DNA from: Ensifer sp. LC163
Lineage (GTDB): Bacteria > Pseudomonadota > Alphaproteobacteria > Rhizobiales > Rhizobiaceae
Assembly (NCBI RefSeq): GCF_001695855.1
Contig: NZ_MBSS01000023.1
Span: forward strand, 62,001 to 126,000
Length of the DNA: 64,000 nt
Reading direction: 5' to 3'
A model generated the notes under the pieces. It was given only the letters and a program-made list of their open reading frames with translations, made no database searches and was not told the origin of the DNA. Each line of letters begins with the position of its first letter. The stretch's first letter is position 1. Below are positions 1-64,000 of this stretch, one piece after another. A program made the position numbers and the translations under genes.

Positions 1-36
1 CATGAGTGACCAACCATCAAAAAAGGGGAACTGCGC

Positions 37-1335
37 ATGACGAATGAAATTACACCGAAGACCTCGAAGGAGGGCCTGTCCCGTCGCACGCTGCTCAAGA
101 CCGGCGCCGCGGCCATCGGCGCGATTGCCGGGTCCGGGGCGATCACCGGCTTTCCGACGATCTGGGCGCAAAACCCGATCACGCTGCGCCAGTTCGGCAC
201 CGGCGTTTCCAACATCAATGCTATTGCCGAGAAGTGCAAACAGGATCTCGGCATCACACTGGAAATGACTGCGACGGATTCGGACGCCGCAGCCCAGCGG
301 GCAGTGACGCAGCCCGATTCCTACGACATCGCCGACATCGAATACTGGATCGCCAAGAAGGTCTTCCCAGCCGGCGTGATGCAGCCGATGGATGTCTCGA
401 AAATCAAGTACTACGACAAGATCGTCCCGCTGTTCATCGACGGCAAGCTGAAGCCCGAAAGCGTCATCGCCCAAGGCACCGCCCCCCACACGGTCGGCTT
501 TGTCGAAGCGCAGGATTCCAGGACCTTCGCGAAGTTGCCGACCCAGTGGATGACGCTCATTCCGACGATCTACAATGCCGATACCCTCGGCATTCGCCCG
601 GATCTCGTCGGCCGCGACATCACGAGCTGGGCCGACATCATGGATCCGGCCTTCAAGGGCAAGGCCGCCATCCTCAACATCCCGTCAATCGGCATCATGG
701 ATGCTGCCATGATCATGGAAGCCTTGGGCAACGTCAAATATGCCGACAAGGGCAACATGACGACGGATGAGATCGACCAGACGATCGACTTCCTCATCAA
801 AGCCAAGCAGGACGGTCAGTTCCGCGCTTTCTGGAAATCCTTCGACGAGAGCGTCAACCTGATGGCCTCCGGTGAAGTGGTGATCCAGTCCATGTGGTCA
901 CCGGCCGTCGCCGCCGTCCGCTCGAAGGGCATCGCGTGCAAATACCAGCCGCTCAAGGAAGGCTATCGCGCCTGGGGTGGCGGCCTCGGTCTTGCCGCCC
1001 ATCTCCAGGGCGCCCAGCTCGACGCGGCCTATGAATACATCAACTGGTACCTGTCGGGCTGGGTCGGCGCCTATCTCAACCGTCAGGGCTACTATTCGGC
1101 CGCCATGGACACGGCCAAGGGCTTCATGTCCGAGGACGAGTGGGGCTACTGGGTCGAGGGCAAGCCGGCAATGGGCGATATCCTCTCGCCGGAGGGCAAG
1201 GTCATGGAGAAGGCCGGTGCCGTGCGCGATGGCGGCTCCTTCGAAGATCGAATGGGCAAGGTCGCCTGCTGGAACTCGGTCATGGATGAGGACCGCTACA
1301 TGATCAAGCGCTGGAACGAATTCATCGCGGCTTGA
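37..1335 (+). CDS. Polyamine-type ABC transporter substrate-binding protein
   Basis: A 432-residue periplasmic solute-binding protein of the family 1 / PotD-PotF type. The N-terminus has a twin-arginine-like signal (SRRTLLKTGAAAIGAIAG, about residues 15-32) and a likely cleavage near residue 44 after the IWA stretch, so Tat export is plausible. The start is supported by AAGGGGAA at 23-30. Two polytopic permease genes follow on the same strand, which is the PotB/PotC gene order; no ATPase gene is present, so it would have to lie upstream of base 1 or elsewhere. Spermidine/putrescine-like ligands are typical of the family, but the neighbouring racemase suggests an amino-acid-derived or hydantoin-like substrate instead. 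The family is clear; the ligand is not known. Confidence 0.9.
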   Translation: MTNEITPKTSKEGLSRRTLLKTGAAAIGAIAGSGAITGFPTIWAQNPITLRQFGTGVSNINAIAEKCKQDLGITLEMTATDSDAAAQRAVTQPDSYDIADIEYWIAKKVFPAGVMQPMDVSKIKYYDKIVPLFIDGKLKPESVIAQGTAPHTVGFVEAQDSRTFAKLPTQWMTLIPTIYNADTLGIRPDLVGRDITSWADIMDPAFKGKAAILNIPSIGIMDAAMIMEALGNVKYADKGNMTTDEIDQTIDFLIKAKQDGQFRAFWKSFDESVNLMASGEVVIQSMWSPAVAAVRSKGIACKYQPLKEGYRAWGGGLGLAAHLQGAQLDAAYEYINWYLSGWVGAYLNRQGYYSAAMDTAKGFMSEDEWGYWVEGKPAMGDILSPEGKVMEKAGAVRDGGSFEDRMGKVACWNSVMDEDRYMIKRWNEFIAA

Positions 1336-1350
1336 GACAGACGGAATGCC

Positions 1351-1391
1351 CTCGCTGCGGCGCACCCTCGAATGGGGCCGCCCGCAGCGAG
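1351..1391 (+). terminator. Intercistronic hairpin after the binding-protein gene
   Basis: Arms CTCGCTGCGG (1351-1360) and CCGCAGCGAG (1382-1391) are perfectly complementary around a 21-base loop. There is no T-tract, so it is better read as an mRNA 3'-end stabilising or attenuating hairpin than as a strong terminator. Such structures often allow higher expression of the binding protein than of the permeases. Confidence 0.55.
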
Positions 1392-1424
1392 CGGAACCCG
1401 GCCAGCAACGCGTGAGGATGAACC

Positions 1425-2339
1425 ATGGCGGTAGTGACGATTTCGCAACCATCGGAGGCCGAGGCCGGTAGACCCAGCAGTGTCCGTGCCTGGATGCAAA
1501 GCCTCGGCGCCTATCTGCAGGCGCTACCACTCATCCTCATTCTCGGGTTCTTCTTCGTGCTGCCGATCCTGACCATTCTGGTCGTCAGCTTCTGGGACTA
1601 CGACTTTGCCGGGCTTTACCCGGACTTCCTGACCATGAACTATGTCGACACGCTCGGTTCGTGGGTGACGTGGAAGACCTATCTCAACACGTTGAAATTC
1701 ACCGCCCTCGTCTGGTGCCTCACACTCTTGATCGGCTTCTGGGTCGCCTATTTCCTCGCATTCCACGTGCGCACGACGACCATGCAGATGGTGCTCTTCC
1801 TAATCTGCACCGTGCCGTTTCTAACCTCCAACATCATCCGCATGATCTCCTGGATCCCGGTGCTTGGACGCAATGGCCTCGTCAATTCGACGCTGATCGA
1901 CCTCGGCATCATTCCGCAACCGATCGAATGGCTGCTCTATTCCGATTTTGCCGTCGTGCTTGCCATGGTTCACCTCAATACGCTCTTCATGGTGACGCCG
2001 ATCTTCAACACGCTGATGCGCATCGACCGTTCGCTGATTGAAGCGGCGCGCGACTGCGGCGCCAGCGGCCGGCAAGTGCTCTGGAACGTCATCCTGCCAC
2101 TCGCCAAGCCCGGTATCGCGATCGGTTCGATCTTCGTCGTGACGCTGGTGATGGCCGATTTTTCGACGGTGCAGGTGATGTCGGGTGGGCAGAGCGCATC
2201 GGTCGCGTTGATGATGAAGAACCAGATGTCGCTGCTGCAATACCCGGCGGCGGCGGCGAATGCCGTCGTGCTGCTGATCGTCGTGCTCTTGATGGTCGCT
2301 TTGATCCTGCGGGTCGTCGACATCCGGAAGGAGCTCTGA
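1425..2339 (+). CDS. ABC transporter permease, PotB type
   Basis: A 304-residue inner-membrane permease with about six hydrophobic segments; the first begins near residue 33. The cytoplasmic EAA loop that contacts the ATPase is visible as EAARDCGASGRQVL followed by a PLAKPG stretch, near residue 205. It sits between the binding-protein gene and a second permease and is separated from the latter by one base, so the two are probably translationally coupled. It belongs to the BPD transporter inner-membrane family of spermidine/putrescine type importers. Substrate is inferred only from the operon. Confidence 0.9.
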   Translation: MAVVTISQPSEAEAGRPSSVRAWMQSLGAYLQALPLILILGFFFVLPILTILVVSFWDYDFAGLYPDFLTMNYVDTLGSWVTWKTYLNTLKFTALVWCLTLLIGFWVAYFLAFHVRTTTMQMVLFLICTVPFLTSNIIRMISWIPVLGRNGLVNSTLIDLGIIPQPIEWLLYSDFAVVLAMVHLNTLFMVTPIFNTLMRIDRSLIEAARDCGASGRQVLWNVILPLAKPGIAIGSIFVVTLVMADFSTVQVMSGGQSASVALMMKNQMSLLQYPAAAANAVVLLIVVLLMVALILRVVDIRKEL

Positions 2340-2340
2340 C

Positions 2341-3162
2341 ATGGACCGCGAACGGCGCACGATGGGGTTCTACGTTCTTGCGGCTTTCTTCGGATTGTTC
2401 GTGCTGTTTCTCTATGGGCCGCTTTCGGCGGTCCTCATCCTGTCCTTTCAAGGGCCAAACGGCGGCCTCACATTTCCGCTGAACGGTTTCTCCCTGCACT
2501 GGTTTTACAACCTGTTTGAGCAGCAGGCGGTCGGTGATTTCGGCGCCTCGTTCCGTCGGTCTTTGACACTTGGTCTGATGGTGATGGTCGTCAACGTCGT
2601 TGTGGCACTGCTCGCAGGCCTTGCCTTCCGTCATCGCTTCAGAGGTGCGACCGCGCTCTTCTATCTGACCGTCGCCAGCCTGGTCGTGCCATCGATTATC
2701 ATCTCGCTTGGCATTGGTGTCGTCTTCCAGCAATTCGGCCTAAAACCGGCCTGGTATTCATCCGGCTTCGGGGCACATCTCACTTGGACGCTGCCCTTCG
2801 GCGTGCTCATCATGTTCGCCGTCTTCAATCGCTTTTCGCCGGCTTATGAAGAGGCGGCACGCGACCTCGGCGCCACACCGTGGCAGACGTTCCGGCACGT
2901 GGTGCTTCCGATGATTGCCCCGAGCCTCATCGGCGTCGGCCTCTTCGGCTTCACGCTCTCCTATGACGAGTTCGCGCGCACGCTGATGACGTCGGGCAGT
3001 TACAACACCCTGCCGCTTGAGATCTACGGGATGACCACCAACGTGACGACACCGGTGCTTTATGCGCTTGGCACGGTCACGACACTCTTTTCCTTCACCA
3101 TCATCCTCATCGCCCTCGCCGTCATTCTCACGCTTCGGCGGCGACACGCAAAAATGAGCTAG
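2341..3162 (+). CDS. ABC transporter permease, PotC type
   Basis: A 273-residue second permease subunit with about six membrane segments and an EAA loop (EEAARDLGATPWQTF, near residue 178). The ATG follows the previous stop after one base (TGACATG), a coupled arrangement. Together with the preceding permease it would form the heterodimeric channel of the importer. The racemase gene starts six bases after its stop, so the racemase is very probably in the same transcript. Confidence 0.9.
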   Translation: MDRERRTMGFYVLAAFFGLFVLFLYGPLSAVLILSFQGPNGGLTFPLNGFSLHWFYNLFEQQAVGDFGASFRRSLTLGLMVMVVNVVVALLAGLAFRHRFRGATALFYLTVASLVVPSIIISLGIGVVFQQFGLKPAWYSSGFGAHLTWTLPFGVLIMFAVFNRFSPAYEEAARDLGATPWQTFRHVVLPMIAPSLIGVGLFGFTLSYDEFARTLMTSGSYNTLPLEIYGMTTNVTTPVLYALGTVTTLFSFTIILIALAVILTLRRRHAKMS

Positions 3163-3168
3163 GCCCCG

Positions 3169-3906
3169 ATGCGCATTCTGATCGTCAATCCGAACACCAC
3201 CGCCTCCATGACCGACAAGGCGGCGGCCGCAGCCCGCGCCGTCGCGGAGCAGAGCACGGAGATCATCGCGAGGACGTCCAAATCCGGACCGGCTTCGATC
3301 GAAGGCCACTATGACGGCGCGATCGCGCTTCCGGGCCTGCTCACCGAAATCCGGGACGGCGAAGCGGCAGGCGCCAACGCCGCCGTCATCGCATGCTTCG
3401 ACGATACTGGTCTGGAAGCAGCCCGCGCGCTCGCCCGCATCCCCGTGGTCGGGCTCTGCGAATCCGCTGTGGCGACGGCCGCCATGCTTGCCCAGCGTTT
3501 CACCGTCGTGACCACACTCGAGCGGTCGCGGGTGCTTATCGAGAACCTGGTCATACGCTATGGGATGGGTGCCCGGACAAAGGTTCGCGCTGCGGACATC
3601 CCGGTGCTGCAGCTTGAGGACCAGGCTTCGCCCGCGCTGGCGAAGCTGCGGTGCGAAATCGAGCTGGCGCTCGTTGAGGACGGCGCCGAGGCGATCGTGC
3701 TTGGCTGCGCCGGGATGGCCGATCTTGCGCGCGCACTTCAAGCCGAATACGGCGTTCCGGTCATCGATGGCGTATCGGCAGCCGTCAAGCAGGCCGAGGC
3801 GTTGGTGTCGCTAGGACTGACGACCAGCAAGCGCGGCTCCTATGCTCCGCCGCTCAGCAAATCCTATTCAGGTCTTATGAGCGCGCTCGCACCGATGTCG
3901 GCTTGA
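3169..3906 (+). CDS. Asp/Glu/hydantoin racemase family protein
   Basis: A 245-residue cytoplasmic racemase-fold protein. The N-terminus MRILIVNPNTTASMT is the family signature, and the two expected catalytic cysteines are present: C76 in VIACFDD and C180 in VLGCAGM, one per half of the pseudo-symmetric fold. These enzymes racemise or isomerise amino acids, hydantoins or related compounds by a two-base mechanism without cofactor. The gene follows the permease after six bases, so its substrate is probably what the transporter imports. Its 3' end overlaps the convergent LysR gene by 43 bases. Whether it is a hydantoin racemase, aspartate racemase or allantoin-type enzyme cannot be told from sequence. 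Confidence 0.85.
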   Translation: MRILIVNPNTTASMTDKAAAAARAVAEQSTEIIARTSKSGPASIEGHYDGAIALPGLLTEIRDGEAAGANAAVIACFDDTGLEAARALARIPVVGLCESAVATAAMLAQRFTVVTTLERSRVLIENLVIRYGMGARTKVRAADIPVLQLEDQASPALAKLRCEIELALVEDGAEAIVLGCAGMADLARALQAEYGVPVIDGVSAAVKQAEALVSLGLTTSKRGSYAPPLSKSYSGLMSALAPMSA

Positions 3907-4826
3907 GGCCGTACCGAGGGGAGCGCTCCGGCCACGGCGGCCAGCAGCGCATTCGACGCAGCCGCCTCGGCAATGATCCAGTCGCGAAACGCCTGGATCT
4001 TCTTCTGTCGCCGATGGCTTTGCGGATAGACCAGCCAATAGGCACGGCCGTCCCTGACCACATGGTTGAACGGCCGGACGAGTTTTCCGCTGCGAAGCTC
4101 CTCGATCAGAAAGGTCGAGACTGCCATGGCAATGCCGTGGTTGAGCAATGTCGTCGCCACATCCATCGCCTGGACGTCGAAGATCAGTTCGGTGCCGTTG
4201 CTTGCCGGCGGCTCCACGCCGGTTTCGGTCATCCAGCGCCGCCACCAGTTGGCGTTGCCGAAGCGCCTCACCCTGAGAACGTCGGCCGGATCCTTCAGCT
4301 GATGTTTTTCCAGGAACGTCGGCGTGCAGACGGGCATGTATTCGATCGGGAAAAGAGGAAACACGTCATTGCCCGGCCAGTCACCGTTGCCGCTGCGCAC
4401 CACGAGGTCGATCGCATCGCGCTTGAAGTCGATCAGCTCCGTGGACATGTGCACGCGAATGCTGATGTTTGGATGGGCTGTCTGAAACGAGGCGAGCCTG
4501 GAACCAAGCCAACTTGAGACGACGGTCGGAAGCACCGAGATGTGCAGGTGATGTTCGGTCTTGTCGGCAATCTCTGAGAAGGCCGTACCCAGCAGGTCGA
4601 GCGCCTCGGTCACCTTCGGCGCAAGTTGCCGCCCGGCAGCCGTCAACCGCACTTCCCGCGGCAGACGGACAAAGAGCGGCGTGCCGGTGCGATCCTCCAG
4701 CAGGCGGATCTGGTAGCTGACGGCGGCTTGCGTCATGCCGAGCTCCTGCGCCGCGCGGGTGAAACTCAGGTGCCTGGCTGCGGCCTCAAAGGCGCGCACC
4801 GCACTCATGGGGGGAATCTTGCTCAT
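3864..4826 (-). CDS. LysR-family transcriptional regulator, GcvA-like
   Basis: A 320-residue LysR regulator. The winged HTH spans about residues 8-66 (MSAVRAFEAAARHLSFTRAA, then TQAAVSYQIRLLE) and is followed by a periplasmic-binding-fold effector domain. The sequence is of the GcvA/TrpI-like subgroup. It converges on the racemase gene with a 43-base overlap and diverges from the DUF1127 gene across about 110 bases. It is therefore a candidate regulator of either the transporter-racemase operon or the DUF1127 gene. No clear T-N11-A operator stood out. Confidence 0.9.
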   Translation of the reverse strand: MSKIPPMSAVRAFEAAARHLSFTRAAQELGMTQAAVSYQIRLLEDRTGTPLFVRLPREVRLTAAGRQLAPKVTEALDLLGTAFSEIADKTEHHLHISVLPTVVSSWLGSRLASFQTAHPNISIRVHMSTELIDFKRDAIDLVVRSGNGDWPGNDVFPLFPIEYMPVCTPTFLEKHQLKDPADVLRVRRFGNANWWRRWMTETGVEPPASNGTELIFDVQAMDVATTLLNHGIAMAVSTFLIEELRSGKLVRPFNHVVRDGRAYWLVYPQSHRRQKKIQAFRDWIIAEAAASNALLAAVAGALPSVRPQADIGASALIRPE

Positions 4827-4938
4827 GCCCTGAGATAAGCATTCTTTATGGCAGCATGCGAGAAATCGCTTTGCGCGAAACCATCAAAATCCTCAATTTT
4901 CTCGCGAACAAATCACCGTAGAAATGAAGGGGTTAGCA

Positions 4939-5253
4939 ATGCTCAGCGCGCTGCGATCGACCATCCGCCATGTCTTGAGCGCGGCCAGGAGAGCTGCCGA
5001 CGCCACCACAACCATCGATACATTCAGCGAGTTCCAGCTGAGAGATATCGGTCTCACGCGCGACAATGAAGGTATCCGGGTACGTGCCGGCGACATTGCC
5101 GTTCCCTGGCAGCGCGCACCGGCTTCTGATCCGGGCAACGCGCCCTCGTCTCGCGGACCAGATCACGACGTCGCGCCGCATCCCGCCGCCTCAAGCCTCG
5201 CAGGCTTACGGGAGAAGCAAAATACAGACATAAGCACTTCCTTGTGCGATTGA
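4939..5253 (+). CDS. DUF1127 (YjiS-like) small protein
   Basis: A 104-residue protein. Residues about 15-45 carry the DUF1127 signature (FSEFQLRDIGLTRDN), an Arg-rich short helical domain widespread in alphaproteobacteria. I place the start at the second ATG because AAGGGG (4927-4932) lies six bases upstream of it; the first ATG at 4924 has no such site. The C-terminal half is Pro/Ser-rich and unconserved in appearance. DUF1127 proteins are small, probably RNA- or protein-interacting factors linked to sRNA function and nutrient stress in this class. No operon partner is evident; the NrdR/B12 control region follows. Confidence 0.8.
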   Translation: MLSALRSTIRHVLSAARRAADATTTIDTFSEFQLRDIGLTRDNEGIRVRAGDIAVPWQRAPASDPGNAPSSRGPDHDVAPHPAASSLAGLREKQNTDISTSLCD

Positions 5254-5452
5254 TCTTGCCGCTTTTGCGGCGGCATTGTCGAAGACGATCGTGCCTGCAA
5301 CCTATTTCGGCCCAATCGGCGACAACATACCGACGGCGCGGCCGGTCGCCTGGCTGCATGTCGATCTGGTGCGGGCGCCGTCGTTTACTCGCCGTTATCC
5401 ACACCCGAGAAAATATTGTCCACGCTGACGGACTGCTGCGGCATCGAACCTA

Positions 5453-5489
5453 TTGACGCGATTTTCACAACATATACTATATCTAGTGT
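5453..5489 (+). promoter_or_regulatory. nrd promoter with overlapping NrdR box
   Basis: A -35-like TTGACG lies at 5453-5458, and a -10-like ACTATA/CTATAT occurs 17-18 bases later. Overlapping the -10 is ATACTATATCTAGTGT (5474-5489), which matches the NrdR-box consensus acaCwaTATaTwGtgt at nearly all positions. NrdR is the ATP/dATP-sensing repressor of ribonucleotide reductase operons, and nrdHIEF begins 512 bases downstream. A second box at the usual 31-32 base spacing is not obvious; AAATATTGTCCACG near 5411 is only a weak candidate. Confidence 0.7.
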
Positions 5490-5490
5490 T

Positions 5491-5690
5491 CGAGGTTCTT
5501 CCGATTCGCAAGGATTGGGAGCGAAGATGGGAATACGGTGCGTCGTAGCGATCTCGCTTGGCTAAGCCGTGGCTGCCCCCGCAACTGTAAACGGCGAGCG
5601 ACTGTCCAGCATTCGGCCACTGAAGCATGAAGCTTCGGGAAGGTCAGGACAGAAGCACCGACCCGTGAGCCAGGAGACCTGCCTCGATCG
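5491..5690 (+). promoter_or_regulatory. Cobalamin (B12) riboswitch
   Basis: The cobalamin aptamer core is readable: GGGAATACGGTGCG near 5530, GCTGCCCCCGCAACTGTAA around 5572-5590, and the B12 box AGCCAGGAGACCTGCC at 5668-5683. These are the conserved junction and box elements of the class. It lies downstream of the NrdR-box promoter and upstream of nrdHIEF in the same orientation. The boundaries given are approximate. The expected logic, known from other bacteria with both enzyme types, is that adenosylcobalamin shuts off the B12-independent reductase when the B12-dependent class II enzyme can work. Confidence 0.93.
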
Positions 5691-5735
5691 ATAAACGTCC
5701 ACGGGCGGGGTGTCCGGAGGGGTCTGAGGTGTAAT

Positions 5736-5810
5736 TGAGGCAGGATGAACCCTGCCTGATTGTCTCGACGTCTCCCCGGAAGCGCCGTCTTCAACTTCGG
5801 GGTGACGTCA
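5736..5810 (+). promoter_or_regulatory. Putative riboswitch expression platform and leader hairpins
   Basis: Two hairpins follow the B12 box. The first pairs AGGCAGG with CCTGCCT (about 5737-5757); its GGCAGG could also pair with the CCTGCC of the B12 box, giving a switchable alternative. The second (5767-5809) pairs GACGTC-T-CCCCGGAAG with CTTCGGGG-T-GACGTC and buries a GGGGTGA ribosome-binding-like sequence just before an ATG at 5810. That ATG opens a 20-codon frame ending at 5872. No T-tract follows, so translational or Rho-type control is more likely than an intrinsic terminator. Confidence 0.4.
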
Positions 5811-6000
5811 TGTCCGCGTCATCGAATTCCTGTCATTCGCCAATGAAGAGGCGCGGGAACCCGCGCATCTGACAAAGAACTGCGCTGCTCGTTTCGATCC
5901 GAGCAGGCCGCAATCATGCCAGCCCTGCATTTCGCCGGATCGCTTCTGCGTATCCGCATGCCTTTTCATGCCCAGCTCCAGCCGACCAAACGAGGAAGAA

Positions 6001-6222
6001 ATGAACGTCACCGTCTACAGCAAGCCCGCCTGCGTCCAGTGCACCGCAACCTATCGCGCGCTTGACCGTCAGGGCGTCAACTACGAGGTGATCGACATCT
6101 CGATCGATGAGGACGCGCTCGAGACGGTCAAGGGCCTTGGCTACATGCAGCTTCCCGTCGTCGTCGCCGGTCCGGACCATTGGGCCGGCTTCCGCCCCGA
6201 CAAGATCAGCACGCTTTCCTAA
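6001..6222 (+). CDS. nrdH: Glutaredoxin-like protein NrdH
   Basis: A 73-residue NrdH-redoxin, the dedicated electron donor for class Ib ribonucleotide reductase. The redox motif CVQC is at residues 11-14, and the C-terminal part has the WAGFRPDKI signature that distinguishes NrdH from ordinary glutaredoxins. The start is set by GAGGAAG a few bases upstream of ATG 6001; longer in-frame reading from 5968 is unlikely. It is first in nrdHIEF, and nrdI starts 16 bases after its stop. Expression should depend on NrdR and the B12 riboswitch upstream. Confidence 0.95.
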
Positions 6223-6624
6223 AGCGAGGCGCGTCGCGATGGGGCTGATCGTCTATTTTTCCAGCCGTTCGGAAAACACCCATCGCTTCGTCGGCAAGCT
6301 CGGCCTGCGCGCCAGACGCATTCCCGTCAGCGCGGCTGATGCGCCGCTCGACGTGCAAGAACCCTATGTGCTCGTCGTGCCGACCTATTGCGGCGACGAC
6401 GGCAAGGGTGCCGTGCCCAAACAGGTGATTCGCTTTCTGAACGATGCGGACAACCGCTCCCACATCCGCGGCGTGATTGCCGCAGGCAACAGCAATTTCG
6501 GCGCGACCTATGGGACCGCCGGCGACGTGATCGCGGCCAAGTGCCAGGTGCCCTATCTCTACCGGTTCGAACTCTTGGGCACCGATGAGGACGTCGCCAA
6601 TGTCAAAAACGGGATGGAACGATT

Positions 6625-9785
<3,161 letters not shown>

Positions 9786-9815
9786 ATCGGCCGATCACTT
9801 TGCTGCCCTGAGGAT

Positions 9816-9842
9816 GTGCCGCCGGCGCCATGCCGGCCGCAC
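9816..9842 (+). terminator. Hairpin after nrdF
   Basis: GTGCCGCCGGC and GCCGGCCGCAC pair at 10 of 11 positions around a five-base loop. No T-tract follows. It may mark the end of the nrd transcript or protect it; rtcB starts 88 bases later. Confidence 0.35.
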
Positions 9843-9929
9843 CATTGACTGCCGGCCCGCCTTCGACTAGAGAGCGCGCCAATCCGTATTGCCGCGGCTG
9901 CTGAACCCAAGGCAACGGAGAAATAAGCA

Positions 9930-11372
9930 ATGTCCACCCGACATAACCCTATCGTCCGGAACGACGTCGTTTCCGGGCATGCGATCAGGTCCGTCGTCGC
10001 GATCGACGAACCTGAACACCAACGCGCGCGCGCACTCGGCGATCTCGCCTCGGCACTTCCATCACCGGAGGCTCTGGCGATCCATGATGCCGTGGCGGGA
10101 CGCATCGTCACGACCCCAGACTTCCACCCGGGAAAACCGGTGCCGGTCGGACTTGTCGCCGACATCGAGAATGCCGTCATTCCGCATCTGATCGGCAACG
10201 ATATCGGCTGCGGCATGCGCATGATCGTGCTCGACGACATCACCGAGGACGACCTCCGACCGGATCTGGAAAAGCACCTGCGGCATGTGTTCTTCCAGGG
10301 TGGGCGCGATATTGCCCTCACCGGCAGAGATCGTCACGCGGCGCTCAGGGACGGCGTGCCGGGCCTGCTCGAAAACCTGGCGGGCAAGCGGCAAGGCCTG
10401 CTCGCTCGCCTTGACCTGGCAGCCGCCTGGGCCGATGTCGTGCGCACATCGGATGATGGCTGCTTCCGCTCGGACGCCATCGACCCGGACTTTGCCGACT
10501 ATGCCGCATCAGATGACCGGCACCGGCATGACGCCATCCTCGGCACCATCGGCGGCGGCAATCACTTTGTCGAATTCGGCGTAGTCGAGCGCATCGTCGA
10601 TGGCGGTTTTGCCCGCGCCGCCGGGCTGAAGGCCAGGAGTGTGGTTATCGTCGTGCATTCCGGCTCGCTCGACTTCGGCCAGCGGATTGGGACGGCCGCG
10701 AGGGAGCGGGCGCGGCAGTGCCGCACGACTGCGCGTGACGACGGCATCATCTCCAGGACCCGCCACGCCGACCTCTACCGACGGTATCTGAACGGCCATG
10801 CCAATGCTGCGAACGCCGCCTTCGTCAATCGCTTCCTGATTGGCCTGGTGGCCGTGGAAGCCCTGTCGCGGACCCTCGACCGGCAGGTCGGACACCGGCT
10901 CGTTTACGACGCGCCGCACAACACCGTGTGGGACACCGGCAAAACCATTCGGCACCGCAAGGGCGCCTGTCCGGCGCGCGGCCCGGGCGCGCTTAAGGGA
11001 TCGCCCTACGAATGGACAGGCGAACCGGTTATCCTCCCCGGTTCCATGGGTGATGGCACCTGGTTGCTGCGCGGGCTGGGCGCGGCGGAAGGCATGGAGT
11101 CGTCGGCCCATGGCGCCGGGCGCAAGCTCTCGCGCCAGGAGGCACGCACGGCGAAGACGACACTTGCGGGTCTGCGCGTCATCGGCCCGGTCGACACCGC
11201 GAGCCCGGCAGTCCGTGGTCGACCGGACATCCTCGCCGAGCTCCAGGGCCGTCTGAAAGAGGAAGCACCCGCCGCTTATCGGCCGATCGACCAGGTCGTC
11301 GATCCGATGGTGGCAACCGGCCTGGTTGCCCGGGTCGCCCGCATCAGGCCGGTCCTGACCGTCAAGGGATAG
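9930..11372 (+). CDS. rtcB: RtcB-family RNA ligase
   Basis: A 480-residue RtcB, which joins RNA 2',3'-cyclic phosphate or 3'-phosphate ends to 5'-OH ends using GTP and Mn2+. Family motifs occur in order: DFHPGK, GNDIGCGM (metal-binding Cys), GTIGGGNHFVEF, VHSGS, the HRKGA segment, LPGSMGD, and SSAHGAGR, whose His is the guanylylated residue. The length is typical. No rtcA, rtcR or archease gene is adjacent, so the usual RNA-repair operon is not present here. It stands alone between nrdF and a strong terminator hairpin. Role (tRNA or rRNA repair) is inferred from family. Confidence 0.93.
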   Translation: MSTRHNPIVRNDVVSGHAIRSVVAIDEPEHQRARALGDLASALPSPEALAIHDAVAGRIVTTPDFHPGKPVPVGLVADIENAVIPHLIGNDIGCGMRMIVLDDITEDDLRPDLEKHLRHVFFQGGRDIALTGRDRHAALRDGVPGLLENLAGKRQGLLARLDLAAAWADVVRTSDDGCFRSDAIDPDFADYAASDDRHRHDAILGTIGGGNHFVEFGVVERIVDGGFARAAGLKARSVVIVVHSGSLDFGQRIGTAARERARQCRTTARDDGIISRTRHADLYRRYLNGHANAANAAFVNRFLIGLVAVEALSRTLDRQVGHRLVYDAPHNTVWDTGKTIRHRKGACPARGPGALKGSPYEWTGEPVILPGSMGDGTWLLRGLGAAEGMESSAHGAGRKLSRQEARTAKTTLAGLRVIGPVDTASPAVRGRPDILAELQGRLKEEAPAAYRPIDQVVDPMVATGLVARVARIRPVLTVKG

Positions 11373-11387
11373 GCCTGCCCGAGAACT

Positions 11388-11426
11388 GAAACGCCGGGGA
11401 AGCAGAACGGGCTTCCCCGGCGTTTC
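11388..11426 (+). terminator. Strong 16-bp hairpin after rtcB
   Basis: GAAACGCCGGGGAAGC (11388-11403) pairs perfectly with GCTTCCCCGGCGTTTC (11411-11426) around a seven-base loop. Terminal AAA/TTT bases on both sides fit a bidirectional terminator between rtcB and the MFS remnant on the other strand. Confidence 0.75.
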
Positions 11427-11453
11427 ATGCACGCATTCCCTGGATTTGCCGCG

Positions 11454-11832
11454 TTACTCCGCCGCGACCACGCGGCTGCGGCCGATGGTTGCCTGCGTCA
11501 GCAGGAACGCGCTGACCGCGCAGATCGCAATCCCCGCGGCCATCGGAAGGGCGGTTCCGTCGAAGAAGACGGCGGCGAGGATCATGGCGACGGCCGCTGT
11601 GACGAAATGCAACGTTCCCATCAGCGCCGATGCCGTACCGGCAATCTCGCCGTGATCCTCGAGCGCCAGCACCGCGAAGGTGGGAATGACCAGACCGAGA
11701 GCGCCGTAGCCGACGAAGAGGAATGCAGCCATGACCGGCAACTGGTTGAAGCCGAGGCTCATGACGATGAACATGCTGGCCATGGTCAAGGCGAAGCCGG
11801 AGCTCTTGGCCAACCGGCCCAAGCCATCGGGT
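11454..11832 (-). pseudogene. 3' fragment of an MFS drug-resistance (Bcr/CflA-like) transporter
   Basis: The minus strand encodes about 122 residues with four hydrophobic segments (for example MASMFIVMSLGFNQLP, AFLFVGYGALGLVIP) and the EIAGTASALMGTLHFV motif typical of the last helices of Bcr/CflA-family 12-TM transporters. Intact members are about 400 residues, so roughly the first two thirds are missing. A TGA stop lies just upstream of the homologous segment (about 11833), and no start with a ribosome-binding site is seen. The remaining frame is intact to its stop, which suggests fairly recent truncation. Confidence 0.7.
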
Positions 11833-11911
11833 CACCGCGGTAATTCTTGTCACCGCGAGCTCAACGGCAAGCGCCTGCCCGCAACCGCGTAGCGCCGGTC
11901 TTGCCTGTCTT

Positions 11912-12196
11912 CTAGCCGGTAATCTGGAACCCCTGCACCGGATCGGGCAAGGCGACCGGTTCGGTTTCGACATTGACGACGGCGGCTTCCGCCGGCCCAA
12001 TCCAGAGCCGCTCGACCATATTTGCAAGCGCGGCATCGGAGCCGACGATCATCGCCGCCACCGATCCGTCGCGCTCGTTGCGCACCCAGCCGGTGACGCC
12101 GAGACGCTCCGCCTCCCGGCGGGTCCAGATGCGAAAGCTGACGCCCTGCACCCTTCCGCTGACACGAACCAGCATCGCTTTGCGCTCTCTGATCAT
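11912..12196 (-). CDS. acyP: Acylphosphatase
   Basis: A 94-residue acylphosphatase, hydrolysing carboxyl-phosphate bonds such as in 1,3-bisphosphoglycerate or acetyl/carbamoyl phosphate. The signature GRVQGVSFR (from about residue 14) contains the catalytic Arg of the phosphate-binding loop, and the catalytic Asn is N40 in GWVRN. I chose the ATG at 12196 because the family normally starts a few residues before this motif. Upstream lies a hairpin repeat element. The neighbouring MFS fragment is not functionally related. Confidence 0.92.
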   Translation of the reverse strand: MIRERKAMLVRVSGRVQGVSFRIWTRREAERLGVTGWVRNERDGSVAAMIVGSDAALANMVERLWIGPAEAAVVNVETEPVALPDPVQGFQITG

Positions 12197-12284
12197 GATG
12201 GCACCTGTTGCCGATACAGAAGAGAAACTGGCGCGTGGGTCGACAAAAGCAAGTCGCCCAGCAAAGCGGATGCATTCGGCACTA

Positions 12285-12387
12285 CTGCATGCTTCCTTAA
12301 ATCCTATCCGATGTAAGGATAAAAACATGCAGCAATTCAAAGTGCTGCAGCGACCTTTGCGCGTCTGATAGGACGCGCGGCGCTTTA
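12285..12387 (-). repeat. Two-hairpin intergenic repeat, copy 1
   Basis: Read on the minus strand it has a GC-rich hairpin (GCGCCGCGCGTCC with GGTCGCTGC-type partner, imperfect), the conserved linker CACTTTGAATTGCTGCA and a second hairpin ending AAGGAAGCATGCAG. It matches copies at 15329-15399, 51702-51804 and 58013-58111. Its first arm abuts the stop codon of the cupredoxin gene (stop complement at 12385-12387), so here it forms that gene's 3' end. Confidence 0.85.
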
Positions 12388-12705
12388 GGGTTTCGTCACC
12401 GAAATGCGGCCCTTCATGTTGGGATGGAAGCGGCAGTAATAATCCACCTGCCCCGACTCTCCCACGACAAAGCTTGCGGTCTTCTTGGCTGGGATCAACA
12501 CTTCCCCGCCGCCGTTCGAGGTCGCGGTATGGACGAGGATATCCCTGTTGACCCACTCGATCGTGTCGCCCACCCGTGCCTCGATCTCTGCCGGAACAAA
12601 CGCCATTTTTTCGATCGTCACGCGGATTGTTTCTGCCCGCACATCGACGGCGCCATTGCCGAGCAGGAGCCCGGCAATGGCAATGAGATAAAATCTGGAT
12701 CGCAT
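12385..12705 (-). CDS. Periplasmic cupredoxin (amicyanin/plastocyanin-like)
   Basis: A 106-residue protein with a Sec signal peptide (about residues 1-24) and a mature domain of roughly 80 residues. Type-1 copper ligands are all present: H59 (VHTAT) and the C91-x2-H94-x2-M97 loop (CRFHPNM), as in amicyanin. It probably carries electrons or copper in the periplasm. It lies ten bases downstream of the DUF4142 gene and shares its transcript, which begins at an ECF-type promoter at 13295-13325. The linkage with an ECF sigma factor suggests induction by envelope or redox stress. Confidence 0.9.
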   Translation of the reverse strand: MRSRFYLIAIAGLLLGNGAVDVRAETIRVTIEKMAFVPAEIEARVGDTIEWVNRDILVHTATSNGGGEVLIPAKKTASFVVGESGQVDYYCRFHPNMKGRISVTKP

Positions 12706-12714
12706 GGCCGCGCC

Positions 12715-13239
12715 CTACTTCAGCGATGCGGCAACATGCTCGGCATGCTGCTGGTGACCCTGAAAAATCTTCAAGCCGGTCTCAAGCAGTGCCTTGAGCT
12801 CGGGATTGCTGGCCGACGGAATGAGCAGAGTTTCCAGCGCTCCATTCACCTGCTTGTGGTAGGCGACTTCATTGTCGACATAGGCCTTGTCGAAGCTTGC
12901 GCCGTCGAGCTTGGCAAGCTTGGCGCGTTCATCCTCGGCCGCTTTCGCGAGCGCCTTGCTGGTATCATTGTCCTCCGGCGTCACCTTGAGTTTTTTGACA
13001 AGATCGAGTGCTTGCGTGTTCACCGCCTCGTGGTCGCGCACCATATCCTCAGCGAACGAAACGACAGCCTCGTTGCTGGATTTCGAAATCGCGAGCTTGG
13101 CGTTTTCCACGTCGATCACTCCGGCCGTATAGGCGATATGAGCGATCTGCGGATCGGCCGGCTTGTCTGCCGCCTGTGCCAGGGACGCAAGACCGAGCAG
13201 GCAAAGCGTGGCAAGCGCAGTCATTGGTCGCATGTTCAT
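12715..13239 (-). CDS. DUF4142 periplasmic protein
   Basis: A 174-residue exported protein with a signal peptide cleaved near AQA-AD (about residue 24). The mature part is all-helical and ferritin-like, with the DUF4142 pattern (FAEDMVRDHEAVNTQALDLV; VAYHKQVNGALETLLIP). Function is unknown; members are often found beside ECF sigma factors and stress genes. A strong ribosome-binding site (GGGAGGAAA) precedes the ATG, and an ECF-type promoter lies about 55 bases upstream. It is followed ten bases later by the cupredoxin gene. Confidence 0.85.
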   Translation of the reverse strand: MNMRPMTALATLCLLGLASLAQAADKPADPQIAHIAYTAGVIDVENAKLAISKSSNEAVVSFAEDMVRDHEAVNTQALDLVKKLKVTPEDNDTSKALAKAAEDERAKLAKLDGASFDKAYVDNEVAYHKQVNGALETLLIPSASNPELKALLETGLKIFQGHQQHAEHVAASLK

Positions 13240-13294
13240 GGGTTTCCTCCCTCATCCGGCGCGCGTGGCGCGGGATCTGTTTGCAGTTGACAGC

Positions 13295-13325
13295 CATTGG
13301 ATGCCGCCTGCCCGGAAAGGTTCCC
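13295..13325 (-). promoter_or_regulatory. Candidate ECF promoter of the DUF4142-cupredoxin operon
   Basis: On the minus strand: GGGAACCTTT, 11 bases, then GCATCCAATG. The same pattern, differing at one base outside the spacer, precedes the sigma factor gene at 14044-14074. The expected transcription start falls about 50 bases before the DUF4142 ATG. Confidence 0.7.
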
Positions 13326-13330
13326 GCAAA

Positions 13331-14026
13331 TCAATTGGAAAGACCAAGTCGCCCCATGACGGATGCCGCCAATCGCGCGCAGCGTCGCCCGGCAAAAGGA
13401 AAAGCGTCCAGCAGTACCGGGCCGATCTGTTCATGCAACTGCTTGCGCACAAGATGCCGGGCCCGATGCAGCCGCGTCTTGACGGTCTCCGGGCGCAGGC
13501 CAAGCAGGTCGGCCGTCTCCTCGACGCTCAGGCCCTCGATCACCCGCGCAACAAACACGGTTCTGTAGATATCAGGCAGGTTGTCGGTCGCCCGTTCCAC
13601 CAGGTTGAGGATCTGTCGCTGCGCCATCATACGTTCGGGATCATCGGCGCTTGCCGGCAGAGGAAACTGAATGACCGTCGCGTCGTGGCTGTTACCGATC
13701 GGGCGAAGCACGTCGGCCTTGCGGCGCCCCTGGCGCAGCCGGCCGAGCGCCTCGTTAATGACGATGCGCGACAACCAGGTTCCGAGCGACGATTCGCCAC
13801 GAAAGTTCGCGAGATGCGCGAAGGCAAGCACATAGGCTTCCTGCACGATGTCTTCCGCTTCGCTGTCGTTTCGAATGATACCTCTGGCAATCCGATAGAG
13901 GCGTTGGTTGTGGACCTGCATGATCGTCATGAAGGCTTGCCCGTCACGTGCGATCGCCCTTTGCGCCAGTTCCATGTCCGCAGTCGCGTCCGTTATCGCA
14001 ATCGTGCTTGGTCGAATATGTGCCAT
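13331..14026 (-). CDS. ECF-type RNA polymerase sigma factor
   Basis: A 231-residue group 4 sigma factor. Region 2 is at about residues 35-110 (EDIVQEAYVLAFAHLANFRG, then LGTWLSRIVINEAL) and region 4 at about 145-200 (LPDIYRTVFVARVIEGLS, then LGLRPETVKTRLHRAR). The start at 14026 is preceded by GGGAGG; a longer form from 14089 would read through the promoter. No anti-sigma gene is adjacent, so its control is not evident. Its own promoter and that of the next operon share one motif, which implies autoregulation and control of the DUF4142-cupredoxin pair. A roughly 35-residue tail follows region 4. Confidence 0.92.
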   Translation of the reverse strand: MAHIRPSTIAITDATADMELAQRAIARDGQAFMTIMQVHNQRLYRIARGIIRNDSEAEDIVQEAYVLAFAHLANFRGESSLGTWLSRIVINEALGRLRQGRRKADVLRPIGNSHDATVIQFPLPASADDPERMMAQRQILNLVERATDNLPDIYRTVFVARVIEGLSVEETADLLGLRPETVKTRLHRARHLVRKQLHEQIGPVLLDAFPFAGRRCARLAASVMGRLGLSN

Positions 14027-14043
14027 GACCGGGCCTCCCGCAG

Positions 14044-14074
14044 CATTAGATGCACGGTTGCGCCAAAGGTTCCC
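14044..14074 (-). promoter_or_regulatory. Candidate autoregulatory ECF promoter
   Basis: On the minus strand: GGGAACCTTT, 11 bases, then GCATCTAATG, directly upstream of the sigma factor ribosome-binding site. It matches the 13295-13325 element with identical spacing. The resulting 5' leader would be only about ten bases long. Confidence 0.65.
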
Positions 14075-14221
14075 GTCATTTCTGTCCAATTACAAGCACG
14101 TGCCCTCTCCTTGGAAACGTTTTCCGGGAAGGCGGTTGCGCCATTGTAGCAGGCTTTCGCTTCGCGGCCCGACCGCCGAATTCATAGCCGACCACCCAGG
14201 CGAGAGGCCACAAATTTCTCT

Positions 14222-14374
14222 CGCTACCATGTTACGATTTTCATCGCGTATTTTTAAAAGTTGACGCGCGAAAAGTTTTGTGGTTTTTACAGCATCGCCA
14301 AGACGGTGATGGGAGGGCCCTCCTGCTTGGCAGCCAAGACCAAAGGCCCACGTCGTTTCCAAGGGAGGAAACCC
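14222..14374 (+). promoter_or_regulatory. Upstream region of the tagatose-type sugar operon
   Basis: This stretch is AT-rich compared with its surroundings. A -35-like TTGACG lies at 14261-14266 and the heptamer AAAAGTT occurs twice, at 14256-14262 and 14271-14277, the second inside the small palindrome AAAAGTTTT. This is a plausible place for the LacI-family regulator encoded at the end of the operon to bind. No strong -10 is visible. GGGAGGAAA precedes the binding-protein ATG. Confidence 0.35.
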
Positions 14375-15265
14375 ATGAACATGCCCCGTATTCTCAAGGC
14401 GCTTGTCGCCGGCACGGCACTGGCGCTGATTGCATCGGCCGCATCGGCTGAAGGCATCGGCGCCTCGCTCCTGACCCAGCAGCACCCGTTCTACATCGAG
14501 CTTGCCGACGCGATGAAAGCCGAGGCGAAGGAGAAGAACGTCACGCTCGAAGTTGCGATCGCCAACCAGGATCTCAACAAACAGCTCGCCGACGTCGAGG
14601 ATTTCATCGTCAAGGGCGTCGACGTCATCGTCATTTCGCCGGTCGATAGCCAGGGCGTGCGCGCCGCGATCGAAAAGGCCGAGAAGGCCGGCATCAAGGT
14701 GATCACCGTCGACGTGCCCGCCAACGGCGCGACCGTCACCTCGCATATCGGCACCGACAACTTCACCGGGGGCGTCAAGGCTGGCGAGCTGATGGCGAAG
14801 GTTCTCGGCAACAAGGGCAAGGTTGCCGTCATCGATTACCCGACGGTCCAGTCGGTGGTGAACCGCGTCAACGGCTTCAAGGACGCAATCGCCAAGCATC
14901 CGGAGATGGAAATCGTCGCGATCCAGACCGGCATCACCCGCGCCGAAGCGCTTGCCGCCGCCCAGAACATGCTCCAGGCCAACCCTGACATATCAGGCAT
15001 CTTCGGCTTCGGCGACGACGCAGCACTTGCCGCTGCCGTCGCCGTCAAGGCGGCAGGCCTCGAAGCCCAGGTCAAGGTCATCGGCTTCGACGGCATGAAG
15101 GAAGCCCGCGACGCGGTCGACACCAACCCGGTAATGGTCGGCGTCATCCAGCAGTTCCCGGACCAGATGGGCAAGCAGGCGGTCGACACCGCCGTCAAGG
15201 TTGCCGCCGGCGAACAGGTTCAGGCCGAACAGCCGATCGTGCCCGGCGTCTATACCGCGAAGTAA
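14375..15265 (+). CDS. CUT2 sugar ABC transporter substrate-binding protein
   Basis: A 296-residue periplasmic sugar-binding protein of the RbsB (peripheral-binding fold type I) family. A signal peptide covers about residues 1-24 (ALIASAASA). The ATG at 14375 has GGGAGGAAA just upstream. Characteristic strands include VDVIVISPVDSQG and FGFGDDAALAA. It is first in an operon with an ATPase, a permease, a PfkB kinase, a GatZ-like protein and a LacI regulator. The neighbouring enzymes suggest a ketohexose or alditol ligand such as D-tagatose. Confidence 0.92.
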   Translation: MNMPRILKALVAGTALALIASAASAEGIGASLLTQQHPFYIELADAMKAEAKEKNVTLEVAIANQDLNKQLADVEDFIVKGVDVIVISPVDSQGVRAAIEKAEKAGIKVITVDVPANGATVTSHIGTDNFTGGVKAGELMAKVLGNKGKVAVIDYPTVQSVVNRVNGFKDAIAKHPEMEIVAIQTGITRAEALAAAQNMLQANPDISGIFGFGDDAALAAAVAVKAAGLEAQVKVIGFDGMKEARDAVDTNPVMVGVIQQFPDQMGKQAVDTAVKVAAGEQVQAEQPIVPGVYTAK

Positions 15266-15279
15266 GTCCTCCCAGGACA

Positions 15280-15301
15280 GCCGCCGCCCGAGGGCGGCGG
15301 C
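15280..15301 (+). terminator. Intercistronic GC hairpin after the binding-protein gene
   Basis: GCCGCCGCCC and GGGCGGCGGC pair perfectly around GA. No T-tract. This probably sets differential expression between the binding protein and the downstream ATPase/permease genes. Confidence 0.5.
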
Positions 15302-15328
15302 ACCCATACGATGAACGTCTCCGGCCTG

Positions 15329-15399
15329 CTGCATAAAAGATGCAGCAATTCAAAGTGCTGCAGCGACCTTTGCGCGTCTGATGAGACCCGCGGCGCTGT
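15329..15399 (-). repeat. Two-hairpin intergenic repeat, copy 2 (short form)
   Basis: It has the same linker (AGCAATTCAAAGTGCTGCAG on this strand) and GC-rich arm as the other copies, but the second hairpin is reduced to CTGCATAAAAGATGCAG. It lies in the intercistronic space between the binding-protein and ATPase genes, in the orientation opposite to transcription. Confidence 0.8.
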
Positions 15400-15440
15400 C
15401 GCTCCGGAGCCGCTTCTCGGCGCGATCCAAGGAGGCCGCC

Positions 15441-16964
15441 ATGCATGGTTCGACCACGGACACCGTTCTCAAGATCAGCAATGTCACAAAATCCTTCGGG
15501 CAGGTCGCCGCGCTGAAGAATATGCGGCTCGATGTCCGCCGCGGCCGCGTGCATACGCTGCTCGGCGAAAACGGTGCCGGCAAATCGACACTGATGAAAA
15601 TCCTCGCCGGCGTTCACTCGGCGACGTCGGGCGACATTAGCCTTAACGATCAACCCTATCGACCGGCCAACCCGCAGCAGGCATCAGCCCTGGGGCTCGC
15701 GATCGTCTTCCAGGAATTGAGCCTCTGCAACAACCTGACGGTGGCGGAGAACATTCTTGCGACGCGCGAGCCGCGCAAGTTCGGCTTCATCAACGACACG
15801 GCGCTCATCGCCAAGGCGAAGGCCATCGTCACTGAGCTCGGCCTGCCGATCGACGTCACCGAAAAGGTCGGCAATCTCTCGATCGCCCAACGTCAGTTGG
15901 TCGAGATCGCCAAGGGCCTCAGCCACGACGCCAAGGTCGTCATTCTCGACGAGCCGACCTCGTCGCTCAGCGACAGCGAAGCCGAGATCCTGTTCGACAT
16001 CATCGGCCGGCTGAAAAGCCGCGGCGTCGCCGTCATCTACATTTCCCACCGCATGGAAGAGATCATGCGGCTCAGCGACGACATCACCGTCATCCGCGAT
16101 GGCGAGTATGTCTCCACCCATGATCGCGACGACGTCACCATCGAGGCGCTGATCGCGCTGATGGTCGGGCGCCGGATGGAGGAGATCTATCCCCCGGCGA
16201 TCCATGACCGGTCGACGGCAAGCGCTGCCGATCAGCCCCCGGTGCTTGCGGTCGAACGCCTGACACGCGACGGCGAGTTCGAGGATATTTCCTTTAAGGT
16301 CGGCGCCGGCGAGATCCTCGGCTTCTTCGGTTTGGTCGGCTCCGGACGCTCGGAGGTGATGAACGCGCTGTTCGGCATGAAGAACGCCGATGGCACCGTG
16401 CGTCTCAACGACCAGGACGTGCGCTTCCGCTCGCCGGCCGAAGCCATCGCCCGCGGCATCGGCTTCGTCACCGAGAACCGCAAGGAAGAGGGCCTGGTGC
16501 TCGGGCACAGCGTCGAGTGGAACATCTCCATGGCGGCACTGCCCGATTTCACAGGCCCGTTCGGCTTTACCCGCAGCGGCGCCGAGCGGAAGGCGGCGGC
16601 AACCGAAGTCGGCCGGCTTGCCATCAAGACGCGCTCGCTCGACACCCCGTCCGGCGCGCTCAGCGGCGGCAACCAGCAGAAAATCGTGCTCGCCAAATGG
16701 CTGCTGACCCGGCCGAAGGTGCTGATCCTTGACGAGCCGACCCGCGGTGTCGACGTCGGTGCGAAATTCGAAATCTACAAGATCATCCGCCAGTTGGCGG
16801 CCGAAGGAACGGCAATCCTGCTGATCTCCTCCGAGCTGCCGGAGGTGCTCGGAATGAGCGACCGTGTGGTCGTCATGCATGAGGGCGTGCTCGGCGCGAC
16901 CCTTGCCGGCACCGACCTCACTCCCGAAACGATCATGGCGCACGCGACAGGTTTCCAATCATGA
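15441..16964 (+). CDS. CUT2 sugar ABC transporter ATPase
   Basis: A 507-residue fused double nucleotide-binding subunit of the RbsA/MglA type. The first domain has Walker A GENGAGKST, a Q-loop region VFQELSLC and Walker B VVILDEPTSSLS; the second has the degenerate Walker A GLVGSGRSE usual for CUT2 and a good signature LSGGNQQK with ILDEPTRGVDVG. AAGGAGG at 15429-15435 fixes the ATG at 15441. It overlaps the permease gene by four bases (ATGA). It powers uptake of the sugar bound by the preceding protein. Confidence 0.94.
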   Translation: MHGSTTDTVLKISNVTKSFGQVAALKNMRLDVRRGRVHTLLGENGAGKSTLMKILAGVHSATSGDISLNDQPYRPANPQQASALGLAIVFQELSLCNNLTVAENILATREPRKFGFINDTALIAKAKAIVTELGLPIDVTEKVGNLSIAQRQLVEIAKGLSHDAKVVILDEPTSSLSDSEAEILFDIIGRLKSRGVAVIYISHRMEEIMRLSDDITVIRDGEYVSTHDRDDVTIEALIALMVGRRMEEIYPPAIHDRSTASAADQPPVLAVERLTRDGEFEDISFKVGAGEILGFFGLVGSGRSEVMNALFGMKNADGTVRLNDQDVRFRSPAEAIARGIGFVTENRKEEGLVLGHSVEWNISMAALPDFTGPFGFTRSGAERKAAATEVGRLAIKTRSLDTPSGALSGGNQQKIVLAKWLLTRPKVLILDEPTRGVDVGAKFEIYKIIRQLAAEGTAILLISSELPEVLGMSDRVVVMHEGVLGATLAGTDLTPETIMAHATGFQS

Positions 16965-17923
16965 CCCAGCAAACTGCAGCCCAGGCCGCCCTCGTCAGGG
17001 CATTGAAGCAATATGGCGGCATCTTCCTCTCGCTGGTGATGCTCTGCATCATCTTTTCCTTCCTCAATCCGCGGTTCATGTCGGTCGTCAACTTCATGAA
17101 CATCCTGCAGCAGGTGGCTGTGATCGCGATCGCCGCCTTCGGCATGACCTGGGTGATCCTGCTCGGCGAGATCGACCTGTCGGTCGGCTCGATCATCGCG
17201 GTGGCCGGCATGGTCGGGGCGCAATGTTTCGCCTTCGGGCTCGGCTTCGGCCCGGCACTCGCCGTGACGCTGGTCGCGGGCGCGCTGATGGGGATGCTGA
17301 ACGGCGTGTTGACGGCGAAGCTGCTGCTGCCATCGTTCATCGTCACCGTCGCCACCATGGGCATCTATCGCGGCCTCGTCAGCCTACCGACGAACGGCGC
17401 GCCGGCGATGATCGACAACGCCACCTGGACCGCCATCGGCACCGAAAGCTTCCTCGGCCTGCCCATCATCATCTGGGTCGTCGCCGTCCTCTTCGTCATC
17501 AACCAGATCCTGCTCAGCAAGACGAGCTTCGGGCGCCGTGCCTATCTTACCGGCGGCAACCGCGAAGCGGCGATCTATTCGGGCATCAAGGTCGACCGCC
17601 TCAAGATCATCATCTTCATGATCTCGGGCGTCATGGCGGCGATCAGCGGCGTGCTGCTCTCCTCGCGGCTCTTCTCCGCCCAGACCAATGCCGGCATGAG
17701 CTATGAACTTGATGCCATTGCCGCGGCCGTTCTCGGCGGAACCTCGCTTGCCGGCGGTGTCGGCACCATGGTCGGCACGCTCATCGGCGCGCTGATCATC
17801 GGCGTGATGAACAACGGCATGAACATGCTTTCCGTCCCCTATTTCTACCAGCTCATCGTCAAGGGCCTCGTGATCCTTGTCGCCGTTTGGCTCGACGTTC
17901 GCGCCAAGCAGGCAAAGCGCTGA
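16961..17923 (+). CDS. CUT2 sugar ABC transporter permease
   Basis: A 320-residue RbsC-type permease with about eight to ten hydrophobic segments and the family motif FGMTWVILLGEIDLSVGSI near residue 65. The later motif FGRRAYLTGGNREAA is the ATPase-contact region. It starts within the end of the ATPase gene, and the kinase gene follows 21 bases after its stop. It forms the homodimeric pore of the importer. Confidence 0.93.
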   Translation: MTQQTAAQAALVRALKQYGGIFLSLVMLCIIFSFLNPRFMSVVNFMNILQQVAVIAIAAFGMTWVILLGEIDLSVGSIIAVAGMVGAQCFAFGLGFGPALAVTLVAGALMGMLNGVLTAKLLLPSFIVTVATMGIYRGLVSLPTNGAPAMIDNATWTAIGTESFLGLPIIIWVVAVLFVINQILLSKTSFGRRAYLTGGNREAAIYSGIKVDRLKIIIFMISGVMAAISGVLLSSRLFSAQTNAGMSYELDAIAAAVLGGTSLAGGVGTMVGTLIGALIIGVMNNGMNMLSVPYFYQLIVKGLVILVAVWLDVRAKQAKR

Positions 17924-17944
17924 CCCGACACGAGTGACAGACCC

Positions 17945-18886
17945 ATGCACAAGATACTGACGATCGGCGAGATTCTCGTCGAGATCATCGCCACCGAAAA
18001 GGGCGACGGCTTCCGGCAGCCAACACCACTGATCGGTCCTTTCCCCTCCGGGGCGCCTGCCATCTTCATCGACCAGGTCGGCAAGCTCGGCCAGGCGAGC
18101 GCGATCATTTCCCGCGTCGGCGGCGACGATTTCGGTCACGCCAATCTGGCGCGCCTGGAAGCGGACGGCGTCGATATTTCCGGCATCGCGGTCGATGCAC
18201 TCGCCACAACCGGCAGCGCCTTCGTTCGCTATCGCGATGACGGCAGCCGCGCCTTCGTCTTCAACATCCGCGACAGCGCCTGCGGCACCATTCGCCTGGA
18301 TGATAAGACGATCGCCCTCGTTCGCAGTTGCAGCCACATGCATGTCATGGGGTCGTCGCTTTACGCGCCGAGCGTGGTCGAAAGCATTCTGGCGGCGATC
18401 GACATCATCAAGGCGGCAGGCGGCACGGTCTCCTTCGACCCTAACCTTCGGGCAGAAATCCTCGAAAGCCCCGGCATGCGCGAAGCGCTGAGATCGGTCC
18501 TTGCCAAGACCGACGTGTTCCTGCCGAGCGGGGCCGAACTCTTCCTTTTCACCGAGGCAAAGAGCGAGGCGGAGGCCATCGCCGAACTCCTCGCCTCCGG
18601 CATCAAGGTCGTCGTCGTCAAGCGCGGCGCCGATGGTGCCAGCTATTTCGATGCGGAAACGGCATTCACCCTCCCCGGCTTTGCGGTCGAAGAGGTCGAT
18701 CCGACCGGGGCGGGCGACTGCTTCGGCGCCACCTTCGTCACCTGCTGGCTGAATGGTGCTGCACCGCGCGAAGCGCTCGAACTCGCCAATGCCTCCGGCG
18801 CCCGCGCCGTGATGATCTCAGGCCCGATGGAAGGCGCCTCGACCAGAGCAGAACTCGAAGCCTTCATCAGCGCGCGAAAGGATTGA
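17945..18886 (+). CDS. PfkB-family sugar kinase, probable D-tagatose kinase
   Basis: A 313-residue ribokinase/PfkB-fold kinase. The C-terminal catalytic signature is DPTGAGDCFGATF with the base Asp in GAGD, and the N-terminal part has ILTIGEILVEI and the FPSGAPAIFI substrate-side segment. Its stop lies six bases before the start of a PF08013 (GatZ/KbaZ) gene. That PF00294 + PF08013 pair is the one shown in Agrobacterium to phosphorylate D-tagatose and epimerise D-tagatose 6-phosphate to D-fructose 6-phosphate. The substrate is therefore inferred by analogy. A 2-keto-3-deoxygluconate or fructose kinase is an alternative by sequence alone. Confidence 0.8.
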   Translation: MHKILTIGEILVEIIATEKGDGFRQPTPLIGPFPSGAPAIFIDQVGKLGQASAIISRVGGDDFGHANLARLEADGVDISGIAVDALATTGSAFVRYRDDGSRAFVFNIRDSACGTIRLDDKTIALVRSCSHMHVMGSSLYAPSVVESILAAIDIIKAAGGTVSFDPNLRAEILESPGMREALRSVLAKTDVFLPSGAELFLFTEAKSEAEAIAELLASGIKVVVVKRGADGASYFDAETAFTLPGFAVEEVDPTGAGDCFGATFVTCWLNGAAPREALELANASGARAVMISGPMEGASTRAELEAFISARKD

Positions 18887-18891
18887 GCGTC

Positions 18892-20172
18892 ATGAAACCG
18901 AACTATCTGATCGATATCGCCCAGTGGCGCGACCGTCCGGGCCTGCGCGGCATTCCCTCGATCTGCTCGGCGCATCCGCTGGTCATCGAGGCCGCGATGC
19001 TGCGTGCCCTGAAGGAGGGCACGCATCTCTTGATCGAGGCGACCTGCAACCAGGTCAACCAGGACGGCGGTTATACCGGCATGACGCCGGCCGACTTCAC
19101 CGGCTTCGTCGGGCAGATTGCCGCAAAGGCCGGTTTCGCCATGAAAAAGATCATCCTCGGCGGTGATCACCTGGGTCCCAATCCTTGGAAGCATCTGCCG
19201 GCCGATGAAGCGATGGCGAAGGCCGAAGCGATGATCCGCGCCTATGCCCAGGCCGGCTTCACCAAGCTGCACCTCGACACCAGCATGGGCTGCGCCGGCG
19301 AGCCGATAGCGCTTCCCGACGCAACGACGGCGTCACGCGCCGCGCGGCTTGCCGCTGCCGCCGAAGATTCCATCCGTGGACGCGATGGCATCGCCCCGGT
19401 CTATATCATCGGCACCGAAGTACCGGTCCCCGGCGGCGCGCTCGAGGAATTGGACACGCTGGAAGTCACGGCACCGGAAGCAGCCGTCGAGACCGTCGAC
19501 ATTCACCGGCAGGCATTCAGCGATGCCGGTGCCGGCGCGGCCTTCTCCCGGGTTGTCGGCGCCGTCGTCCAACCGGGCGTCGAGTTCGGCAACGAGAACG
19601 TCATTGCCTATGACCGGCCGAAGGCCGCTAAGCTCAGCGCTAGCCTGACGAAGCTCGACGGTCTCGTCTTCGAGGCACACTCCACCGACTACCAGACGCA
19701 AGAGGCGCTTCGCGACCTGGTGGCCGATGGTTTTGCCATCCTCAAGGTCGGCCCCGGTCTGACCTTTGCCTTACGGGAAGCCCTTTACGGCCTCGACCAG
19801 ATCGCCGCCTTCCTGTTTCCCGATGCACGGGCCAAGACCCTGGCCGAAGTCACTGAAGAGGTGATGCGCGAGGAGCCCGCGAATTGGGGCAAATATTATC
19901 ATGGCTCACCCGACGCACTGCGCCTTCAGCGCCATTTCTCCTATAGCGACCGCATCCGTTATTACTGGCCGCACCCGAAGGTCGCCAGCGCCGTGGAAGA
20001 GCTTCTTCGCCTGCTCGATGGCGTCACCATCCCCGAGACGCTGATCAGCCAGTATCTCTCGGGCAGTTACGAGCGCGTGCGAGACGGCCAGGTGCCGCCG
20101 CAAGCAAAGGCGCTGGCGATCGCCGCCGTCGACGCGGTTCTGGAGGATTATTTCACCGCCTGCAAAGGATAG
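18892..20172 (+). CDS. GatZ/KbaZ-like protein, probable D-tagatose-6-phosphate 4-epimerase
   Basis: A 426-residue member of PF08013. It has the TIM-barrel-like motifs GIPSICSAHPLVIEAA, ATCNQVNQDGGYTGM, LGGDHLGPNPW and LDTSMGCAGE. These proteins are usually named the non-catalytic subunit of tagatose-bisphosphate aldolase, but no GatY/KbaY aldolase gene is in the window. In Agrobacterium a homologue works alone as a D-tagatose 6-phosphate C4 epimerase, which fits this cluster. ATG 18892 is preceded by AAAGGA. Together with the kinase it would turn D-tagatose into fructose 6-phosphate. Confidence 0.82.
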   Translation: MKPNYLIDIAQWRDRPGLRGIPSICSAHPLVIEAAMLRALKEGTHLLIEATCNQVNQDGGYTGMTPADFTGFVGQIAAKAGFAMKKIILGGDHLGPNPWKHLPADEAMAKAEAMIRAYAQAGFTKLHLDTSMGCAGEPIALPDATTASRAARLAAAAEDSIRGRDGIAPVYIIGTEVPVPGGALEELDTLEVTAPEAAVETVDIHRQAFSDAGAGAAFSRVVGAVVQPGVEFGNENVIAYDRPKAAKLSASLTKLDGLVFEAHSTDYQTQEALRDLVADGFAILKVGPGLTFALREALYGLDQIAAFLFPDARAKTLAEVTEEVMREEPANWGKYYHGSPDALRLQRHFSYSDRIRYYWPHPKVASAVEELLRLLDGVTIPETLISQYLSGSYERVRDGQVPPQAKALAIAAVDAVLEDYFTACKG

Positions 20173-20274
20173 AGCCGGCCGTTCATTCCGTGAATATTTC
20201 GCAGTCGACACTGCCTATCCCTCGGAAATAAATCTATAAACGAAACCCAAAAGAAAAATGGGGGCGCTTCGACC

Positions 20275-21312
20275 GTGAACAGACAAATCAAGACGATGGA
20301 GGATTTTTCGGAGTTCGTCGGTTTGTCGCGCCCCACAGTCTCCAAATATTTCAACGATCCGACTTCGGTTCGCAAGAAGACCCGCGACGCCATCGAGGCC
20401 GCCATCAAGCAATCGGGCTTCAGGCCCAACATCTTCGCCGTCAATCTCAACCGGCGGCGAACCAATATTCTTGGCGTCATCGTTCCCAATTCGACCGACC
20501 CGTTCTACATGGCGCTGACACGACGGATCGAGCATATCGCCAACCAGGCGGGTTTCCTCGCTTTCGTGCTTTCCTCCGACGGCAAGCCGGAGATGGAAGA
20601 GCGCGCCATCGAGACCTTCAAGTCGATGAACGTCGCCGGCGCCATCATCGCCCCGCTCGGCGTCCAGTCGCATCACCAGAAGCTCACCTCTCTCGGCCAG
20701 AGCATTCCGCTGATCTATGTCGACTCGCCGCTCGACGGCAGCTCCTCCTTCGTCGGCACGGACAACCGGCAAAGCTTCAAGCTGATGGTCGATTATCTCT
20801 GCCGGTCCGGCGAGCCGCCCTGCTATTTCGGCATGCCGCCGGTTAACAACAACGCGTTGGCCCGCCAGCACGCCTATGAGGAGGCGATGCAACAGTTGAA
20901 GATGGATCCCGTCATCGTGCCGACGGCGCCGAATGCTTCGTGGGACTTCGAAAAATTCGGCTACGACGAAACGCTGCGCATTCTGGGTGAAGGTGGTTTT
21001 CCGACGAAGACGGTGCTCTGCGCCAACGACCGCGTCGCCTTCGGCGTGATTGCCGCGGCCTTCCAGTCCGGCATCAAGGTCGGCCGCGAACTGGACAGCG
21101 ACCTGCGCGTGGCAGGCCACGACGACCATCCGCTGTCGCGCTACACCTGCCCACCGCTGACGACCGTGGCCCAGAACTACAACGAGATCGGCCGGCTGGC
21201 GATCGAGCTTCTGTTGTTCAAGCTTGGCGAAACGGAAAATGCCGACCAGGCCTTTCCCGCCGACGAGCGCATTCTGCTGAGCGCCGAGATCATGCTGCGC
21301 GGCTCTGCCTAA
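20275..21312 (+). CDS. LacI-family transcriptional regulator
   Basis: A 345-residue LacI/GalR regulator. The HTH lies within residues 7-60 (EDFSEFVGLSRPTVSKYFND) with the hinge helix near 55-62, followed by a type I periplasmic-binding fold effector domain (ILGVIVPNSTDPFYMALT). Translation begins at a GTG; an ATG at 20296 is an alternative that would still keep most of the HTH. It lies about 100 bases after the epimerase gene on the same strand and very probably controls the sugar operon, with D-tagatose or its phosphate as effector (inference). Confidence 0.92.
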   Translation: MNRQIKTMEDFSEFVGLSRPTVSKYFNDPTSVRKKTRDAIEAAIKQSGFRPNIFAVNLNRRRTNILGVIVPNSTDPFYMALTRRIEHIANQAGFLAFVLSSDGKPEMEERAIETFKSMNVAGAIIAPLGVQSHHQKLTSLGQSIPLIYVDSPLDGSSSFVGTDNRQSFKLMVDYLCRSGEPPCYFGMPPVNNNALARQHAYEEAMQQLKMDPVIVPTAPNASWDFEKFGYDETLRILGEGGFPTKTVLCANDRVAFGVIAAAFQSGIKVGRELDSDLRVAGHDDHPLSRYTCPPLTTVAQNYNEIGRLAIELLLFKLGETENADQAFPADERILLSAEIMLRGSA

Positions 21313-21349
21313 GCCAAACCCCAGCGCCTATCGACCGAGGAGATTGGCG

Positions 21350-22591
21350 TCAGGCAACGGCTTGGCTTGGCAAGCGATGCTGGCGCACGAGAAGCACAAG
21401 CAGTGGCGCTGCCAGCGTCGAGACGATCGCGGCACTGAGGAAAAAGGCCGTATAGCCGAAGTGCTCGGCGATCCAGCCGGCCCCAAGGCCGCCGGCCATG
21501 CTGATGAGACTGTCCATGCACTGGAACAGGGTGAAGTCGACGCCCGCCTGCCGCGGATCCGCCCAGCCCATGAACTGGGCGTAAAGTGCGACGAAGCCAA
21601 CGGCCATGACGCCGGACGAACTGGCAGCAGCGGTCGTGATCACCAGCGATCTTGGCAGATCTCCATGAGAGGCGATGAAGGCGAAACCGCCCAGCATGAC
21701 GACCTGCAGCAGCAGCGCGCCGACCAGTACCGTGCCGGCGCCCCGCAGACGCACCAGCAAACCGCCCAGCAGCGCTCCGCCGAAACCGACCAGCATGCTG
21801 CCGAGACCGTTCAAGATGCCGACATCGGCCAGACTGAAACCATAGTCGATCAGGAACGGCCCGAGCATGGCGATCCCCCATTTCTGGGCCGAGACGTAGA
21901 CCGCGGCCATCAGCAGCCCCTTGCGGACGTCGGGTCGCCTGAGGGCTGCCGCAAGCGACGGGGTATGATTGCGCACTTCATTCGAAACACGCCGACCGGG
22001 GCCGAGCAGGAAGGGAAGTCCAAGGGCGAGCACGATCGCGGCCATGATCCAGACGGCAGGCGCCCAGCCGAGCCGTTCGACGAACACGAGAAACAATCCC
22101 GCGCCGATCGCCGATCCGACATAGGCGCCGCCCACCTGGGCGGCGTTGCCCCAGCCGTGGTGCTCCTTGGCGAGCGTTTCCACCGCATATCCATCGCAAG
22201 CGATGTCGACGGTGGACGTGACAAGGGCAATGAAGACGAGGCAAACAAGCATTAGGCTCAGTCTGTCGGGTCCGAGAATGCCGAGCGCCGCCAGGGCGAG
22301 TGCGCAAAGCACGCCGCCGAGGACAACGATGATCGACGATCGGTTACGGCCGGCGGCCGGCAGGCGGAACCGTTCGACGTAGGGCGACCAAAGAAATTTG
22401 AGCGCCCAGGGCAGCACGGCCAGGTACACCAGGCCGATCCGGTCGAGCGGCAGCCCTTGCTCCCGCAGGACTGCGGGCAGGCCCAGCATCGTCAGTCCGC
22501 CGATCACGCTCTGGGCGACATAAAGGCCGCCGACCGTCAGGAAGACCGCGGCCGGAGACGGTGTCGCGGATGCCCGCTCTCGATGCGCCAT
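21350..22591 (-). CDS. RhtX/FptX-family siderophore permease (MFS)
   Basis: A 413-residue, about 12-TM inner-membrane protein. It resembles the AmpG-related RhtX/FptX family of single-subunit siderophore importers: early motifs are YVAQSVIGGLTMLGLPAVLRE and PWALKFLWSPYVERF. Its ATG overlaps the stop of the TonB-receptor remnant (TGATG), so the two were a coupled receptor-permease operon. The permease frame is intact although the receptor is truncated. An AmpG-like muropeptide permease is the alternative, but the receptor neighbour favours siderophore uptake. Confidence 0.82.
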   Translation of the reverse strand: MAHRERASATPSPAAVFLTVGGLYVAQSVIGGLTMLGLPAVLREQGLPLDRIGLVYLAVLPWALKFLWSPYVERFRLPAAGRNRSSIIVVLGGVLCALALAALGILGPDRLSLMLVCLVFIALVTSTVDIACDGYAVETLAKEHHGWGNAAQVGGAYVGSAIGAGLFLVFVERLGWAPAVWIMAAIVLALGLPFLLGPGRRVSNEVRNHTPSLAAALRRPDVRKGLLMAAVYVSAQKWGIAMLGPFLIDYGFSLADVGILNGLGSMLVGFGGALLGGLLVRLRGAGTVLVGALLLQVVMLGGFAFIASHGDLPRSLVITTAAASSSGVMAVGFVALYAQFMGWADPRQAGVDFTLFQCMDSLISMAGGLGAGWIAEHFGYTAFFLSAAIVSTLAAPLLVLLVRQHRLPSQAVA

Positions 22592-23133
22592 CAGAAGCGG
22601 TAACGCATGCTGGCGACAACCTTGCGGCCCTCGTCGAAGTAGCAGAAGCCCGTGATGCAGAGCTGCTCGACCTCGTTCAGCAGGTTGGTCGCGTTGAGCT
22701 GCAGGCGCACACCCTCAAAGGACGGATTGACTGCGCCGAGATCATAGCGGACCGACGCATCGACGAAGGTGCGCGCCTGGTTGTTGAGAACAGGCGTGTG
22801 GACATTGTCGCCGAAGCTCGATCCGACATAGCGGACGCCGGCGCCGACGCCGAGCCCTTCGAGCACGCCGGATTGTACTTCGTAATCAGCCCAGAGCGAG
22901 AACATGTGATAGGGCGAGGAGTTCAGCGTGTTGCCGAGCGTCTCTGACGTCAGCTTGGTGATCTCGACGTCGTTGTAGGAGTAGGAGGCGATGAAGCTCC
23001 AGCCGTTGTCGAGCGACGCGTTGCCTTCGAGTTCGAAGCCGCGGGATTTGAGGTCGAGCTGGCGCAAAAGGTTCAGGCCCGAAGACGTCTCGTAGACGGT
23101 GGCGTTTTCCTGGTCGATGTCGAAGACCCAGGG
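22591..23133 (-). pseudogene. C-terminal remnant of a TonB-dependent siderophore receptor
   Basis: About 180 codons encode the last beta-strands of an outer-membrane receptor: FDIDQENATVYET near the break, then GVGAGVRYVGSSFGD, VRLQLNATNLLNEVE and the terminal YRF with the aromatic end required for outer-membrane insertion. Intact receptors are about 700 residues, so the plug and most of the barrel are missing. Homology stops near 23133; the next 135 bases match nothing I recognise. There is no signal peptide. A deletion between this gene and the serine hydrolase gene is the simplest explanation. Confidence 0.8.
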
Positions 23134-23268
23134 CCGCGACAGGCGCCCTGTCGATGCACACGGACCGTGTGTTTTGACAATGGATGTTGCACAGCAGCAA
23201 CGGCCCGACAGCGGCCGCAAGATCGAGCCCAAACGGCATTCAACAACTGGCAGATCCTGGCCGCACCA
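23134..23268. other. Unassigned junction sequence
   Basis: This stretch separates the receptor remnant from the serine hydrolase stop. No gene, repeat end or insertion-sequence terminus is recognisable. It is probably the scar of the deletion that removed the 5' part of the receptor. Confidence 0.4.
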
Positions 23269-24291
23269 TTATTCGCCGAGGCGTGGCGCCGCCTTGACAG
23301 TGTCGATGATGTTGCCGAGCAGCAGATGCAGCGCATCGCGATAGCCGGTGCGTGCCGACGGGCCGCTCTCCTGCGAGGTCATCACCACGGTGAGGTCAAG
23401 CGCCGGGACGATATAGAGCATCTGACCGCCATAGCCCCAGGCGAAATGCACGGTCTCACCGGCGATCTGGCGCTGAAACCAGCCGTAGCCGTAGATGTCG
23501 CCGGAGAACCGCGAATTGGTGCGCGGTTGCCAGGAAAGCGCGATCCACTGCGCCGGCACCACCTGTCGACTATCGGCGGTTTTGCCGCCGTTGCGGTATG
23601 TCTCGCCGAAGGCAAGCAACGATCGCGCGCTCATCGCCATCTGGTTGCCGCCGAGATAGATGCCCTGGGGATCGCGGTCCCAGGCATCGATGCGAAAGCC
23701 CTTGATCGGACCGAGCCATTCCCGGGCGAGAGCAAGCGTCGGCTTGCCGCTGACCTTGGTCAGGATTGCCGAGAGCAGATGGGTGGACGCGGTCGAATAG
23801 AGCATCGGCCCACCCGGATCATCGTCAAACGGCTGTGCCAGAGCGGAACGAACCCAGTTCCGACTGGACACCCAACGTCCGTAATTGGGGCCGGACATCC
23901 GCCCGAGACCCGCCTGCATCGACAGCAGATGGCCGATGGTGATGTCCTCAAGCCGCGGATCCGGCGGAGCCGGCAGCTCCGCCTTGAGGATCGGAGCGAT
24001 CTTCTGGTCCGGCCCCTCCAATAGGCCCTTGTCGATCGCGATGCCGACCAGGGCCGATACGATCGATTTGGAGGCCGACTTGATGTTGGTGGTGTCCGTC
24101 GGGCGGTTCCCCTGGTAGCCGCGTTCGGCAACGACGGAGCCGGCCCTGGCGACAATCACCGTTTTCAATGGCTTCAGGTCGTCGCGCGCCGCAAGTCCGT
24201 CCAACAACGCCGGAAGCGATGGCCAATCCAGCGCGACGGCCGAGGAGCACATCACCAGCAAAGAAAAAAATGCAGCAGCAAACCTGATCAT
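23269..24291 (-). CDS. Serine hydrolase of the beta-lactamase/class C (PF00144) family
   Basis: A 340-residue exported enzyme. Residues 1-20 form a signal peptide. The penicillin-binding-protein-like active site has S72-A-S-K75 (nucleophile and general base), Y165-S-T in place of the Y-x-N motif, and HFAWGYGGQ near the C-terminus as the third box. Such proteins act as esterases, D-amino-acid peptidases or beta-lactamase-like enzymes, so the substrate is open. I start at ATG 24291 because residues upstream are not signal-like. It is separated from the TetR gene by about 110 bases. Confidence 0.85.
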   Translation of the reverse strand: MIRFAAAFFSLLVMCSSAVALDWPSLPALLDGLAARDDLKPLKTVIVARAGSVVAERGYQGNRPTDTTNIKSASKSIVSALVGIAIDKGLLEGPDQKIAPILKAELPAPPDPRLEDITIGHLLSMQAGLGRMSGPNYGRWVSSRNWVRSALAQPFDDDPGGPMLYSTASTHLLSAILTKVSGKPTLALAREWLGPIKGFRIDAWDRDPQGIYLGGNQMAMSARSLLAFGETYRNGGKTADSRQVVPAQWIALSWQPRTNSRFSGDIYGYGWFQRQIAGETVHFAWGYGGQMLYIVPALDLTVVMTSQESGPSARTGYRDALHLLLGNIIDTVKAAPRLGE

Positions 24292-24403
24292 GCATTCCGA
24301 TCTAGGGTGAATGCGCGGCCACGTCATGGCCCCGCGAACAATGTCACGGGGATTTGAAGCCGGGTGACCGGCCTCATCGTGGCGCAATCGACAGGCAGCT
24401 TCA

Positions 24404-24985
24404 TCACCCGCGCGGCGCGGAAGCGTCTGCGCCCAGGAAGGACACGAAACGGCGTAGGCTCTGGCTAACGAAATCGGCAACCGGGGTCTGCGGGTCGAAA
24501 CTCCACCAAAGCAAGGCCCCCTGCCAGTGGGACGCCATCAGGAGACCGATGCCGGGCACCGGCGCCGACGGGCCAGCAAAGCACTCGTCCAACGCCTGGG
24601 AAAGCACATCGCGCCACTGCGCACCGCGGGCGCGGAGCGCGGGGTCGCGCAAATCCTCGCGCAGGATCCGAAGGCCGTCGGCATAGGTTTCGATACCGCC
24701 ATAGTCGCCGGACAGTCCGACGAGCAGATCGACGGCGCCGTCCGGCGTCTTCGGCAGGGTCGCGGAAAGCTCGGCAGTCAAGCGGTCGAGCCCGTCCCAG
24801 GCCTGCAGAAGTGCACACTGAATGAGCTTCTGCTTGTTCTCGAACCGCTGGACCAGGGTGGAGGCGGAAAGCCCCGTGCCTGTGGCAAGGGCGGCAAAGG
24901 TCAGGCCCTCCGGTCCGCTCGCATGCATGATTGCCAGTGCGGCTGCCAACACGTCTTCATCAGGCATCGTTTTGGGGCGTGGCAT
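24404..24985 (-). CDS. TetR-family transcriptional regulator
   Basis: A 193-residue regulator with an N-terminal HTH at about residues 10-55 (LTFAALATGTGLSASTLVQR). It is divergent from an SDR gene across 89 bases that contain a 20-bp imperfect palindrome at 25000-25019, next to its own start. The arrangement fits a repressor of the SDR gene and of itself. The ligand-binding part shows no recognisable specificity. Confidence 0.88.
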   Translation of the reverse strand: MPRPKTMPDEDVLAAALAIMHASGPEGLTFAALATGTGLSASTLVQRFENKQKLIQCALLQAWDGLDRLTAELSATLPKTPDGAVDLLVGLSGDYGGIETYADGLRILREDLRDPALRARGAQWRDVLSQALDECFAGPSAPVPGIGLLMASHWQGALLWWSFDPQTPVADFVSQSLRRFVSFLGADASAPRG

Positions 24986-24999
24986 CTTGACTCTCGTTA

Positions 25000-25019
25000 A
25001 TAACCGAATAATCGTTTAT
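25000..25019. promoter_or_regulatory. Palindromic operator between tetR and SDR genes
   Basis: ATAACCGA and TCGTTTAT (complement ATAAACGA) form arms matching at seven of eight positions around ATAA. The position between two divergent genes and the arm length fit a TetR dimer site. Confidence 0.6.
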
Positions 25020-25074
25020 ATATCTCATTCTCGCAGCCACAACCAGATGCCGCGGGTCACCGGTGGAGGAAAAC

Positions 25075-25983
25075 ATGACGCTTAGGCGAAGAATTGCTTT
25101 GGTCGCAGGCGCCACCCGCGGCGGCGGACGCGGCATCGCCGCCGAGCTCGGTGCCGCGGGTGCGACCGTCTACGTCACCGGCCGCACCACAAGAAATCAG
25201 CAATCGGAATACAAGCGCCCGGAAACGATCGAGGAAACGGCGGAACTCGTCAGCGAACTCGGCGGCGAAGGCATCGCTGTGCAGGTCGATCATCTGCAGT
25301 CCGAAGAGGTGAAGGCGCTCGTCGAACGCATCCGCCGGGAGCAGGGCCGGCTCGACATTCTCGTCAACGACGTCTGGGGCGGTGAAAACCTGTTCGAATG
25401 GAACAAGCCGGTATGGGACCATGATCTCGACAACGGCTTGAAGCTGCTTCGCCTGGCAATCGACACGCACCTCATCACCGCCCATCACGCCCTGCCCCTG
25501 ATGATCGAAAATCGCGGCGGGCTGCTTGTCGAGGTGACGGACGGTACCGCCGAGTATAATGCCGAGCACTATCGGCTCTCGCCGTTCTATGACCTCGCCA
25601 AGGTCGCGGCCAATCGCATGGCCTGGGCGCACGCCAAGGATCTGGAACCCCACGGCGCCACGGCCGTCTCGATTACCCCGGGCTGGATGCGATCGGAGAT
25701 GATGCTGGAGCATTTTCAGGCCAAGGAAGAGACTTGGCATGAGGCAACGAAGATCCAGCCGCATTTCGTCATTTCCGAAAGCCCGCGCTTCGTCGGTCGC
25801 GCCATCGCGGCGCTTGCCGCGGATCCGCAGAAAGCCCGCTGGAACGGACAGTCGCTGTCGAGCGGCGGTCTTGCCAAGGAATACGGCTTTACCGATATCG
25901 ACGGCTCGCGTCCCGATTGCTGGCGCTACATGCGCGAGGTGATGGAGCAGGACAAGCCCGCGGACGCGACGGGGTATCGCTGA
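25075..25983 (+). CDS. Short-chain dehydrogenase/reductase
   Basis: A 302-residue classical-like SDR. The Rossmann glycine motif is GATRGGGRGIA (about residues 11-21), NADP-type basic residues follow in VTGRTTRN, and the catalytic Y-x-x-x-K is in FYDLAKVAANR. The usual active-site serine region reads VEVTDGT, so the Ser position may be shifted or substituted. GGAGGA directly upstream sets ATG 25075. It is divergent from the tetR gene and converges with the large oxidoreductase gene. The substrate is unknown; TetR-SDR pairs often deal with toxic or xenobiotic carbonyls. Confidence 0.85.
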   Translation: MTLRRRIALVAGATRGGGRGIAAELGAAGATVYVTGRTTRNQQSEYKRPETIEETAELVSELGGEGIAVQVDHLQSEEVKALVERIRREQGRLDILVNDVWGGENLFEWNKPVWDHDLDNGLKLLRLAIDTHLITAHHALPLMIENRGGLLVEVTDGTAEYNAEHYRLSPFYDLAKVAANRMAWAHAKDLEPHGATAVSITPGWMRSEMMLEHFQAKEETWHEATKIQPHFVISESPRFVGRAIAALAADPQKARWNGQSLSSGGLAKEYGFTDIDGSRPDCWRYMREVMEQDKPADATGYR

Positions 25984-26018
25984 GACATCTCGCCCGAAAG
26001 CGCTCAAGACCTTCTCCG

Positions 26019-29000
26019 TCAGATCGTCAGCGTCTGGACCGCGCCATCGCCGAACTCGCAATCGAGTTCCCACCCGGTGCCGACTGAGCGGACACGCAAG
26101 AACGTCGCCCCATCTCCCGGCGCAGGCCGCGTGGCATTCACGACGCAACGATATGTCCTGGCACCATCAGGAATCGCGATCGTCTCGCTGTCGACGATCT
26201 CCTCGTCGATGCCGTTTGCGAAGGGATAGGGCGCAAACATCGCCGCCGTGTGGATCGAGTGGAGACGGGTGATGAGAGAGCCATCCTCATTGCAGAGGTC
26301 GACCGTCGCGACGCAGGCCCGGTGTTCGTCGCCCGAGAGAAACACCACATGCTCGATCCGGTTCTCGGCGATATAGGCCAGCACCTCGCGAAGCGTGTTG
26401 GGATAACCGTCCCAACCGTCGGAATGCAGCGCGCTCAGGTTTCTCCAGGAGAGGCTGCCGTCGCGCTGTATGGCGCGACGGTGCCGCGGCAGCAACATCG
26501 CCGGCGACACGACGAATTTCGGCGCCGGCGCCAACAACAGCCATTGCTTCAAACTCTCCATCGTTGCCGGCGCGACCATCGCAGCCGCCTTCAGGCCGTC
26601 GCCGACCTTGCGGTACGTGCGTTGCGTCCGCGTGTCGAGCATGAAGAAATGGAAGCCGTCGAAATCGAACATCTCAAGCTTGGCATGTATGCCGCACTGA
26701 TATTTCCAATAGGCGTCGATACCGCGCGTCGCCTTGCCGGCATTGTCACAATCGTCGGGCTCGGCGCTCGGTTCCCGATTGTCGGGCTCGGCGATCGGTT
26801 CCCAATTGTCGTCGATCTCATGGTCGTCGAGCAGCATGAAGGACGGGATCTGCCTGAGGACGTTGCGCACGCTGCGCTGGCTGAGCCAGGTTTCATAGGG
26901 CAGGCGGTAGCGATCATCCCGCCCGGTCGGGTCATAAAGCCCCGCCGTCGGGTCGACGTAGACCTGGTCGCCGACAAAGAGCGCGAACCGCGGCTTTATG
27001 CCGGCTTTCGCCTCCAGCCGCTCGCCGATGCGGCCATAAGATTGATAGGCTGCGGCCTCGTCGAGAAAACCAGCCGGATACTGGCACGAAGAGAGCGTAA
27101 AACTCGTGCCGCTCGGCGTCGGCTCCAAGGCCGGCAGTAAAGGTGGATCGTAGGGGATGATGCCATCTCTGAGGTCGAAGTCCTGTTCGACAGCGGGCAA
27201 ACGTGCCGTCTGCCTGCCACCCTGACGCTTTGCGTTCGCAGAAGGAAAGGCGATTGCACGCTCTACCGCGGCCGCCATTTTCTCAAACCGGCCGAAGGCG
27301 AATGCAACTGCCTGCCCGTTTGAAACATTGCCCGCCCCTGTCGGATCCAGCCGCCGCATCCGCCTCTGCGCGATATCGGCAACGAAATAGCCGTAGGCAG
27401 GTCCTTGCCCGGCGCGACCGGGCTGCGTCAGGCCCCGGTCAAAGTCGAAGGTCGGCAAGGACGGACCTGCTCCAACATTACCGGTCGGCCCAACATCACC
27501 GGTCGGGTCGGTCCGAGCGACGGCCTCGCGCAACACGATCACCGGCGTCGGCGCGGCGACGGGTTCAGGGGGTGGCGCTGGCTCCTCGTGGTCGAGGTCA
27601 GGTACCGCCAGAAGGGCATCTTCGTCGTAGACCAGCAGGACCAAAAAGGCGTTGCCGCGATTTGCCCCGTTGCCCGGCATGCGGGCCAACAGCGGGACTT
27701 CGAACGCGTCCCAACCGTCCTCCTCGAGTTCTTTCGAGGCATAGACCACCAGATGCTCCATGAGATAGCCCGTATCCCAAGGCAGCGCCGCGTCGTCCGG
27801 CCGACAGATACGATCGTCGACGAGCTGGATGCGCAGGAGCAGCGCGGCTTCGGCCGCCCGGTGGGACGGCGCCGAACCAAGCCGGATGACGAGCGCCGGG
27901 GTCTTCGGGCGCTCTTCTGTGAGGATCGGCCCGATCCATGGCGGATAGACGGCTTTTTCGCTGTCGGCGCTGTGGGCCCGTCCGGGGATGTCTGCGTCGA
28001 GGAACTGCTGGATCCGCTGCATCGTCGCGTGGCGCGCCGTTCCGACCAGCGCATCCTGATGGCCGGCACCCGGATTGACGAACGGCGGGGTATAGATCCG
28101 ACCGGCATCGCCCAGGATCTGTCGCATGCGATCAACAGTCGAGACGTGCGATAGACCGTTTTCTGCGCCATGGACGCTGAAGGTCGGGAACGACCAGTGC
28201 CTCTCCAGGTTCTGACGCGACACCAGGCGGTTCCGTCCGTGAAAATCGGTCATCGTCGAACAGCGCACGAAATGCAGGGTGGACGATACCGTCGACAGGC
28301 TTAGCGGACCGAAATGCTCGTCAATATGGCGCAGCATCTCGGGCTCCATGTTGCGCACGTTGAAGTCGCGACCGTAGAGCGCGTCCATGCGATGCCGCGT
28401 GCGCGTCCATGGCGTTCGCTTCGTTGGCCATAGCGGGTTTTCGACATCGAACTCCTCGACGGGATAGGGCAGCGTCGACAGCAAACGATCGAGAAGATCG
28501 TCGGCGAGCGTCGGTTCCTTCGGGCAGAAACTGTAACTGTCCGGCAGGAAATCCATGAGGTACCGTACGACATAGGCACGAAAGATGTTGGCCGGCGCGA
28601 AGACGATGAGCGGGCCAACCTGCGTGAACGCTGCGCGATTGACGAGCCCGGTCGCATGACCGTTCAGCACCGCGATGCTGAAGACGACGGTTCCCATGCA
28701 ATGGGCGATAACGTCGACCGTCCCGTCCGGCGACGTCGCCGCCACCGCCTTCAGCGCTGCCGGTACGTCGACATTGCCGATCTGGTCGAAGCTCCACGCC
28801 TCTGTCGCCGTTGGCTGGCCGGCACTGGTTCGCAGATCGGCGATCCATATGTCACGGCCCGTGCACCAGAAATGGCTGGCGAAATTGGGATTGACCGCAT
28901 GATGGGCAAAGGTCGTGCCGCTGGCACTATAGCCGTGGAACATCACCAGCGGGCGCTTTTTGGTGTTGGGATGGCGATAGCGCGTCAGGCGCACTTCTCC

Positions 29001-31835
29001 GGGAACATCGTCGCCTCCGCCGTCCGGCCGTTCCCGCGCTATCGCGATGCGATGCAGTTCGGCGGTGATCGATGCGCCGCCCGGCAGGCTCAAAGTGGTC
29101 GGTGGCAGGCGGTTGACAACCGCATCCGGTGGCCGCTTGTCTTGGTCTGGCGCACGGAAGCTCCAGATGTGCATGCCAAGCAGAAGCCGCGTCACGAAGC
29201 CGAAGAACGTCAGGAGTTCGCCGATGGTGTTGGCGCCATCGCGTTGATTGACGATCCGAAACAGCGGCACGCTGATCCGCGCGAGATAACCGGCGTCGAG
29301 CTTCAGGACGCGCTCGCGGCTGTCACCGTTCAGCCCGGGAAACCTGTCGAGCGTCACTTCCATGAGCTGGCGCCAGGGATTACAGCGCCGCTCGTAGGTG
29401 AAGGTCTTGGTACCGACGATGCGGTTGTCGCCGAGCGTAATCTTGCCGCCCACGTCCGGTGGTCCGATGGTCAGATCATAACGGAGTGTCCTGATCTCTC
29501 CGGAGCGACTGGCGATCGCGAATGCCGATTTGGCCCGCGCCCAGGTCCCGGGTCCACCATCGCCGTCAACACGTGCCTGGTAGCTGTCGCGCAGGCCCCG
29601 GTTCAGCACCCACGCCTTGCCGGCGCGCCATACGCGCCCAAGCACCGTGCTCCGCTGTCGCTCGAATATCCGCAGGCTGCCGGAGATCGGCGCGCTGAAT
29701 TCGACGGCGGCATCGAGTTTCTGCTCCTTCAGATGCAAAGGCAGCCAGGTCTTTTCCAACGCTTCCCAGGTATCCCTTGGGAAAATCCGGATCTGGCTCC
29801 GGATGGCACGAGCCGGCACTTCGGTCGCGACACGAATGATCGGGTGGCTGCCATTGTTCGGCGTCAACTGTCCAAGCGTCGTGGGTGTGAACCGCATGGT
29901 CAGCTCGACGATCCGGGTTTCCTCGACCCCACCCTTCGGCGTCAGCCGAACGGGGCCGACAAGCCGTTCGATGATCTCCACCTCGCTCGACTGAGCTCGC
30001 GCGGCAACGTCGGTGCTGCGAAAGACGGGCCGGACCAGCGGTGCGCCGACGGGCCGGATTTCGGCCGCCGCATAGTCCCATTCGGCCGCCAGCGCCTCTG
30101 CCGCGCGCAGCGCAATCGCCGCAATCGTCAACGCGGGGTTCGTCGCAAGCGCTGTCGGAACAATCGACCCGTCAAGGACGACCAGACCATCATGCACCGC
30201 ATCGGAATCCGTCGACGTGAACACGCGGCCAAGATGATCGACCACACCGTCCGCGCCGGTATCAGCCATCGCGCAGCCGCCAAGCGGATGAACCGTCGCC
30301 AGCGGTCCACGTTGATCCCTAAGCAACCAGGCCAGGTCGGCCGGCAACAGCTTCCAGACCGGATTGGGAATGAGGCGACCGCCAGAGTCTTTCGTCAACG
30401 CCGCGAGCGCCTCGACCTCCTTGTCGAAGACGGGCAGGCTTTGCAGTTTGTCCCAGCGGATCCGGGCAATGCCATCGCGACCGGCAGCGACTGGATCACC
30501 GTCGAGCTCGATCCGGCCCGCCGCGCCATCATCGGCCATGACGGCATAAAGCGCCGAGCGCCCGATACGTTCCGCCGGCACCGCATAGATATCGTCATCC
30601 GGAAACCCTTGCCGGTGCCTGGTACCGTCATATCTTGCAAGACCGTGCAGCGTATTGAGCGTGGCAAAAACCTCGGCGAAGGCGATGCGCAAAGCTGCCG
30701 GCACCGACATTTCCTCGATCATCACACCGGCGGAGGCACGCAGGTCGATCACGCCAGTGATCGTCGGCCCGATGGCCCGGGTCGATGGCTTGACCGTTTC
30801 GTCGGCGACGGTGTTGACGTCGGCGCCGGTGGCATAGTCGGCGACCAGCATGTCGCCATTGGTCGAGCACCGCGTGCCGAGGTTCCTGTCCGCCAACTGC
30901 AGGCCTGCGCCTCGCGACCGCATGAGAATTTCGCTCGAGCCGAGCGTACCGGCGGCGAGCACGACCTTGCGTGCCCTTATCGGCACCGGATCGGCGTCGC
31001 GCTTGCGGAGCTTCGCGTTGGTGTGAACGGTTCTGATGATCCACCCGGCATCTCCTTCCCTGGCTATGCTGAGCACCGTCGCGCCGCTGAAGATTTCGGC
31101 GCCGTATTCATGCGCCCGTACAAGCAAATTGACGTCGAGCGAGTTCTTCGCGCCACCATTGCAGCCGGTCGCGCAATCACCGCAGCGCACGCATTTGTTC
31201 AGGCGCACATTGCCCGAGCTGGTGGTGTCACTCATTGCGACCGTGATCGAAGCCGGCCGGAAATTGCCGTCAGGCGCGATGGCGCGCACCGAACGAAACT
31301 TTTGTGGCACGCCGTCGACATGATCGGCGATGGTGTTGGGGGCGCCCATGATGGTGCCGCCGAGCAGATCGCGGGCACGATCGAAACAGGACTTCCAGGC
31401 CGAGAGATCCTTCAGGGCAGTCGGCCATCCCTTGTGAAATACTTCTGGCAGCGGCGTTTCCATGACACCGGCATTGATCAGCGAACCGCCGCCCACACCA
31501 TTGGCGACGACGGCAATGACCTCCTCGCCAATTCTGATGTCGATCAGCCCCTCCTTGTTGTTGTCGCCGCGAATATGGCGCGGCAATTCACCGAGCCCTG
31601 TCGGAAACGAGCCCGGCAGATATTCACGCCCGCGCTCGAGCACGCCGACGGAGATCGGTCGGCCCCCATGCGTGCGGCCGGCGAAGGTCGACGCGGCGAT
31701 GGAGCCGCCATAACCGCTGCCGATGATCAGGACATCGAAGTGCACATCGGCAGGCGCCTTGCGAACGCGATCAACCAGCCGTTCGAAGCCCTGCGATATC
31801 CAGGCCGTTTTCGATTCCGTGTCGAGGTCGCTCAT
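26019..31835 (-). CDS. Giant fusion: GMC oxidoreductase + alpha/beta hydrolase + PhoD-like phosphatase
   Basis: A 1938-residue protein. Residues about 30-575 are a GMC/cholesterol-oxidase-like FAD enzyme: dinucleotide motif LIIGSGYGGS, GVGGGSLINAGV, a Cys cluster CVRCGDCATGC near 217, and a C-terminal VPTALATNPALTIAAIA. After a GMC-type linker comes an alpha/beta hydrolase (about 950-1280: VMFHGYSASG; nucleophile elbow AHCMG near 1045, Cys instead of Ser). A low-complexity Pro/Glu-rich linker follows near 1420-1450. Residues about 1575-1938 are a PhoD-like metallophosphatase (SSCQYPAG, FVGDQVYVDPT, LLDDHEIDDNWEP, FLSGDEHRA). GGAGG sets ATG 31835, which overlaps a 41-codon ORF by ATGA. No signal peptide is seen, so it appears cytoplasmic. 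Sterol, lipid or polyester chemistry is conceivable but unproven. Confidence 0.88.
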   Translation of the reverse strand: MSDLDTESKTAWISQGFERLVDRVRKAPADVHFDVLIIGSGYGGSIAASTFAGRTHGGRPISVGVLERGREYLPGSFPTGLGELPRHIRGDNNKEGLIDIRIGEEVIAVVANGVGGGSLINAGVMETPLPEVFHKGWPTALKDLSAWKSCFDRARDLLGGTIMGAPNTIADHVDGVPQKFRSVRAIAPDGNFRPASITVAMSDTTSSGNVRLNKCVRCGDCATGCNGGAKNSLDVNLLVRAHEYGAEIFSGATVLSIAREGDAGWIIRTVHTNAKLRKRDADPVPIRARKVVLAAGTLGSSEILMRSRGAGLQLADRNLGTRCSTNGDMLVADYATGADVNTVADETVKPSTRAIGPTITGVIDLRASAGVMIEEMSVPAALRIAFAEVFATLNTLHGLARYDGTRHRQGFPDDDIYAVPAERIGRSALYAVMADDGAAGRIELDGDPVAAGRDGIARIRWDKLQSLPVFDKEVEALAALTKDSGGRLIPNPVWKLLPADLAWLLRDQRGPLATVHPLGGCAMADTGADGVVDHLGRVFTSTDSDAVHDGLVVLDGSIVPTALATNPALTIAAIALRAAEALAAEWDYAAAEIRPVGAPLVRPVFRSTDVAARAQSSEVEIIERLVGPVRLTPKGGVEETRIVELTMRFTPTTLGQLTPNNGSHPIIRVATEVPARAIRSQIRIFPRDTWEALEKTWLPLHLKEQKLDAAVEFSAPISGSLRIFERQRSTVLGRVWRAGKAWVLNRGLRDSYQARVDGDGGPGTWARAKSAFAIASRSGEIRTLRYDLTIGPPDVGGKITLGDNRIVGTKTFTYERRCNPWRQLMEVTLDRFPGLNGDSRERVLKLDAGYLARISVPLFRIVNQRDGANTIGELLTFFGFVTRLLLGMHIWSFRAPDQDKRPPDAVVNRLPPTTLSLPGGASITAELHRIAIARERPDGGGDDVPGEVRLTRYRHPNTKKRPLVMFHGYSASGTTFAHHAVNPNFASHFWCTGRDIWIADLRTSAGQPTATEAWSFDQIGNVDVPAALKAVAATSPDGTVDVIAHCMGTVVFSIAVLNGHATGLVNRAAFTQVGPLIVFAPANIFRAYVVRYLMDFLPDSYSFCPKEPTLADDLLDRLLSTLPYPVEEFDVENPLWPTKRTPWTRTRHRMDALYGRDFNVRNMEPEMLRHIDEHFGPLSLSTVSSTLHFVRCSTMTDFHGRNRLVSRQNLERHWSFPTFSVHGAENGLSHVSTVDRMRQILGDAGRIYTPPFVNPGAGHQDALVGTARHATMQRIQQFLDADIPGRAHSADSEKAVYPPWIGPILTEERPKTPALVIRLGSAPSHRAAEAALLLRIQLVDDRICRPDDAALPWDTGYLMEHLVVYASKELEEDGWDAFEVPLLARMPGNGANRGNAFLVLLVYDEDALLAVPDLDHEEPAPPPEPVAAPTPVIVLREAVARTDPTGDVGPTGNVGAGPSLPTFDFDRGLTQPGRAGQGPAYGYFVADIAQRRMRRLDPTGAGNVSNGQAVAFAFGRFEKMAAAVERAIAFPSANAKRQGGRQTARLPAVEQDFDLRDGIIPYDPPLLPALEPTPSGTSFTLSSCQYPAGFLDEAAAYQSYGRIGERLEAKAGIKPRFALFVGDQVYVDPTAGLYDPTGRDDRYRLPYETWLSQRSVRNVLRQIPSFMLLDDHEIDDNWEPIAEPDNREPSAEPDDCDNAGKATRGIDAYWKYQCGIHAKLEMFDFDGFHFFMLDTRTQRTYRKVGDGLKAAAMVAPATMESLKQWLLLAPAPKFVVSPAMLLPRHRRAIQRDGSLSWRNLSALHSDGWDGYPNTLREVLAYIAENRIEHVVFLSGDEHRACVATVDLCNEDGSLITRLHSIHTAAMFAPYPFANGIDEEIVDSETIAIPDGARTYRCVVNATRPAPGDGATFLRVRSVGTGWELDCEFGDGAVQTLTI

Positions 31836-31957
31836 GCCGACCTCCGCGGCGAGCTGCCGCGGCGCGCGCGGACCGGATATCGCAACGTCTGATCGGCGGC
31901 GGCCCCCAATCGGTTGCCGACCTGCCATCTGTCTTTGCCGATGTCGTTTCTCTGCAT
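31832..31957 (-). CDS. Small ORF coupled to the giant oxidoreductase gene
   Basis: A 41-codon frame starting MQRNDIGKDRWQVGNR and ending in an Arg-rich tail. It has a good ribosome-binding site (GGTGGAG, about six bases before ATG 31957). Its stop overlaps the start of the 1938-residue gene in an ATGA arrangement, typical of translational coupling. No family is recognised. It may be a leader that feeds ribosomes to the large gene rather than a functional protein. Confidence 0.45.
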   Translation of the reverse strand: MQRNDIGKDRWQVGNRLGAAADQTLRYPVRARRGSSPRRSA

Positions 31958-32308
31958 AGTGTTCTCCACCAGATATGCCGCCACCCTCGGTCGCGGCCGC
32001 TTTTCTTCCGGTCTTTCGACGCCTGCAAAATATGGTCGCATCCGTTCCATGCCTCGAAGCCAAGAGATACCGACTTAACCTTGGGTTGCATGCAAGCACA
32101 AAGCACCGCATCGGCCCTTCCGACCCGTGCCCTGATTCCGACTGAGGTTGAGAGACCCCTCTTAGCGCCAGGCGAATTATATGCGAAAGTCTGCAGATAC
32201 GTGAGAGGGGGCACACTAATCCAGAAGTAGTAGGCTCCTCGCCCCATCGTATGAGCAAACTGGGCGCCGGCGCTTCCTTCGTCTTTCTGCAGCCGTGAGA
32301 AAGAAGTC
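31958..32308. other. Divergent intergenic region between the giant enzyme and cyclase genes
   Basis: About 350 bases that should hold both divergent promoters. It is less GC-rich around 32090-32220. I found no convincing -35/-10 pair, operator palindrome or further gene here. Confidence 0.4.
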
Positions 32309-35300
32309 ATGGGAAAAAACGATCCGCTCCTGGAGGGCTTCCTGCCACTGGAATTGCTCGGCAGGATCCATGGCGCCAACGGCGACCGCCCCGCGGCCGT
32401 CGAGTTTCCGGCCGCGGTGTTGTTCGTGGATGTGTCGCGTTACACGGCCCTCGTCGAACAGTTGGCTCGGCGCGGACAGGAAGGCCTGGAGCAGATCCCG
32501 AAACTGCTGACGCTTTCCTATGCCCGCTGTGCCGAGCAGATCTGCAGCCGTGGTGGCGAAGTCCTCTATTTCTCCGGCGATTCCCTCCTTGCGTACTGGG
32601 CCGCAGGCAATGCCGGCCTTGGCCATGCCGTGCGATCCGCAACCGACTGCGCAGAAGCAATCTGCCGCGACCAAGGCGCTCGACCGGAGGCGGCCACGGG
32701 CGAAGTCGGGCCTGGACTTCATGTCGGCGTCGGAGCGGGACAACTATGGGCCGCAGCACTCGGTGGTCAGCCGGTTTGGAACCTGATTGCCGGCGGCGAC
32801 GCCGTCATGCAGGCAGCAAGTGCGCAGAGCCGGGCCCGTCGCTGGGAGTATGTGCTGTCGGACGGCGCGACAAAGGCGATTTCGCTTGCGGAGACCGCAA
32901 GCGGTGAAGATGCGCCTGACGGCGCGCCTTCGGCGCCGCCGACGCTGCGAACCGAATGGTTGGCAGGCTTCCTGCCACCGCAGTTGCAAGACATCGTGCA
33001 GGCCACGGAGAATGCCGCTGTCGTGGCCCATTACGGTTTCCCGCATGCCGAAGGCAATGGTCCGAGAGCGGACGTGCGGCTGGACCGGCTTGCCGAGATC
33101 CGGCCAATTTCGGCCCTGTTCGCGCGGATCGCCGGGCTCGATCACAGCGACCCGATGGCACTCGCCCGCCACCATGACCTCTGCACCGCGCTGCAAGCCG
33201 ACCTGCAGAATTCAGGCGGGCCACCCGGCGAACTGCTCTTCGATGACAAGGGCCTCGTCTTCATCGCGGCTTTCGGTGCCCGCGGCACCTTTCACCGCGA
33301 CGACCCGCAGCGCGCCGTCGATGCGGCACGGGCCATCTGTCGAACTGCCCAACGCTTCGGCCTCGCCGTATCGGTGGGTGTGGCGACGGGCGACGCACTC
33401 TTTCGCGTCGTCGGCAGCGCCCGCAGGCGCCAACTGATGGTTCTCGGGCCGCCGGTCAATCGTGCCGCCCGTCTGATGGCGGTCGCTGCGGATGACATTC
33501 TCTGCGATGCGCCGACCGAGCGGGCAAGCCGGGCAGCGTTCTCCTTCGAACGGCGTGGCGCGCTGCAACTGGAAGGCCTCGGCGACATGGCGCCGGCGTT
33601 CCGGCCCCAGACACGGCGCCCGGCAGCGCCGATGTCGACGGGCCTCATCGGCCGTGAACGTGAGCTGCGGTTCCTGAGAGCCACATTTACCAGCGTCAGT
33701 AGCGGCACCAATAGCCTGGTGGTCGTTCTCGGCGAACCGGGCATCGGCAAGACCAGGCTCGTCACAACCTTCACGAACGAATTGCGGGCAAAGGGTGCGG
33801 TCGTCGCCGTTGCACCCGCCGAGCGCGATGACCGGCGCACCTCCCTTTGGGCATGGCGGCGGGTCATCGAGACCCTGCTTGGCCTGCCCGCCGACAGCGA
33901 TGGTACCCGCCTGTTTGAACGCATTCATGACCGCGTCAAGAATGACGCAGCCATTGTCGCGCGGCTTCCCCTGCTTGCCGACGTCCTGGCCGTCGACATC
34001 CCCCAGAACGAAAGTACGAAACACCTCGACGGCGCACACCGGGCGGACGCAACCATGCGCCTGATGGGCGACATCATCGCTACTGCTGCTCCGCATCCGC
34101 TGACCCTGGTGCTGGAAGACAGCCAATGGCTCGATTCAGCCTCGTGGCGGCTCGTGGAATGGGTGCTCGGTTCGCAATCGTCGCTGCTGGTGATCCTGTG
34201 CGTTCGATCCGAGGAGATTCCGGAAGAGGTGAAAAGCCTCAGGCGCAGGGCCGAGTCCGCCCGCCTCGGCGCCGGGACATCGGAGACCGACGATCCGGCG
34301 CGCTTTTGTCAGCTCCTGGAGCTTGACGAGCTGAACGATGCCTCGATCTGGAAGCTGGTTGAGCGGACGTTGGGCAAGGCGCCGCCGCATGACGAACTGG
34401 CGCATCGGATTTCACAGCTTGCCGGCGGCAATCCGTTCTTTGCCGAGGAAATCGCTTTGACGCTGAAGAGCGAGGGTCTGATCGCCATTCGCGATGGTTT
34501 CTGGCGCTCCATCCGACCGCTCGACGACCTCAGATATTTCGAAGGTGTCGAGCGGGTCATTCGCGAGCGTCTCGATCGCCTGACCGGCTCGGCCCAGGAC
34601 GTCATCAAGGCTGCGGCCGTGGTCGGACGCTCGTTCACCGCCACGGAGCTCAAGTCCCTGCTGGAGCCGGAGTTGGACGGCGAGAGCGTCTATGCTGCGC
34701 TCGAGACGCTTGTGGCCGCCCATCTGGTGCGCGCAGAAGAGCAACCGGGAAACTATGCGTTTCGCCACGACCAGACGCGCGACGTCGTCTATGGATCCAT
34801 TCCGGGGGACCTGCGCAACCGGCTTCACGGCGCGCTCGCAACCTGGATCGAGGCCGGTCGGAAGGTTGCGGTAGGCGCCGACGTCGCCGTCCTCGTTCAA
34901 CATTTCGAAGCGGCGGGCAACAACGAGAAGGCAGTGAAATATGCCGATCTCGCCGCGACCAACGCACTGCAGATCGGCGCCTTCCGCGAGGTCGAGGCGT
35001 TTGTCGGCATCTGCCTCGGTCACGAACCCCGGAAGCAACCGTGGAGTGACGATCAACGGCTGCAGGCCGTCCGTTGGCGCCGGCAGCTCGCCGAAGCCCA
35101 CTATAGCCGGGGCGATATCCACGCTCAGGGCGTTGCCGTCCGGCGGGCGCTGAAGGCGGCCGGCGCCCCCGTGCCGACCTCGGCGAGCGGGACGCTGGTC
35201 GGCCTGATCCTGCGGGGTGCCCGGCTTGCCTACCAACAGGCGTTCCCGCCGTCACCGGACTGGGCTGGAAAACCGAACCGCTTGCGGTGGGAGCGCGAAA

Positions 35301-36337
35301 TGGCCCGTTGCCTCAACCAGGCGGCGATGGTCGACTATTTCGAGCTGCGCTTCTCGCGCGGAATGTGCAATCTCGTCGGCGCCGTCACCCATGCGGAGCG
35401 CACTGGCTCTTCCGTCGAAACCGCGGTTGCGTCGGCACAACTGGCCTGCGGCTTCGGCATGATGGGCTGGCGGCGCGTATGCCACCACTTCATGTCGAGG
35501 GCCGAAAAGGTCGCGATCGAGATCGCCGATCCCGCAATCCATTCGCATGTCTGCAATCTCGACGCGCTCTGGCGCATCGGCCAGTGCGACTGGGAGATGG
35601 TCGATCGCCGCCTCGATCAGTCGCAGGATCTTTGCCTCAGGGCCGGAGACCAGCTGCGCTGGTGCAATGCACAGGGCATGCGCTTCTGGTCGCTTTACTA
35701 TCGCGGGGACTGGAGCGCGCTGGAGCCGACGGCGCTGACGCTTTTATCTCGGGCCCAGAATGCGGGAAACATCCAGCAGGAAATCTGGGCCCTGCGCTGC
35801 AAGGCCCTTTGCGTGCTGCACATGGATCGACCGCGCGAAGCGGTGGAGGTGCTCAGGCTGATCACGTCGGCCATGCTCGGCTCCGTCGATCTTGCCGCGC
35901 AGATATCGGCGCGCGGGGCGCTGGCGCTGGCGCTCGCCCGCATCGGCAGACACGGCGAAAGCGTCGAGGCGGCCGTCGATACGCTGCGCCTCCTGCGCGC
36001 CATGCGCCGCCCCTCCTCACACAGCACGCTGATCGGCATTTCCGGCGTGGCCGAGGTACTGTTTCGTGGACGGGAGGCCGGCCTGTCGCGCGAGTATGAA
36101 CAATGGGGTCATTGGGAGCGCCAGGTGCTGCATGAGCTTTCGCGCTATTGCCGGGTATTCCCGGTCGGCACGGCGCAATACGGACTGTGGTGCGGCCTGG
36201 CGCACTGGCTGGACGACAGCAAGGACCGCGCGCTGTCGACGTGGAAGCAGGGGCTGGCCGCAGCCAAGCGCCTGTCGCTCAGGCAGGACGAGGCGACCAT
36301 CGCAGCGGAGATACGGCGTCGGCAGGACAATGTCTGA
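32309..36337 (+). CDS. Soluble-adenylyl-cyclase-like protein: two cyclase domains, AAA ATPase, TPR-like region
   Basis: A 1342-residue cytoplasmic protein. Cyclase domain 1 (about 30-190) has both metal Asp residues: D41 in FVDVSRYT and D91 in YFSGDSLLAYW. Domain 2 (about 245-410) lacks them (FARIAG) but has FDDKGLVFIAAFG and the N384-x3-R388 pair in VNRAARLM, as in the C2 half of mammalian sAC. A P-loop ATPase follows (Walker A GEPGIGKT near 475; Walker B LVLEDSQW near 600), then about 500 residues of helical, TPR-like repeats. The architecture predicts a pseudo-heterodimeric cAMP-forming enzyme with an ATP-dependent sensory part. It diverges from the giant oxidoreductase gene, so it may regulate it. 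Confidence 0.85.
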   Translation: MGKNDPLLEGFLPLELLGRIHGANGDRPAAVEFPAAVLFVDVSRYTALVEQLARRGQEGLEQIPKLLTLSYARCAEQICSRGGEVLYFSGDSLLAYWAAGNAGLGHAVRSATDCAEAICRDQGARPEAATGEVGPGLHVGVGAGQLWAAALGGQPVWNLIAGGDAVMQAASAQSRARRWEYVLSDGATKAISLAETASGEDAPDGAPSAPPTLRTEWLAGFLPPQLQDIVQATENAAVVAHYGFPHAEGNGPRADVRLDRLAEIRPISALFARIAGLDHSDPMALARHHDLCTALQADLQNSGGPPGELLFDDKGLVFIAAFGARGTFHRDDPQRAVDAARAICRTAQRFGLAVSVGVATGDALFRVVGSARRRQLMVLGPPVNRAARLMAVAADDILCDAPTERASRAAFSFERRGALQLEGLGDMAPAFRPQTRRPAAPMSTGLIGRERELRFLRATFTSVSSGTNSLVVVLGEPGIGKTRLVTTFTNELRAKGAVVAVAPAERDDRRTSLWAWRRVIETLLGLPADSDGTRLFERIHDRVKNDAAIVARLPLLADVLAVDIPQNESTKHLDGAHRADATMRLMGDIIATAAPHPLTLVLEDSQWLDSASWRLVEWVLGSQSSLLVILCVRSEEIPEEVKSLRRRAESARLGAGTSETDDPARFCQLLELDELNDASIWKLVERTLGKAPPHDELAHRISQLAGGNPFFAEEIALTLKSEGLIAIRDGFWRSIRPLDDLRYFEGVERVIRERLDRLTGSAQDVIKAAAVVGRSFTATELKSLLEPELDGESVYAALETLVAAHLVRAEEQPGNYAFRHDQTRDVVYGSIPGDLRNRLHGALATWIEAGRKVAVGADVAVLVQHFEAAGNNEKAVKYADLAATNALQIGAFREVEAFVGICLGHEPRKQPWSDDQRLQAVRWRRQLAEAHYSRGDIHAQGVAVRRALKAAGAPVPTSASGTLVGLILRGARLAYQQAFPPSPDWAGKPNRLRWEREMARCLNQAAMVDYFELRFSRGMCNLVGAVTHAERTGSSVETAVASAQLACGFGMMGWRRVCHHFMSRAEKVAIEIADPAIHSHVCNLDALWRIGQCDWEMVDRRLDQSQDLCLRAGDQLRWCNAQGMRFWSLYYRGDWSALEPTALTLLSRAQNAGNIQQEIWALRCKALCVLHMDRPREAVEVLRLITSAMLGSVDLAAQISARGALALALARIGRHGESVEAAVDTLRLLRAMRRPSSHSTLIGISGVAEVLFRGREAGLSREYEQWGHWERQVLHELSRYCRVFPVGTAQYGLWCGLAHWLDDSKDRALSTWKQGLAAAKRLSLRQDEATIAAEIRRRQDNV

Positions 36338-36455
36338 TCGGCAACAGGCGGCCCTCAAGACGGCCTCGGCCTGGCGCTGTTTCGGTGGACGGCCTTGAAC
36401 GCACCCCTCGCCTCCTATAGTTCGGGTCCCGAGTTGATTTTGGATTGGGACAATC

Positions 36456-36707
36456 GTGTCGAGAGATCGTTATTCGAGAAAACTGGAATGCTCGAAATGT
36501 GGGGCATCCGGCTTTGCCGAGGCCTCGGAAAACGACGATCCGAAAAGCAGGACCCGTGGTTTCCTCATCGATCATATGCCAACCGGCTTTTCAACGGAGC
36601 GCCCGTCGAGCGACCCTTCCAAACACATGATGCGGTGCCGCTGCGGCAATATCTTCGCCTTCAAGCAGAAGACGGTCTATGCGCCGAGCGGCGAACCGCG
36701 AAATTAA
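36456..36707 (+). CDS. Small zinc-ribbon protein
   Basis: An 83-residue frame starting at GTG. C12-x2-C15 (LECSKCGASG) and C61-x-C63 (RCRCGNIF) form a plausible zinc ribbon, with a 45-residue insert between. The CxCGN-I-F ending resembles other small rhizobial zinc-finger proteins of unknown function. A weak ribosome-binding site (TGGGA) precedes it. It lies 118 bases after the cyclase gene and is followed by an intergenic hairpin element. A real gene is likely because the Cys pattern is well formed, but I cannot name a function. Confidence 0.6.
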   Translation: MSRDRYSRKLECSKCGASGFAEASENDDPKSRTRGFLIDHMPTGFSTERPSSDPSKHMMRCRCGNIFAFKQKTVYAPSGEPRN

Positions 36708-36750
36708 ACGCGTTCGCTGCCTGCACCCGCAGGTATCGCAGAAAAGCAAT

Positions 36751-36855
36751 CTACAGCGTTTCCGGCCCAAACGGAGTCGCTGAAACGCTCTATCTCCTTG
36801 TTTCCAAGCGTTTCCTGACGGAACCCCGCTTCGCGCTATTCCTGGAAATGCTCTA
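36751..36855 (+). repeat. Intergenic hairpin element of rhizobial type
   Basis: Two adjacent inverted repeats: AGCGTTTC / GAAACGCT (36755-36762 and 36782-36789) and AAGCGTTTCC / GGAAATGCT (36806-36815 and 36844-36852, imperfect). The whole reads like the common rhizobial element that ends in CTCTA on both sides. Only one copy lies in this window. It sits between two convergent genes and could act as a transcript end. Confidence 0.6.
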
Positions 36856-37473
36856 AGACGCCCGGACCACCAGGCCCATGGCCTCGCAGATCATCACCGA
36901 CTGCTCGATCGTGATGACGGCGCGCTTCAGCGTCACCGTTTCAGGCTCGATTGAACTTATATCGCTGCCCCGCAGATCACATCCGCTGAAATTGGCACTG
37001 TGAAGCCAGGCACCCGACAGGTCGAGGCCATTCATGGTTCCGCCCTCGCACCGCGCGCCGGTGAGGTCGGCCTCGCGCATGATCGTGTCGGCAAAAACGG
37101 CGCTGCGAAGGTCCGCGCCCGGCAATCCGACGAAGGACCAGTTCCCACCCTTGACCCTCGTCGCGTCGAACTTGCAGCCGTCAAACATGCTGCCGACGAA
37201 TTTGCAGTCGTTGAAGATGACGTCGTAGAAATTGCAGCCGACAAAGGTGCAGTTGATGAAGGCGCTGCCCTCATGGCGCGAGCAATTGAACTTGGCGCGG
37301 CGGAAGGTGCATTCCTTGAAGACGGCCCCGGCGCTCGTTGCCTCGGTCATATCAAGATCCGAGAAAAGCGTACGGCTGTGGTTGCGGTCGGAGATATCCA
37401 AGCCGTACCAGTCTGCACCCGCAACAGTGGTCTCCGTTGCGGGGGCTGCTTCTCCGTGTTTGCGTTCGGCCAT
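36853..37473 (-). CDS. Pentapeptide-repeat protein
   Basis: A 206-residue protein. From about residue 25 to 175 it is made of A(D/N)LxX-type pentapeptides (for example CTFRRAKFNCSRHEG, FINCTFVGCNFYDVIF, LRSAVFADTIMREADL), which fold into a right-handed quadrilateral beta-helix. Proteins such as Qnr and MfpA with this fold mimic DNA and protect gyrase, but many members have other roles, so no function is assigned. Its 3' end touches a rhizobial hairpin element. The stop of xfp lies about 140 bases upstream on the same strand. Confidence 0.88.
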   Translation of the reverse strand: MAERKHGEAAPATETTVAGADWYGLDISDRNHSRTLFSDLDMTEATSAGAVFKECTFRRAKFNCSRHEGSAFINCTFVGCNFYDVIFNDCKFVGSMFDGCKFDATRVKGGNWSFVGLPGADLRSAVFADTIMREADLTGARCEGGTMNGLDLSGAWLHSANFSGCDLRGSDISSIEPETVTLKRAVITIEQSVMICEAMGLVVRAS

Positions 37474-37616
37474 CTTCCCCCGCCCTTCCCAAATTCAAGC
37501 GTTGTCACCGCGCACGATTGCGGCCACTGCATCGACCTTGACTGCCGTTGCCGGTCTATTGCTGTAGAGCACTCCGTCAGCGCCTTCAACGGCCTGCACC
37601 AACCACGCCGCGAAGA

Positions 37617-40016
37617 TTAGCCCGGCCAGCGCCAATCCTGGATTTCAGGCATGTCCTCGCCATATTCGCGGACATAACGATGGTGTTCGTCGAGCTTGGC
37701 GTGAAGCTCGGCGACAACGCCCGCCGCCTTTTCCGCAAGCCCCGGAACCCGGGCGATCGCTTCCAGCGCCAGATGAAAACGATCGAGTTCGTTAAGCACC
37801 GTCATGTCGAAAGGCGTGGTGGTCGTGCCCTCCTCGATGAAGCCGCGCACGTGGAAGTTCTCGTGGTTGGTGCGCCTATAGGTGAGCCGGTGGATCAGGT
37901 ACGGATAGCCGTGATAGGCGAAGATCACCGGCCGATCGGTTGTGAAGATCCGGTCGAACGCCTCGTCCGACAGGCCATGCGGATGCTGGTCTCTGGATTG
38001 CAGCGCCATCAGATCGACGACATTGACAACGCGGACCTTCAGCGCCGGGATCTTCCGGCGGAGAGAATCGACGGCCGCGAGCGTTTCCATGGTCGGCACA
38101 TCGCCGGCACAGGCCATCACCACGTCAGGCGCCACCGCGCCGTCTTCGTTTCCGGCCCATTCCCAGATGCCGATGCCGGCCTCGCAGTGCCTGATCGCCT
38201 CGTCCATCGTCAGCCATTGCGGCTCGGGCTGCTTGCCCGCGACGATGACGTTGATGCGGTTGTAGGTCTTGAGGCAATGGTCGCCGGTCCACAGCAATGT
38301 GTTGGCGTCCGGCGGCAGATAGATGCGCACCACATCGGCCTTCTTGTTGGCGACGAGGTCGACGAAGCCCGGATCCTGGTGGCTGAAGCCGTTGTGGTCC
38401 TGGCGCCAGACGTGCGACGTCAGAAGGTAGTTGAGCGACGCAATCGGCTTTCGCCATTCGAGTTCGCGCGACACCTTCAGCCATTTTGCATGCTGGTTGA
38501 ACATCGAGTCGACGATGTGGATAAAGGCCTCGTAGCAGGAGAAGAAGCCGTGGCGGCCGGTAAGAAGATAACCTTCGAGCCAGCCCTGGCACAGATGTTC
38601 GCTGAGAACCTCCATCACCCGTCCGTCGCGCGACAGGTGCACGTCGTAGGGCTCGATCTCCTCCATCCACACCCGGTCGGTCACTTCGAACACACTGCCG
38701 AGCCGGTTCGATTCGGTTTCGTCCGGACCGAAGATGCGGAAGTTGCGGTTCTCGGCATTGAGCGTCAGCACGTCCCTGAGGTAGCGTCCGAGCATCTCGG
38801 TCGATTGCACCATCAACTGGCCGCGGGCGGCGGGGTCGACAGCCACCGCATGGTCGGCGATCTCAGGCACGGCGAGCTTGCGGCGCAAGAGACCGCCATT
38901 GGCATGCGGGTTTGCGCCCATCCGGCGCCTGGCCGTTGGCGCCAGAGCCCGCAGTTCCTCTTTCAGGCGCCCGTCCCGGTCGAACAGGTCTTCGGGATCG
39001 TAGCTGCGCATCCAGTCTTCGAGGATCTTGCGGTGGCCCTCGTCACCCCGGCAATTCGACACCGGCACCTGATGCGAACGCCAGAAACCCTCGACCTTCT
39101 TGCCGTCGACTTCCTTTGGACCTGTCCAACCCTTGGGGCTTCGAAGCACGATCATCGGCCAGCGTGGGCATCGGCCGGGATCGGCCCGGCCCTGGCGAGC
39201 GTCATCCTGAATCGTGCGGATGCGGGCGAAGACGGCATCGAAGGTGGCCGCCATCTGCTGATGCATGTCGGCCGGATCGTGGCCGACGACGAAAAACGGC
39301 TCGTAGCCGTAGCCGCTGAACAGCTGCCGCAGGTCCTCGTCGCTGGCGCGGCCCATGATCGTCGGGTTGGCGATCTTGTAGCCGTTGAGGTGAAGGATCG
39401 GCAGCACCGCGCCGTCGCGCGCCGGGTTGAGGAATTTGTTCGAATGCCAGCTGGCGGCGATCGGGCCGGTTTCGGCCTCGCCGTCGCCGACCACGCAGGC
39501 GACGACGAGGTCCGGATTGTCGAAGGCAGCGCCATAGGCATGCACCAGGGCATAACCGAGCTCGCCGCCCTCATGGATCGAACCCGGCGTTTCCGGCGCC
39601 ACGTGGCTCGGAATGCCGCCGGGGAAGGAAAACTGCCGGAAAAGCTTGCGCATGCCCTCCGCACTCTCGGCGATATCAGGGTAGACCTCGCTATAGATGC
39701 CTTCGAGATAGGTATTGGCGACCATGCCCGGACCGCCATGGCCCGGTCCGCAGACATAGATCATGTCGAGATCGGCCTTGCGGATCATGCGGTTGAGATG
39801 GGCGTAGATGAAGTTGAGGCCCGGCGTCGTGCCCCAATGCCCAAGCAGCCGCGGCTTGATGTGCTCGGCCTTGAGCGGCTCGCGCAAGAGCGGATTGTCG
39901 AGCAGGTAGATCTGCCCGACCGACAGATAGTTGGCGGCCCGCCAATAGCGGTCGATGAGGGCGAGTTCGCCGGCGTCGAGCGCCTGTGCACCGGATTTCT
40001 GGATCGTCTTTTCCAT
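37617..40016 (-). CDS. xfp: Phosphoketolase
   Basis: A 799-residue thiamine-diphosphate enzyme that splits xylulose 5-phosphate (and often fructose 6-phosphate) with phosphate into acetyl phosphate plus glyceraldehyde 3-phosphate (or erythrose 4-phosphate). Family motifs include [37 protein letters not shown], the TPP-binding [13 protein letters not shown] and the C-terminal [20 protein letters not shown]. Length matches the family. An acetate kinase remnant lies just upstream on the same strand, the usual xfp partner. With that partner broken, acetyl phosphate must be used by another kinase or by phosphotransacetylase. Confidence 0.96.
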
Positions 40017-40085
40017 AAGTCTGCTCCCGTTTCGACCGGATGGCGTTCAAACTAGTGCGACCGGATGTGCCGGCCATGCGCTGGA

Positions 40086-40250
40086 TCAATTGCTTGAAAG
40101 AATGGCAAGCGCCTCCTTGGCGATGATCTGTTCCTCGTCCGTGGGAATGACGTACGCCCTGATACGGCTTCGCTCGGCGCTGATAACGCTGGCGTTCACG
40201 CCATTTTCCTGCCCGTCGATTTCGAGCCCCAGCCATGTCAGCCACGGCGA
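40086..40250 (-). pseudogene. ackA: C-terminal remnant of acetate kinase
   Basis: On the minus strand, about 50 codons read LTWLGLEIDGQENGVNASV, then a stretch ending AYVIPTDEEQIIAKEALAI and a stop at 40086-40088. The WLG-(I/L)-E-x-D and VIPTDEE-x-x-IA motifs are the characteristic end of AckA. The frame has no start and runs into the 3' end of the ABC-2 permease gene at about 40250-40270, so roughly seven eighths of the gene are gone. It is directly upstream of xfp, its normal operon partner. The junction marks a deletion or a rearrangement that brought in the exporter genes. Confidence 0.85.
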
Positions 40251-40269
40251 CCGCGCCGTGGCGCATGGG

Positions 40270-41388
40270 CTATTTCAGGAACGCCCGGAAACGGCGCATG
40301 GCGAAGGCAAAGAGAATGGCGCCGATCACCAGCAAGGCAAGAAGCTGCGGCCAGACCACGTCCAACCCCGCATCGCGGAAAAGAACCGCCTGCGCCAGAA
40401 TGACAAAATGGGTGTTTGGCGCCGCCAGCATGATGTTCTGGATGATTTCGGGTATGCTTTCGCGCGGCGTCATGCCGCCGGACAAAGCCTGCAACGGCAG
40501 AAGCACGAGCATCAGCAGCAGGCCGAACTGCGGCATCGAGCCGGCGATCGTCGCAAGCAGGATGCCCATCGACGTCGTTGCGAACAGTTGCAAGGCCGTC
40601 GCCAGCAGGAACAGCGCAAACGAGCCCTGCACCGGCACCGCCAGCACCCCCTTGACGACGAAGACGAGCGAAACCGCCGAGGCGAGCAGCACCACCAGCC
40701 CCATCGACCAGACCTTGCTGACCATGATTTCGAACGGGGTCACGGGCATGACCAGCAGGTGCTCCACCGTTCCATGCTCGCGCTCGCGGATGAGGGCCGC
40801 CCCGGTCAGGACGATCGACAGGATGGTGATATTGGTGATGACGTTCATCACCGCGCCGAACCAGCCCTTGTTCAGTTCGGCATTGAACCTTGCCCGCAGG
40901 ACGAGGTCGACCGGCAACTTCTGTTCGCTGCGATGGCGGTCGAGGAAGTCCGAGACCTCGCCGATGACGATCTGCTGGATGTAGCCATTGCCGGAGAAGG
41001 CCTGGCTCATGCGCGTCGCATCGACATTGAGCTGGATCGTCGGCGAGCGTCCGGCCAGCAGATCCGTCTGGAAATTCGGCGGAATGTCGAGCGCGAAGGT
41101 GTCGAGACCCTGATCCATCCGCCGGTCCATTTCCGCCGGCGTGATCATCTGCGGGGGCACGAAGTAAGGCGGATAGAAAGCCGTGGAAATCCGCGTCGAA
41201 ACCGGCGAGCGATCCTCGTCGACGATGGCGACCGCGGCGCGGTTGAGCGTTTCCGGCATCGCCGTTGAGCCGGTATAGACCGACAGCGTGAAGGAATAGA
41301 CGATCAGGATCAACAGGATCGGATCGCGCCAGAGCCCCCATAGTTCCTTGATGCCAAGACGGTAGATATGGGACAGGCGCATCGTCAC
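40270..41388 (-). CDS. ABC-2 type transporter permease (YhhJ-like)
   Basis: A 372-residue membrane protein. It has one N-terminal transmembrane helix, a large extracytoplasmic domain (about residues 45-175) and five more helices, the ABC-2 exporter layout. The segment [20 protein letters not shown] is typical of YhhJ/YbhR-type subunits. It overlaps the end of the fused ATPase-permease gene by four bases. With the HlyD-like protein and the double ATPase it would form a tripartite-type exporter. Substrates of this family include drugs and hydrophobic compounds, but none can be assigned. Confidence 0.9.
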
Positions 41389-44171
41389 CTCGCCTGCTTC
41401 TTGAGGGACAGGGTGCCGATGGCAAGCAGCACCGGCACCGCGATCAGCATCGGCACGAAGGCGCCGGCAAGATCGCCGAAGCCGAGCGCCTTGGAGAAGG
41501 TGCCGCGAGCGATCGTCATGAAATGCGTCGTCGGGTAGATCTGACCGATGAAGGCACCCGCCCCTTCCAGCGAGGAGACTGGGTCGATCATGCCGGAATA
41601 TTGGATGGCCGGGATGAGCGTCAGGATCGCCGTGCCGAAGATCGCGGCTATCTGGCTCGACATGAAGGTGGAGATCACCAGCCCCATCGCCGTTGCCGCC
41701 GAGACATAGATCAGTCCAGCGATCGTCCAGGTCAGGAGGCTGCCGGTAAACGGCACGCGGAAGATGAAGATCGCGAACGCCGTCAGCAACACGAAATTGA
41801 GCATCGCCAAGGCGATGTAGGGGATCTGCTTGCCGACCAGGAATTCCAGCCGCGTCACTGGCGAAACATAGAGATTGACGATCGACCCCAGTTCCTTCTC
41901 GCGCACGACGCTGAGCGCCGACAGCATGGCCGGGATCAGCATCAGCAAGAGCGGGATGACCGCAGGAACCATGGCGACGATGCTCTTGACATCAGGGTTG
42001 TAGCGGAAGCGCGTCTCGATCTTGAAGCTGCCGGTGGTTGCGGCGGCCCCGTAGCGTTCGCGGATCTTGCCGGTCAGCCAATGGGCGTGCAGCCCCTGCA
42101 CGTAGCCCTTGACCGTTTCGGCCCGGCTCGCCATCGCGCCATCGATCCAGGCGGCGATTTCGACCGTGTCGCCACGGGCCGCATCCCGGGCAAAACCCGG
42201 CGGGATCTCGATCGCCAGGCTGAGTTCGCCGTTGCGCATGCGTCGGTCGAGGTCGGCATAATCGGTGATCGGGTGTTTCTCGATGAAGTAGCGCGAGCCG
42301 GCGATCTCGAGAATGTATTCGCGGCTGGTCGTCGTCTGATCATGATCGAGCACCGCGAAGGTCAGGTCCTCGACATCCATGTTGATGCCGTAGCCGATGA
42401 CGAACATCAGGATCACGGTGCCGATGGTGGCAAGCGTCGCGCGGATAGGATCCCGGACCAGCTCCAGCGCCTCGCGGCGAGTGTAGCTGAACATGCGACC
42501 GATATCGAAAAATCCTGACTTCGAGGACTGCCTCGTCCCGGCCTGTCGCTCGGCTACCGGCTCCAACGGGGCTTTGGCTCGCACCACGGCAGGCGCCGCC
42601 TGCTTCGCTCCGGCAATCGCCTCTTCCAGATAGGCGATGAAGGCTTCTTCCAGTGTCGATGCGGAACGGCTCTTCATAATGCCGGCGGGCGTATCGCTGA
42701 TGAGCACCTTGCCGGCATGCATCAGCGACATGCGATCGCAGCGCATCGCCTCGTTCATGAAGTGGGTGGAGATGAAGATCGTCACCTGCTCGTTGCGGGA
42801 GAGTTCGACGAGGATCTGCCAGAAACTGTCGCGCGCCACGGGATCGACGCCCGATGTCGGTTCATCGAGAATGAGGATGTCGGGCGAGTGGATCAGGGCG
42901 ACCGCGAGCGACAGCCGCTGGCGCACACCGAGCGGCAACGCATCCGGCAAGGCCTCCATCACGCCGGACAGGTCGAAGCGCTCCGCCAGTTCCTCGATTC
43001 GATCAGGGATCGTATCCGCCGCCATGCCGAAGAGCTTGGCATGCAGCTCGAGGTTCTGCAGAACCGTCAGCTCCGTATAGAGCGAGAAGGCCTGCGACAT
43101 GTAACCGACGCGATGGCGCACCTCCATATCGCGCGGGTCGACCTCGCGCCCGAAGAGTTTTGCCGTGCCTTCGCTGGCGGCAAGCAGGCCCGTCAGCATC
43201 TTCATCGTCGTCGTCTTGCCGCAGCCGTTGGAACCGAGGAAGCCAAAGATCTCGCCGCGACCGATGCGGAAGCTGACATTGTCGACCGCGACGAAATCGC
43301 CGAAGCGCATGGTGAGATTGTTCGCCTCGATGGCGATATCGCCGCTTGCACCTTCCGGACGCGGCGGGATGACGACGTCGTGGTGTTCGCGCCGCAACTC
43401 TTCGGGGAGCAAGGCGATGAAGGCGGCATCGAGCGTGTCGACGCCGGTCTTTTCAAGCAGTTCGTCGGGCGTGCCCGTTGCCAGCACCCGGCCCGCGTCC
43501 ATTGCGACCAACCAGTCGAAACGTGCCGCCTCTTCCATGTAAGCAGTCGCGACGATGACGCTCATGCCCGGCCGCTCAGTGCGGATCTCGTCGATCAGCT
43601 CCCAGAACTGTCGGCGCGACAAAGGGTCCACGCCCGTGGTCGGTTCGTCGAGGATCAGGAGATCGGGATCATGGATCAGCGCGCAGCAAAGTCCGAGCTT
43701 CTGCTTCATGCCGCCGGAAAGCTTGCCCGCGGGACGTTCGGCAAAGGGGGCAAGGCCCGTGCTTTCGAGCAGGCTGGCGATCCGCCTTTCGCGCTCTTCA
43801 CGATCATGGCCGAACAGGCGGCCGAAGAAGTCGACATTCTCGAACACCGAGAGCGTCGGATATAGGTTCTTGCCGAGGCCCTGCGGCATATAGGCAATGC
43901 GCGGGCAGGTTCGGCGCCGATGGCCGGCATCGGCGATGTCGCCGGCGAGCACCTCGACCCGTCCTGCCTGCACGGCGCGTGCGCCGGCGACAAGAGAGAG
44001 CAGGCTCGACTTTCCGACGCCGTCCGGCCCGATCAGGCCGGCCATGCAGCCGGACGGGATGTCGAGCGTCACGTCGTCCAGCCCCTTCGTCTTCCCATAG
44101 GAAAGGGTGACGGCATTCAGACGAACCACGGGCTCTGCCGGCGGCAAGCCGGCCCGGTCGGGACCGGTCAT
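41385..44171 (-). CDS. Fused ABC exporter: two ATPase domains plus ABC-2 permease (RbbA/YhiH-like)
   Basis: About 928 residues. The first ATPase domain has Walker [10 protein letters not shown], signature LSGGMKQK and [11 protein letters not shown]. The second has GSNGCGKTT and [11 protein letters not shown] but a degenerate signature, LPLGVRQRL. The last about 370 residues are an ABC-2 permease with an N-terminal helix, a large periplasmic loop and five helices. E. coli RbbA/YhiH has the same order. The ATG at 44171 overlaps the HlyD stop (TGATG), so I prefer it to a start at 44207. It is co-transcribed with the HlyD protein upstream and a second permease downstream. Confidence 0.9.
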
Positions 44172-45235
44172 CACTGCACCAGCGTGCCGGTCTGGCTTGC
44201 CGGCCACTCCGCATTGGGATCGACCTTCACATAGGCAACGCCCGGAAGCCCTGTTTTCACCATGCGGATATATTTCTTCAGCAGTTCCTTCTGCGCCTTG
44301 ATGCGGAACGTCAGCTTCTGCCGCTCTTCGGCCGTCTCGACCGTTTTCGGCGTGAACTGCGCGACATCGGCGACATAGGACACCTTGGCGGGAATGATGT
44401 ATTGCGGCGCGGCATCGAGCACGAGCCGGACCTCGCTGTCGATCGACAGGCGGCCGGCCTGATCCGTCGGCAGGAAGAACGTCATGTAGACATCGCCGAG
44501 ATCGACGAGATTGAGAACGCGGCCGCCGGCCTCCAGCACTTCGCCGGGCTGGACGACGCGATACTGGATGCGGCCATCGCGCGGCGAGACCAGGGTGCTG
44601 TCGTTGATGTCGGCGACGATGCTTTCGACCGACGCCTTGGCCGCCTCGACCGAGGCTTCGGCATCGACGACCTGGGATTTGGCCGAGTTGATCGCCGCAT
44701 TCGAAGCGGCCAGCGAGGCTTCCGCGGCACTGGCAGCAGCTCTTGCACCCTCGGCGGTCGCGCGGTCGTCGTCAAGCACCTGCTGCGAAACGGTGCTTGT
44801 CTTGACGAGCTGCTCCGATCGGGCGAGCCGTCGTTCGGCAGCGTCCAGTTGTGCGCGCCGTTGCGCCAGCACGGCATCGGCTGCCGCCTTTTCCGCCTCG
44901 CGTTGCGTCACGAGATTCCTTGCCGCCTCGACGCCGATGATGGCGCGCTGCCGCTGTGCTTCGGCCTGGCGCCTATGGGCCTCCAGTTGCACGGTATCCA
45001 TCTGCGCAAGCACCTGACCGGCGGTGACGAAGTCACCCTCGTCCACCCGGATCTCTTTGATTCTGCCCGGCGTTTTGGTCGAGATATCGATCTCGACGGC
45101 CTCGATGCGTCCGTTGCCGCTGGCGATCCCGGCGGGCAGCGCGTTGCGATCCATGTTCTGCCAGGCGTAGTAGCCGCCCGCGAGCGCCAGAACGACCAGA
45201 CCGATCACGAGCCAATTCTTCCGGGCTTTTTCCAT
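44171..45235 (-). CDS. HlyD-family membrane-fusion (periplasmic adaptor) protein
   Basis: A 354-residue adaptor with an N-terminal membrane anchor (residues about 8-25), a split lipoyl-like domain ([37 protein letters not shown]) and a long Ala/Glu/Arg-rich coiled coil between them (about 85-210). This resembles YhiI/YbhG of E. coli. It is first in the three-gene exporter operon and would link the inner-membrane ABC complex to an outer-membrane channel encoded elsewhere. The upstream 300-base region is shared with the divergent sugar operon. Confidence 0.9.
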
Positions 45236-45375
45236 TTCAGCGTCCCACCTTCAAATGCACACCACGACAATAGCCCGCAGCCATCAAAACACAACCGGGA
45301 ATAGGCCGTGCGCCATGACCCGTCACCGCGGTGTAAACGGATCGCTAAGAGAGGCCCGAAGGACCAGGCCATTGC

Positions 45376-45512
45376 ATTGACTCATGTCAATTCCCCTCAA
45401 ACCCGCATCGGAACTTGACAAAAGCCGAAACAAAAAATCAAAAGTAAAATCTCAATATTGACATATGTCGATCATTCTGTGATTTTTGTCGAAATCGACA
45501 GCGACAAAAATC
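45376..45512 (+). promoter_or_regulatory. Operator region of the polyol operon
   Basis: Three palindromes lie upstream of the ATPase gene. ATTGAC-TCAT-GTCAAT (45376-45391) is perfect; ATTGAC-ATAT-GTCGAT (45457-45472) differs by one base in an arm. GATTTTTGTCG (45481-45491) and CGACAAAAATC (45502-45512) form a perfect 11-bp inverted repeat around ten bases. The first two share one consensus, ATTGAC-N4-GTCRAT, and are 81 bases apart, as expected for cooperative sites. The region is AT-rich. A SorC-type regulator-kinase encoded in the same cluster is the obvious candidate binder (inference). Confidence 0.55.
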
Positions 45513-45536
45513 GCCGTCGCAGCGTGGGAGGACACC

Positions 45537-47015
45537 ATGCAACCGCTTTTGAAGGTTGAAGGACTGAAGAAATCATTCGGGGGCGTCGCCGCATTGCGCG
45601 ACGGCCGCCTGGAACTTCACGCCGGCTCCGTTCACGCGCTTTGCGGCGGCAATGGCGCCGGAAAGTCGACGTTTCTGTCGATCCTGATGGGCATCCAGCA
45701 GCGCGACGGCGGCACGATCTGGCGCCGCGGCAGGCAAGTGCACTACGGCAACCCCGCCGAAGCGCTCGCTTCCGGCATCGCCATCATCGAACAGGAACTG
45801 AGCCCCGTCCCGCATATGACGGTGGCAGAAAACATCTATCTCGGCCGCGAGCCGTCCGGGCGCTTCGGCGGCATCGACTTCAAGAAGATGAACCAGGATG
45901 CCCAGCAGCTCTTGGATCGGCTCGAATTCGGTATCCGCGCCACCCAGACGATGATGAACCTTTCGGTCGCGCAGATGCAGTTGGTCGAAATCGCCAAGGC
46001 CTTCAGCCACGAAGCCGAGGTCATCTTCATGGACGAGCCGACATCGGCCATCGGCGAGAAGGAAGCACAGCATCTGTTTGCCGCCGTCGCGCGCCTCAAG
46101 GCCGAAGGCAAGGGCGTTGTCTACGTCTCGCACCGGCTGTCGGAAATCTTCCAGATCGCCGACAGCTACACCGTCTTTCGCGACGGCGGCTATGTCGGCA
46201 GCGGCTTGCTCGCCGACACCGACCGTCCGGGCCTGATCAAGATGATCGTCGGACGCGAACTCGGCGAAGAGTATATCAAGACCAACGACCCGACCGACGA
46301 GATCGGCCTGGAGGTCACAGGGTTGACGCTGCCGGGCAAGATCGAGGACATCTCGTTTTCGGTGCGCAAGGGCGAGATCTTCGGCATTTACGGGCTGATG
46401 GGCTCTGGCCGCACGGAAATCTTCAACTGCCTGTTCGGCCTGGACCGCCCGACGCAAGGCGACATCAGGCTCGACGGCGAGCAGATCACTGTGACCAAGC
46501 CGGCCGACGCGATGGCAAGCGGCATCGCCTTCGTCACCGAAGACAGGAAAGTCACCGGCCTCAACCTCGCCGACAGCGTTCGCGGCAACATCTGCCTTGC
46601 GAGCCTTCCCGAGATGAGCCCGAGCTTCGTCATGAAGCGCCGGGACGAGGCCGCAGCCAGCGCCGAAATGATTGCCCGCTTCGGCATCAAGGCCGCGCGC
46701 GACACCATGCCGGTCTCGGGTCTCTCGGGCGGCAACCAGCAAAAGGTCGTGCTCGGCAAATGGTTCCTGCGCGAGCCAAGATTGCTGCTGCTCGACGAGC
46801 CGACCCGCGGCGTCGACGTCGGCGCCAAGCGTGAGATCTACCGCATCATCTGTGACTTCACCGCGTCCGGCGGCACCGTCGTCATGATCTCCTCGGAGAT
46901 CGACGAGGTGCTTGGAATGTCCGATCGCATCCTCGTCATGCGTCAGGGAAAGTCCGCCGGCATCTACGACCGCCGAGCGACGGACGCCCAGTCGCTCGTC
47001 CATCTGTCGACCTGA
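45537..47015 (+). CDS. CUT2 sugar/polyol ABC transporter ATPase
   Basis: A 492-residue double ATPase subunit. The first domain has GGNGAGKST (Walker A), LSVAQMQLVEIAKAFS and VIFMDEPTSAIG; the second has the degenerate P-loop GLMGSGRTE, signature LSGGNQQK and LLDEPTRGVDVG, as is normal for this family. GGGAGGA sets the ATG at 45537. It is the first gene of a long operon (ATPase, permease, binding protein, SDR, DhaK, DhaL). The gene order differs from the other CUT2 operon in this window, where the binding protein comes first. Confidence 0.93.
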   Translation: MQPLLKVEGLKKSFGGVAALRDGRLELHAGSVHALCGGNGAGKSTFLSILMGIQQRDGGTIWRRGRQVHYGNPAEALASGIAIIEQELSPVPHMTVAENIYLGREPSGRFGGIDFKKMNQDAQQLLDRLEFGIRATQTMMNLSVAQMQLVEIAKAFSHEAEVIFMDEPTSAIGEKEAQHLFAAVARLKAEGKGVVYVSHRLSEIFQIADSYTVFRDGGYVGSGLLADTDRPGLIKMIVGRELGEEYIKTNDPTDEIGLEVTGLTLPGKIEDISFSVRKGEIFGIYGLMGSGRTEIFNCLFGLDRPTQGDIRLDGEQITVTKPADAMASGIAFVTEDRKVTGLNLADSVRGNICLASLPEMSPSFVMKRRDEAAASAEMIARFGIKAARDTMPVSGLSGGNQQKVVLGKWFLREPRLLLLDEPTRGVDVGAKREIYRIICDFTASGGTVVMISSEIDEVLGMSDRILVMRQGKSAGIYDRRATDAQSLVHLST

Positions 47016-47073
47016 ACCACCCGCGAGATCGACGCCAAAGGCGATTGTCCGACATCAAAGGGGCTTGAGAACC

Positions 47074-48078
47074 GTGTCCAACATCGAAAACAAATTACCC
47101 AGAACCTGGTTCACCGCGGAAAACCGTGGCGCGCTGATCCAGGAATACGGCATCTTTCTCGCCTTCCTGCTGCTGGCGTTCATCCTCTCGCTCTCAAACG
47201 AGTATTTCCTGACGCCCGGCAACGTCTCGAACGTGCTTCTGCAGACGTCGATCAACGGCGTGCTCGCGATCGGCATGACTTTCGTCATCCTGACGCGCGG
47301 CATCGATCTTTCCGTCGGTTCGGTCGTCGCCCTTGCCGGCATGGTCAGCGCCAGCTTCGCGACGACCTCGGCAACGGCCGGCATCGCCGGCGCGCCCTAC
47401 CCCTTCTTCGTGGCACTTGCGATCGGCATTCTCGTCGGGGTCGCCTGCGGCATCATCGTCGGTTTCATCGTCTCGCGCTTCTCGGTTCCGGCCTTCGTCG
47501 CCACGCTCGGCATGCTGTCTGCCGCCCGCGGCATGACGCTGATCTATGGCGGCGGCAAACCGGTGCCGGCGCTGACGCCTGAGTTCCGCTGGATCGGAAC
47601 CGGCAGCATCCTCGGCATCCCGATGCCCGTCATCCTGCTTGCGATCGTCTTTCTGGCGTCCTGGTGGGTGCTGACCCGCACGCGCTTCGGCCGCTACATC
47701 TACGCCGTCGGCGGCAACCCGCATGCGGCCAAGACCTCCGGCATCAACGTCACCCGCATTCGCTTCCTCGTCTACGTCATCTCCGGCGGTCTCTCGGGCC
47801 TTGCAGGCATGATGCTTTCGGCCAGGACGGGATCTGCCCTGCCGCAGGCCGGCATCGCCTATGAACTCGACGCGATCGCCGCGGTCGTGATCGGCGGCAC
47901 CAGCCTTTCGGGCGGCGTCGGCCGGGTGACGGGAACGCTGATCGGCGCACTGATCATCGGCGTAATGAACAACGGCCTCGATCTGATGGGCATCCAATCC
48001 TACTACCAGCAGGTCCTCAAAGGCGCGCTGATCGTCGGCGCCGTGATGCTCGACCAGAAACGCAATCAGGGTCTCTGA
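47074..48078 (+). CDS. CUT2 sugar/polyol ABC transporter permease
   Basis: A 334-residue RbsC-type permease with about nine hydrophobic segments and the family motif IGMTFVILTRGIDLSVGSVV. The start is a GTG preceded by AAGGGG; there is no ATG between the previous stop and the first membrane helix. The ATPase-contact motif FGRYIYAVGGNPHAA is present. It pairs with the preceding ATPase and the following binding protein. Confidence 0.92.
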   Translation: MSNIENKLPRTWFTAENRGALIQEYGIFLAFLLLAFILSLSNEYFLTPGNVSNVLLQTSINGVLAIGMTFVILTRGIDLSVGSVVALAGMVSASFATTSATAGIAGAPYPFFVALAIGILVGVACGIIVGFIVSRFSVPAFVATLGMLSAARGMTLIYGGGKPVPALTPEFRWIGTGSILGIPMPVILLAIVFLASWWVLTRTRFGRYIYAVGGNPHAAKTSGINVTRIRFLVYVISGGLSGLAGMMLSARTGSALPQAGIAYELDAIAAVVIGGTSLSGGVGRVTGTLIGALIIGVMNNGLDLMGIQSYYQQVLKGALIVGAVMLDQKRNQGL

Positions 48079-48162
48079 CCCCGAGAAATGGCCGCTTGGC
48101 GGCGGCCGTCAACCAATCCGTGCGCCATGAAGGCGGCGGAAACCACAAAATGGAGGAGTAGC

Positions 48163-49149
48163 ATGAAGAAACTCGTGATCGCCCTGGCTTCCGCCACGGC
48201 CCTCTTCGCGTCGTCCGCCGTCGCGCAGGAAAAGCTCAAGATCGGTGCCGCGCCCTACGGCCTCAATGCCGAATTCATGCAGATCTGGTCGGCGGCCCTT
48301 GAGGAGCATCCCGCCGTCAAGAGCGGCGAAGTCGAACTGACCGTCTTTGACGGCCGCTACGATGCGCTGGTCCAGCAGGAACAGTTCAACACGATGATCA
48401 CGCAGAAGTTCAACGCGATCATCTTCGTGCCGATCGACATCGAAGCCGGTGCAACCGCCGTTCAGGCCGCACATGATGCCGGGATCCCGGTCGTCGGTTC
48501 CAACACCCGCGTCAACTCCGACCTGCTGACTGCCTATGTCGGCTCCGACGATACCGTGTCCGGCTACATGGAAGCCAAGACCGTGCTCGACAAGATCGGC
48601 TGCAAGGGCAATGTCGTCATCATCGAGGGCCCGATCGGCCAGTCGGCGCAGATTTCCCGCCTCGAGGGCAACAAGAAGGCGCTTGCCGAATGCCCTGACG
48701 TCAAGGTCCTTGAGCAGCAGACCGCCAACTGGTCACGTGCCGAAGCCCAGACCCTGATGGAAAACTGGCTGACGGCCCATGCCGGCCAGATCAACGGCGT
48801 CATCGGCCAGAACGACGAGATGGCGCTCGGCGCGATCGAAGCGATCAAGTCGGCCGGCCTCAAGGTCGACGACTTCGCCATTGCCGGTATCGACGGCGTG
48901 ACCGATGCTCTGACGGCCGTCAAGGAAGGCACGATGACCTCGATCCTGCAGGATGCCCGCGCGCAGGCGCAGGGCGCGCTGGACATCGCGATCCTCCAGG
49001 CCAAGAAGGGTGACTACAAGCCGCAGTCCGACATCTGGGCCCAGTATCCTGACATGCCGTTCAACGACGGCAAGGACAAGGAATACAACGTCCCGTGGAC
49101 CCCGGTCACGACCGAAAACGTCGACAAGCTGCTCGAAGCGCGAAAGTAA
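48163..49149 (+). CDS. CUT2 sugar/polyol ABC transporter substrate-binding protein
   Basis: A 328-residue exported protein with a signal peptide (MKKLVIALASATALFASSA, cleavage near AQE). It is of the RbsB-like type I fold (ITQKFNAIIFVPIDIEAG; VIGQNDEMALGAIEA). TGGAGGAG precedes ATG 48163. The downstream dehydrogenase and dihydroxyacetone-kinase-type enzymes suggest a short polyol (threitol, erythritol, glycerol-like) or C4-C6 ketose ligand. The ligand is inferred, not seen. Confidence 0.92.
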   Translation: MKKLVIALASATALFASSAVAQEKLKIGAAPYGLNAEFMQIWSAALEEHPAVKSGEVELTVFDGRYDALVQQEQFNTMITQKFNAIIFVPIDIEAGATAVQAAHDAGIPVVGSNTRVNSDLLTAYVGSDDTVSGYMEAKTVLDKIGCKGNVVIIEGPIGQSAQISRLEGNKKALAECPDVKVLEQQTANWSRAEAQTLMENWLTAHAGQINGVIGQNDEMALGAIEAIKSAGLKVDDFAIAGIDGVTDALTAVKEGTMTSILQDARAQAQGALDIAILQAKKGDYKPQSDIWAQYPDMPFNDGKDKEYNVPWTPVTTENVDKLLEARK

Positions 49150-49160
49150 CGCCAACATAG

Positions 49161-49183
49161 GCGGGGCGGCTTGCCCGCCCCGC
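49161..49183 (+). terminator. Intercistronic hairpin after the binding-protein gene
   Basis: GCGGGGCGG and CCGCCCCGC pair perfectly around CTTGC and are followed by TTTC. It probably causes partial termination or mRNA protection between the transporter genes and the enzyme genes. Confidence 0.55.
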
Positions 49184-49209
49184 TTTCAAACCGCCGAGGG
49201 AAACACGAC

Positions 49210-49983
49210 ATGACCGAGACCACACCCCAGATCGACCTCAATTTCCCACTGACGGGCAAGGTTGCCCTCGTCACCGGCGGCGCTTCCGGTATCGGAGCAG
49301 CGATTGCCAGCGCTTTTGCAGCCAAGGGCGCGAAAGTGGCCGTGCTCGACATCAACGAGGACGTCGCACGAGCGAAGGCCGAAGCTCTCGGGGGTGACGC
49401 AAAACCCTTCGTCTGCGACGTTTCGGATGCAGCCTCGGTCAATGCGGCCGTGTCGGGCGTCGTCGCCGCCTTCGGCGGCATCGACATCGCCGTCAACAGC
49501 GCCGGCGTCGTGTTCCTGGCGCCTGCGGAAGAGCTGTCGCTCGACTATTGGGACAAGACCATCGCCATCAATCTGAAGGGCAGCTTCCTCGTCACCCAGG
49601 CCGTCGGCCGGGCGATGATCGCCGCCGGCAAGGGCGGCAAGATCATCAACCTCGCCTCGCAGGCCGGCACCGTCGCGATAGAGGACCATGTCGCCTATTG
49701 CGCCTCGAAGTTCGGCGTCATCGGCATGTCGAAAACGTTTGCGGCCGAATGGGGCAAACACGGCATCTCCGTCAACACCATCTCGCCGACCATCGTTCTG
49801 ACCGAACTCGGCAAGAAGGCCTGGAGCGGCGAAAAGGGCGAAGCCGCGAGGAAGCGCATCCCGGCCGGCCGTTTCGCCTATCCCGAGGAGATCGCGGCCG
49901 CCGCCGTGTTCCTGTCGTCGGCGGGAGCCGACATGATCAACGGCGCCGATCTTTTGATCGACGGCGGCTACACCATTCTCTGA
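49210..49983 (+). CDS. Short-chain dehydrogenase, probable polyol dehydrogenase
   Basis: A 257-residue classical SDR. TGGASGIG is the nucleotide-binding motif, D near residue 50 (VLDINED) favours NAD+, and the catalytic set NSAG, NLASQAG (Ser) and Y-x-x-x-K (YCASK) is complete. The C-terminus ends in INGADLLIDGGYTIL. It lies between the binding-protein gene and dhaK. In mycobacteria, D-threitol dehydrogenase plus an erythrulose kinase form a similar pair, so oxidation of an imported polyol to a ketose is likely. Substrate is inferred. Confidence 0.88.
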   Translation: MTETTPQIDLNFPLTGKVALVTGGASGIGAAIASAFAAKGAKVAVLDINEDVARAKAEALGGDAKPFVCDVSDAASVNAAVSGVVAAFGGIDIAVNSAGVVFLAPAEELSLDYWDKTIAINLKGSFLVTQAVGRAMIAAGKGGKIINLASQAGTVAIEDHVAYCASKFGVIGMSKTFAAEWGKHGISVNTISPTIVLTELGKKAWSGEKGEAARKRIPAGRFAYPEEIAAAAVFLSSAGADMINGADLLIDGGYTIL

Positions 49984-50012
49984 CGAAGCACGACCCATCT
50001 ACAGGAGACACC

Positions 50013-51005
50013 ATGCAAAGGTTCATCAACAATCCCGACGAGGTGGTCGAGGACACCGTCAAGGGCTTCGTCAAGGCTCACTCCGACATCGTGCGCCTGG
50101 CTGAAAATCCGCGCGTGGTCGTTGCCAGGGCGGCGCCGGTCGCCGGCAAGGTCGGCGTCGTCACCGGCGGCGGTTCCGGTCACGAGCCGGCCTTCATTGG
50201 CTACGCCGGCCGCAACATGCTGGACGCTGTCGCAGTCGGCGAGCTGTTCTCGTCGCCGACCGCCAAGAGCTTCCATGATGCCATCCGCGAAGCCGATGGC
50301 GGCAAGGGTGTCGTCTGCCTCTACGGCAACTATGCCGGCGACAACATGAACGTGAAGATGGCGATGAAGCTCGCCGCCAAGGACGGCATCGACGTTTTGA
50401 CCGTCGTTGCCAATGACGACGTCTGCTCGGCACCGCCGGAGGAGCGCGAGAAGCGCCGGGGCGTGGCCGGCGAGATCTTCATGTGGAAGATCGGTGGCGC
50501 CAAGGCCGCCCAAGGCGCCAGCCTCGAGGACGTCCGCGCAACCGCGCAGAAAGCGATCGACAATTGCCGTTCGATCGGCGTCGGCCTTGGGCCCTGCACG
50601 CTTCCGGCGGTCGGCCATCCGAACTTCCAGATCGAGCCCGGCACGATGGAAGTCGGCATCGGTCACCACGGTGAACCGGGCGTGCGCGTCGAGGCGCTGA
50701 AGACCGCCGACGAGGTCGCCAAGGACATGTGCCAGATCGTACTCGACGATCACAACCTCGCTTCGGGAACCGAGGTCGCCGTGCTGGTATCGGGCCTCGG
50801 CGCCACGCCGCTCAACGAGCTCTATATACTGAACGACACGATCGGGAAGGAAATCACCGCTCGCGGTCTCCGTATCTACCGGACCTATATCGGCAACTAC
50901 TTCACCTCGCTGGAGATGGTCGGCGCGACGCTGACCGTGCTGGCGCTCGACGACGAACTCAAGGCGCTCCTCGACGTCGAGGTTCGCTGCACCACCATCC
51001 TGTGA
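50013..51005 (+). CDS. dhaK: DhaK-type ketose kinase subunit
   Basis: A 330-residue DhaK-like subunit. The substrate-site residues are present: H57 in GGGSGHEP, D110 in GNYAGDNMN, and the His pair 218-219 in GIGHHGEPG, one of which should bind the ketose carbonyl covalently. AGGAGA sets the ATG. It is followed 15 bases later by dhaL. No DhaM/PTS gene is in the window, so an ATP-dependent two-subunit kinase is likely. Substrates in this group include dihydroxyacetone and erythrulose; the upstream dehydrogenase favours a C4 ketose. Confidence 0.88.
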   Translation: MQRFINNPDEVVEDTVKGFVKAHSDIVRLAENPRVVVARAAPVAGKVGVVTGGGSGHEPAFIGYAGRNMLDAVAVGELFSSPTAKSFHDAIREADGGKGVVCLYGNYAGDNMNVKMAMKLAAKDGIDVLTVVANDDVCSAPPEEREKRRGVAGEIFMWKIGGAKAAQGASLEDVRATAQKAIDNCRSIGVGLGPCTLPAVGHPNFQIEPGTMEVGIGHHGEPGVRVEALKTADEVAKDMCQIVLDDHNLASGTEVAVLVSGLGATPLNELYILNDTIGKEITARGLRIYRTYIGNYFTSLEMVGATLTVLALDDELKALLDVEVRCTTIL

Positions 51006-51020
51006 TGAAAGAGGCGCATC

Positions 51021-51662
51021 ATGCAGACGTTTAGCAATGCCAATGCCGGCGCGATCGTGCTGTCGCTCGCAGAGCGCATCATCGAGAACCGCGCCTACTT
51101 AAGCGAAATCGACGGCAAGATCGGCGACGGCGACCACGGCGTCAACATGGCCAAGGGCTTTGGCCTGGCGGCCGACCGGCTGAAGGGCAAGGAAACCACC
51201 CTTTCTGAGGCGCTGGACACGCTCGGCACCGTGCTGATGACCGAAATCGGCGGATCCATGGGCCCGCTCTACGGGGTGATGTTCACCGAGTTTGCCGAAA
51301 AGCTCGACGGCGTCCCCGCCATCGATGCAGCAGCCTATAGCCGTATGCTGCATGCCGGGCTCGAGGGTATCCAATCGATCGGCTCGGCCAAAGTCGGCGA
51401 CAAGACGCTGATCGACAGCCTCGTTCCGGCCGTGGAAGCCTTTGATGGCGCGACCGCCAGTGGCAAGCCATTCGGCGAGGCGCTCGACGCGCTGGTCGCG
51501 GCAGCCGAAGCCGGACGCGACTCGACGCGCGATCTCGTCGCCAAGATCGGCCGCGCCAGCCGCCTCGGCGAGCGTTCGCTCGGCGTGCTCGACGCAGGCG
51601 CGACCTCCTGCGCGATCATCCTGAAAGAGCTTTCGCTCGGCGCGCGCGCGCGTCTGGCGTAA
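51021..51662 (+). CDS. dhaL: DhaL-type ADP/ATP-binding kinase subunit
   Basis: A 213-residue all-helical DhaL protein. The Mg-nucleotide-binding Asp residues are in KIGDGDHGVNM (about residue 33), with GSMGPLYG and GDKTLIDSLVPA as the other family signatures. It pairs with the DhaK subunit encoded just upstream. A short hairpin (GGCACG with CGTGCC, 51681-51696) and then a two-hairpin repeat follow its stop. Confidence 0.9.
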   Translation: MQTFSNANAGAIVLSLAERIIENRAYLSEIDGKIGDGDHGVNMAKGFGLAADRLKGKETTLSEALDTLGTVLMTEIGGSMGPLYGVMFTEFAEKLDGVPAIDAAAYSRMLHAGLEGIQSIGSAKVGDKTLIDSLVPAVEAFDGATASGKPFGEALDALVAAAEAGRDSTRDLVAKIGRASRLGERSLGVLDAGATSCAIILKELSLGARARLA

Positions 51663-51701
51663 GCGGATACGAAAGCGACGGCACGGGGCCGTGCCTTCGC
51701 T

Positions 51702-51804
51702 ACAGCGCCGCGCGTCTTTTAAGACGCGCCAAGGTCGCTGTAACACTTTGAATTGCTGCATAATTTTATCCTTAAATCGTTTCCGATTTAAGAAATTATG
51801 CATT
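51702..51804 (+). repeat. Two-hairpin intergenic repeat, copy 3
   Basis: It reads in the direction of dhaL. Hairpin 1 is TACAGCGCCGCGCGTCTTTT paired imperfectly with AAGACGCGCCAAGGTCGCTGTA; then the conserved linker ACACTTTGAATTGCTGCAT; then hairpin 2 (CTTAAATCG / CGATTTAAG inside ATAATTTT...AAATTAT). Its position 40 bases after dhaL fits a transcript-end role. Confidence 0.85.
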
Positions 51805-52047
51805 AGGCATCGTCGCCTCCCAGGGCCGGTGCGATCCCGCTGGAAACAGCGGGGTCGCGGCCCGCGACGACAGGTATTTCAGCGCGTAAGGCCAGTCTGC
51901 CTGCGCAGGGGAATGCGCGGCATTCCAAATCTGCTGTATAAACTGTCGCTTCAACGGGGCCTGGCCGAAGTGGCGGCGCACTAAGGTTGCAAAAGCACGA
52001 CGTTGCTTCCATGTTCACCATCCAAAACAGGGAACGAACGCAACCAG
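51805..52047. other. Region between dhaL and the regulator-kinase gene
   Basis: About 240 bases follow repeat copy 3. The minus strand is open for about 60 codons (RRHFGQAPLKRQFIQQIWNA and on) and ends in a stop supplied by the repeat, but it has no ribosome-binding site and no recognised family. The promoter of the downstream gene should be here; I see no clear copy of the ATTGAC-N4-GTCRAT palindrome. Confidence 0.35.
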
Positions 52048-54135
52048 ATGACATCGAAGACATCCTCACCACGCAAGGGCGGCGCGAGCAGGAGCAGCGC
52101 GACCGATATGTCGGATGCCATCCCCCTGCGCTATGGTGACGATCCCTATGTCTGGGCCTGCTGGCTCTACTACGAAGATGGCATGACCCAGGGCGAGATC
52201 GCCGATGCCATGGGCGTCTCGCGTGCGACTGTTAACAGCTACCTCGCCGAAGCGCGGGAAAAGGGCATCGTCAACATCTCGCTCGAACCGGCGCGGCTTG
52301 CGTCGCTGACCATCGCCCAGGAACTCAAGCGCCATTTTGGCCTGGCCGACTGTCTCGTCGTTCCGAGCGACGACAACGCCCGGCCGCTGATCGACCGGCT
52401 CGGCGTGGCCGGCGCAATGGCGCTGCAGAAGCTGGTGAAATCCGGCGACACGCTGGCGGTCTCATGGGGGCGAACCGTGATGTCCGTCGGCGAGCATGCG
52501 GATGTGCATGCGCTTCAGGATACCACCGTGGTGCAGGCGACCGGCGGCACCACGGCGGCATTCTCCTACACGCCGGAACTCTGCGCCGCTTCGATCGCCC
52601 GCGCGATTTCCGCGCGCTGTGTCGGCATCACCGCGCCGGCGATCGTCAAATCGCCGGAACTGCGCCAGATGCTGCTCGACGAGCCCCTGCTGCAGGAACA
52701 ATTCGTCACGCTGGCGCAAGCCAATCGCATCCTCTTCGGCATTTCGTCGCTGCGCCCCAACTCGACTATCCATACCAGCGGCTTCTTCGAATCCGTCTCG
52801 CTGCAACATTATCTCGCCGCCGGCGCGGTCGGCGTCGTCGCCGGGCGCTTCATCGACGAGCGCGGCCGGCCCGTCGCGGGTCCGCTCGACGACAGGACCG
52901 TCGGTATTTCGCTCGATATGCTGCGCCGGATCGGCACGCGCATTGCAGTTGCCGGCGGCTTCGACAAGGTGCCGGCCCTGCTTGCGGCACTGCGCGGCGG
53001 ATACGTCAACGTGTTGATCACCGACGCGGCGACCGGGCACGGCATTCTCAGGGCCGATGGCGTCACCGGCCTCGATACCCGGATCTCGCAGCGGCCGAAG
53101 CTTGCCCAGACGCCCAGCTCTTACCGCACCCACGTCAAGAAGTTCCTCAACAACCCCAACGAGGTTGTCGAGGAGATGCTCGACGGCGTCGTCAGGGCAC
53201 ATCGCGACTACATCGAGCCCATCAACGGTTCGCATCGCGCGCTTGTGGCCAAATCCGGGCCCCGTCCGGGCAAGGTCGGCCTCGTCATCGGCGGCGGCAC
53301 CGGCCACGAACCCTGTTTCCTCGGCTATGTCGGCAAGGGGCTGGCCGACGCCGTGGCTGTCGGCAACATCTTCTCGTCGCCGCCGCCGGACCCGATCGTT
53401 CAATGTGCCGTCGCCGCATCGGGTGGTGAAGGCGTACTTTTCGTCTACGGAAACTATGCCGGCGACGTGATGAACTTCGAAATGGCGGCCGAGATCGCCG
53501 AGGAAAAGGGCATCAAGGTCCGCACCGTGCTGACCACGGACGATATCGCCTCCTCGCCGGTCGAGGACCGCGAGGGCCGGCGCGGCGTCGCCGGCAATTT
53601 CTTCATCTTCAAGATCGCAGGCGCCGCCTGCGATCGGGGCCTTTCGCTCGACGCCTGCGAGGCCGTCACGAGAAAGGCGAACCTTCGAACCTATACGGTC
53701 GGCGTTGCGCTCGAACCCTGCTCGATGCCGCAGACGCGGCGCCACAATTTCGAGATCGGCCCCGACGACATGGAAATCGGCATGGGCATCCACGGCGAAC
53801 CCGGCGTCACACGTGAGCGCATCAAGCCGGCCGACGAGATCACCGATGCCATCATGGACAACATCTTCAAGGAGATGAAAGCGTCGGCCGGCGATCGCGT
53901 CGCCGTTCTCATCAATTCGTTCGGCGCGACGCCGCTGATGGAACTCTACATCCTTTACCGGCGCGTCGCTCAGCGCCTTGCCGCCAAGAACATCGAGATT
54001 GAAGCCAACTGGATCGGTCACTATTGCACCTCTCTCGACATGGTCGGTGCGTCGATCTCGATCCTCCATCTCGACCAGGAACTGACCGACCTGCTGCATC
54101 ACCCTTGCGAAACGGCATTCCTGCGTATCAATTAG
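52048..54135 (+). CDS. SorC-family regulator fused to a DhaK kinase subunit
   Basis: A 695-residue protein in two parts. Residues about 35-345 are a SorC/DeoR-type sugar-responsive regulator: HTH MTQGEIADAMGVSRATVNSY near 44-63, then a phosphosugar-binding domain (SWGRTVMSVGEH; GVVAGRFIDERGRPV). Residues about 358-695 are a complete DhaK beginning KKFLNNPNEVVEEML, with GGGTGHEP, GNYAGDVMNF and GMGIHGEPG all intact. A dhaL gene follows after about 50 bases. The fusion predicts a kinase that also reports its own substrate or product to DNA. ATG 52048 is preferred; an ATG at 52108 is possible. Such fusions exist in rhizobial annotations, but I know of no functional description. Confidence 0.9.
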   Translation: MTSKTSSPRKGGASRSSATDMSDAIPLRYGDDPYVWACWLYYEDGMTQGEIADAMGVSRATVNSYLAEAREKGIVNISLEPARLASLTIAQELKRHFGLADCLVVPSDDNARPLIDRLGVAGAMALQKLVKSGDTLAVSWGRTVMSVGEHADVHALQDTTVVQATGGTTAAFSYTPELCAASIARAISARCVGITAPAIVKSPELRQMLLDEPLLQEQFVTLAQANRILFGISSLRPNSTIHTSGFFESVSLQHYLAAGAVGVVAGRFIDERGRPVAGPLDDRTVGISLDMLRRIGTRIAVAGGFDKVPALLAALRGGYVNVLITDAATGHGILRADGVTGLDTRISQRPKLAQTPSSYRTHVKKFLNNPNEVVEEMLDGVVRAHRDYIEPINGSHRALVAKSGPRPGKVGLVIGGGTGHEPCFLGYVGKGLADAVAVGNIFSSPPPDPIVQCAVAASGGEGVLFVYGNYAGDVMNFEMAAEIAEEKGIKVRTVLTTDDIASSPVEDREGRRGVAGNFFIFKIAGAACDRGLSLDACEAVTRKANLRTYTVGVALEPCSMPQTRRHNFEIGPDDMEIGMGIHGEPGVTRERIKPADEITDAIMDNIFKEMKASAGDRVAVLINSFGATPLMELYILYRRVAQRLAAKNIEIEANWIGHYCTSLDMVGASISILHLDQELTDLLHHPCETAFLRIN

Positions 54136-54190
54136 CATTCCGTCAGGAACCCGTCGGCAGATGGGCACCGGGCGTTCTGGGAGGACAATG

Positions 54191-54838
54191 ATGTCGGAAA
54201 ATGCGGCACGCCGCTTGGTCAGCATGTTTCAGGCGATTTCCGAGGCCGTCGAAGCCGAGAAGGATCATCTGTCGGAGCTTGACGGCGCCATCGGCGATGC
54301 CGACCACGGCACCACGATGTCGCTCGGTTTCCTGGCGGTCAAAGCCGAACTGGCAAAGCTCGACCTCGACCAGGCGCAGATCTCAGACGTCATGGCGACG
54401 GCGGCGGGCGCCTTTCTCAATGCCGTGGGCGCCTCGACCGGGCCACTCTATGCGACGGCCTTCCGCCGCGCCGCGCAGGCCGTTGCCGGCAAGGCGGAAC
54501 TCGATCTCGCCACCTGCGCCGCCATCATCGACGCCATGGGTTCAGGAATGCGCGAGCGCGGCAAGGGACAACGCGGCGACAAGACGATGCTCGACGCCTG
54601 GCTTCCGGCAGCCGATGCCGCCGCGGCAGCCCTTGCCGAAAACAAGGAAGCAGATGGTTTCTGGCGCGACGTCGTCGCCTCGGCCGAGGCCGGCGCCAAC
54701 GCGACGCGCTCGATGATCGCCACCAAGGGACGCGCCGCGCGGGTGCGCGAACGCTCGCTTGGACATGTCGATCCGGGAGCGGCTTCGTCCGTGGTGATCC
54801 TGCGCGCCATGGCGTCTTCGCTCAACAGGGCTGCCTAG
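54191..54838 (+). CDS. dhaL: Second DhaL-type kinase subunit
   Basis: A 215-residue DhaL protein with AIGDADHGTTMS (nucleotide/Mg site), ASTGPLYA and RGDKTMLDAWLPAAD. It is clearly diverged from the first DhaL of this cluster. GGGAGG at 54179-54184 favours the second of two adjacent ATGs (54191). It should pair with the DhaK half of the SorC-DhaK fusion just upstream, which gives the cluster two complete kinases. Confidence 0.9.
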   Translation: MSENAARRLVSMFQAISEAVEAEKDHLSELDGAIGDADHGTTMSLGFLAVKAELAKLDLDQAQISDVMATAAGAFLNAVGASTGPLYATAFRRAAQAVAGKAELDLATCAAIIDAMGSGMRERGKGQRGDKTMLDAWLPAADAAAAALAENKEADGFWRDVVASAEAGANATRSMIATKGRAARVRERSLGHVDPGAASSVVILRAMASSLNRAA

Positions 54839-55060
54839 CTAGCGCGCCGGCCAATTTCCGCAACCGCTGCCCGGCGAGTAACGCCCACGTGATGCCGCCG
54901 TTTGGACAAAATTTACCATCACATGCCAAGGCTGGTGAGCAGTGGGGATGTCCGGCGTTCAAGTTTTATTGAATTGCCGACAGACGAAAGCCAGCGGCGA
55001 GCGCTTGCAGCTAAAGCCGCGAGAGGTTTTATGGTCCGGTCGCCATTTCAAGGAGCCCGC

Positions 55061-56122
55061 ATGCGGCGCATAACGAGACGTCTTCTTTCCCTGTCGCCCG
55101 CAAACGCCGGCGATTTCCTGGGCAGGACGAAACAGGCCCGACGCGCCGCGATTGCCCTGACGGCCGCCATCGCCCTTTCCGGCTGCATGTCGGCCTTCGA
55201 CGACGTTCGTGCGCCGCCACCGATCCCGGCAAAGCTGATCGGCGCCATGGCCAAGAACGGCTCCAAACCGGAAAGCCCGGTGCTCGTTCGCATCTTCAAG
55301 CAGGAAAGCGAACTCGAGATCTGGAAACAGAACAAATCGGGTCAGTATGCGCTGCTCAAGACCTACCCGATGTGCCGCTGGTCGGGAAAGCTCGGGCCGA
55401 AGACAAAGGCGGGCGACCGCCAGGCGCCGGAAGGCTTCTATCATGTGTCTGCACGCATGCTTAACCCGAAGTCGCAATATTATCTGTCGTTCAATCTCGG
55501 CTATCCCAACCGGCTCGAATCGGCGCTCGGCTATACCGGCGAGGCGCTGATGGTGCACGGCGCCTGCTCGTCATCCGGCTGCTACGCCTTGACGGACCAG
55601 GGCGTCGGCGAAATCTATGCGGTAGTCCAGCGCGCGCTTGTCGGCGGTCAGGGACAGTTCCAGGTGCAGGCCTACCCGTTCCGCATGACGGCTGCGAACA
55701 TGGCGAAGCACAGCAGCGACCCGAACTTCAATTTCTGGAAGAACATCAAACAGGGCTACGACATCTTCGAGGCGACGAAGCGCCAGCCGAAGGTTTCCGT
55801 CTGTGGCGGTCGATACGTCTTCAACACCGAATTCGCCGACGGCGAACCGACCGATCCGCTGGCCGCCTGCCCCGCGACCACCGCAACGCCGGACGCCGGG
55901 CTGATGGCCAGGCTGCAGACGGAGGATGCCAAGATCACCGGGCTGGTCGCCAATCAGACACCCGCCCCGATGAATGCCTATGTCGACGGCGGCATGCATC
56001 CAAGCTTCCGGGCGCTGCTCGAGAAAAACGGCGCGGAGAAGCTGGCCGCAAAGATCTCGGCAACTAAATACCCCATTAGCCGACCGGATGCGGCGCTGGC
56101 AGATCCCTATGCCGGCCTGTGA
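55061..56122 (+). CDS. L,D-transpeptidase-fold lipoprotein, YafK/DpaA-like
   Basis: A 353-residue envelope protein. A lipobox LSGC follows a hydrophobic stretch (residues about 30-46), so it is probably lipidated. The catalytic motif is compact, MVHGACSSSGCYAL, with H166 and C174; this close spacing is typical of the YafK/DpaA branch, which in E. coli cuts protein-peptidoglycan links rather than forming 3-3 crosslinks. AAGGAG sets ATG 55061. It is followed by another L,D-transpeptidase gene in the same orientation. Confidence 0.85.
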   Translation: MRRITRRLLSLSPANAGDFLGRTKQARRAAIALTAAIALSGCMSAFDDVRAPPPIPAKLIGAMAKNGSKPESPVLVRIFKQESELEIWKQNKSGQYALLKTYPMCRWSGKLGPKTKAGDRQAPEGFYHVSARMLNPKSQYYLSFNLGYPNRLESALGYTGEALMVHGACSSSGCYALTDQGVGEIYAVVQRALVGGQGQFQVQAYPFRMTAANMAKHSSDPNFNFWKNIKQGYDIFEATKRQPKVSVCGGRYVFNTEFADGEPTDPLAACPATTATPDAGLMARLQTEDAKITGLVANQTPAPMNAYVDGGMHPSFRALLEKNGAEKLAAKISATKYPISRPDAALADPYAGL

Positions 56123-56200
56123 TCGTTGGCGGCGGGAGATGAGCGGCAATCAATGCGTCATTCCCCGGTGGTCATCGAACACAGCCAATTGAGGTTCCCC

Positions 56201-56983
56201 ATGCCGCAACGTGACGTCTGTCGCCGATCCTTCCTCAAGCTTTCCGCCGGCATGGCGGCGCTCGGATTGGCTGGGTGCGGCTCGACACGCGAACGGGTTT
56301 CGCAGCAATACGCCCCGGCGCCGGAACCGGTGCCGGCCGCCAATACCTTTCTTTCCGAGATGTACGGCGAACGGCCGGCGGAACTCTATCCCCTGCCTGC
56401 AATCCCCTACGAGAAGATCGACCCTCGCTACTACCGGCAGATGGTTGCTGATCCGACCGGCGAGCAGCCAGGCACGCTGGTCGTCGATGTCGGCAACCAT
56501 TTCCTCTATCGGGTCTATGAAAACGGCCAGGCGATGCGCTACGGCGTCGGTCTCGGCCGGGCGGGCTTCGCCTGGGCCGGCCGCGGCGTCATCCAGTACA
56601 AGCGGCAGTGGCCGCGTTGGAAACCACCGAACGAAATGGTCGCCCGCCAGCCGGAACTGCAGCAATACAGCATCGAGGCCGGCGGCATGGAGCCGGGGCT
56701 GAAAAACCCGCTCGGCGCCCGCGCCATGTACATCTTCCAGAACGGCGAAGACACGCTCTACCGCATCCACGGTTCGCCGGAATGGTGGACCATCGGCCAG
56801 TCCGTGTCATCCGGTTGCGTCCGCATGATCAACCAGGACGTCGTCGATCTCTATGATCGCGTGCCGAACGGCACGCCGATCGTGGTGACGGACCTGTCGG
56901 GCGGCGGAATGGCGGCACAGGCACCGGACAGTCTCTTGCCCGGCGAAGGCGGCATCCCCGGCGCAGCGCCGCCGGTTTATTAA
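56201..56983 (+). CDS. L,D-transpeptidase (YkuD/ErfK) lipoprotein
   Basis: A 260-residue enzyme with a Tat-like N-terminus (CRRSFLKLSAG) and lipobox LAGC. The YkuD catalytic motif is full: H in YRIHGSPEWW and C in SVSSGCVRM. It would form 3-3 peptidoglycan crosslinks or attach proteins to peptidoglycan in the periplasm. ATG 56201 has GAGG upstream. It converges with a close paralogue at 57038-57772, and a hairpin lies between them. Confidence 0.9.
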   Translation: MPQRDVCRRSFLKLSAGMAALGLAGCGSTRERVSQQYAPAPEPVPAANTFLSEMYGERPAELYPLPAIPYEKIDPRYYRQMVADPTGEQPGTLVVDVGNHFLYRVYENGQAMRYGVGLGRAGFAWAGRGVIQYKRQWPRWKPPNEMVARQPELQQYSIEAGGMEPGLKNPLGARAMYIFQNGEDTLYRIHGSPEWWTIGQSVSSGCVRMINQDVVDLYDRVPNGTPIVVTDLSGGGMAAQAPDSLLPGEGGIPGAAPPVY

Positions 56984-56997
56984 GACGGGCCGCGCCG

Positions 56998-57024
56998 GCG
57001 TGGGAGCAGCGATCGCTCCCACGC
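56998..57024. terminator. Bidirectional hairpin between convergent transpeptidase genes
   Basis: GCGTGGGAGC (56998-57007) and GCTCCCACGC (57015-57024) pair perfectly around a seven-base loop, within the 54 bases that separate two convergent stops. Confidence 0.65.
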
Positions 57025-57037
57025 TTGAGAGCCGGCC

Positions 57038-57772
57038 TCAGATGACGAGCAGCGGCGTCTTTCCCCGGACGCGATTGTAGAGATCAATCGCGTCCTGCTG
57101 CAGCATCCGCACGCACCCGGCCGAGGCGTTCTTGCCGATCGAGCGCCACTGCGGCGATCCATGGATGCGATAGAGCGTATCCTTGCCATCCTGGAAGATA
57201 TACATCGCGCGGGCGCCAAGCGGATTGCCGAGGCCCGGATCCATGCCACCGGCCTCGATGCCATACTTCTTCAGGTGCGGCTGGCGCGCGACCATGTCGT
57301 CCGGCACCGTCCAACGTGGCCATTTGCGTTTCCAGTGTACGACGGCCCTGCCCTTCCAGGCGCGCCCCTGCGCGCCGAGGCCGACGCCGTATCGGATCGC
57401 CTTGCCACCGGGCAGCACCCAATAGAGGAACATCTTCTGCGTATCGACGACGATCGAATAGGCCGGTTCGTTGGTCGCGTAGTCAACCTCCTGACGGAGG
57501 AATTCCGGCTTTATCGCGTCGAATTGCACCGCCGGAACATCATAGCCCTCGTCCTTTACCGGGCCGTAGATCTGGGCGTAATCGAGCTTCGGCGCGGGCT
57601 CGTCCTTGCGATCAAGCTCGATCGGCGCCTTCTCCGGTGGGGAGATGGTGCCCTTGTTGGCCTTGTCGGCGGCGTTCGCCTCGAGACCGGGCTTCGGGAC
57701 CTGGGTGCAGGCGCTCAAAATGGAGCTGGCGACCACCGCAAGCAGTGATCGGCGGGACAATTGAAAAGACAC
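57038..57772 (-). CDS. L,D-transpeptidase (YkuD/ErfK) lipoprotein, paralogue
   Basis: A 244-residue enzyme closely related to the 56201 gene: GARAMYIFQDGKDTLYRIHG and NASAGCVRM give the catalytic His and Cys. The N-terminus has SRRSLLAVVASS and the lipobox LSAC. I use a GTG at 57772 directly before this signal; a longer reading from 57892 would add 40 residues that do not look like a signal. Convergent tail-to-tail placement with its paralogue suggests an inverted duplication. Confidence 0.85.
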   Translation of the reverse strand: MSFQLSRRSLLAVVASSILSACTQVPKPGLEANAADKANKGTISPPEKAPIELDRKDEPAPKLDYAQIYGPVKDEGYDVPAVQFDAIKPEFLRQEVDYATNEPAYSIVVDTQKMFLYWVLPGGKAIRYGVGLGAQGRAWKGRAVVHWKRKWPRWTVPDDMVARQPHLKKYGIEAGGMDPGLGNPLGARAMYIFQDGKDTLYRIHGSPQWRSIGKNASAGCVRMLQQDAIDLYNRVRGKTPLLVI

Positions 57773-58012
57773 TTTTTCTATTCCGGGTTGGGGACATGCG
57801 AGGAGAGAGTTGTGGCTGTTGGTCCAATTCGTGACCGAAATGTGGTGAAAGCCGATCTCTTTGGTGGATGATCCTCGCCAGCCGTTTGCCACCGCCGCGG
57901 TGTTGCATAATTCACTCGGTCAGATGCTGGCGGGAGACCATTTGGGTTCCGGAGGCCGGATGCCGAGACGGGAAGTCGCGCTCAGCCCGGCAGCCACATC
58001 TCGCCGTCCGTC

Positions 58013-58111
58013 TACAGCGCCGCGCGTCTTATCAGACGCGCGGCGCTGTAACACTTTGAATTGCTGCATGTTTTTATCCTTAGATCGGATAGGATTTAAG
58101 GAAACATGCAG
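58013..58111 (+). repeat. Two-hairpin intergenic repeat, copy 4 (best preserved)
   Basis: Hairpin 1 is perfect: 17-base arms 58013-58029 and 58034-58050 (TACAGCGCCGCGCGTCT and its complement) with a TATC loop. The linker ACACTTTGAATTG follows, then hairpin 2 from CTGCATGTTT to AAACATGCAG with an inner CTTA/TAAG and ATCGGAT pairing. The minus-strand recX gene takes its last five codons and its stop from hairpin 2. Confidence 0.9.
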
Positions 58112-58695
58112 TCAGTAACTGGATCCTTCCGCAGCACGCTTTCGGCCCGCCCCAAGCTCATGTCGAACACTTTTCTGCCGATATCGAAGCCGAAGCCGTT
58201 GCGGGCGAATGCGGACAGTTCCTTGGCCTTGCGCTTGTCGTCGAGCTCACCGCGGCGGAAGGGGCCGAAACCGCGCTTTCGGGCAAAGACGACCGCGGCG
58301 AACAGATCGTCGGTCGCCTCCAGCGCCACTGCGGCAGTTTCCCTGTCAATGCCCTTCGCCGAAAGCTTCTGGGCAATCGCCCGTTTCGATTTTCCGCTGC
58401 GCACCGCAGATTGCGTGCTGAGCTGCGCATAATCGGCGTCATTGAGCGCATTCAGGTCGTAGGCAAACTTGACCGCAAACTCGGCAACGGCCTTCAACTG
58501 CTCCTGGCTTATATCCTCGAACTTCTGTCGCGCTTTTCTGGTGATGGCGTCGAACAATTGCTTCTCCGTCATCATCTGACGCTCGAGGCGATAGACCGCC
58601 GAGTTGCGCGCCCAGGACAGCATGCGCGCGGTCGGCGTGTCGGAGGGCGGCGGGTCGGAAAGCGGATTATCGGCTTGCGGATCGTTTGATGTCAC
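58096..58695 (-). CDS. recX: RecX-family regulatory protein
   Basis: About 199 residues. The three-helix repeats of RecX are visible: KSKRAIAQKLSAKGIDRETA, then FARKRGFGPFR and KELSAFARNGFGFDIGRKV. RecX binds RecA filaments and limits recombinase activity. The start is uncertain: a GTG at 58695 precedes a Pro/Asp-rich segment, and the frame is open back to 58815. The last residues (DCMFP) and the stop come from a two-hairpin repeat, so the original C-terminus has been altered. It is divergent from a helicase gene carrying an SOS-type box. Confidence 0.82.
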   Translation of the reverse strand: MTSNDPQADNPLSDPPPSDTPTARMLSWARNSAVYRLERQMMTEKQLFDAITRKARQKFEDISQEQLKAVAEFAVKFAYDLNALNDADYAQLSTQSAVRSGKSKRAIAQKLSAKGIDRETAAVALEATDDLFAAVVFARKRGFGPFRRGELDDKRKAKELSAFARNGFGFDIGRKVFDMSLGRAESVLRKDPVTDCMFP

Positions 58696-58869
58696 AGGTT
58701 GGGCGGGCTCGTTGAGGTGTGGTTGATGGGCGAGATTTCGCCCACAGAGATAGCCGCAATCACGCGGCTTCGGTAGTCGTTGCAAAGCGGATTGATTGCC
58801 ATACCGCCAGCCCACCGTGTTTCGCGAACGGAGACCGCTGGAGCACTTTAGTCATTGCCAAAGGGGCCT

Positions 58870-58909
58870 TTGCAATATGATCCCCGGCTGATATGTTCCT
58901 TATTCGTTC
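58870..58909 (+). promoter_or_regulatory. SOS (LexA) box and promoter of the helicase gene
   Basis: GTTC-CTTATTC-GTTC (58895-58909) is an exact match to the alphaproteobacterial LexA-binding sequence GTTC-N7-GTTC. It overlaps a possible promoter TTGCAA (58870-58875) - 16 bases - TATGTT (58892-58897). The helicase start is 123 bases downstream. Confidence 0.72.
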
Positions 58910-59031
58910 CCCGTCGTGAATCGCTCATCTCGAGTGCGGGGATGCCTCGGCATCGCCCGCAGGTCCGGGCAATCGGTCTCGGCACTCGGCGCAAGGGGTA
59001 GAATCGGCAGAGACTTACCGGGGACTTCGGC

Positions 59032-61098
59032 GTGGCGGCGGCCTATCTGGAAAAATTGAATGAGCGACAGCGCGATGCCGTCGAGTTTGGCGTAACCGCA
59101 CCGGGCGAAACCATTGCGGGGCCGCTGCTGATCATCGCCGGCGCCGGATCGGGCAAGACGAACACGCTCGCCCATCGTGTTGCCCACCTCATCGTCAATG
59201 GCGCCGATCCTCGCCGCATTCTGCTGATGACATTTTCGCGCCGCGCTGCATCCGAAATGGCGCGACGGGTCGAGCGCATCTGCGCCCAGGTGCTTGGAAC
59301 AAACGCCACTGTCGCCACCGACGCGCTCACCTGGGCTGGGACGTTCCACGGCATCGGCGCGAGACTGCTGCGGATCTACGCCGAGCAGATCGGGCTGAAT
59401 GTCGACTTCACGATCCACGACCGGGAAGACAGTGCCGACCTTATGAACCTCGTCCGGCATGAGCTTGGCCTCTCCAAGACCGAGAGCCGGTTTCCGACCA
59501 AGGGCACCTGTCTCTCGATCTACTCGCGGGCGGTCAACTCCGAGACGCCGCTGAGTGAGGTCTTGCGCGCGCACTATCCCTGGGTCTCCGGTTGGGAGGA
59601 GCAGCTGAAGCAGCTGTTTTCCCGTTATGTCGAGGCAAAGCAGGCGCAGAACGTGCTCGATTACGACGACCTGCTGCTCTACTGGGCGCAGACTGTCAGC
59701 GTCCCGGAACTCGCCGAGGACATCGGCAACCGTTTCGACCATGTGCTGGTCGACGAATATCAGGATACCAACCGCCTGCAATCATCGGTGCTGCTGGCCT
59801 TGAAGCCGGGCGGCAGGGGGCTGACGGTCGTCGGCGACGATGCCCAGTCGATCTATTCGTTCCGGGCGGCGACGGTGCGCAACATCCTGGATTTTCCAGG
59901 CGAGTTCACCCCGCCGGCGGACGTCATCACCCTCGATCGAAACTACCGTTCCACCCAGACGATCCTCGCCGCCGCCAATGGCGTCATCGATCTCGCCCGC
60001 GAACGCTTTACCAAGAACCTCTGGACCGAGCGGCAGTCGGCGGAAAGGCCAAAATTGCTGGCGGTCGTCGATGAAGCCGACCAGGCACGCTATATCGTCG
60101 AGAAGGTCTTGGAGAACCGGGAGACAGGCATGACGCTGAAGCAGCAGGCGGTGCTGTTTCGCTCATCGAACCACAGTGGACCGCTCGAGGTGGAACTGAC
60201 CCGGCGCAATATCCCTTTCGTAAAGTTCGGCGGGCTGAAATTCCTCGACAGCGCCCATGTCAAGGACATGCTGGCGGTGCTGCGGTTTGCCCAAAACCCG
60301 CGGGATCGGGTCGCCGGCTTTCGCCTGCTGCACATGATACCGGGTGTCGGCCCGCAGACCGCCGGCAAGATCCTCGACGCAATCGCCGCGGATCCGGAAC
60401 CGCTGGCAGCACTCGCGGAAATACCCGCACCGCCGCGCTCCGGCGACAACTGGAGCGCTTTCGTGACCCTGATCGAGGGCTTGCGCAAACAGGCGGGCGG
60501 CTGGCCGGGCGAAATAGCCCAGGCGCGCGAATGGTACGAGCCGCATCTCGACCGGATCCACGAGGATGCGGACACCAGAAAGGCCGACCTCCTGCAGTTG
60601 GAGCAGATCGCCGGCGGCTATTCCAGTCGGGAACGGTTCCTCACCGAACTGACGCTCGACCCACCGGACGCGACCAGCGACCAGGCTGGTGTGCCGCTGC
60701 TTGACGAGGACTACCTGATCCTTTCGACCATCCATTCGGCCAAGGGGCAGGAATGGCGCTCGGTTTTCATGCTCAATGTCGTCGACGGCTGCATCCCCTC
60801 CGACCTTGGCGTCGGCACCACGCACGAGATCGAAGAGGAACGCCGGCTGCTTTACGTCGGCATGACGCGGGCAAAGGACAGCCTGACGCTGATCACCCCG
60901 CAACGGTTCTTCACAAGTGGGCAGCACGCGCAGGGTGATCGCCACGTCTACGCCTCGCGCACGCGTTTCATTCCGGCGACGCTGCTGCAGTTCTTCGAAA
61001 CGGCATCCTGGCCGGTGGTCAGCGCCGCCGCTTCCGAGCGCAGCGCCAGGCAGATCCGCATCGATGTCGGCGCCCGCATGCGCACCATGTGGAAGTAA
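59032..61098 (+). CDS. UvrD/Rep-family DNA helicase
   Basis: A 688-residue superfamily 1A helicase. Motifs in order: Q-like LNERQRDAV, Walker A AGAGSGKTNT (about residue 36), Ia LLMTFSRRAA, II VDEYQDTN (about 242), III VVGDDAQSIYSFR, IV TLDRNYRST, V STIHSAKGQEW and VI RRLLYVGMTRAK. A PGVGPQTAGKI turn lies in the 2B region. Translation starts at GTG. It is shorter than chromosomal UvrD, so it is probably a second, repair-related helicase. The LexA-type box upstream and the dinB gene downstream point to the DNA-damage response. Confidence 0.93.
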   Translation: MAAAYLEKLNERQRDAVEFGVTAPGETIAGPLLIIAGAGSGKTNTLAHRVAHLIVNGADPRRILLMTFSRRAASEMARRVERICAQVLGTNATVATDALTWAGTFHGIGARLLRIYAEQIGLNVDFTIHDREDSADLMNLVRHELGLSKTESRFPTKGTCLSIYSRAVNSETPLSEVLRAHYPWVSGWEEQLKQLFSRYVEAKQAQNVLDYDDLLLYWAQTVSVPELAEDIGNRFDHVLVDEYQDTNRLQSSVLLALKPGGRGLTVVGDDAQSIYSFRAATVRNILDFPGEFTPPADVITLDRNYRSTQTILAAANGVIDLARERFTKNLWTERQSAERPKLLAVVDEADQARYIVEKVLENRETGMTLKQQAVLFRSSNHSGPLEVELTRRNIPFVKFGGLKFLDSAHVKDMLAVLRFAQNPRDRVAGFRLLHMIPGVGPQTAGKILDAIAADPEPLAALAEIPAPPRSGDNWSAFVTLIEGLRKQAGGWPGEIAQAREWYEPHLDRIHEDADTRKADLLQLEQIAGGYSSRERFLTELTLDPPDATSDQAGVPLLDEDYLILSTIHSAKGQEWRSVFMLNVVDGCIPSDLGVGTTHEIEEERRLLYVGMTRAKDSLTLITPQRFFTSGQHAQGDRHVYASRTRFIPATLLQFFETASWPVVSAAASERSARQIRIDVGARMRTMWK

Positions 61099-61203
61099 GG
61101 AGCGACATGTGCCGGACGCCCGCAAATCGCACGCCGACCTGTTTGCTCAGCCAGAGTCCCCATTCCAAGGCGAGCAACCAAGGCCATGCTCTGGCATGCC
61201 GTC

Positions 61204-62339
61204 ATGAACGCGGCCGGGCATAGCGCCCCCGTGGCCGAAAGGCAGCCTGCAGCCCATGCGGCAGGAACAGAGCGACAGCGCAAGATCATCCACATCGACA
61301 TGGATGCCTTCTATGCATCGGTCGAGCAGCGCGACAATCCGGAACTGCGCGGCAAACCGGTGGCCGTGGGCGGTGCGGCAGCGCGTGGCGTCGTCGCCGC
61401 GGCAAGCTACGAGGCGCGCAAATACGGGGTCCATTCCGCCTGCCGTCCGTCACGGCAAAGCGAAAATGCCCCGACCTCATCTTCGTCAAGCCGCGCTTCG
61501 ACGTCTACCGGGCGGTGTCGCACCAGATCCGCGAGATCTTTGCCGAATATACGCCTGTCATCGAACCGCTGTCACTCGACGAGGCCTATCTCGACGTGAC
61601 CGACAATCTGAAGGGCATGGAAATCGCGACCGAGATCGCCGAGGAGATCAGGGCAAAGATCAAGGCGGCGACGAACCTGACTGCCTCGGCCGGGATCAGC
61701 TACAACAAGTTCCTCGCCAAGATGGCGAGCGACCAGCGAAAACCGGACGGCCTGTTCGTCATCACGCCCAAGAACGGGCCGGCCTTCGTGGAAGTGCTTC
61801 CGGTGAAGAAATTTCATGGCGTCGGACCGGCGACGGCCGAGCGGATGAAGCGCCTGGGCATCGAAACCGGCCTTGACCTGCGGCAGCAGTCCCTGGCGTT
61901 CCTGCAGGAACATTTCGGCAAATCCGGTCCGTACTTCTACGGCATCGCCCGCGGCATCGACGAACGCCGGGTGCAGCCCGACCGGGTGCGCAAATCGGTT
62001 GGTGCGGAGGACACCTTTGTCGAGGATATTTTCGAGTTCGAACCGGCTAGCGCCGAATTGCTGCCATTGGTCGACAAGGTCTGGCGCTACTGCGAGGCGC
62101 ACGGGATGAGCGGCAAGACAGTGACGGTCAAAGTGAAATACTCGGACTTCACCCAGGCGACGCGAAGCAGAACGCTCGGCGCACCGGTCGGCGGGATGCC
62201 TGAAATATTGGAGGTGGCAGTTGCGCTGCTCAGATCGGTCCACCCATTCAAGCGCGGCGTGCGCCTGCTTGGCGTCACCCTGTCATCGCTCAACGGCAAT
62301 GATGAGGAAGCCCGCTCACAACTAGAACTTTCTTTCTGA
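61204..62339 (+). pseudogene. dinB: DNA polymerase IV with a one-base frameshift
   Basis: A Y-family translesion polymerase. The first frame encodes [17 protein letters not shown] (first catalytic Asp) to [11 protein letters not shown]; the protein then continues in another frame from about 61441: [28 protein letters not shown] (catalytic Asp-Glu), SAGISYNKFLAKMASD. Adding one A between 61440 and 61441 restores the expected ...HSA-MPS... sequence and gives a full-length protein of about 378 residues. All later motifs are intact, so the change is recent or a sequencing error. The exact start (61186 or 61204) is uncertain. Confidence 0.88.
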
Positions 62340-62359
62340 AGATTGGTCTGTCTTGCAAC

Positions 62360-62514
62360 GAAAAAGCCTGCCGCGGGAGGAGGTGCGGCAGGCTCTTGAA
62401 CAGACTGAATGGCAACCGGGAGGAGGAGTATCGCCATTCCGACAAGCGCTCGTTGGGAGGAGGAGAAAGCGCCTGCACACTCGAAGTCCTGCGGGAGGAG
62501 ATGCATCGCTTCGA
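62360..62514 (-). ncRNA. sRNA locus with four anti-Shine-Dalgarno loops (alpha-r14/NfeR1 or 'cuckoo' type)
   Basis: On the minus strand four hairpins each expose CTCCTCCC or CCTCCTCCC in the loop: stems TCGAAG/CTTCGA (62481-62514), an AGCGC stem (about 62444-62472), GAATGGC/GCCATTC (62407-62439) and GCCTGCCGC/GCGGCAGGC (62366-62393). The last, with T's at 62361-62365, is an intrinsic terminator. Repeated CU-rich loops of this kind are known in alphaproteobacterial sRNAs that pair with ribosome-binding sites. The 5' end is not fixed; it could be an independent transcript or come from the 3' end of the exonuclease mRNA. Confidence 0.75.
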
Positions 62515-62597
62515 TGAGTTGACCATACAAGAAACCGCCCGATTTCGTAGGTCGAAGTTCGCAGACCAGCCATGCGCTCCGCGCCGGTCGGACGGGC

Positions 62598-63569
62598 TCA
62601 TCGGGCCTTGAAGCGCTCGAAAGCCGTCAGCCGCACCATTGGCGGATCGGCCTCGCTCCAGCGGTAGATTTCGGTTCTGAGGTAGCGAAGCTCCTCGTTC
62701 AGCCCCTCTTCAGCGATCTCGATCCACCAGGATTTGGGGCGCCCGTCGCTGCCGTCGGACCAGCGGTAACCGCGGCCCTTCAGATGATCCTTCATTTCGA
62801 AGGGGCTGTTTTCCGCATAGAGGCGGACGCGCGATCGCTGGCTTGCCGCATAGAGTTCGGCAAACGGTGTCTGCTGCGGCTGATCAGCGGGGCCGGCGAT
62901 CACCTCAAGCAGGGCAAAGCAATCGTCGACGGCGCGATGGCCGTCATGGAAATATCCCGCCTGTCCGATGAGATAGCCGAGCTTCGTGCCCTCGAAACCG
63001 CGGTCGCTCCAGCCGATCTCCGAGACCGAGCAGGCCCAGGCCTTCTTCTCGAAGATCGGCGAGAAGGCCTCGCAAAACGGCCGGTCGAACCCGGCATTGT
63101 GGGCGATGATCAGATCGGCGCGTTCGACAATGGCCTGAAGCCGGACAAGGTCGATCGTCTCGCCGGCGACCATTTCGTCTGTGATTCCAGTAATGCGCGT
63201 GATTTCGGCAGGAATGGGTCCGCTCGGCTGCCGCAGACCACCATAGACGTCGATCACGTCGCCGATGGCCCCATGAGCGTCGAAGGTGAACGCAATGACG
63301 CCGATCTCGATGATCTCGTCCTTGCGATGGTTGAGGCCCGTGGTCTCGGTGTCGAGGATGACGCCGACGAGCGGAAACTCCGCTCGCGGCTCGGCCACGA
63401 CGGGACGCGCCTCGAGCTTCTGCAGAACGCGGTAGCGACCCGTCGCCTCCAGATGATCGACCATGGCCCCGGCGCTCATGCCGACAGCCGCGCGTTGGGA
63501 CGCGCGCTTGGAGCGTGTCCCCTTCTCGTCCGGATCGGACAAAACAAACATGTCGTATTGCAATGCCAT
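62598..63569 (-). CDS. DEDDh 3'-5' exonuclease (DnaQ/epsilon-like)
   Basis: A 323-residue protein. The exonuclease domain starts near residue 66: D73 and E75 in LDTETTG, the second Asp in AHNAGFDRPF, and H/D in GHRAVDDCFALL complete the DEDDh set. The last about 110 residues (YRWSDGSDGRPKSWWIEI) form a conserved extra domain seen in rhizobial 3'-5' exonucleases of this type. It is not the main replicative epsilon by architecture, so a repair or RNA/DNA-trimming role is likelier. ATG 63569 has GGGAGAAGGG upstream. The sRNA locus lies 84 bases downstream on the same strand. Confidence 0.9.
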   Translation of the reverse strand: MALQYDMFVLSDPDEKGTRSKRASQRAAVGMSAGAMVDHLEATGRYRVLQKLEARPVVAEPRAEFPLVGVILDTETTGLNHRKDEIIEIGVIAFTFDAHGAIGDVIDVYGGLRQPSGPIPAEITRITGITDEMVAGETIDLVRLQAIVERADLIIAHNAGFDRPFCEAFSPIFEKKAWACSVSEIGWSDRGFEGTKLGYLIGQAGYFHDGHRAVDDCFALLEVIAGPADQPQQTPFAELYAASQRSRVRLYAENSPFEMKDHLKGRGYRWSDGSDGRPKSWWIEIAEEGLNEELRYLRTEIYRWSEADPPMVRLTAFERFKAR

Positions 63570-63977
63570 CAGCCCTTCTCCCGGAACTTTTGGTGAAAGG
63601 GAAGACCGAGCGCCCATCGCGCCATCACTTTCCCGCTCTGTCAACAGACCTATGGCGAGAGGGCCGGATTTAGCCTGGGAAAACCTGTCATCGGGCGATC
63701 ACGCCGCAGCCGATGATCGACGTGGGAGACGGTGCGGACGTGATCCTCATCTGCGATCTGGAACCGGGCCGACCGACGTTCCTACAGGGCGCTGGGCGCG
63801 CCCGATTGCCCGGGTGCGGGCGCAACTGCAGTGCGGCGCGACGGTCTGCTCTACCTGCAGCGGCTCGCTGCTACGGAAGCCGGCCTGCTCGACGACAAGG
63901 ACGCCGCCGCGCACCCCCTCCCGCCTCCGCCGACAGCGCAAGCAGGCACGACAGACTCTCGTTCTCGAAGCGTCGGA
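63570..63977. other. No gene recognised
   Basis: About 400 bases follow the exonuclease start. Short frames exist on both strands, but none has a ribosome-binding site together with a family signature. The first about 80 bases should contain the exonuclease promoter. Confidence 0.4.
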
Positions 63978-63999
63978 CGGGCGCCATCCTTGGCGCCCG
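63978..63999. terminator. Hairpin at the window edge
   Basis: CGGGCGCCA and TGGCGCCCG pair perfectly around TCCT. It probably terminates a gene beyond the right edge or one of the undefined frames to its left. The flank that would show a T-tract is cut off. Confidence 0.45.
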
Positions 64000-64000
64000 G

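Follow-up and report, generated by a model that had tools for sequence, protein, structure and literature searches.

The closest described systems each resemble one module of the protein analyzed here. The FAD glucose dehydrogenase of Burkholderia cepacia (BcGDH) works, in the accessible part of its report, within a complex of several subunits and has a 3Fe-4S cluster, and the Fe-S cluster is situated in a cysteine loop at residues 212-222, 12-13 A from the FAD (PMC6719666). The Acinetobacter class I cholesterol oxidase choxAB is a stand-alone protein of 556 residues according to the available portion of its source (PMC8409315). For PhoD phosphatases, the accessible sections of one study describe an extra-cytoplasmic family with S. 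chromofuscus phospholipase D as a member, list C180, D207, D265, D266, N271, N272 and D436 as mutated metal ligands of B. subtilis PhoD, and state that Asp is able to replace the Asn calcium ligand (PMC4223295).

Every module of the present protein is from a known family, and two-module GMC-hydrolase proteins are already found in databases under generic names. The matching plasmid records, where annotated, carry only the names 'alpha/beta fold hydrolase' or 'GMC (family) oxidoreductase'. No description of a fusion of GMC, hydrolase and phosphatase was found in the literature, which is weak evidence of absence as the search left subscription journals mostly uncovered. The altered triad and the interchangeable phosphoesterase reported below were likewise undescribed in the accessible part of the literature searched for the fusion.

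Reading frame, modules and catalytic residues

The window (the whole 64,000-nucleotide stretch of Ensifer sp. LC163 DNA that was analyzed) possesses an uninterrupted frame at exactly 26019-31835 on the minus strand, with 1938 codons and a stop and its ATG at 31835. An earlier note on this DNA had described a single 1938-residue frame here, giving no strand, and three catalytic modules in one chain; both descriptions were borne out, and the catalytic residues are kept. The motifs it named (CVRCGDCATGC, FVGDQVYVDP, DDHEIDDNW and SGDEHRA) are all present in the translation. The start codon is supported because the protein aligns from its first Met with the proteins of four relatives (L002-L005) and because an upstream stop at most 18 codons from the start closes the frame in L003-L005. 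Separate genes with stops between the modules are ruled out in the window by the continuous frame, and a sequencing or assembly artefact is ruled out by the presence of the same uninterrupted frame in independent genomes. Pfam recognized four domains in the 1938-residue protein, namely GMC_oxred_N, GMC_oxred_C, a marginal Abhydrolase_1 and PhoD. The GMC and PhoD domains are above their cut-offs in one chain and Abhydrolase_1 is just below, in line with the architecture anticipated. Two AlphaFold models were of low confidence (mean pLDDT 54.8 and 61.1) and served fold recognition only; the fold searches made with them matched cholesterol oxidase, PhoD and gastric lipase.

Table 1. Positions of the fusion gene, its modules and residues, and the divergent neighbor in the window
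Feature	Residues	Position	Strand	Basis
Whole gene, 1938 aa and stop: GMC - middle domain - alpha/beta hydrolase - linker - PhoD		26019..31835	-	
GMC (cholesterol-oxidase-like) FAD module	1-592	30060..31835	-	Pfam, NCBIfam, fold match to cholesterol oxidase
Fe-S-type cysteine motif CVRCGDCATGC	215-225	31161..31193	-	conserved in alignment
HPLGGC with GMC catalytic His516; partner Asn566		30273..30290; 30138-30140	-	
Middle domain M, hydrophobic segment near its end	600-895	29151..30038	-	family profiles
Acid-lipase-type alpha/beta hydrolase module	940-1285	27981..29018	-	Pfam, fold, profile matches
Putative nucleophile Cys1046 (AHCMG), replacing lipase Ser	1046	28698..28700	-	alignment
Asn1226 at the gastric lipase Asp position	1226	28158..28160	-	alignment
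Catalytic His1259	1259	28059..28061	-	alignment
Linker segment L, short, conserved	1295-1410	27606..27953	-	family profiles
Variable linker	1411-1560	27156..27605	-	dN/dS
PhoD-type metallophosphoesterase module	1575-1938	26022..27113	-	Pfam; 2yeq match
PhoD ligand run DDHEIDDN	1670-1677	26805..26828	-	2yeq alignment, mutagenesis list
Other PhoD ligands C1584; D1623; D1836		27084-27086; 26967-26969; 26328-26330	-	alignment
Divergent neighbor, 1342 aa: two class III cyclase-like domains, AAA ATPase, long C-terminus		32309..36337	+	

The N-terminal module passed the Pfam cut-offs for GMC_oxred_N (residues 87-307, 44.3 bits against 23) and GMC_oxred_C (residues 513-575, 44.2 bits against 24.6). 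The catalytic His516 is present in 51 of the 51 GMC rows of the alignment and its partner Asn566 in 49, the other two having His. By its domains and this catalytic pair, the module is classified in the GMC oxidoreductase superfamily. The best NCBIfam match is NF058674, the family of Acinetobacter choxAB, with 145.8 bits, far below the curated cut-off of 850 bits. The likeness consists of this match, the His/Asn pair and the structure searches, in which solved cholesterol oxidases rank first; fructose dehydrogenase was found at rank 12 of the fold search. choxAB stands alone, whereas the GMC module here is joined to two more enzymes. With the BcGDH alpha subunit, as far as the accessible part of its report describes it, the module shares the common GMC fold and a cysteine-rich loop, which in BcGDH is the Fe-S loop at about residues 212-222. 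The earlier note read the motif as a CxxCxxC-type cluster; the cysteines are indeed situated at residues 215-225, but the strict spacing is C-x2-C-x2-C-x3-C. All four are conserved in 51/51 GMC rows, stand-alone GMC proteins included. In contrast to the 3Fe-4S cluster of BcGDH, these four cysteines have a ferredoxin-like spacing and would hold a putative cluster.

The hydrolase module scored 23.3 bits for Abhydrolase_1 (residues 962-1055), just under the Pfam cut-off of 25.8. The hydrolase family profile matched gastric lipase at E 9.9e-16 and lysosomal acid lipase at 6.3e-14. In the alignment of the profile with gastric lipase, Cys, Asn and His are positioned at the Ser, Asp and His which we take to be the catalytic triad of the lipase; the fusion hydrolase possesses Cys1046-Asn1226-His1259 instead of Ser-Asp-His. 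By fold and by homology at the triad positions the module is acid-lipase-like, and it differs from acid lipases in the Ser to Cys and Asp to Asn changes and in being bacterial and fused. PHA synthase also combines an alpha/beta hydrolase fold with a Cys nucleophile, and its acid residue is Asp where the fusion hydrolase has Asn. The profile match to PHA synthase is weak (E 1.4e-4) and the similarity is weaker than that to the lipases. Ester cleavage, in the form earlier assigned to this module, is questionable with Cys as the nucleophile and Asn in place of the acid; such a hydrolase could equally perform thioester or acyl-transfer chemistry. A Cys-Asn-His triad on an acid-lipase scaffold would be, if active, an unusual catalytic variant.

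The C-terminal module passed the Pfam PhoD cut-off (residues 1581-1846, 77.9 bits against 27). All seven ligand positions of B. subtilis PhoD were located in the window protein, as C1584, D1623, D1670, D1671, D1676, N1677 and D1836, the mapping being based on 2yeq alignments with C180/C1584 and D207/D1623 equated by motif. The N271 position holds Asp (D1676). The seven positions link the fusion to the PhoD family, of which 2yeq from B. subtilis and the phospholipase D of S. chromofuscus are members, and they are predicted to bind metals. The fusion differs from the PhoD family in that its PhoD is the C-terminal part of a large protein with no signal-like segment before the FAD motif, as judged by hydropathy. 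Over 19-residue segments, hydropathy within residues 1-60 peaks at 1.23, in a segment that begins at residue 35 and lies in the FAD-binding strand; this is consistent with the earlier remark that no signal peptide is visible.

The middle domain M, of about 300 residues, gave no Pfam match and no identity in the fold search. Homology to the corresponding part of 13 GMC-hydrolase proteins with two modules is probable from hhalign, which gave a probability of 81.7 and E 1.1e-5 over 197 columns, against 0.15 for the reversed control, with L093 and L098 kept out of the two-module set and L094, L095 and L087 out of the other. Linker segment L was undetected in the two-module proteins, the split proteins and L093-L095. 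The variable linker has a dN/dS of 0.12-0.55 and exceeds the other five segments in 10 of the 12 pairs.

Relatives, split forms and selection

Homologues show 61-92% identity in seven rhizobial loci, 42% in Solimonas and 30% in a Burkholderiales MAG. Among contigs scanned at one genome per species, ten loci matched nearly the whole protein. Nine of them are single-frame (Ensifer/Sinorhizobium, Bradyrhizobium, Rhizobium, Solimonas and the Burkholderiales MAG) and one, from a betaproteobacterial MAG, is split. Whole-genome searches supplied further loci, and modules were counted by profiles built from the fusion family. The loci examined comprise 18 uninterrupted triple fusions, all in proteobacteria, one frameshifted copy (L078), three split pairs and 14 two-module GMC-hydrolases; two genomes have GMC and hydrolase as separate neighbor genes. 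In the genus of the window, nine of 16 genomes possess the uninterrupted gene, one a frameshifted copy and two remnants, and four gave trivial or no matches. The fusion protein has one match in the window's own genome (G000:C23). The plasmid collection has 19 matching records, of which seven, each from Ensifer, span 80% or more of the protein; six of the 19 were examined in detail. The middle-plus-hydrolase profile matched 2 of 385 genomes class-wide and 9 of 398 phylum-wide, each count including the window's own, and the family is therefore patchy. Further matches were seen in G242, G830, G835 and at a second place of G614 (358 aa).

In the split pairs, GMC-hydrolase and PhoD are neighbors on one strand, separated by 16 nt in L010, where PhoD has its own start codon, and by 31 nt in L068, and overlapping by 4 nt in L098. 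The hydrolase tree placed L098 among the triple fusions, and it left L010 and L068 unresolved beside L007; the latter two are sisters in the PhoD tree. From these placements, more than one change of the joint is possible, in trees with several long and poorly placed branches.

Over 12 pairs, the dN/dS of the three catalytic modules ranges within 0.04-0.26 (GMC 0.08-0.19, hydrolase 0.04-0.26, PhoD 0.11-0.20). The fusion is a real family under purifying selection in the pairs compared. Catalytic loss in two of the three modules, which the earlier note had named among the results that would speak against its reading, was not seen in the window protein. PhoD ligands are however lost in three Ensifer/Sinorhizobium relatives, L003, L004 and L005. 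All three have D1623G and H1672Q in a frame which remains open; L004 has also N1677S and D1836G, and L005 has also Y1626H, N1677H, D1836N and H1838R. Across 25 PhoD rows, C1584, D1670 and D1671 are present in 25, D1836 in 23, and D1623 and N1677 in 22 each. The PhoD dN/dS is 0.16-0.20 within L003-L005 and 0.12-0.13 among the window copy, L002 and L083. Relaxation in L003-L005 is not clear, because the intact-PhoD pairs L079/L081 and L006/L008 likewise reach 0.18. The PhoD of these three loci thus seems to be constrained still, although its chemistry seems dispensable there. The residue table was made without L086 (nucleophile lost), L039 (duplicate of L071), L087 (the L080 record) and one short L092 fragment, and L078, with its GMC part interrupted, enters the PhoD rows only.

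These residue counts bear on the explanation that the hydrolase and PhoD are mainly structural, as pseudoenzymes or scaffolds, and that the GMC enzyme alone matters. Such a role would agree with the altered lipase triad, the lost Cys nucleophile of L086 and the loss of PhoD ligands in 3 of 25 rows, but it is made distinctly unlikely by the conservation of the same sites. Cys1046 and His1259 are present in all 36 tabulated hydrolase rows (the untabulated L086 has no Cys) and Asn1226 in 35 of them, and of the 22 PhoD rows outside L003-L005, 21 have every ligand, the exception being L093 with Asp at N1677. The hydrolase dN/dS among the window copy, L002 and L083 (0.04-0.05) is also the lowest of six segments in all three pairs; within L003-L005 it is 0.16-0.26.

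Phosphoesterase genes beside the GMC-hydrolase and the proposed function

PhoD-less loci with GMC and hydrolase numbered 16, of which L100 (contig of 3952 bases) was left out, giving 15. A calcineurin-like phosphoesterase is situated at most two genes away in 8/15 (L070, L071, L072, L088, L091, L096, L097 and L099). The Pfam PF00149 cut-off was passed by six of these eight phosphoesterases; that of L088 is so annotated and has 19.6 bits, under the cut-off of 21.5, and that of L071 is a homologue of the L088 protein (1.2e-60). In L072 and L099 a RoxA-like cytochrome c stands between GMC-hydrolase and phosphoesterase. No phosphoesterase was found nearby in the other seven (L069, L073, L085, L086, L089, L090 and L092), L085 having short flanks and the plasmid loci L089, L090 and L092 being covered by incomplete gene tables and by similarity to seven known genes. 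Blastp at E 1e-3 among seven phosphoesterases joined just two pairs, L072/L099 and L096/L097, leaving five kinds, and PhoD is a sixth kind beside these. The L088 kind is also fused N-terminally to GMC in the 1432-residue frame of L101 (1.6e-73 to the L088 protein; 22.8 and 20.2 bits against the cut-off of 21.5) and adjoins a stand-alone GMC in L103. In G976 and G895, GMC, hydrolase and phosphoesterase are three consecutive genes.

As a control, PF00149 matched none of 30 genes at least three genes away in eight of these loci; the control loci named are L069-L073, L091, L096 (a single gene), L097 and L099, with L088 unsampled. The chance of 8/15 within about 10 kb was calculated as 4e-11 from a density of 82 PF00149 matches in 11 genomes, by a search which missed three of the five Pfam-positive neighbors in those genomes (G638, G964, G895). 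At 2.5-fold density the chance becomes 4e-8 for 8/15, 2e-5 for the Pfam-positive 6/15 and 8e-5 for 5/12 collapsed lineages, and the like-for-like, lineage-collapsed 4/12 gives only 1e-3 to 6e-3, for loci drawn from similarity searches and not at random. The coupling of phosphoesterase to GMC-hydrolase stands, and it is less overwhelming than the 4e-11 estimate.

With three split neighbor pairs and a phosphoesterase near 8/15 PhoD-less relatives, the fusion looks non-accidental. The strongest argument is that the coupling recurs with different phosphoesterases, and phosphoester cleavage would therefore belong to the GMC/Cys-hydrolase pathway. The proposal that the modules catalyze linked steps is thus supported indirectly, by the split operons with PhoD and by the varied phosphoesterases beside GMC-hydrolase, with ester cleavage as its doubtful part. 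The sequence of reactions set out in the earlier note, from alcohol oxidation through ester cleavage to phosphate removal, is conjecture. If several phosphoesterase kinds were recruited to one operon slot, they would illustrate non-orthologous replacement clearly. Against a strict coupling stand the 7/15 PhoD-less relatives with no phosphoesterase and the PhoD ligand losses of L003-L005.

Those losses would also suit modules with unrelated substrates, joined for co-expression or stoichiometry only, with PhoD scavenging phosphate in general. Phosphatases of the PhoD family are widespread, and the window's genome has a second, stand-alone member (G000:C4:149266-150330). This explanation is considered unlikely, since several phosphoesterase kinds plus PhoD occupy the same place, and since the fusion has no signal-like N-terminus whereas the accessible part of the PhoD study describes an extra-cytoplasmic family (PMC4223295).

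In the preferred reading, to which we give slightly under an even chance, a conserved unit of three activities is present here as one chain, a trifunctional enzyme of the cytoplasm acting on one hydrophobic compound; that the three activities belong to one common pathway is likely. The GMC domain would oxidize an alcohol with FAD and pass the electrons via the Fe-S cluster to a non-oxygen acceptor, as in FAD-glucose dehydrogenase. The Cys-Asn-His hydrolase would bind an acyl group to its Cys as an intermediate and so cleave or transfer it. The substrate shared by the three steps, whole or in fragments, would be a single bulky and hydrophobic compound (a phospholipid-like molecule, a steroid or an isoprenoid), and in the simplest order the phosphoesterase would free an alcohol which the GMC domain then oxidizes. 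Likeness to cholesterol oxidase and acid lipases, the membership of a phospholipase D in the PhoD family, and the rubber-oxygenase-like cytochromes at two relatives hint at a hydrophobic compound at the level of fold and family; a lipid as substrate is a guess. Typical RoxA-like cytochromes are exported, and such neighbors, if exported, would therefore not fit with direct electron transfer from a cytoplasmic protein.

A wider proposal is tentative and rather more doubtful. The GMC Fe-S dehydrogenase, acid-lipase-like Cys-Asn-His acyltransferase and interchangeable metallophosphoesterase may form a widespread undescribed three-step pathway, with six phosphoesterase kinds in one slot; the proteobacterial PhoD fusion would then handle a phosphorylated lipid or isoprenoid as a single-chain assembly line. 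A shared pathway is what the gene coupling leads one to expect, and one chain offers three active sites which can be assayed and mutated; a bacterial pathway, perhaps of a lipid, thereby becomes directly testable.

Neighboring genes

In rhizobia, a cyclase/AAA protein of about 1340 residues is the divergent syntenic partner of the fusion. Its gene is intact in 10 loci, split L068 included (the L008 copy was found by tblastn), is in two pieces in L002 and a remnant in L078 and L076, and was not found within 8 kb in L003-L005. Of their two cyclase domains, all 10 intact copies retain metal-Asp motifs in the first and an Asn/Arg motif in the other. Soluble adenylyl cyclase likewise splits its catalytic residues between its two domains. 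The rhizobial phosphoesterase could be regulatory, destroying a cyclic nucleotide of the cyclase/AAA protein which would control the GMC-hydrolase. The 10 intact cyclases with their motifs are in favor of this, as is the finding that L003-L005, with no cyclase within 8 kb, are the loci with degenerate PhoD, but that loss may be one event. L002 and L078 moreover combine a broken cyclase with intact PhoD ligands, and no cyclase ortholog was found in the gamma- and betaproteobacterial loci compared, where PhoD is intact (L094 has only a distant 24% match at the edge). The regulatory role is left with a slim chance.

Around the proposed trifunctional enzyme, the fusion gene of the window, L002-L005, L078 and L083 is followed by SDR, TetR and serine-hydrolase genes; as pathway partners they were dropped, since they do not follow it in L006, L009 and L079-L082. 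The gamma- and betaproteobacterial loci have, instead of the cyclase, a hybrid histidine kinase and/or a LuxR response regulator nearby. Pfam verified kinase and regulator in L007, L093 and L098 and the kinase in L010, L095 and L073, and sequence clustering gave both in L011 and the regulator in L010 and L073. The L007 pair resembles NahK/ErcS (333.8 of 400 bits) and ErdR (144.8 of 390), both below the curated cut-offs; NahK/ErcS and ErdR are reportedly linked to ethanol oxidation in Pseudomonas.

Cyclase gene beside the fusion

The divergent neighbour of the fusion gene encodes a protein composed of two cyclase-like domains followed by an AAA ATPase. The catalytic motifs are divided between the former, with the metal Asp in the first domain and the Asn/Arg in the second; the protein resembles soluble adenylyl cyclase. 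Across rhizobia, this gene is conserved adjoining the fusion. In several Ensifer relatives it was found in two pieces or as a remnant, and in some of these the fusion gene is also broken or a remnant; the unit therefore looks like one undergoing stepwise decay.

Coordinates of features in the window and in related loci (L) of other genomes and plasmids
Feature	Locus	Position	Strand
Cyclase-like/AAA protein, 1342 residues	window	32309-36337	+
27-bp tandem repeat, 2.3 copies, within PhoD module of fusion	window	26749-26811	
Cyclase gene, broken or remnant	L002	3499-7528	
Cyclase gene, broken or remnant	L078	7529-8485	
Cyclase gene, broken or remnant	L076	8817-9398	
GMC-hydrolase/RoxA-like cytochrome c/calcineurin-like phosphoesterase row	L072	5680-12417	single strand
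GMC-hydrolase/RoxA-like cytochrome c/calcineurin-like phosphoesterase row	L099	5208-12223	single strand
Phosphoesterase-GMC fusion frame, 1432 residues	L101	1098-5393	-
Two-module GMC-hydrolase, then second GMC frame	L092 (Leptospira plasmid)	5504-10520	
GMC-hydrolase neighbourhood	L089 (Rhizobium plasmid)	288-11473	

PhoD module and other phosphoesterases

The tandem repeat adds nine residues immediately past the PhoD metal-ligand run; comparison with L002, the nearest relative, showed that it is absent there. In the L101 frame, a calcineurin-like phosphoesterase forms the N-terminal part and an Fe-S-type GMC the C-terminal part, making this a second kind of phosphoesterase-GMC fusion.

GMC-hydrolases on plasmids

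The second GMC frame on the Leptospira plasmid carries no annotation. PHA synthase subunits, an alcohol dehydrogenase and a CoA-transferase are situated close to the GMC-hydrolase of the Rhizobium plasmid.
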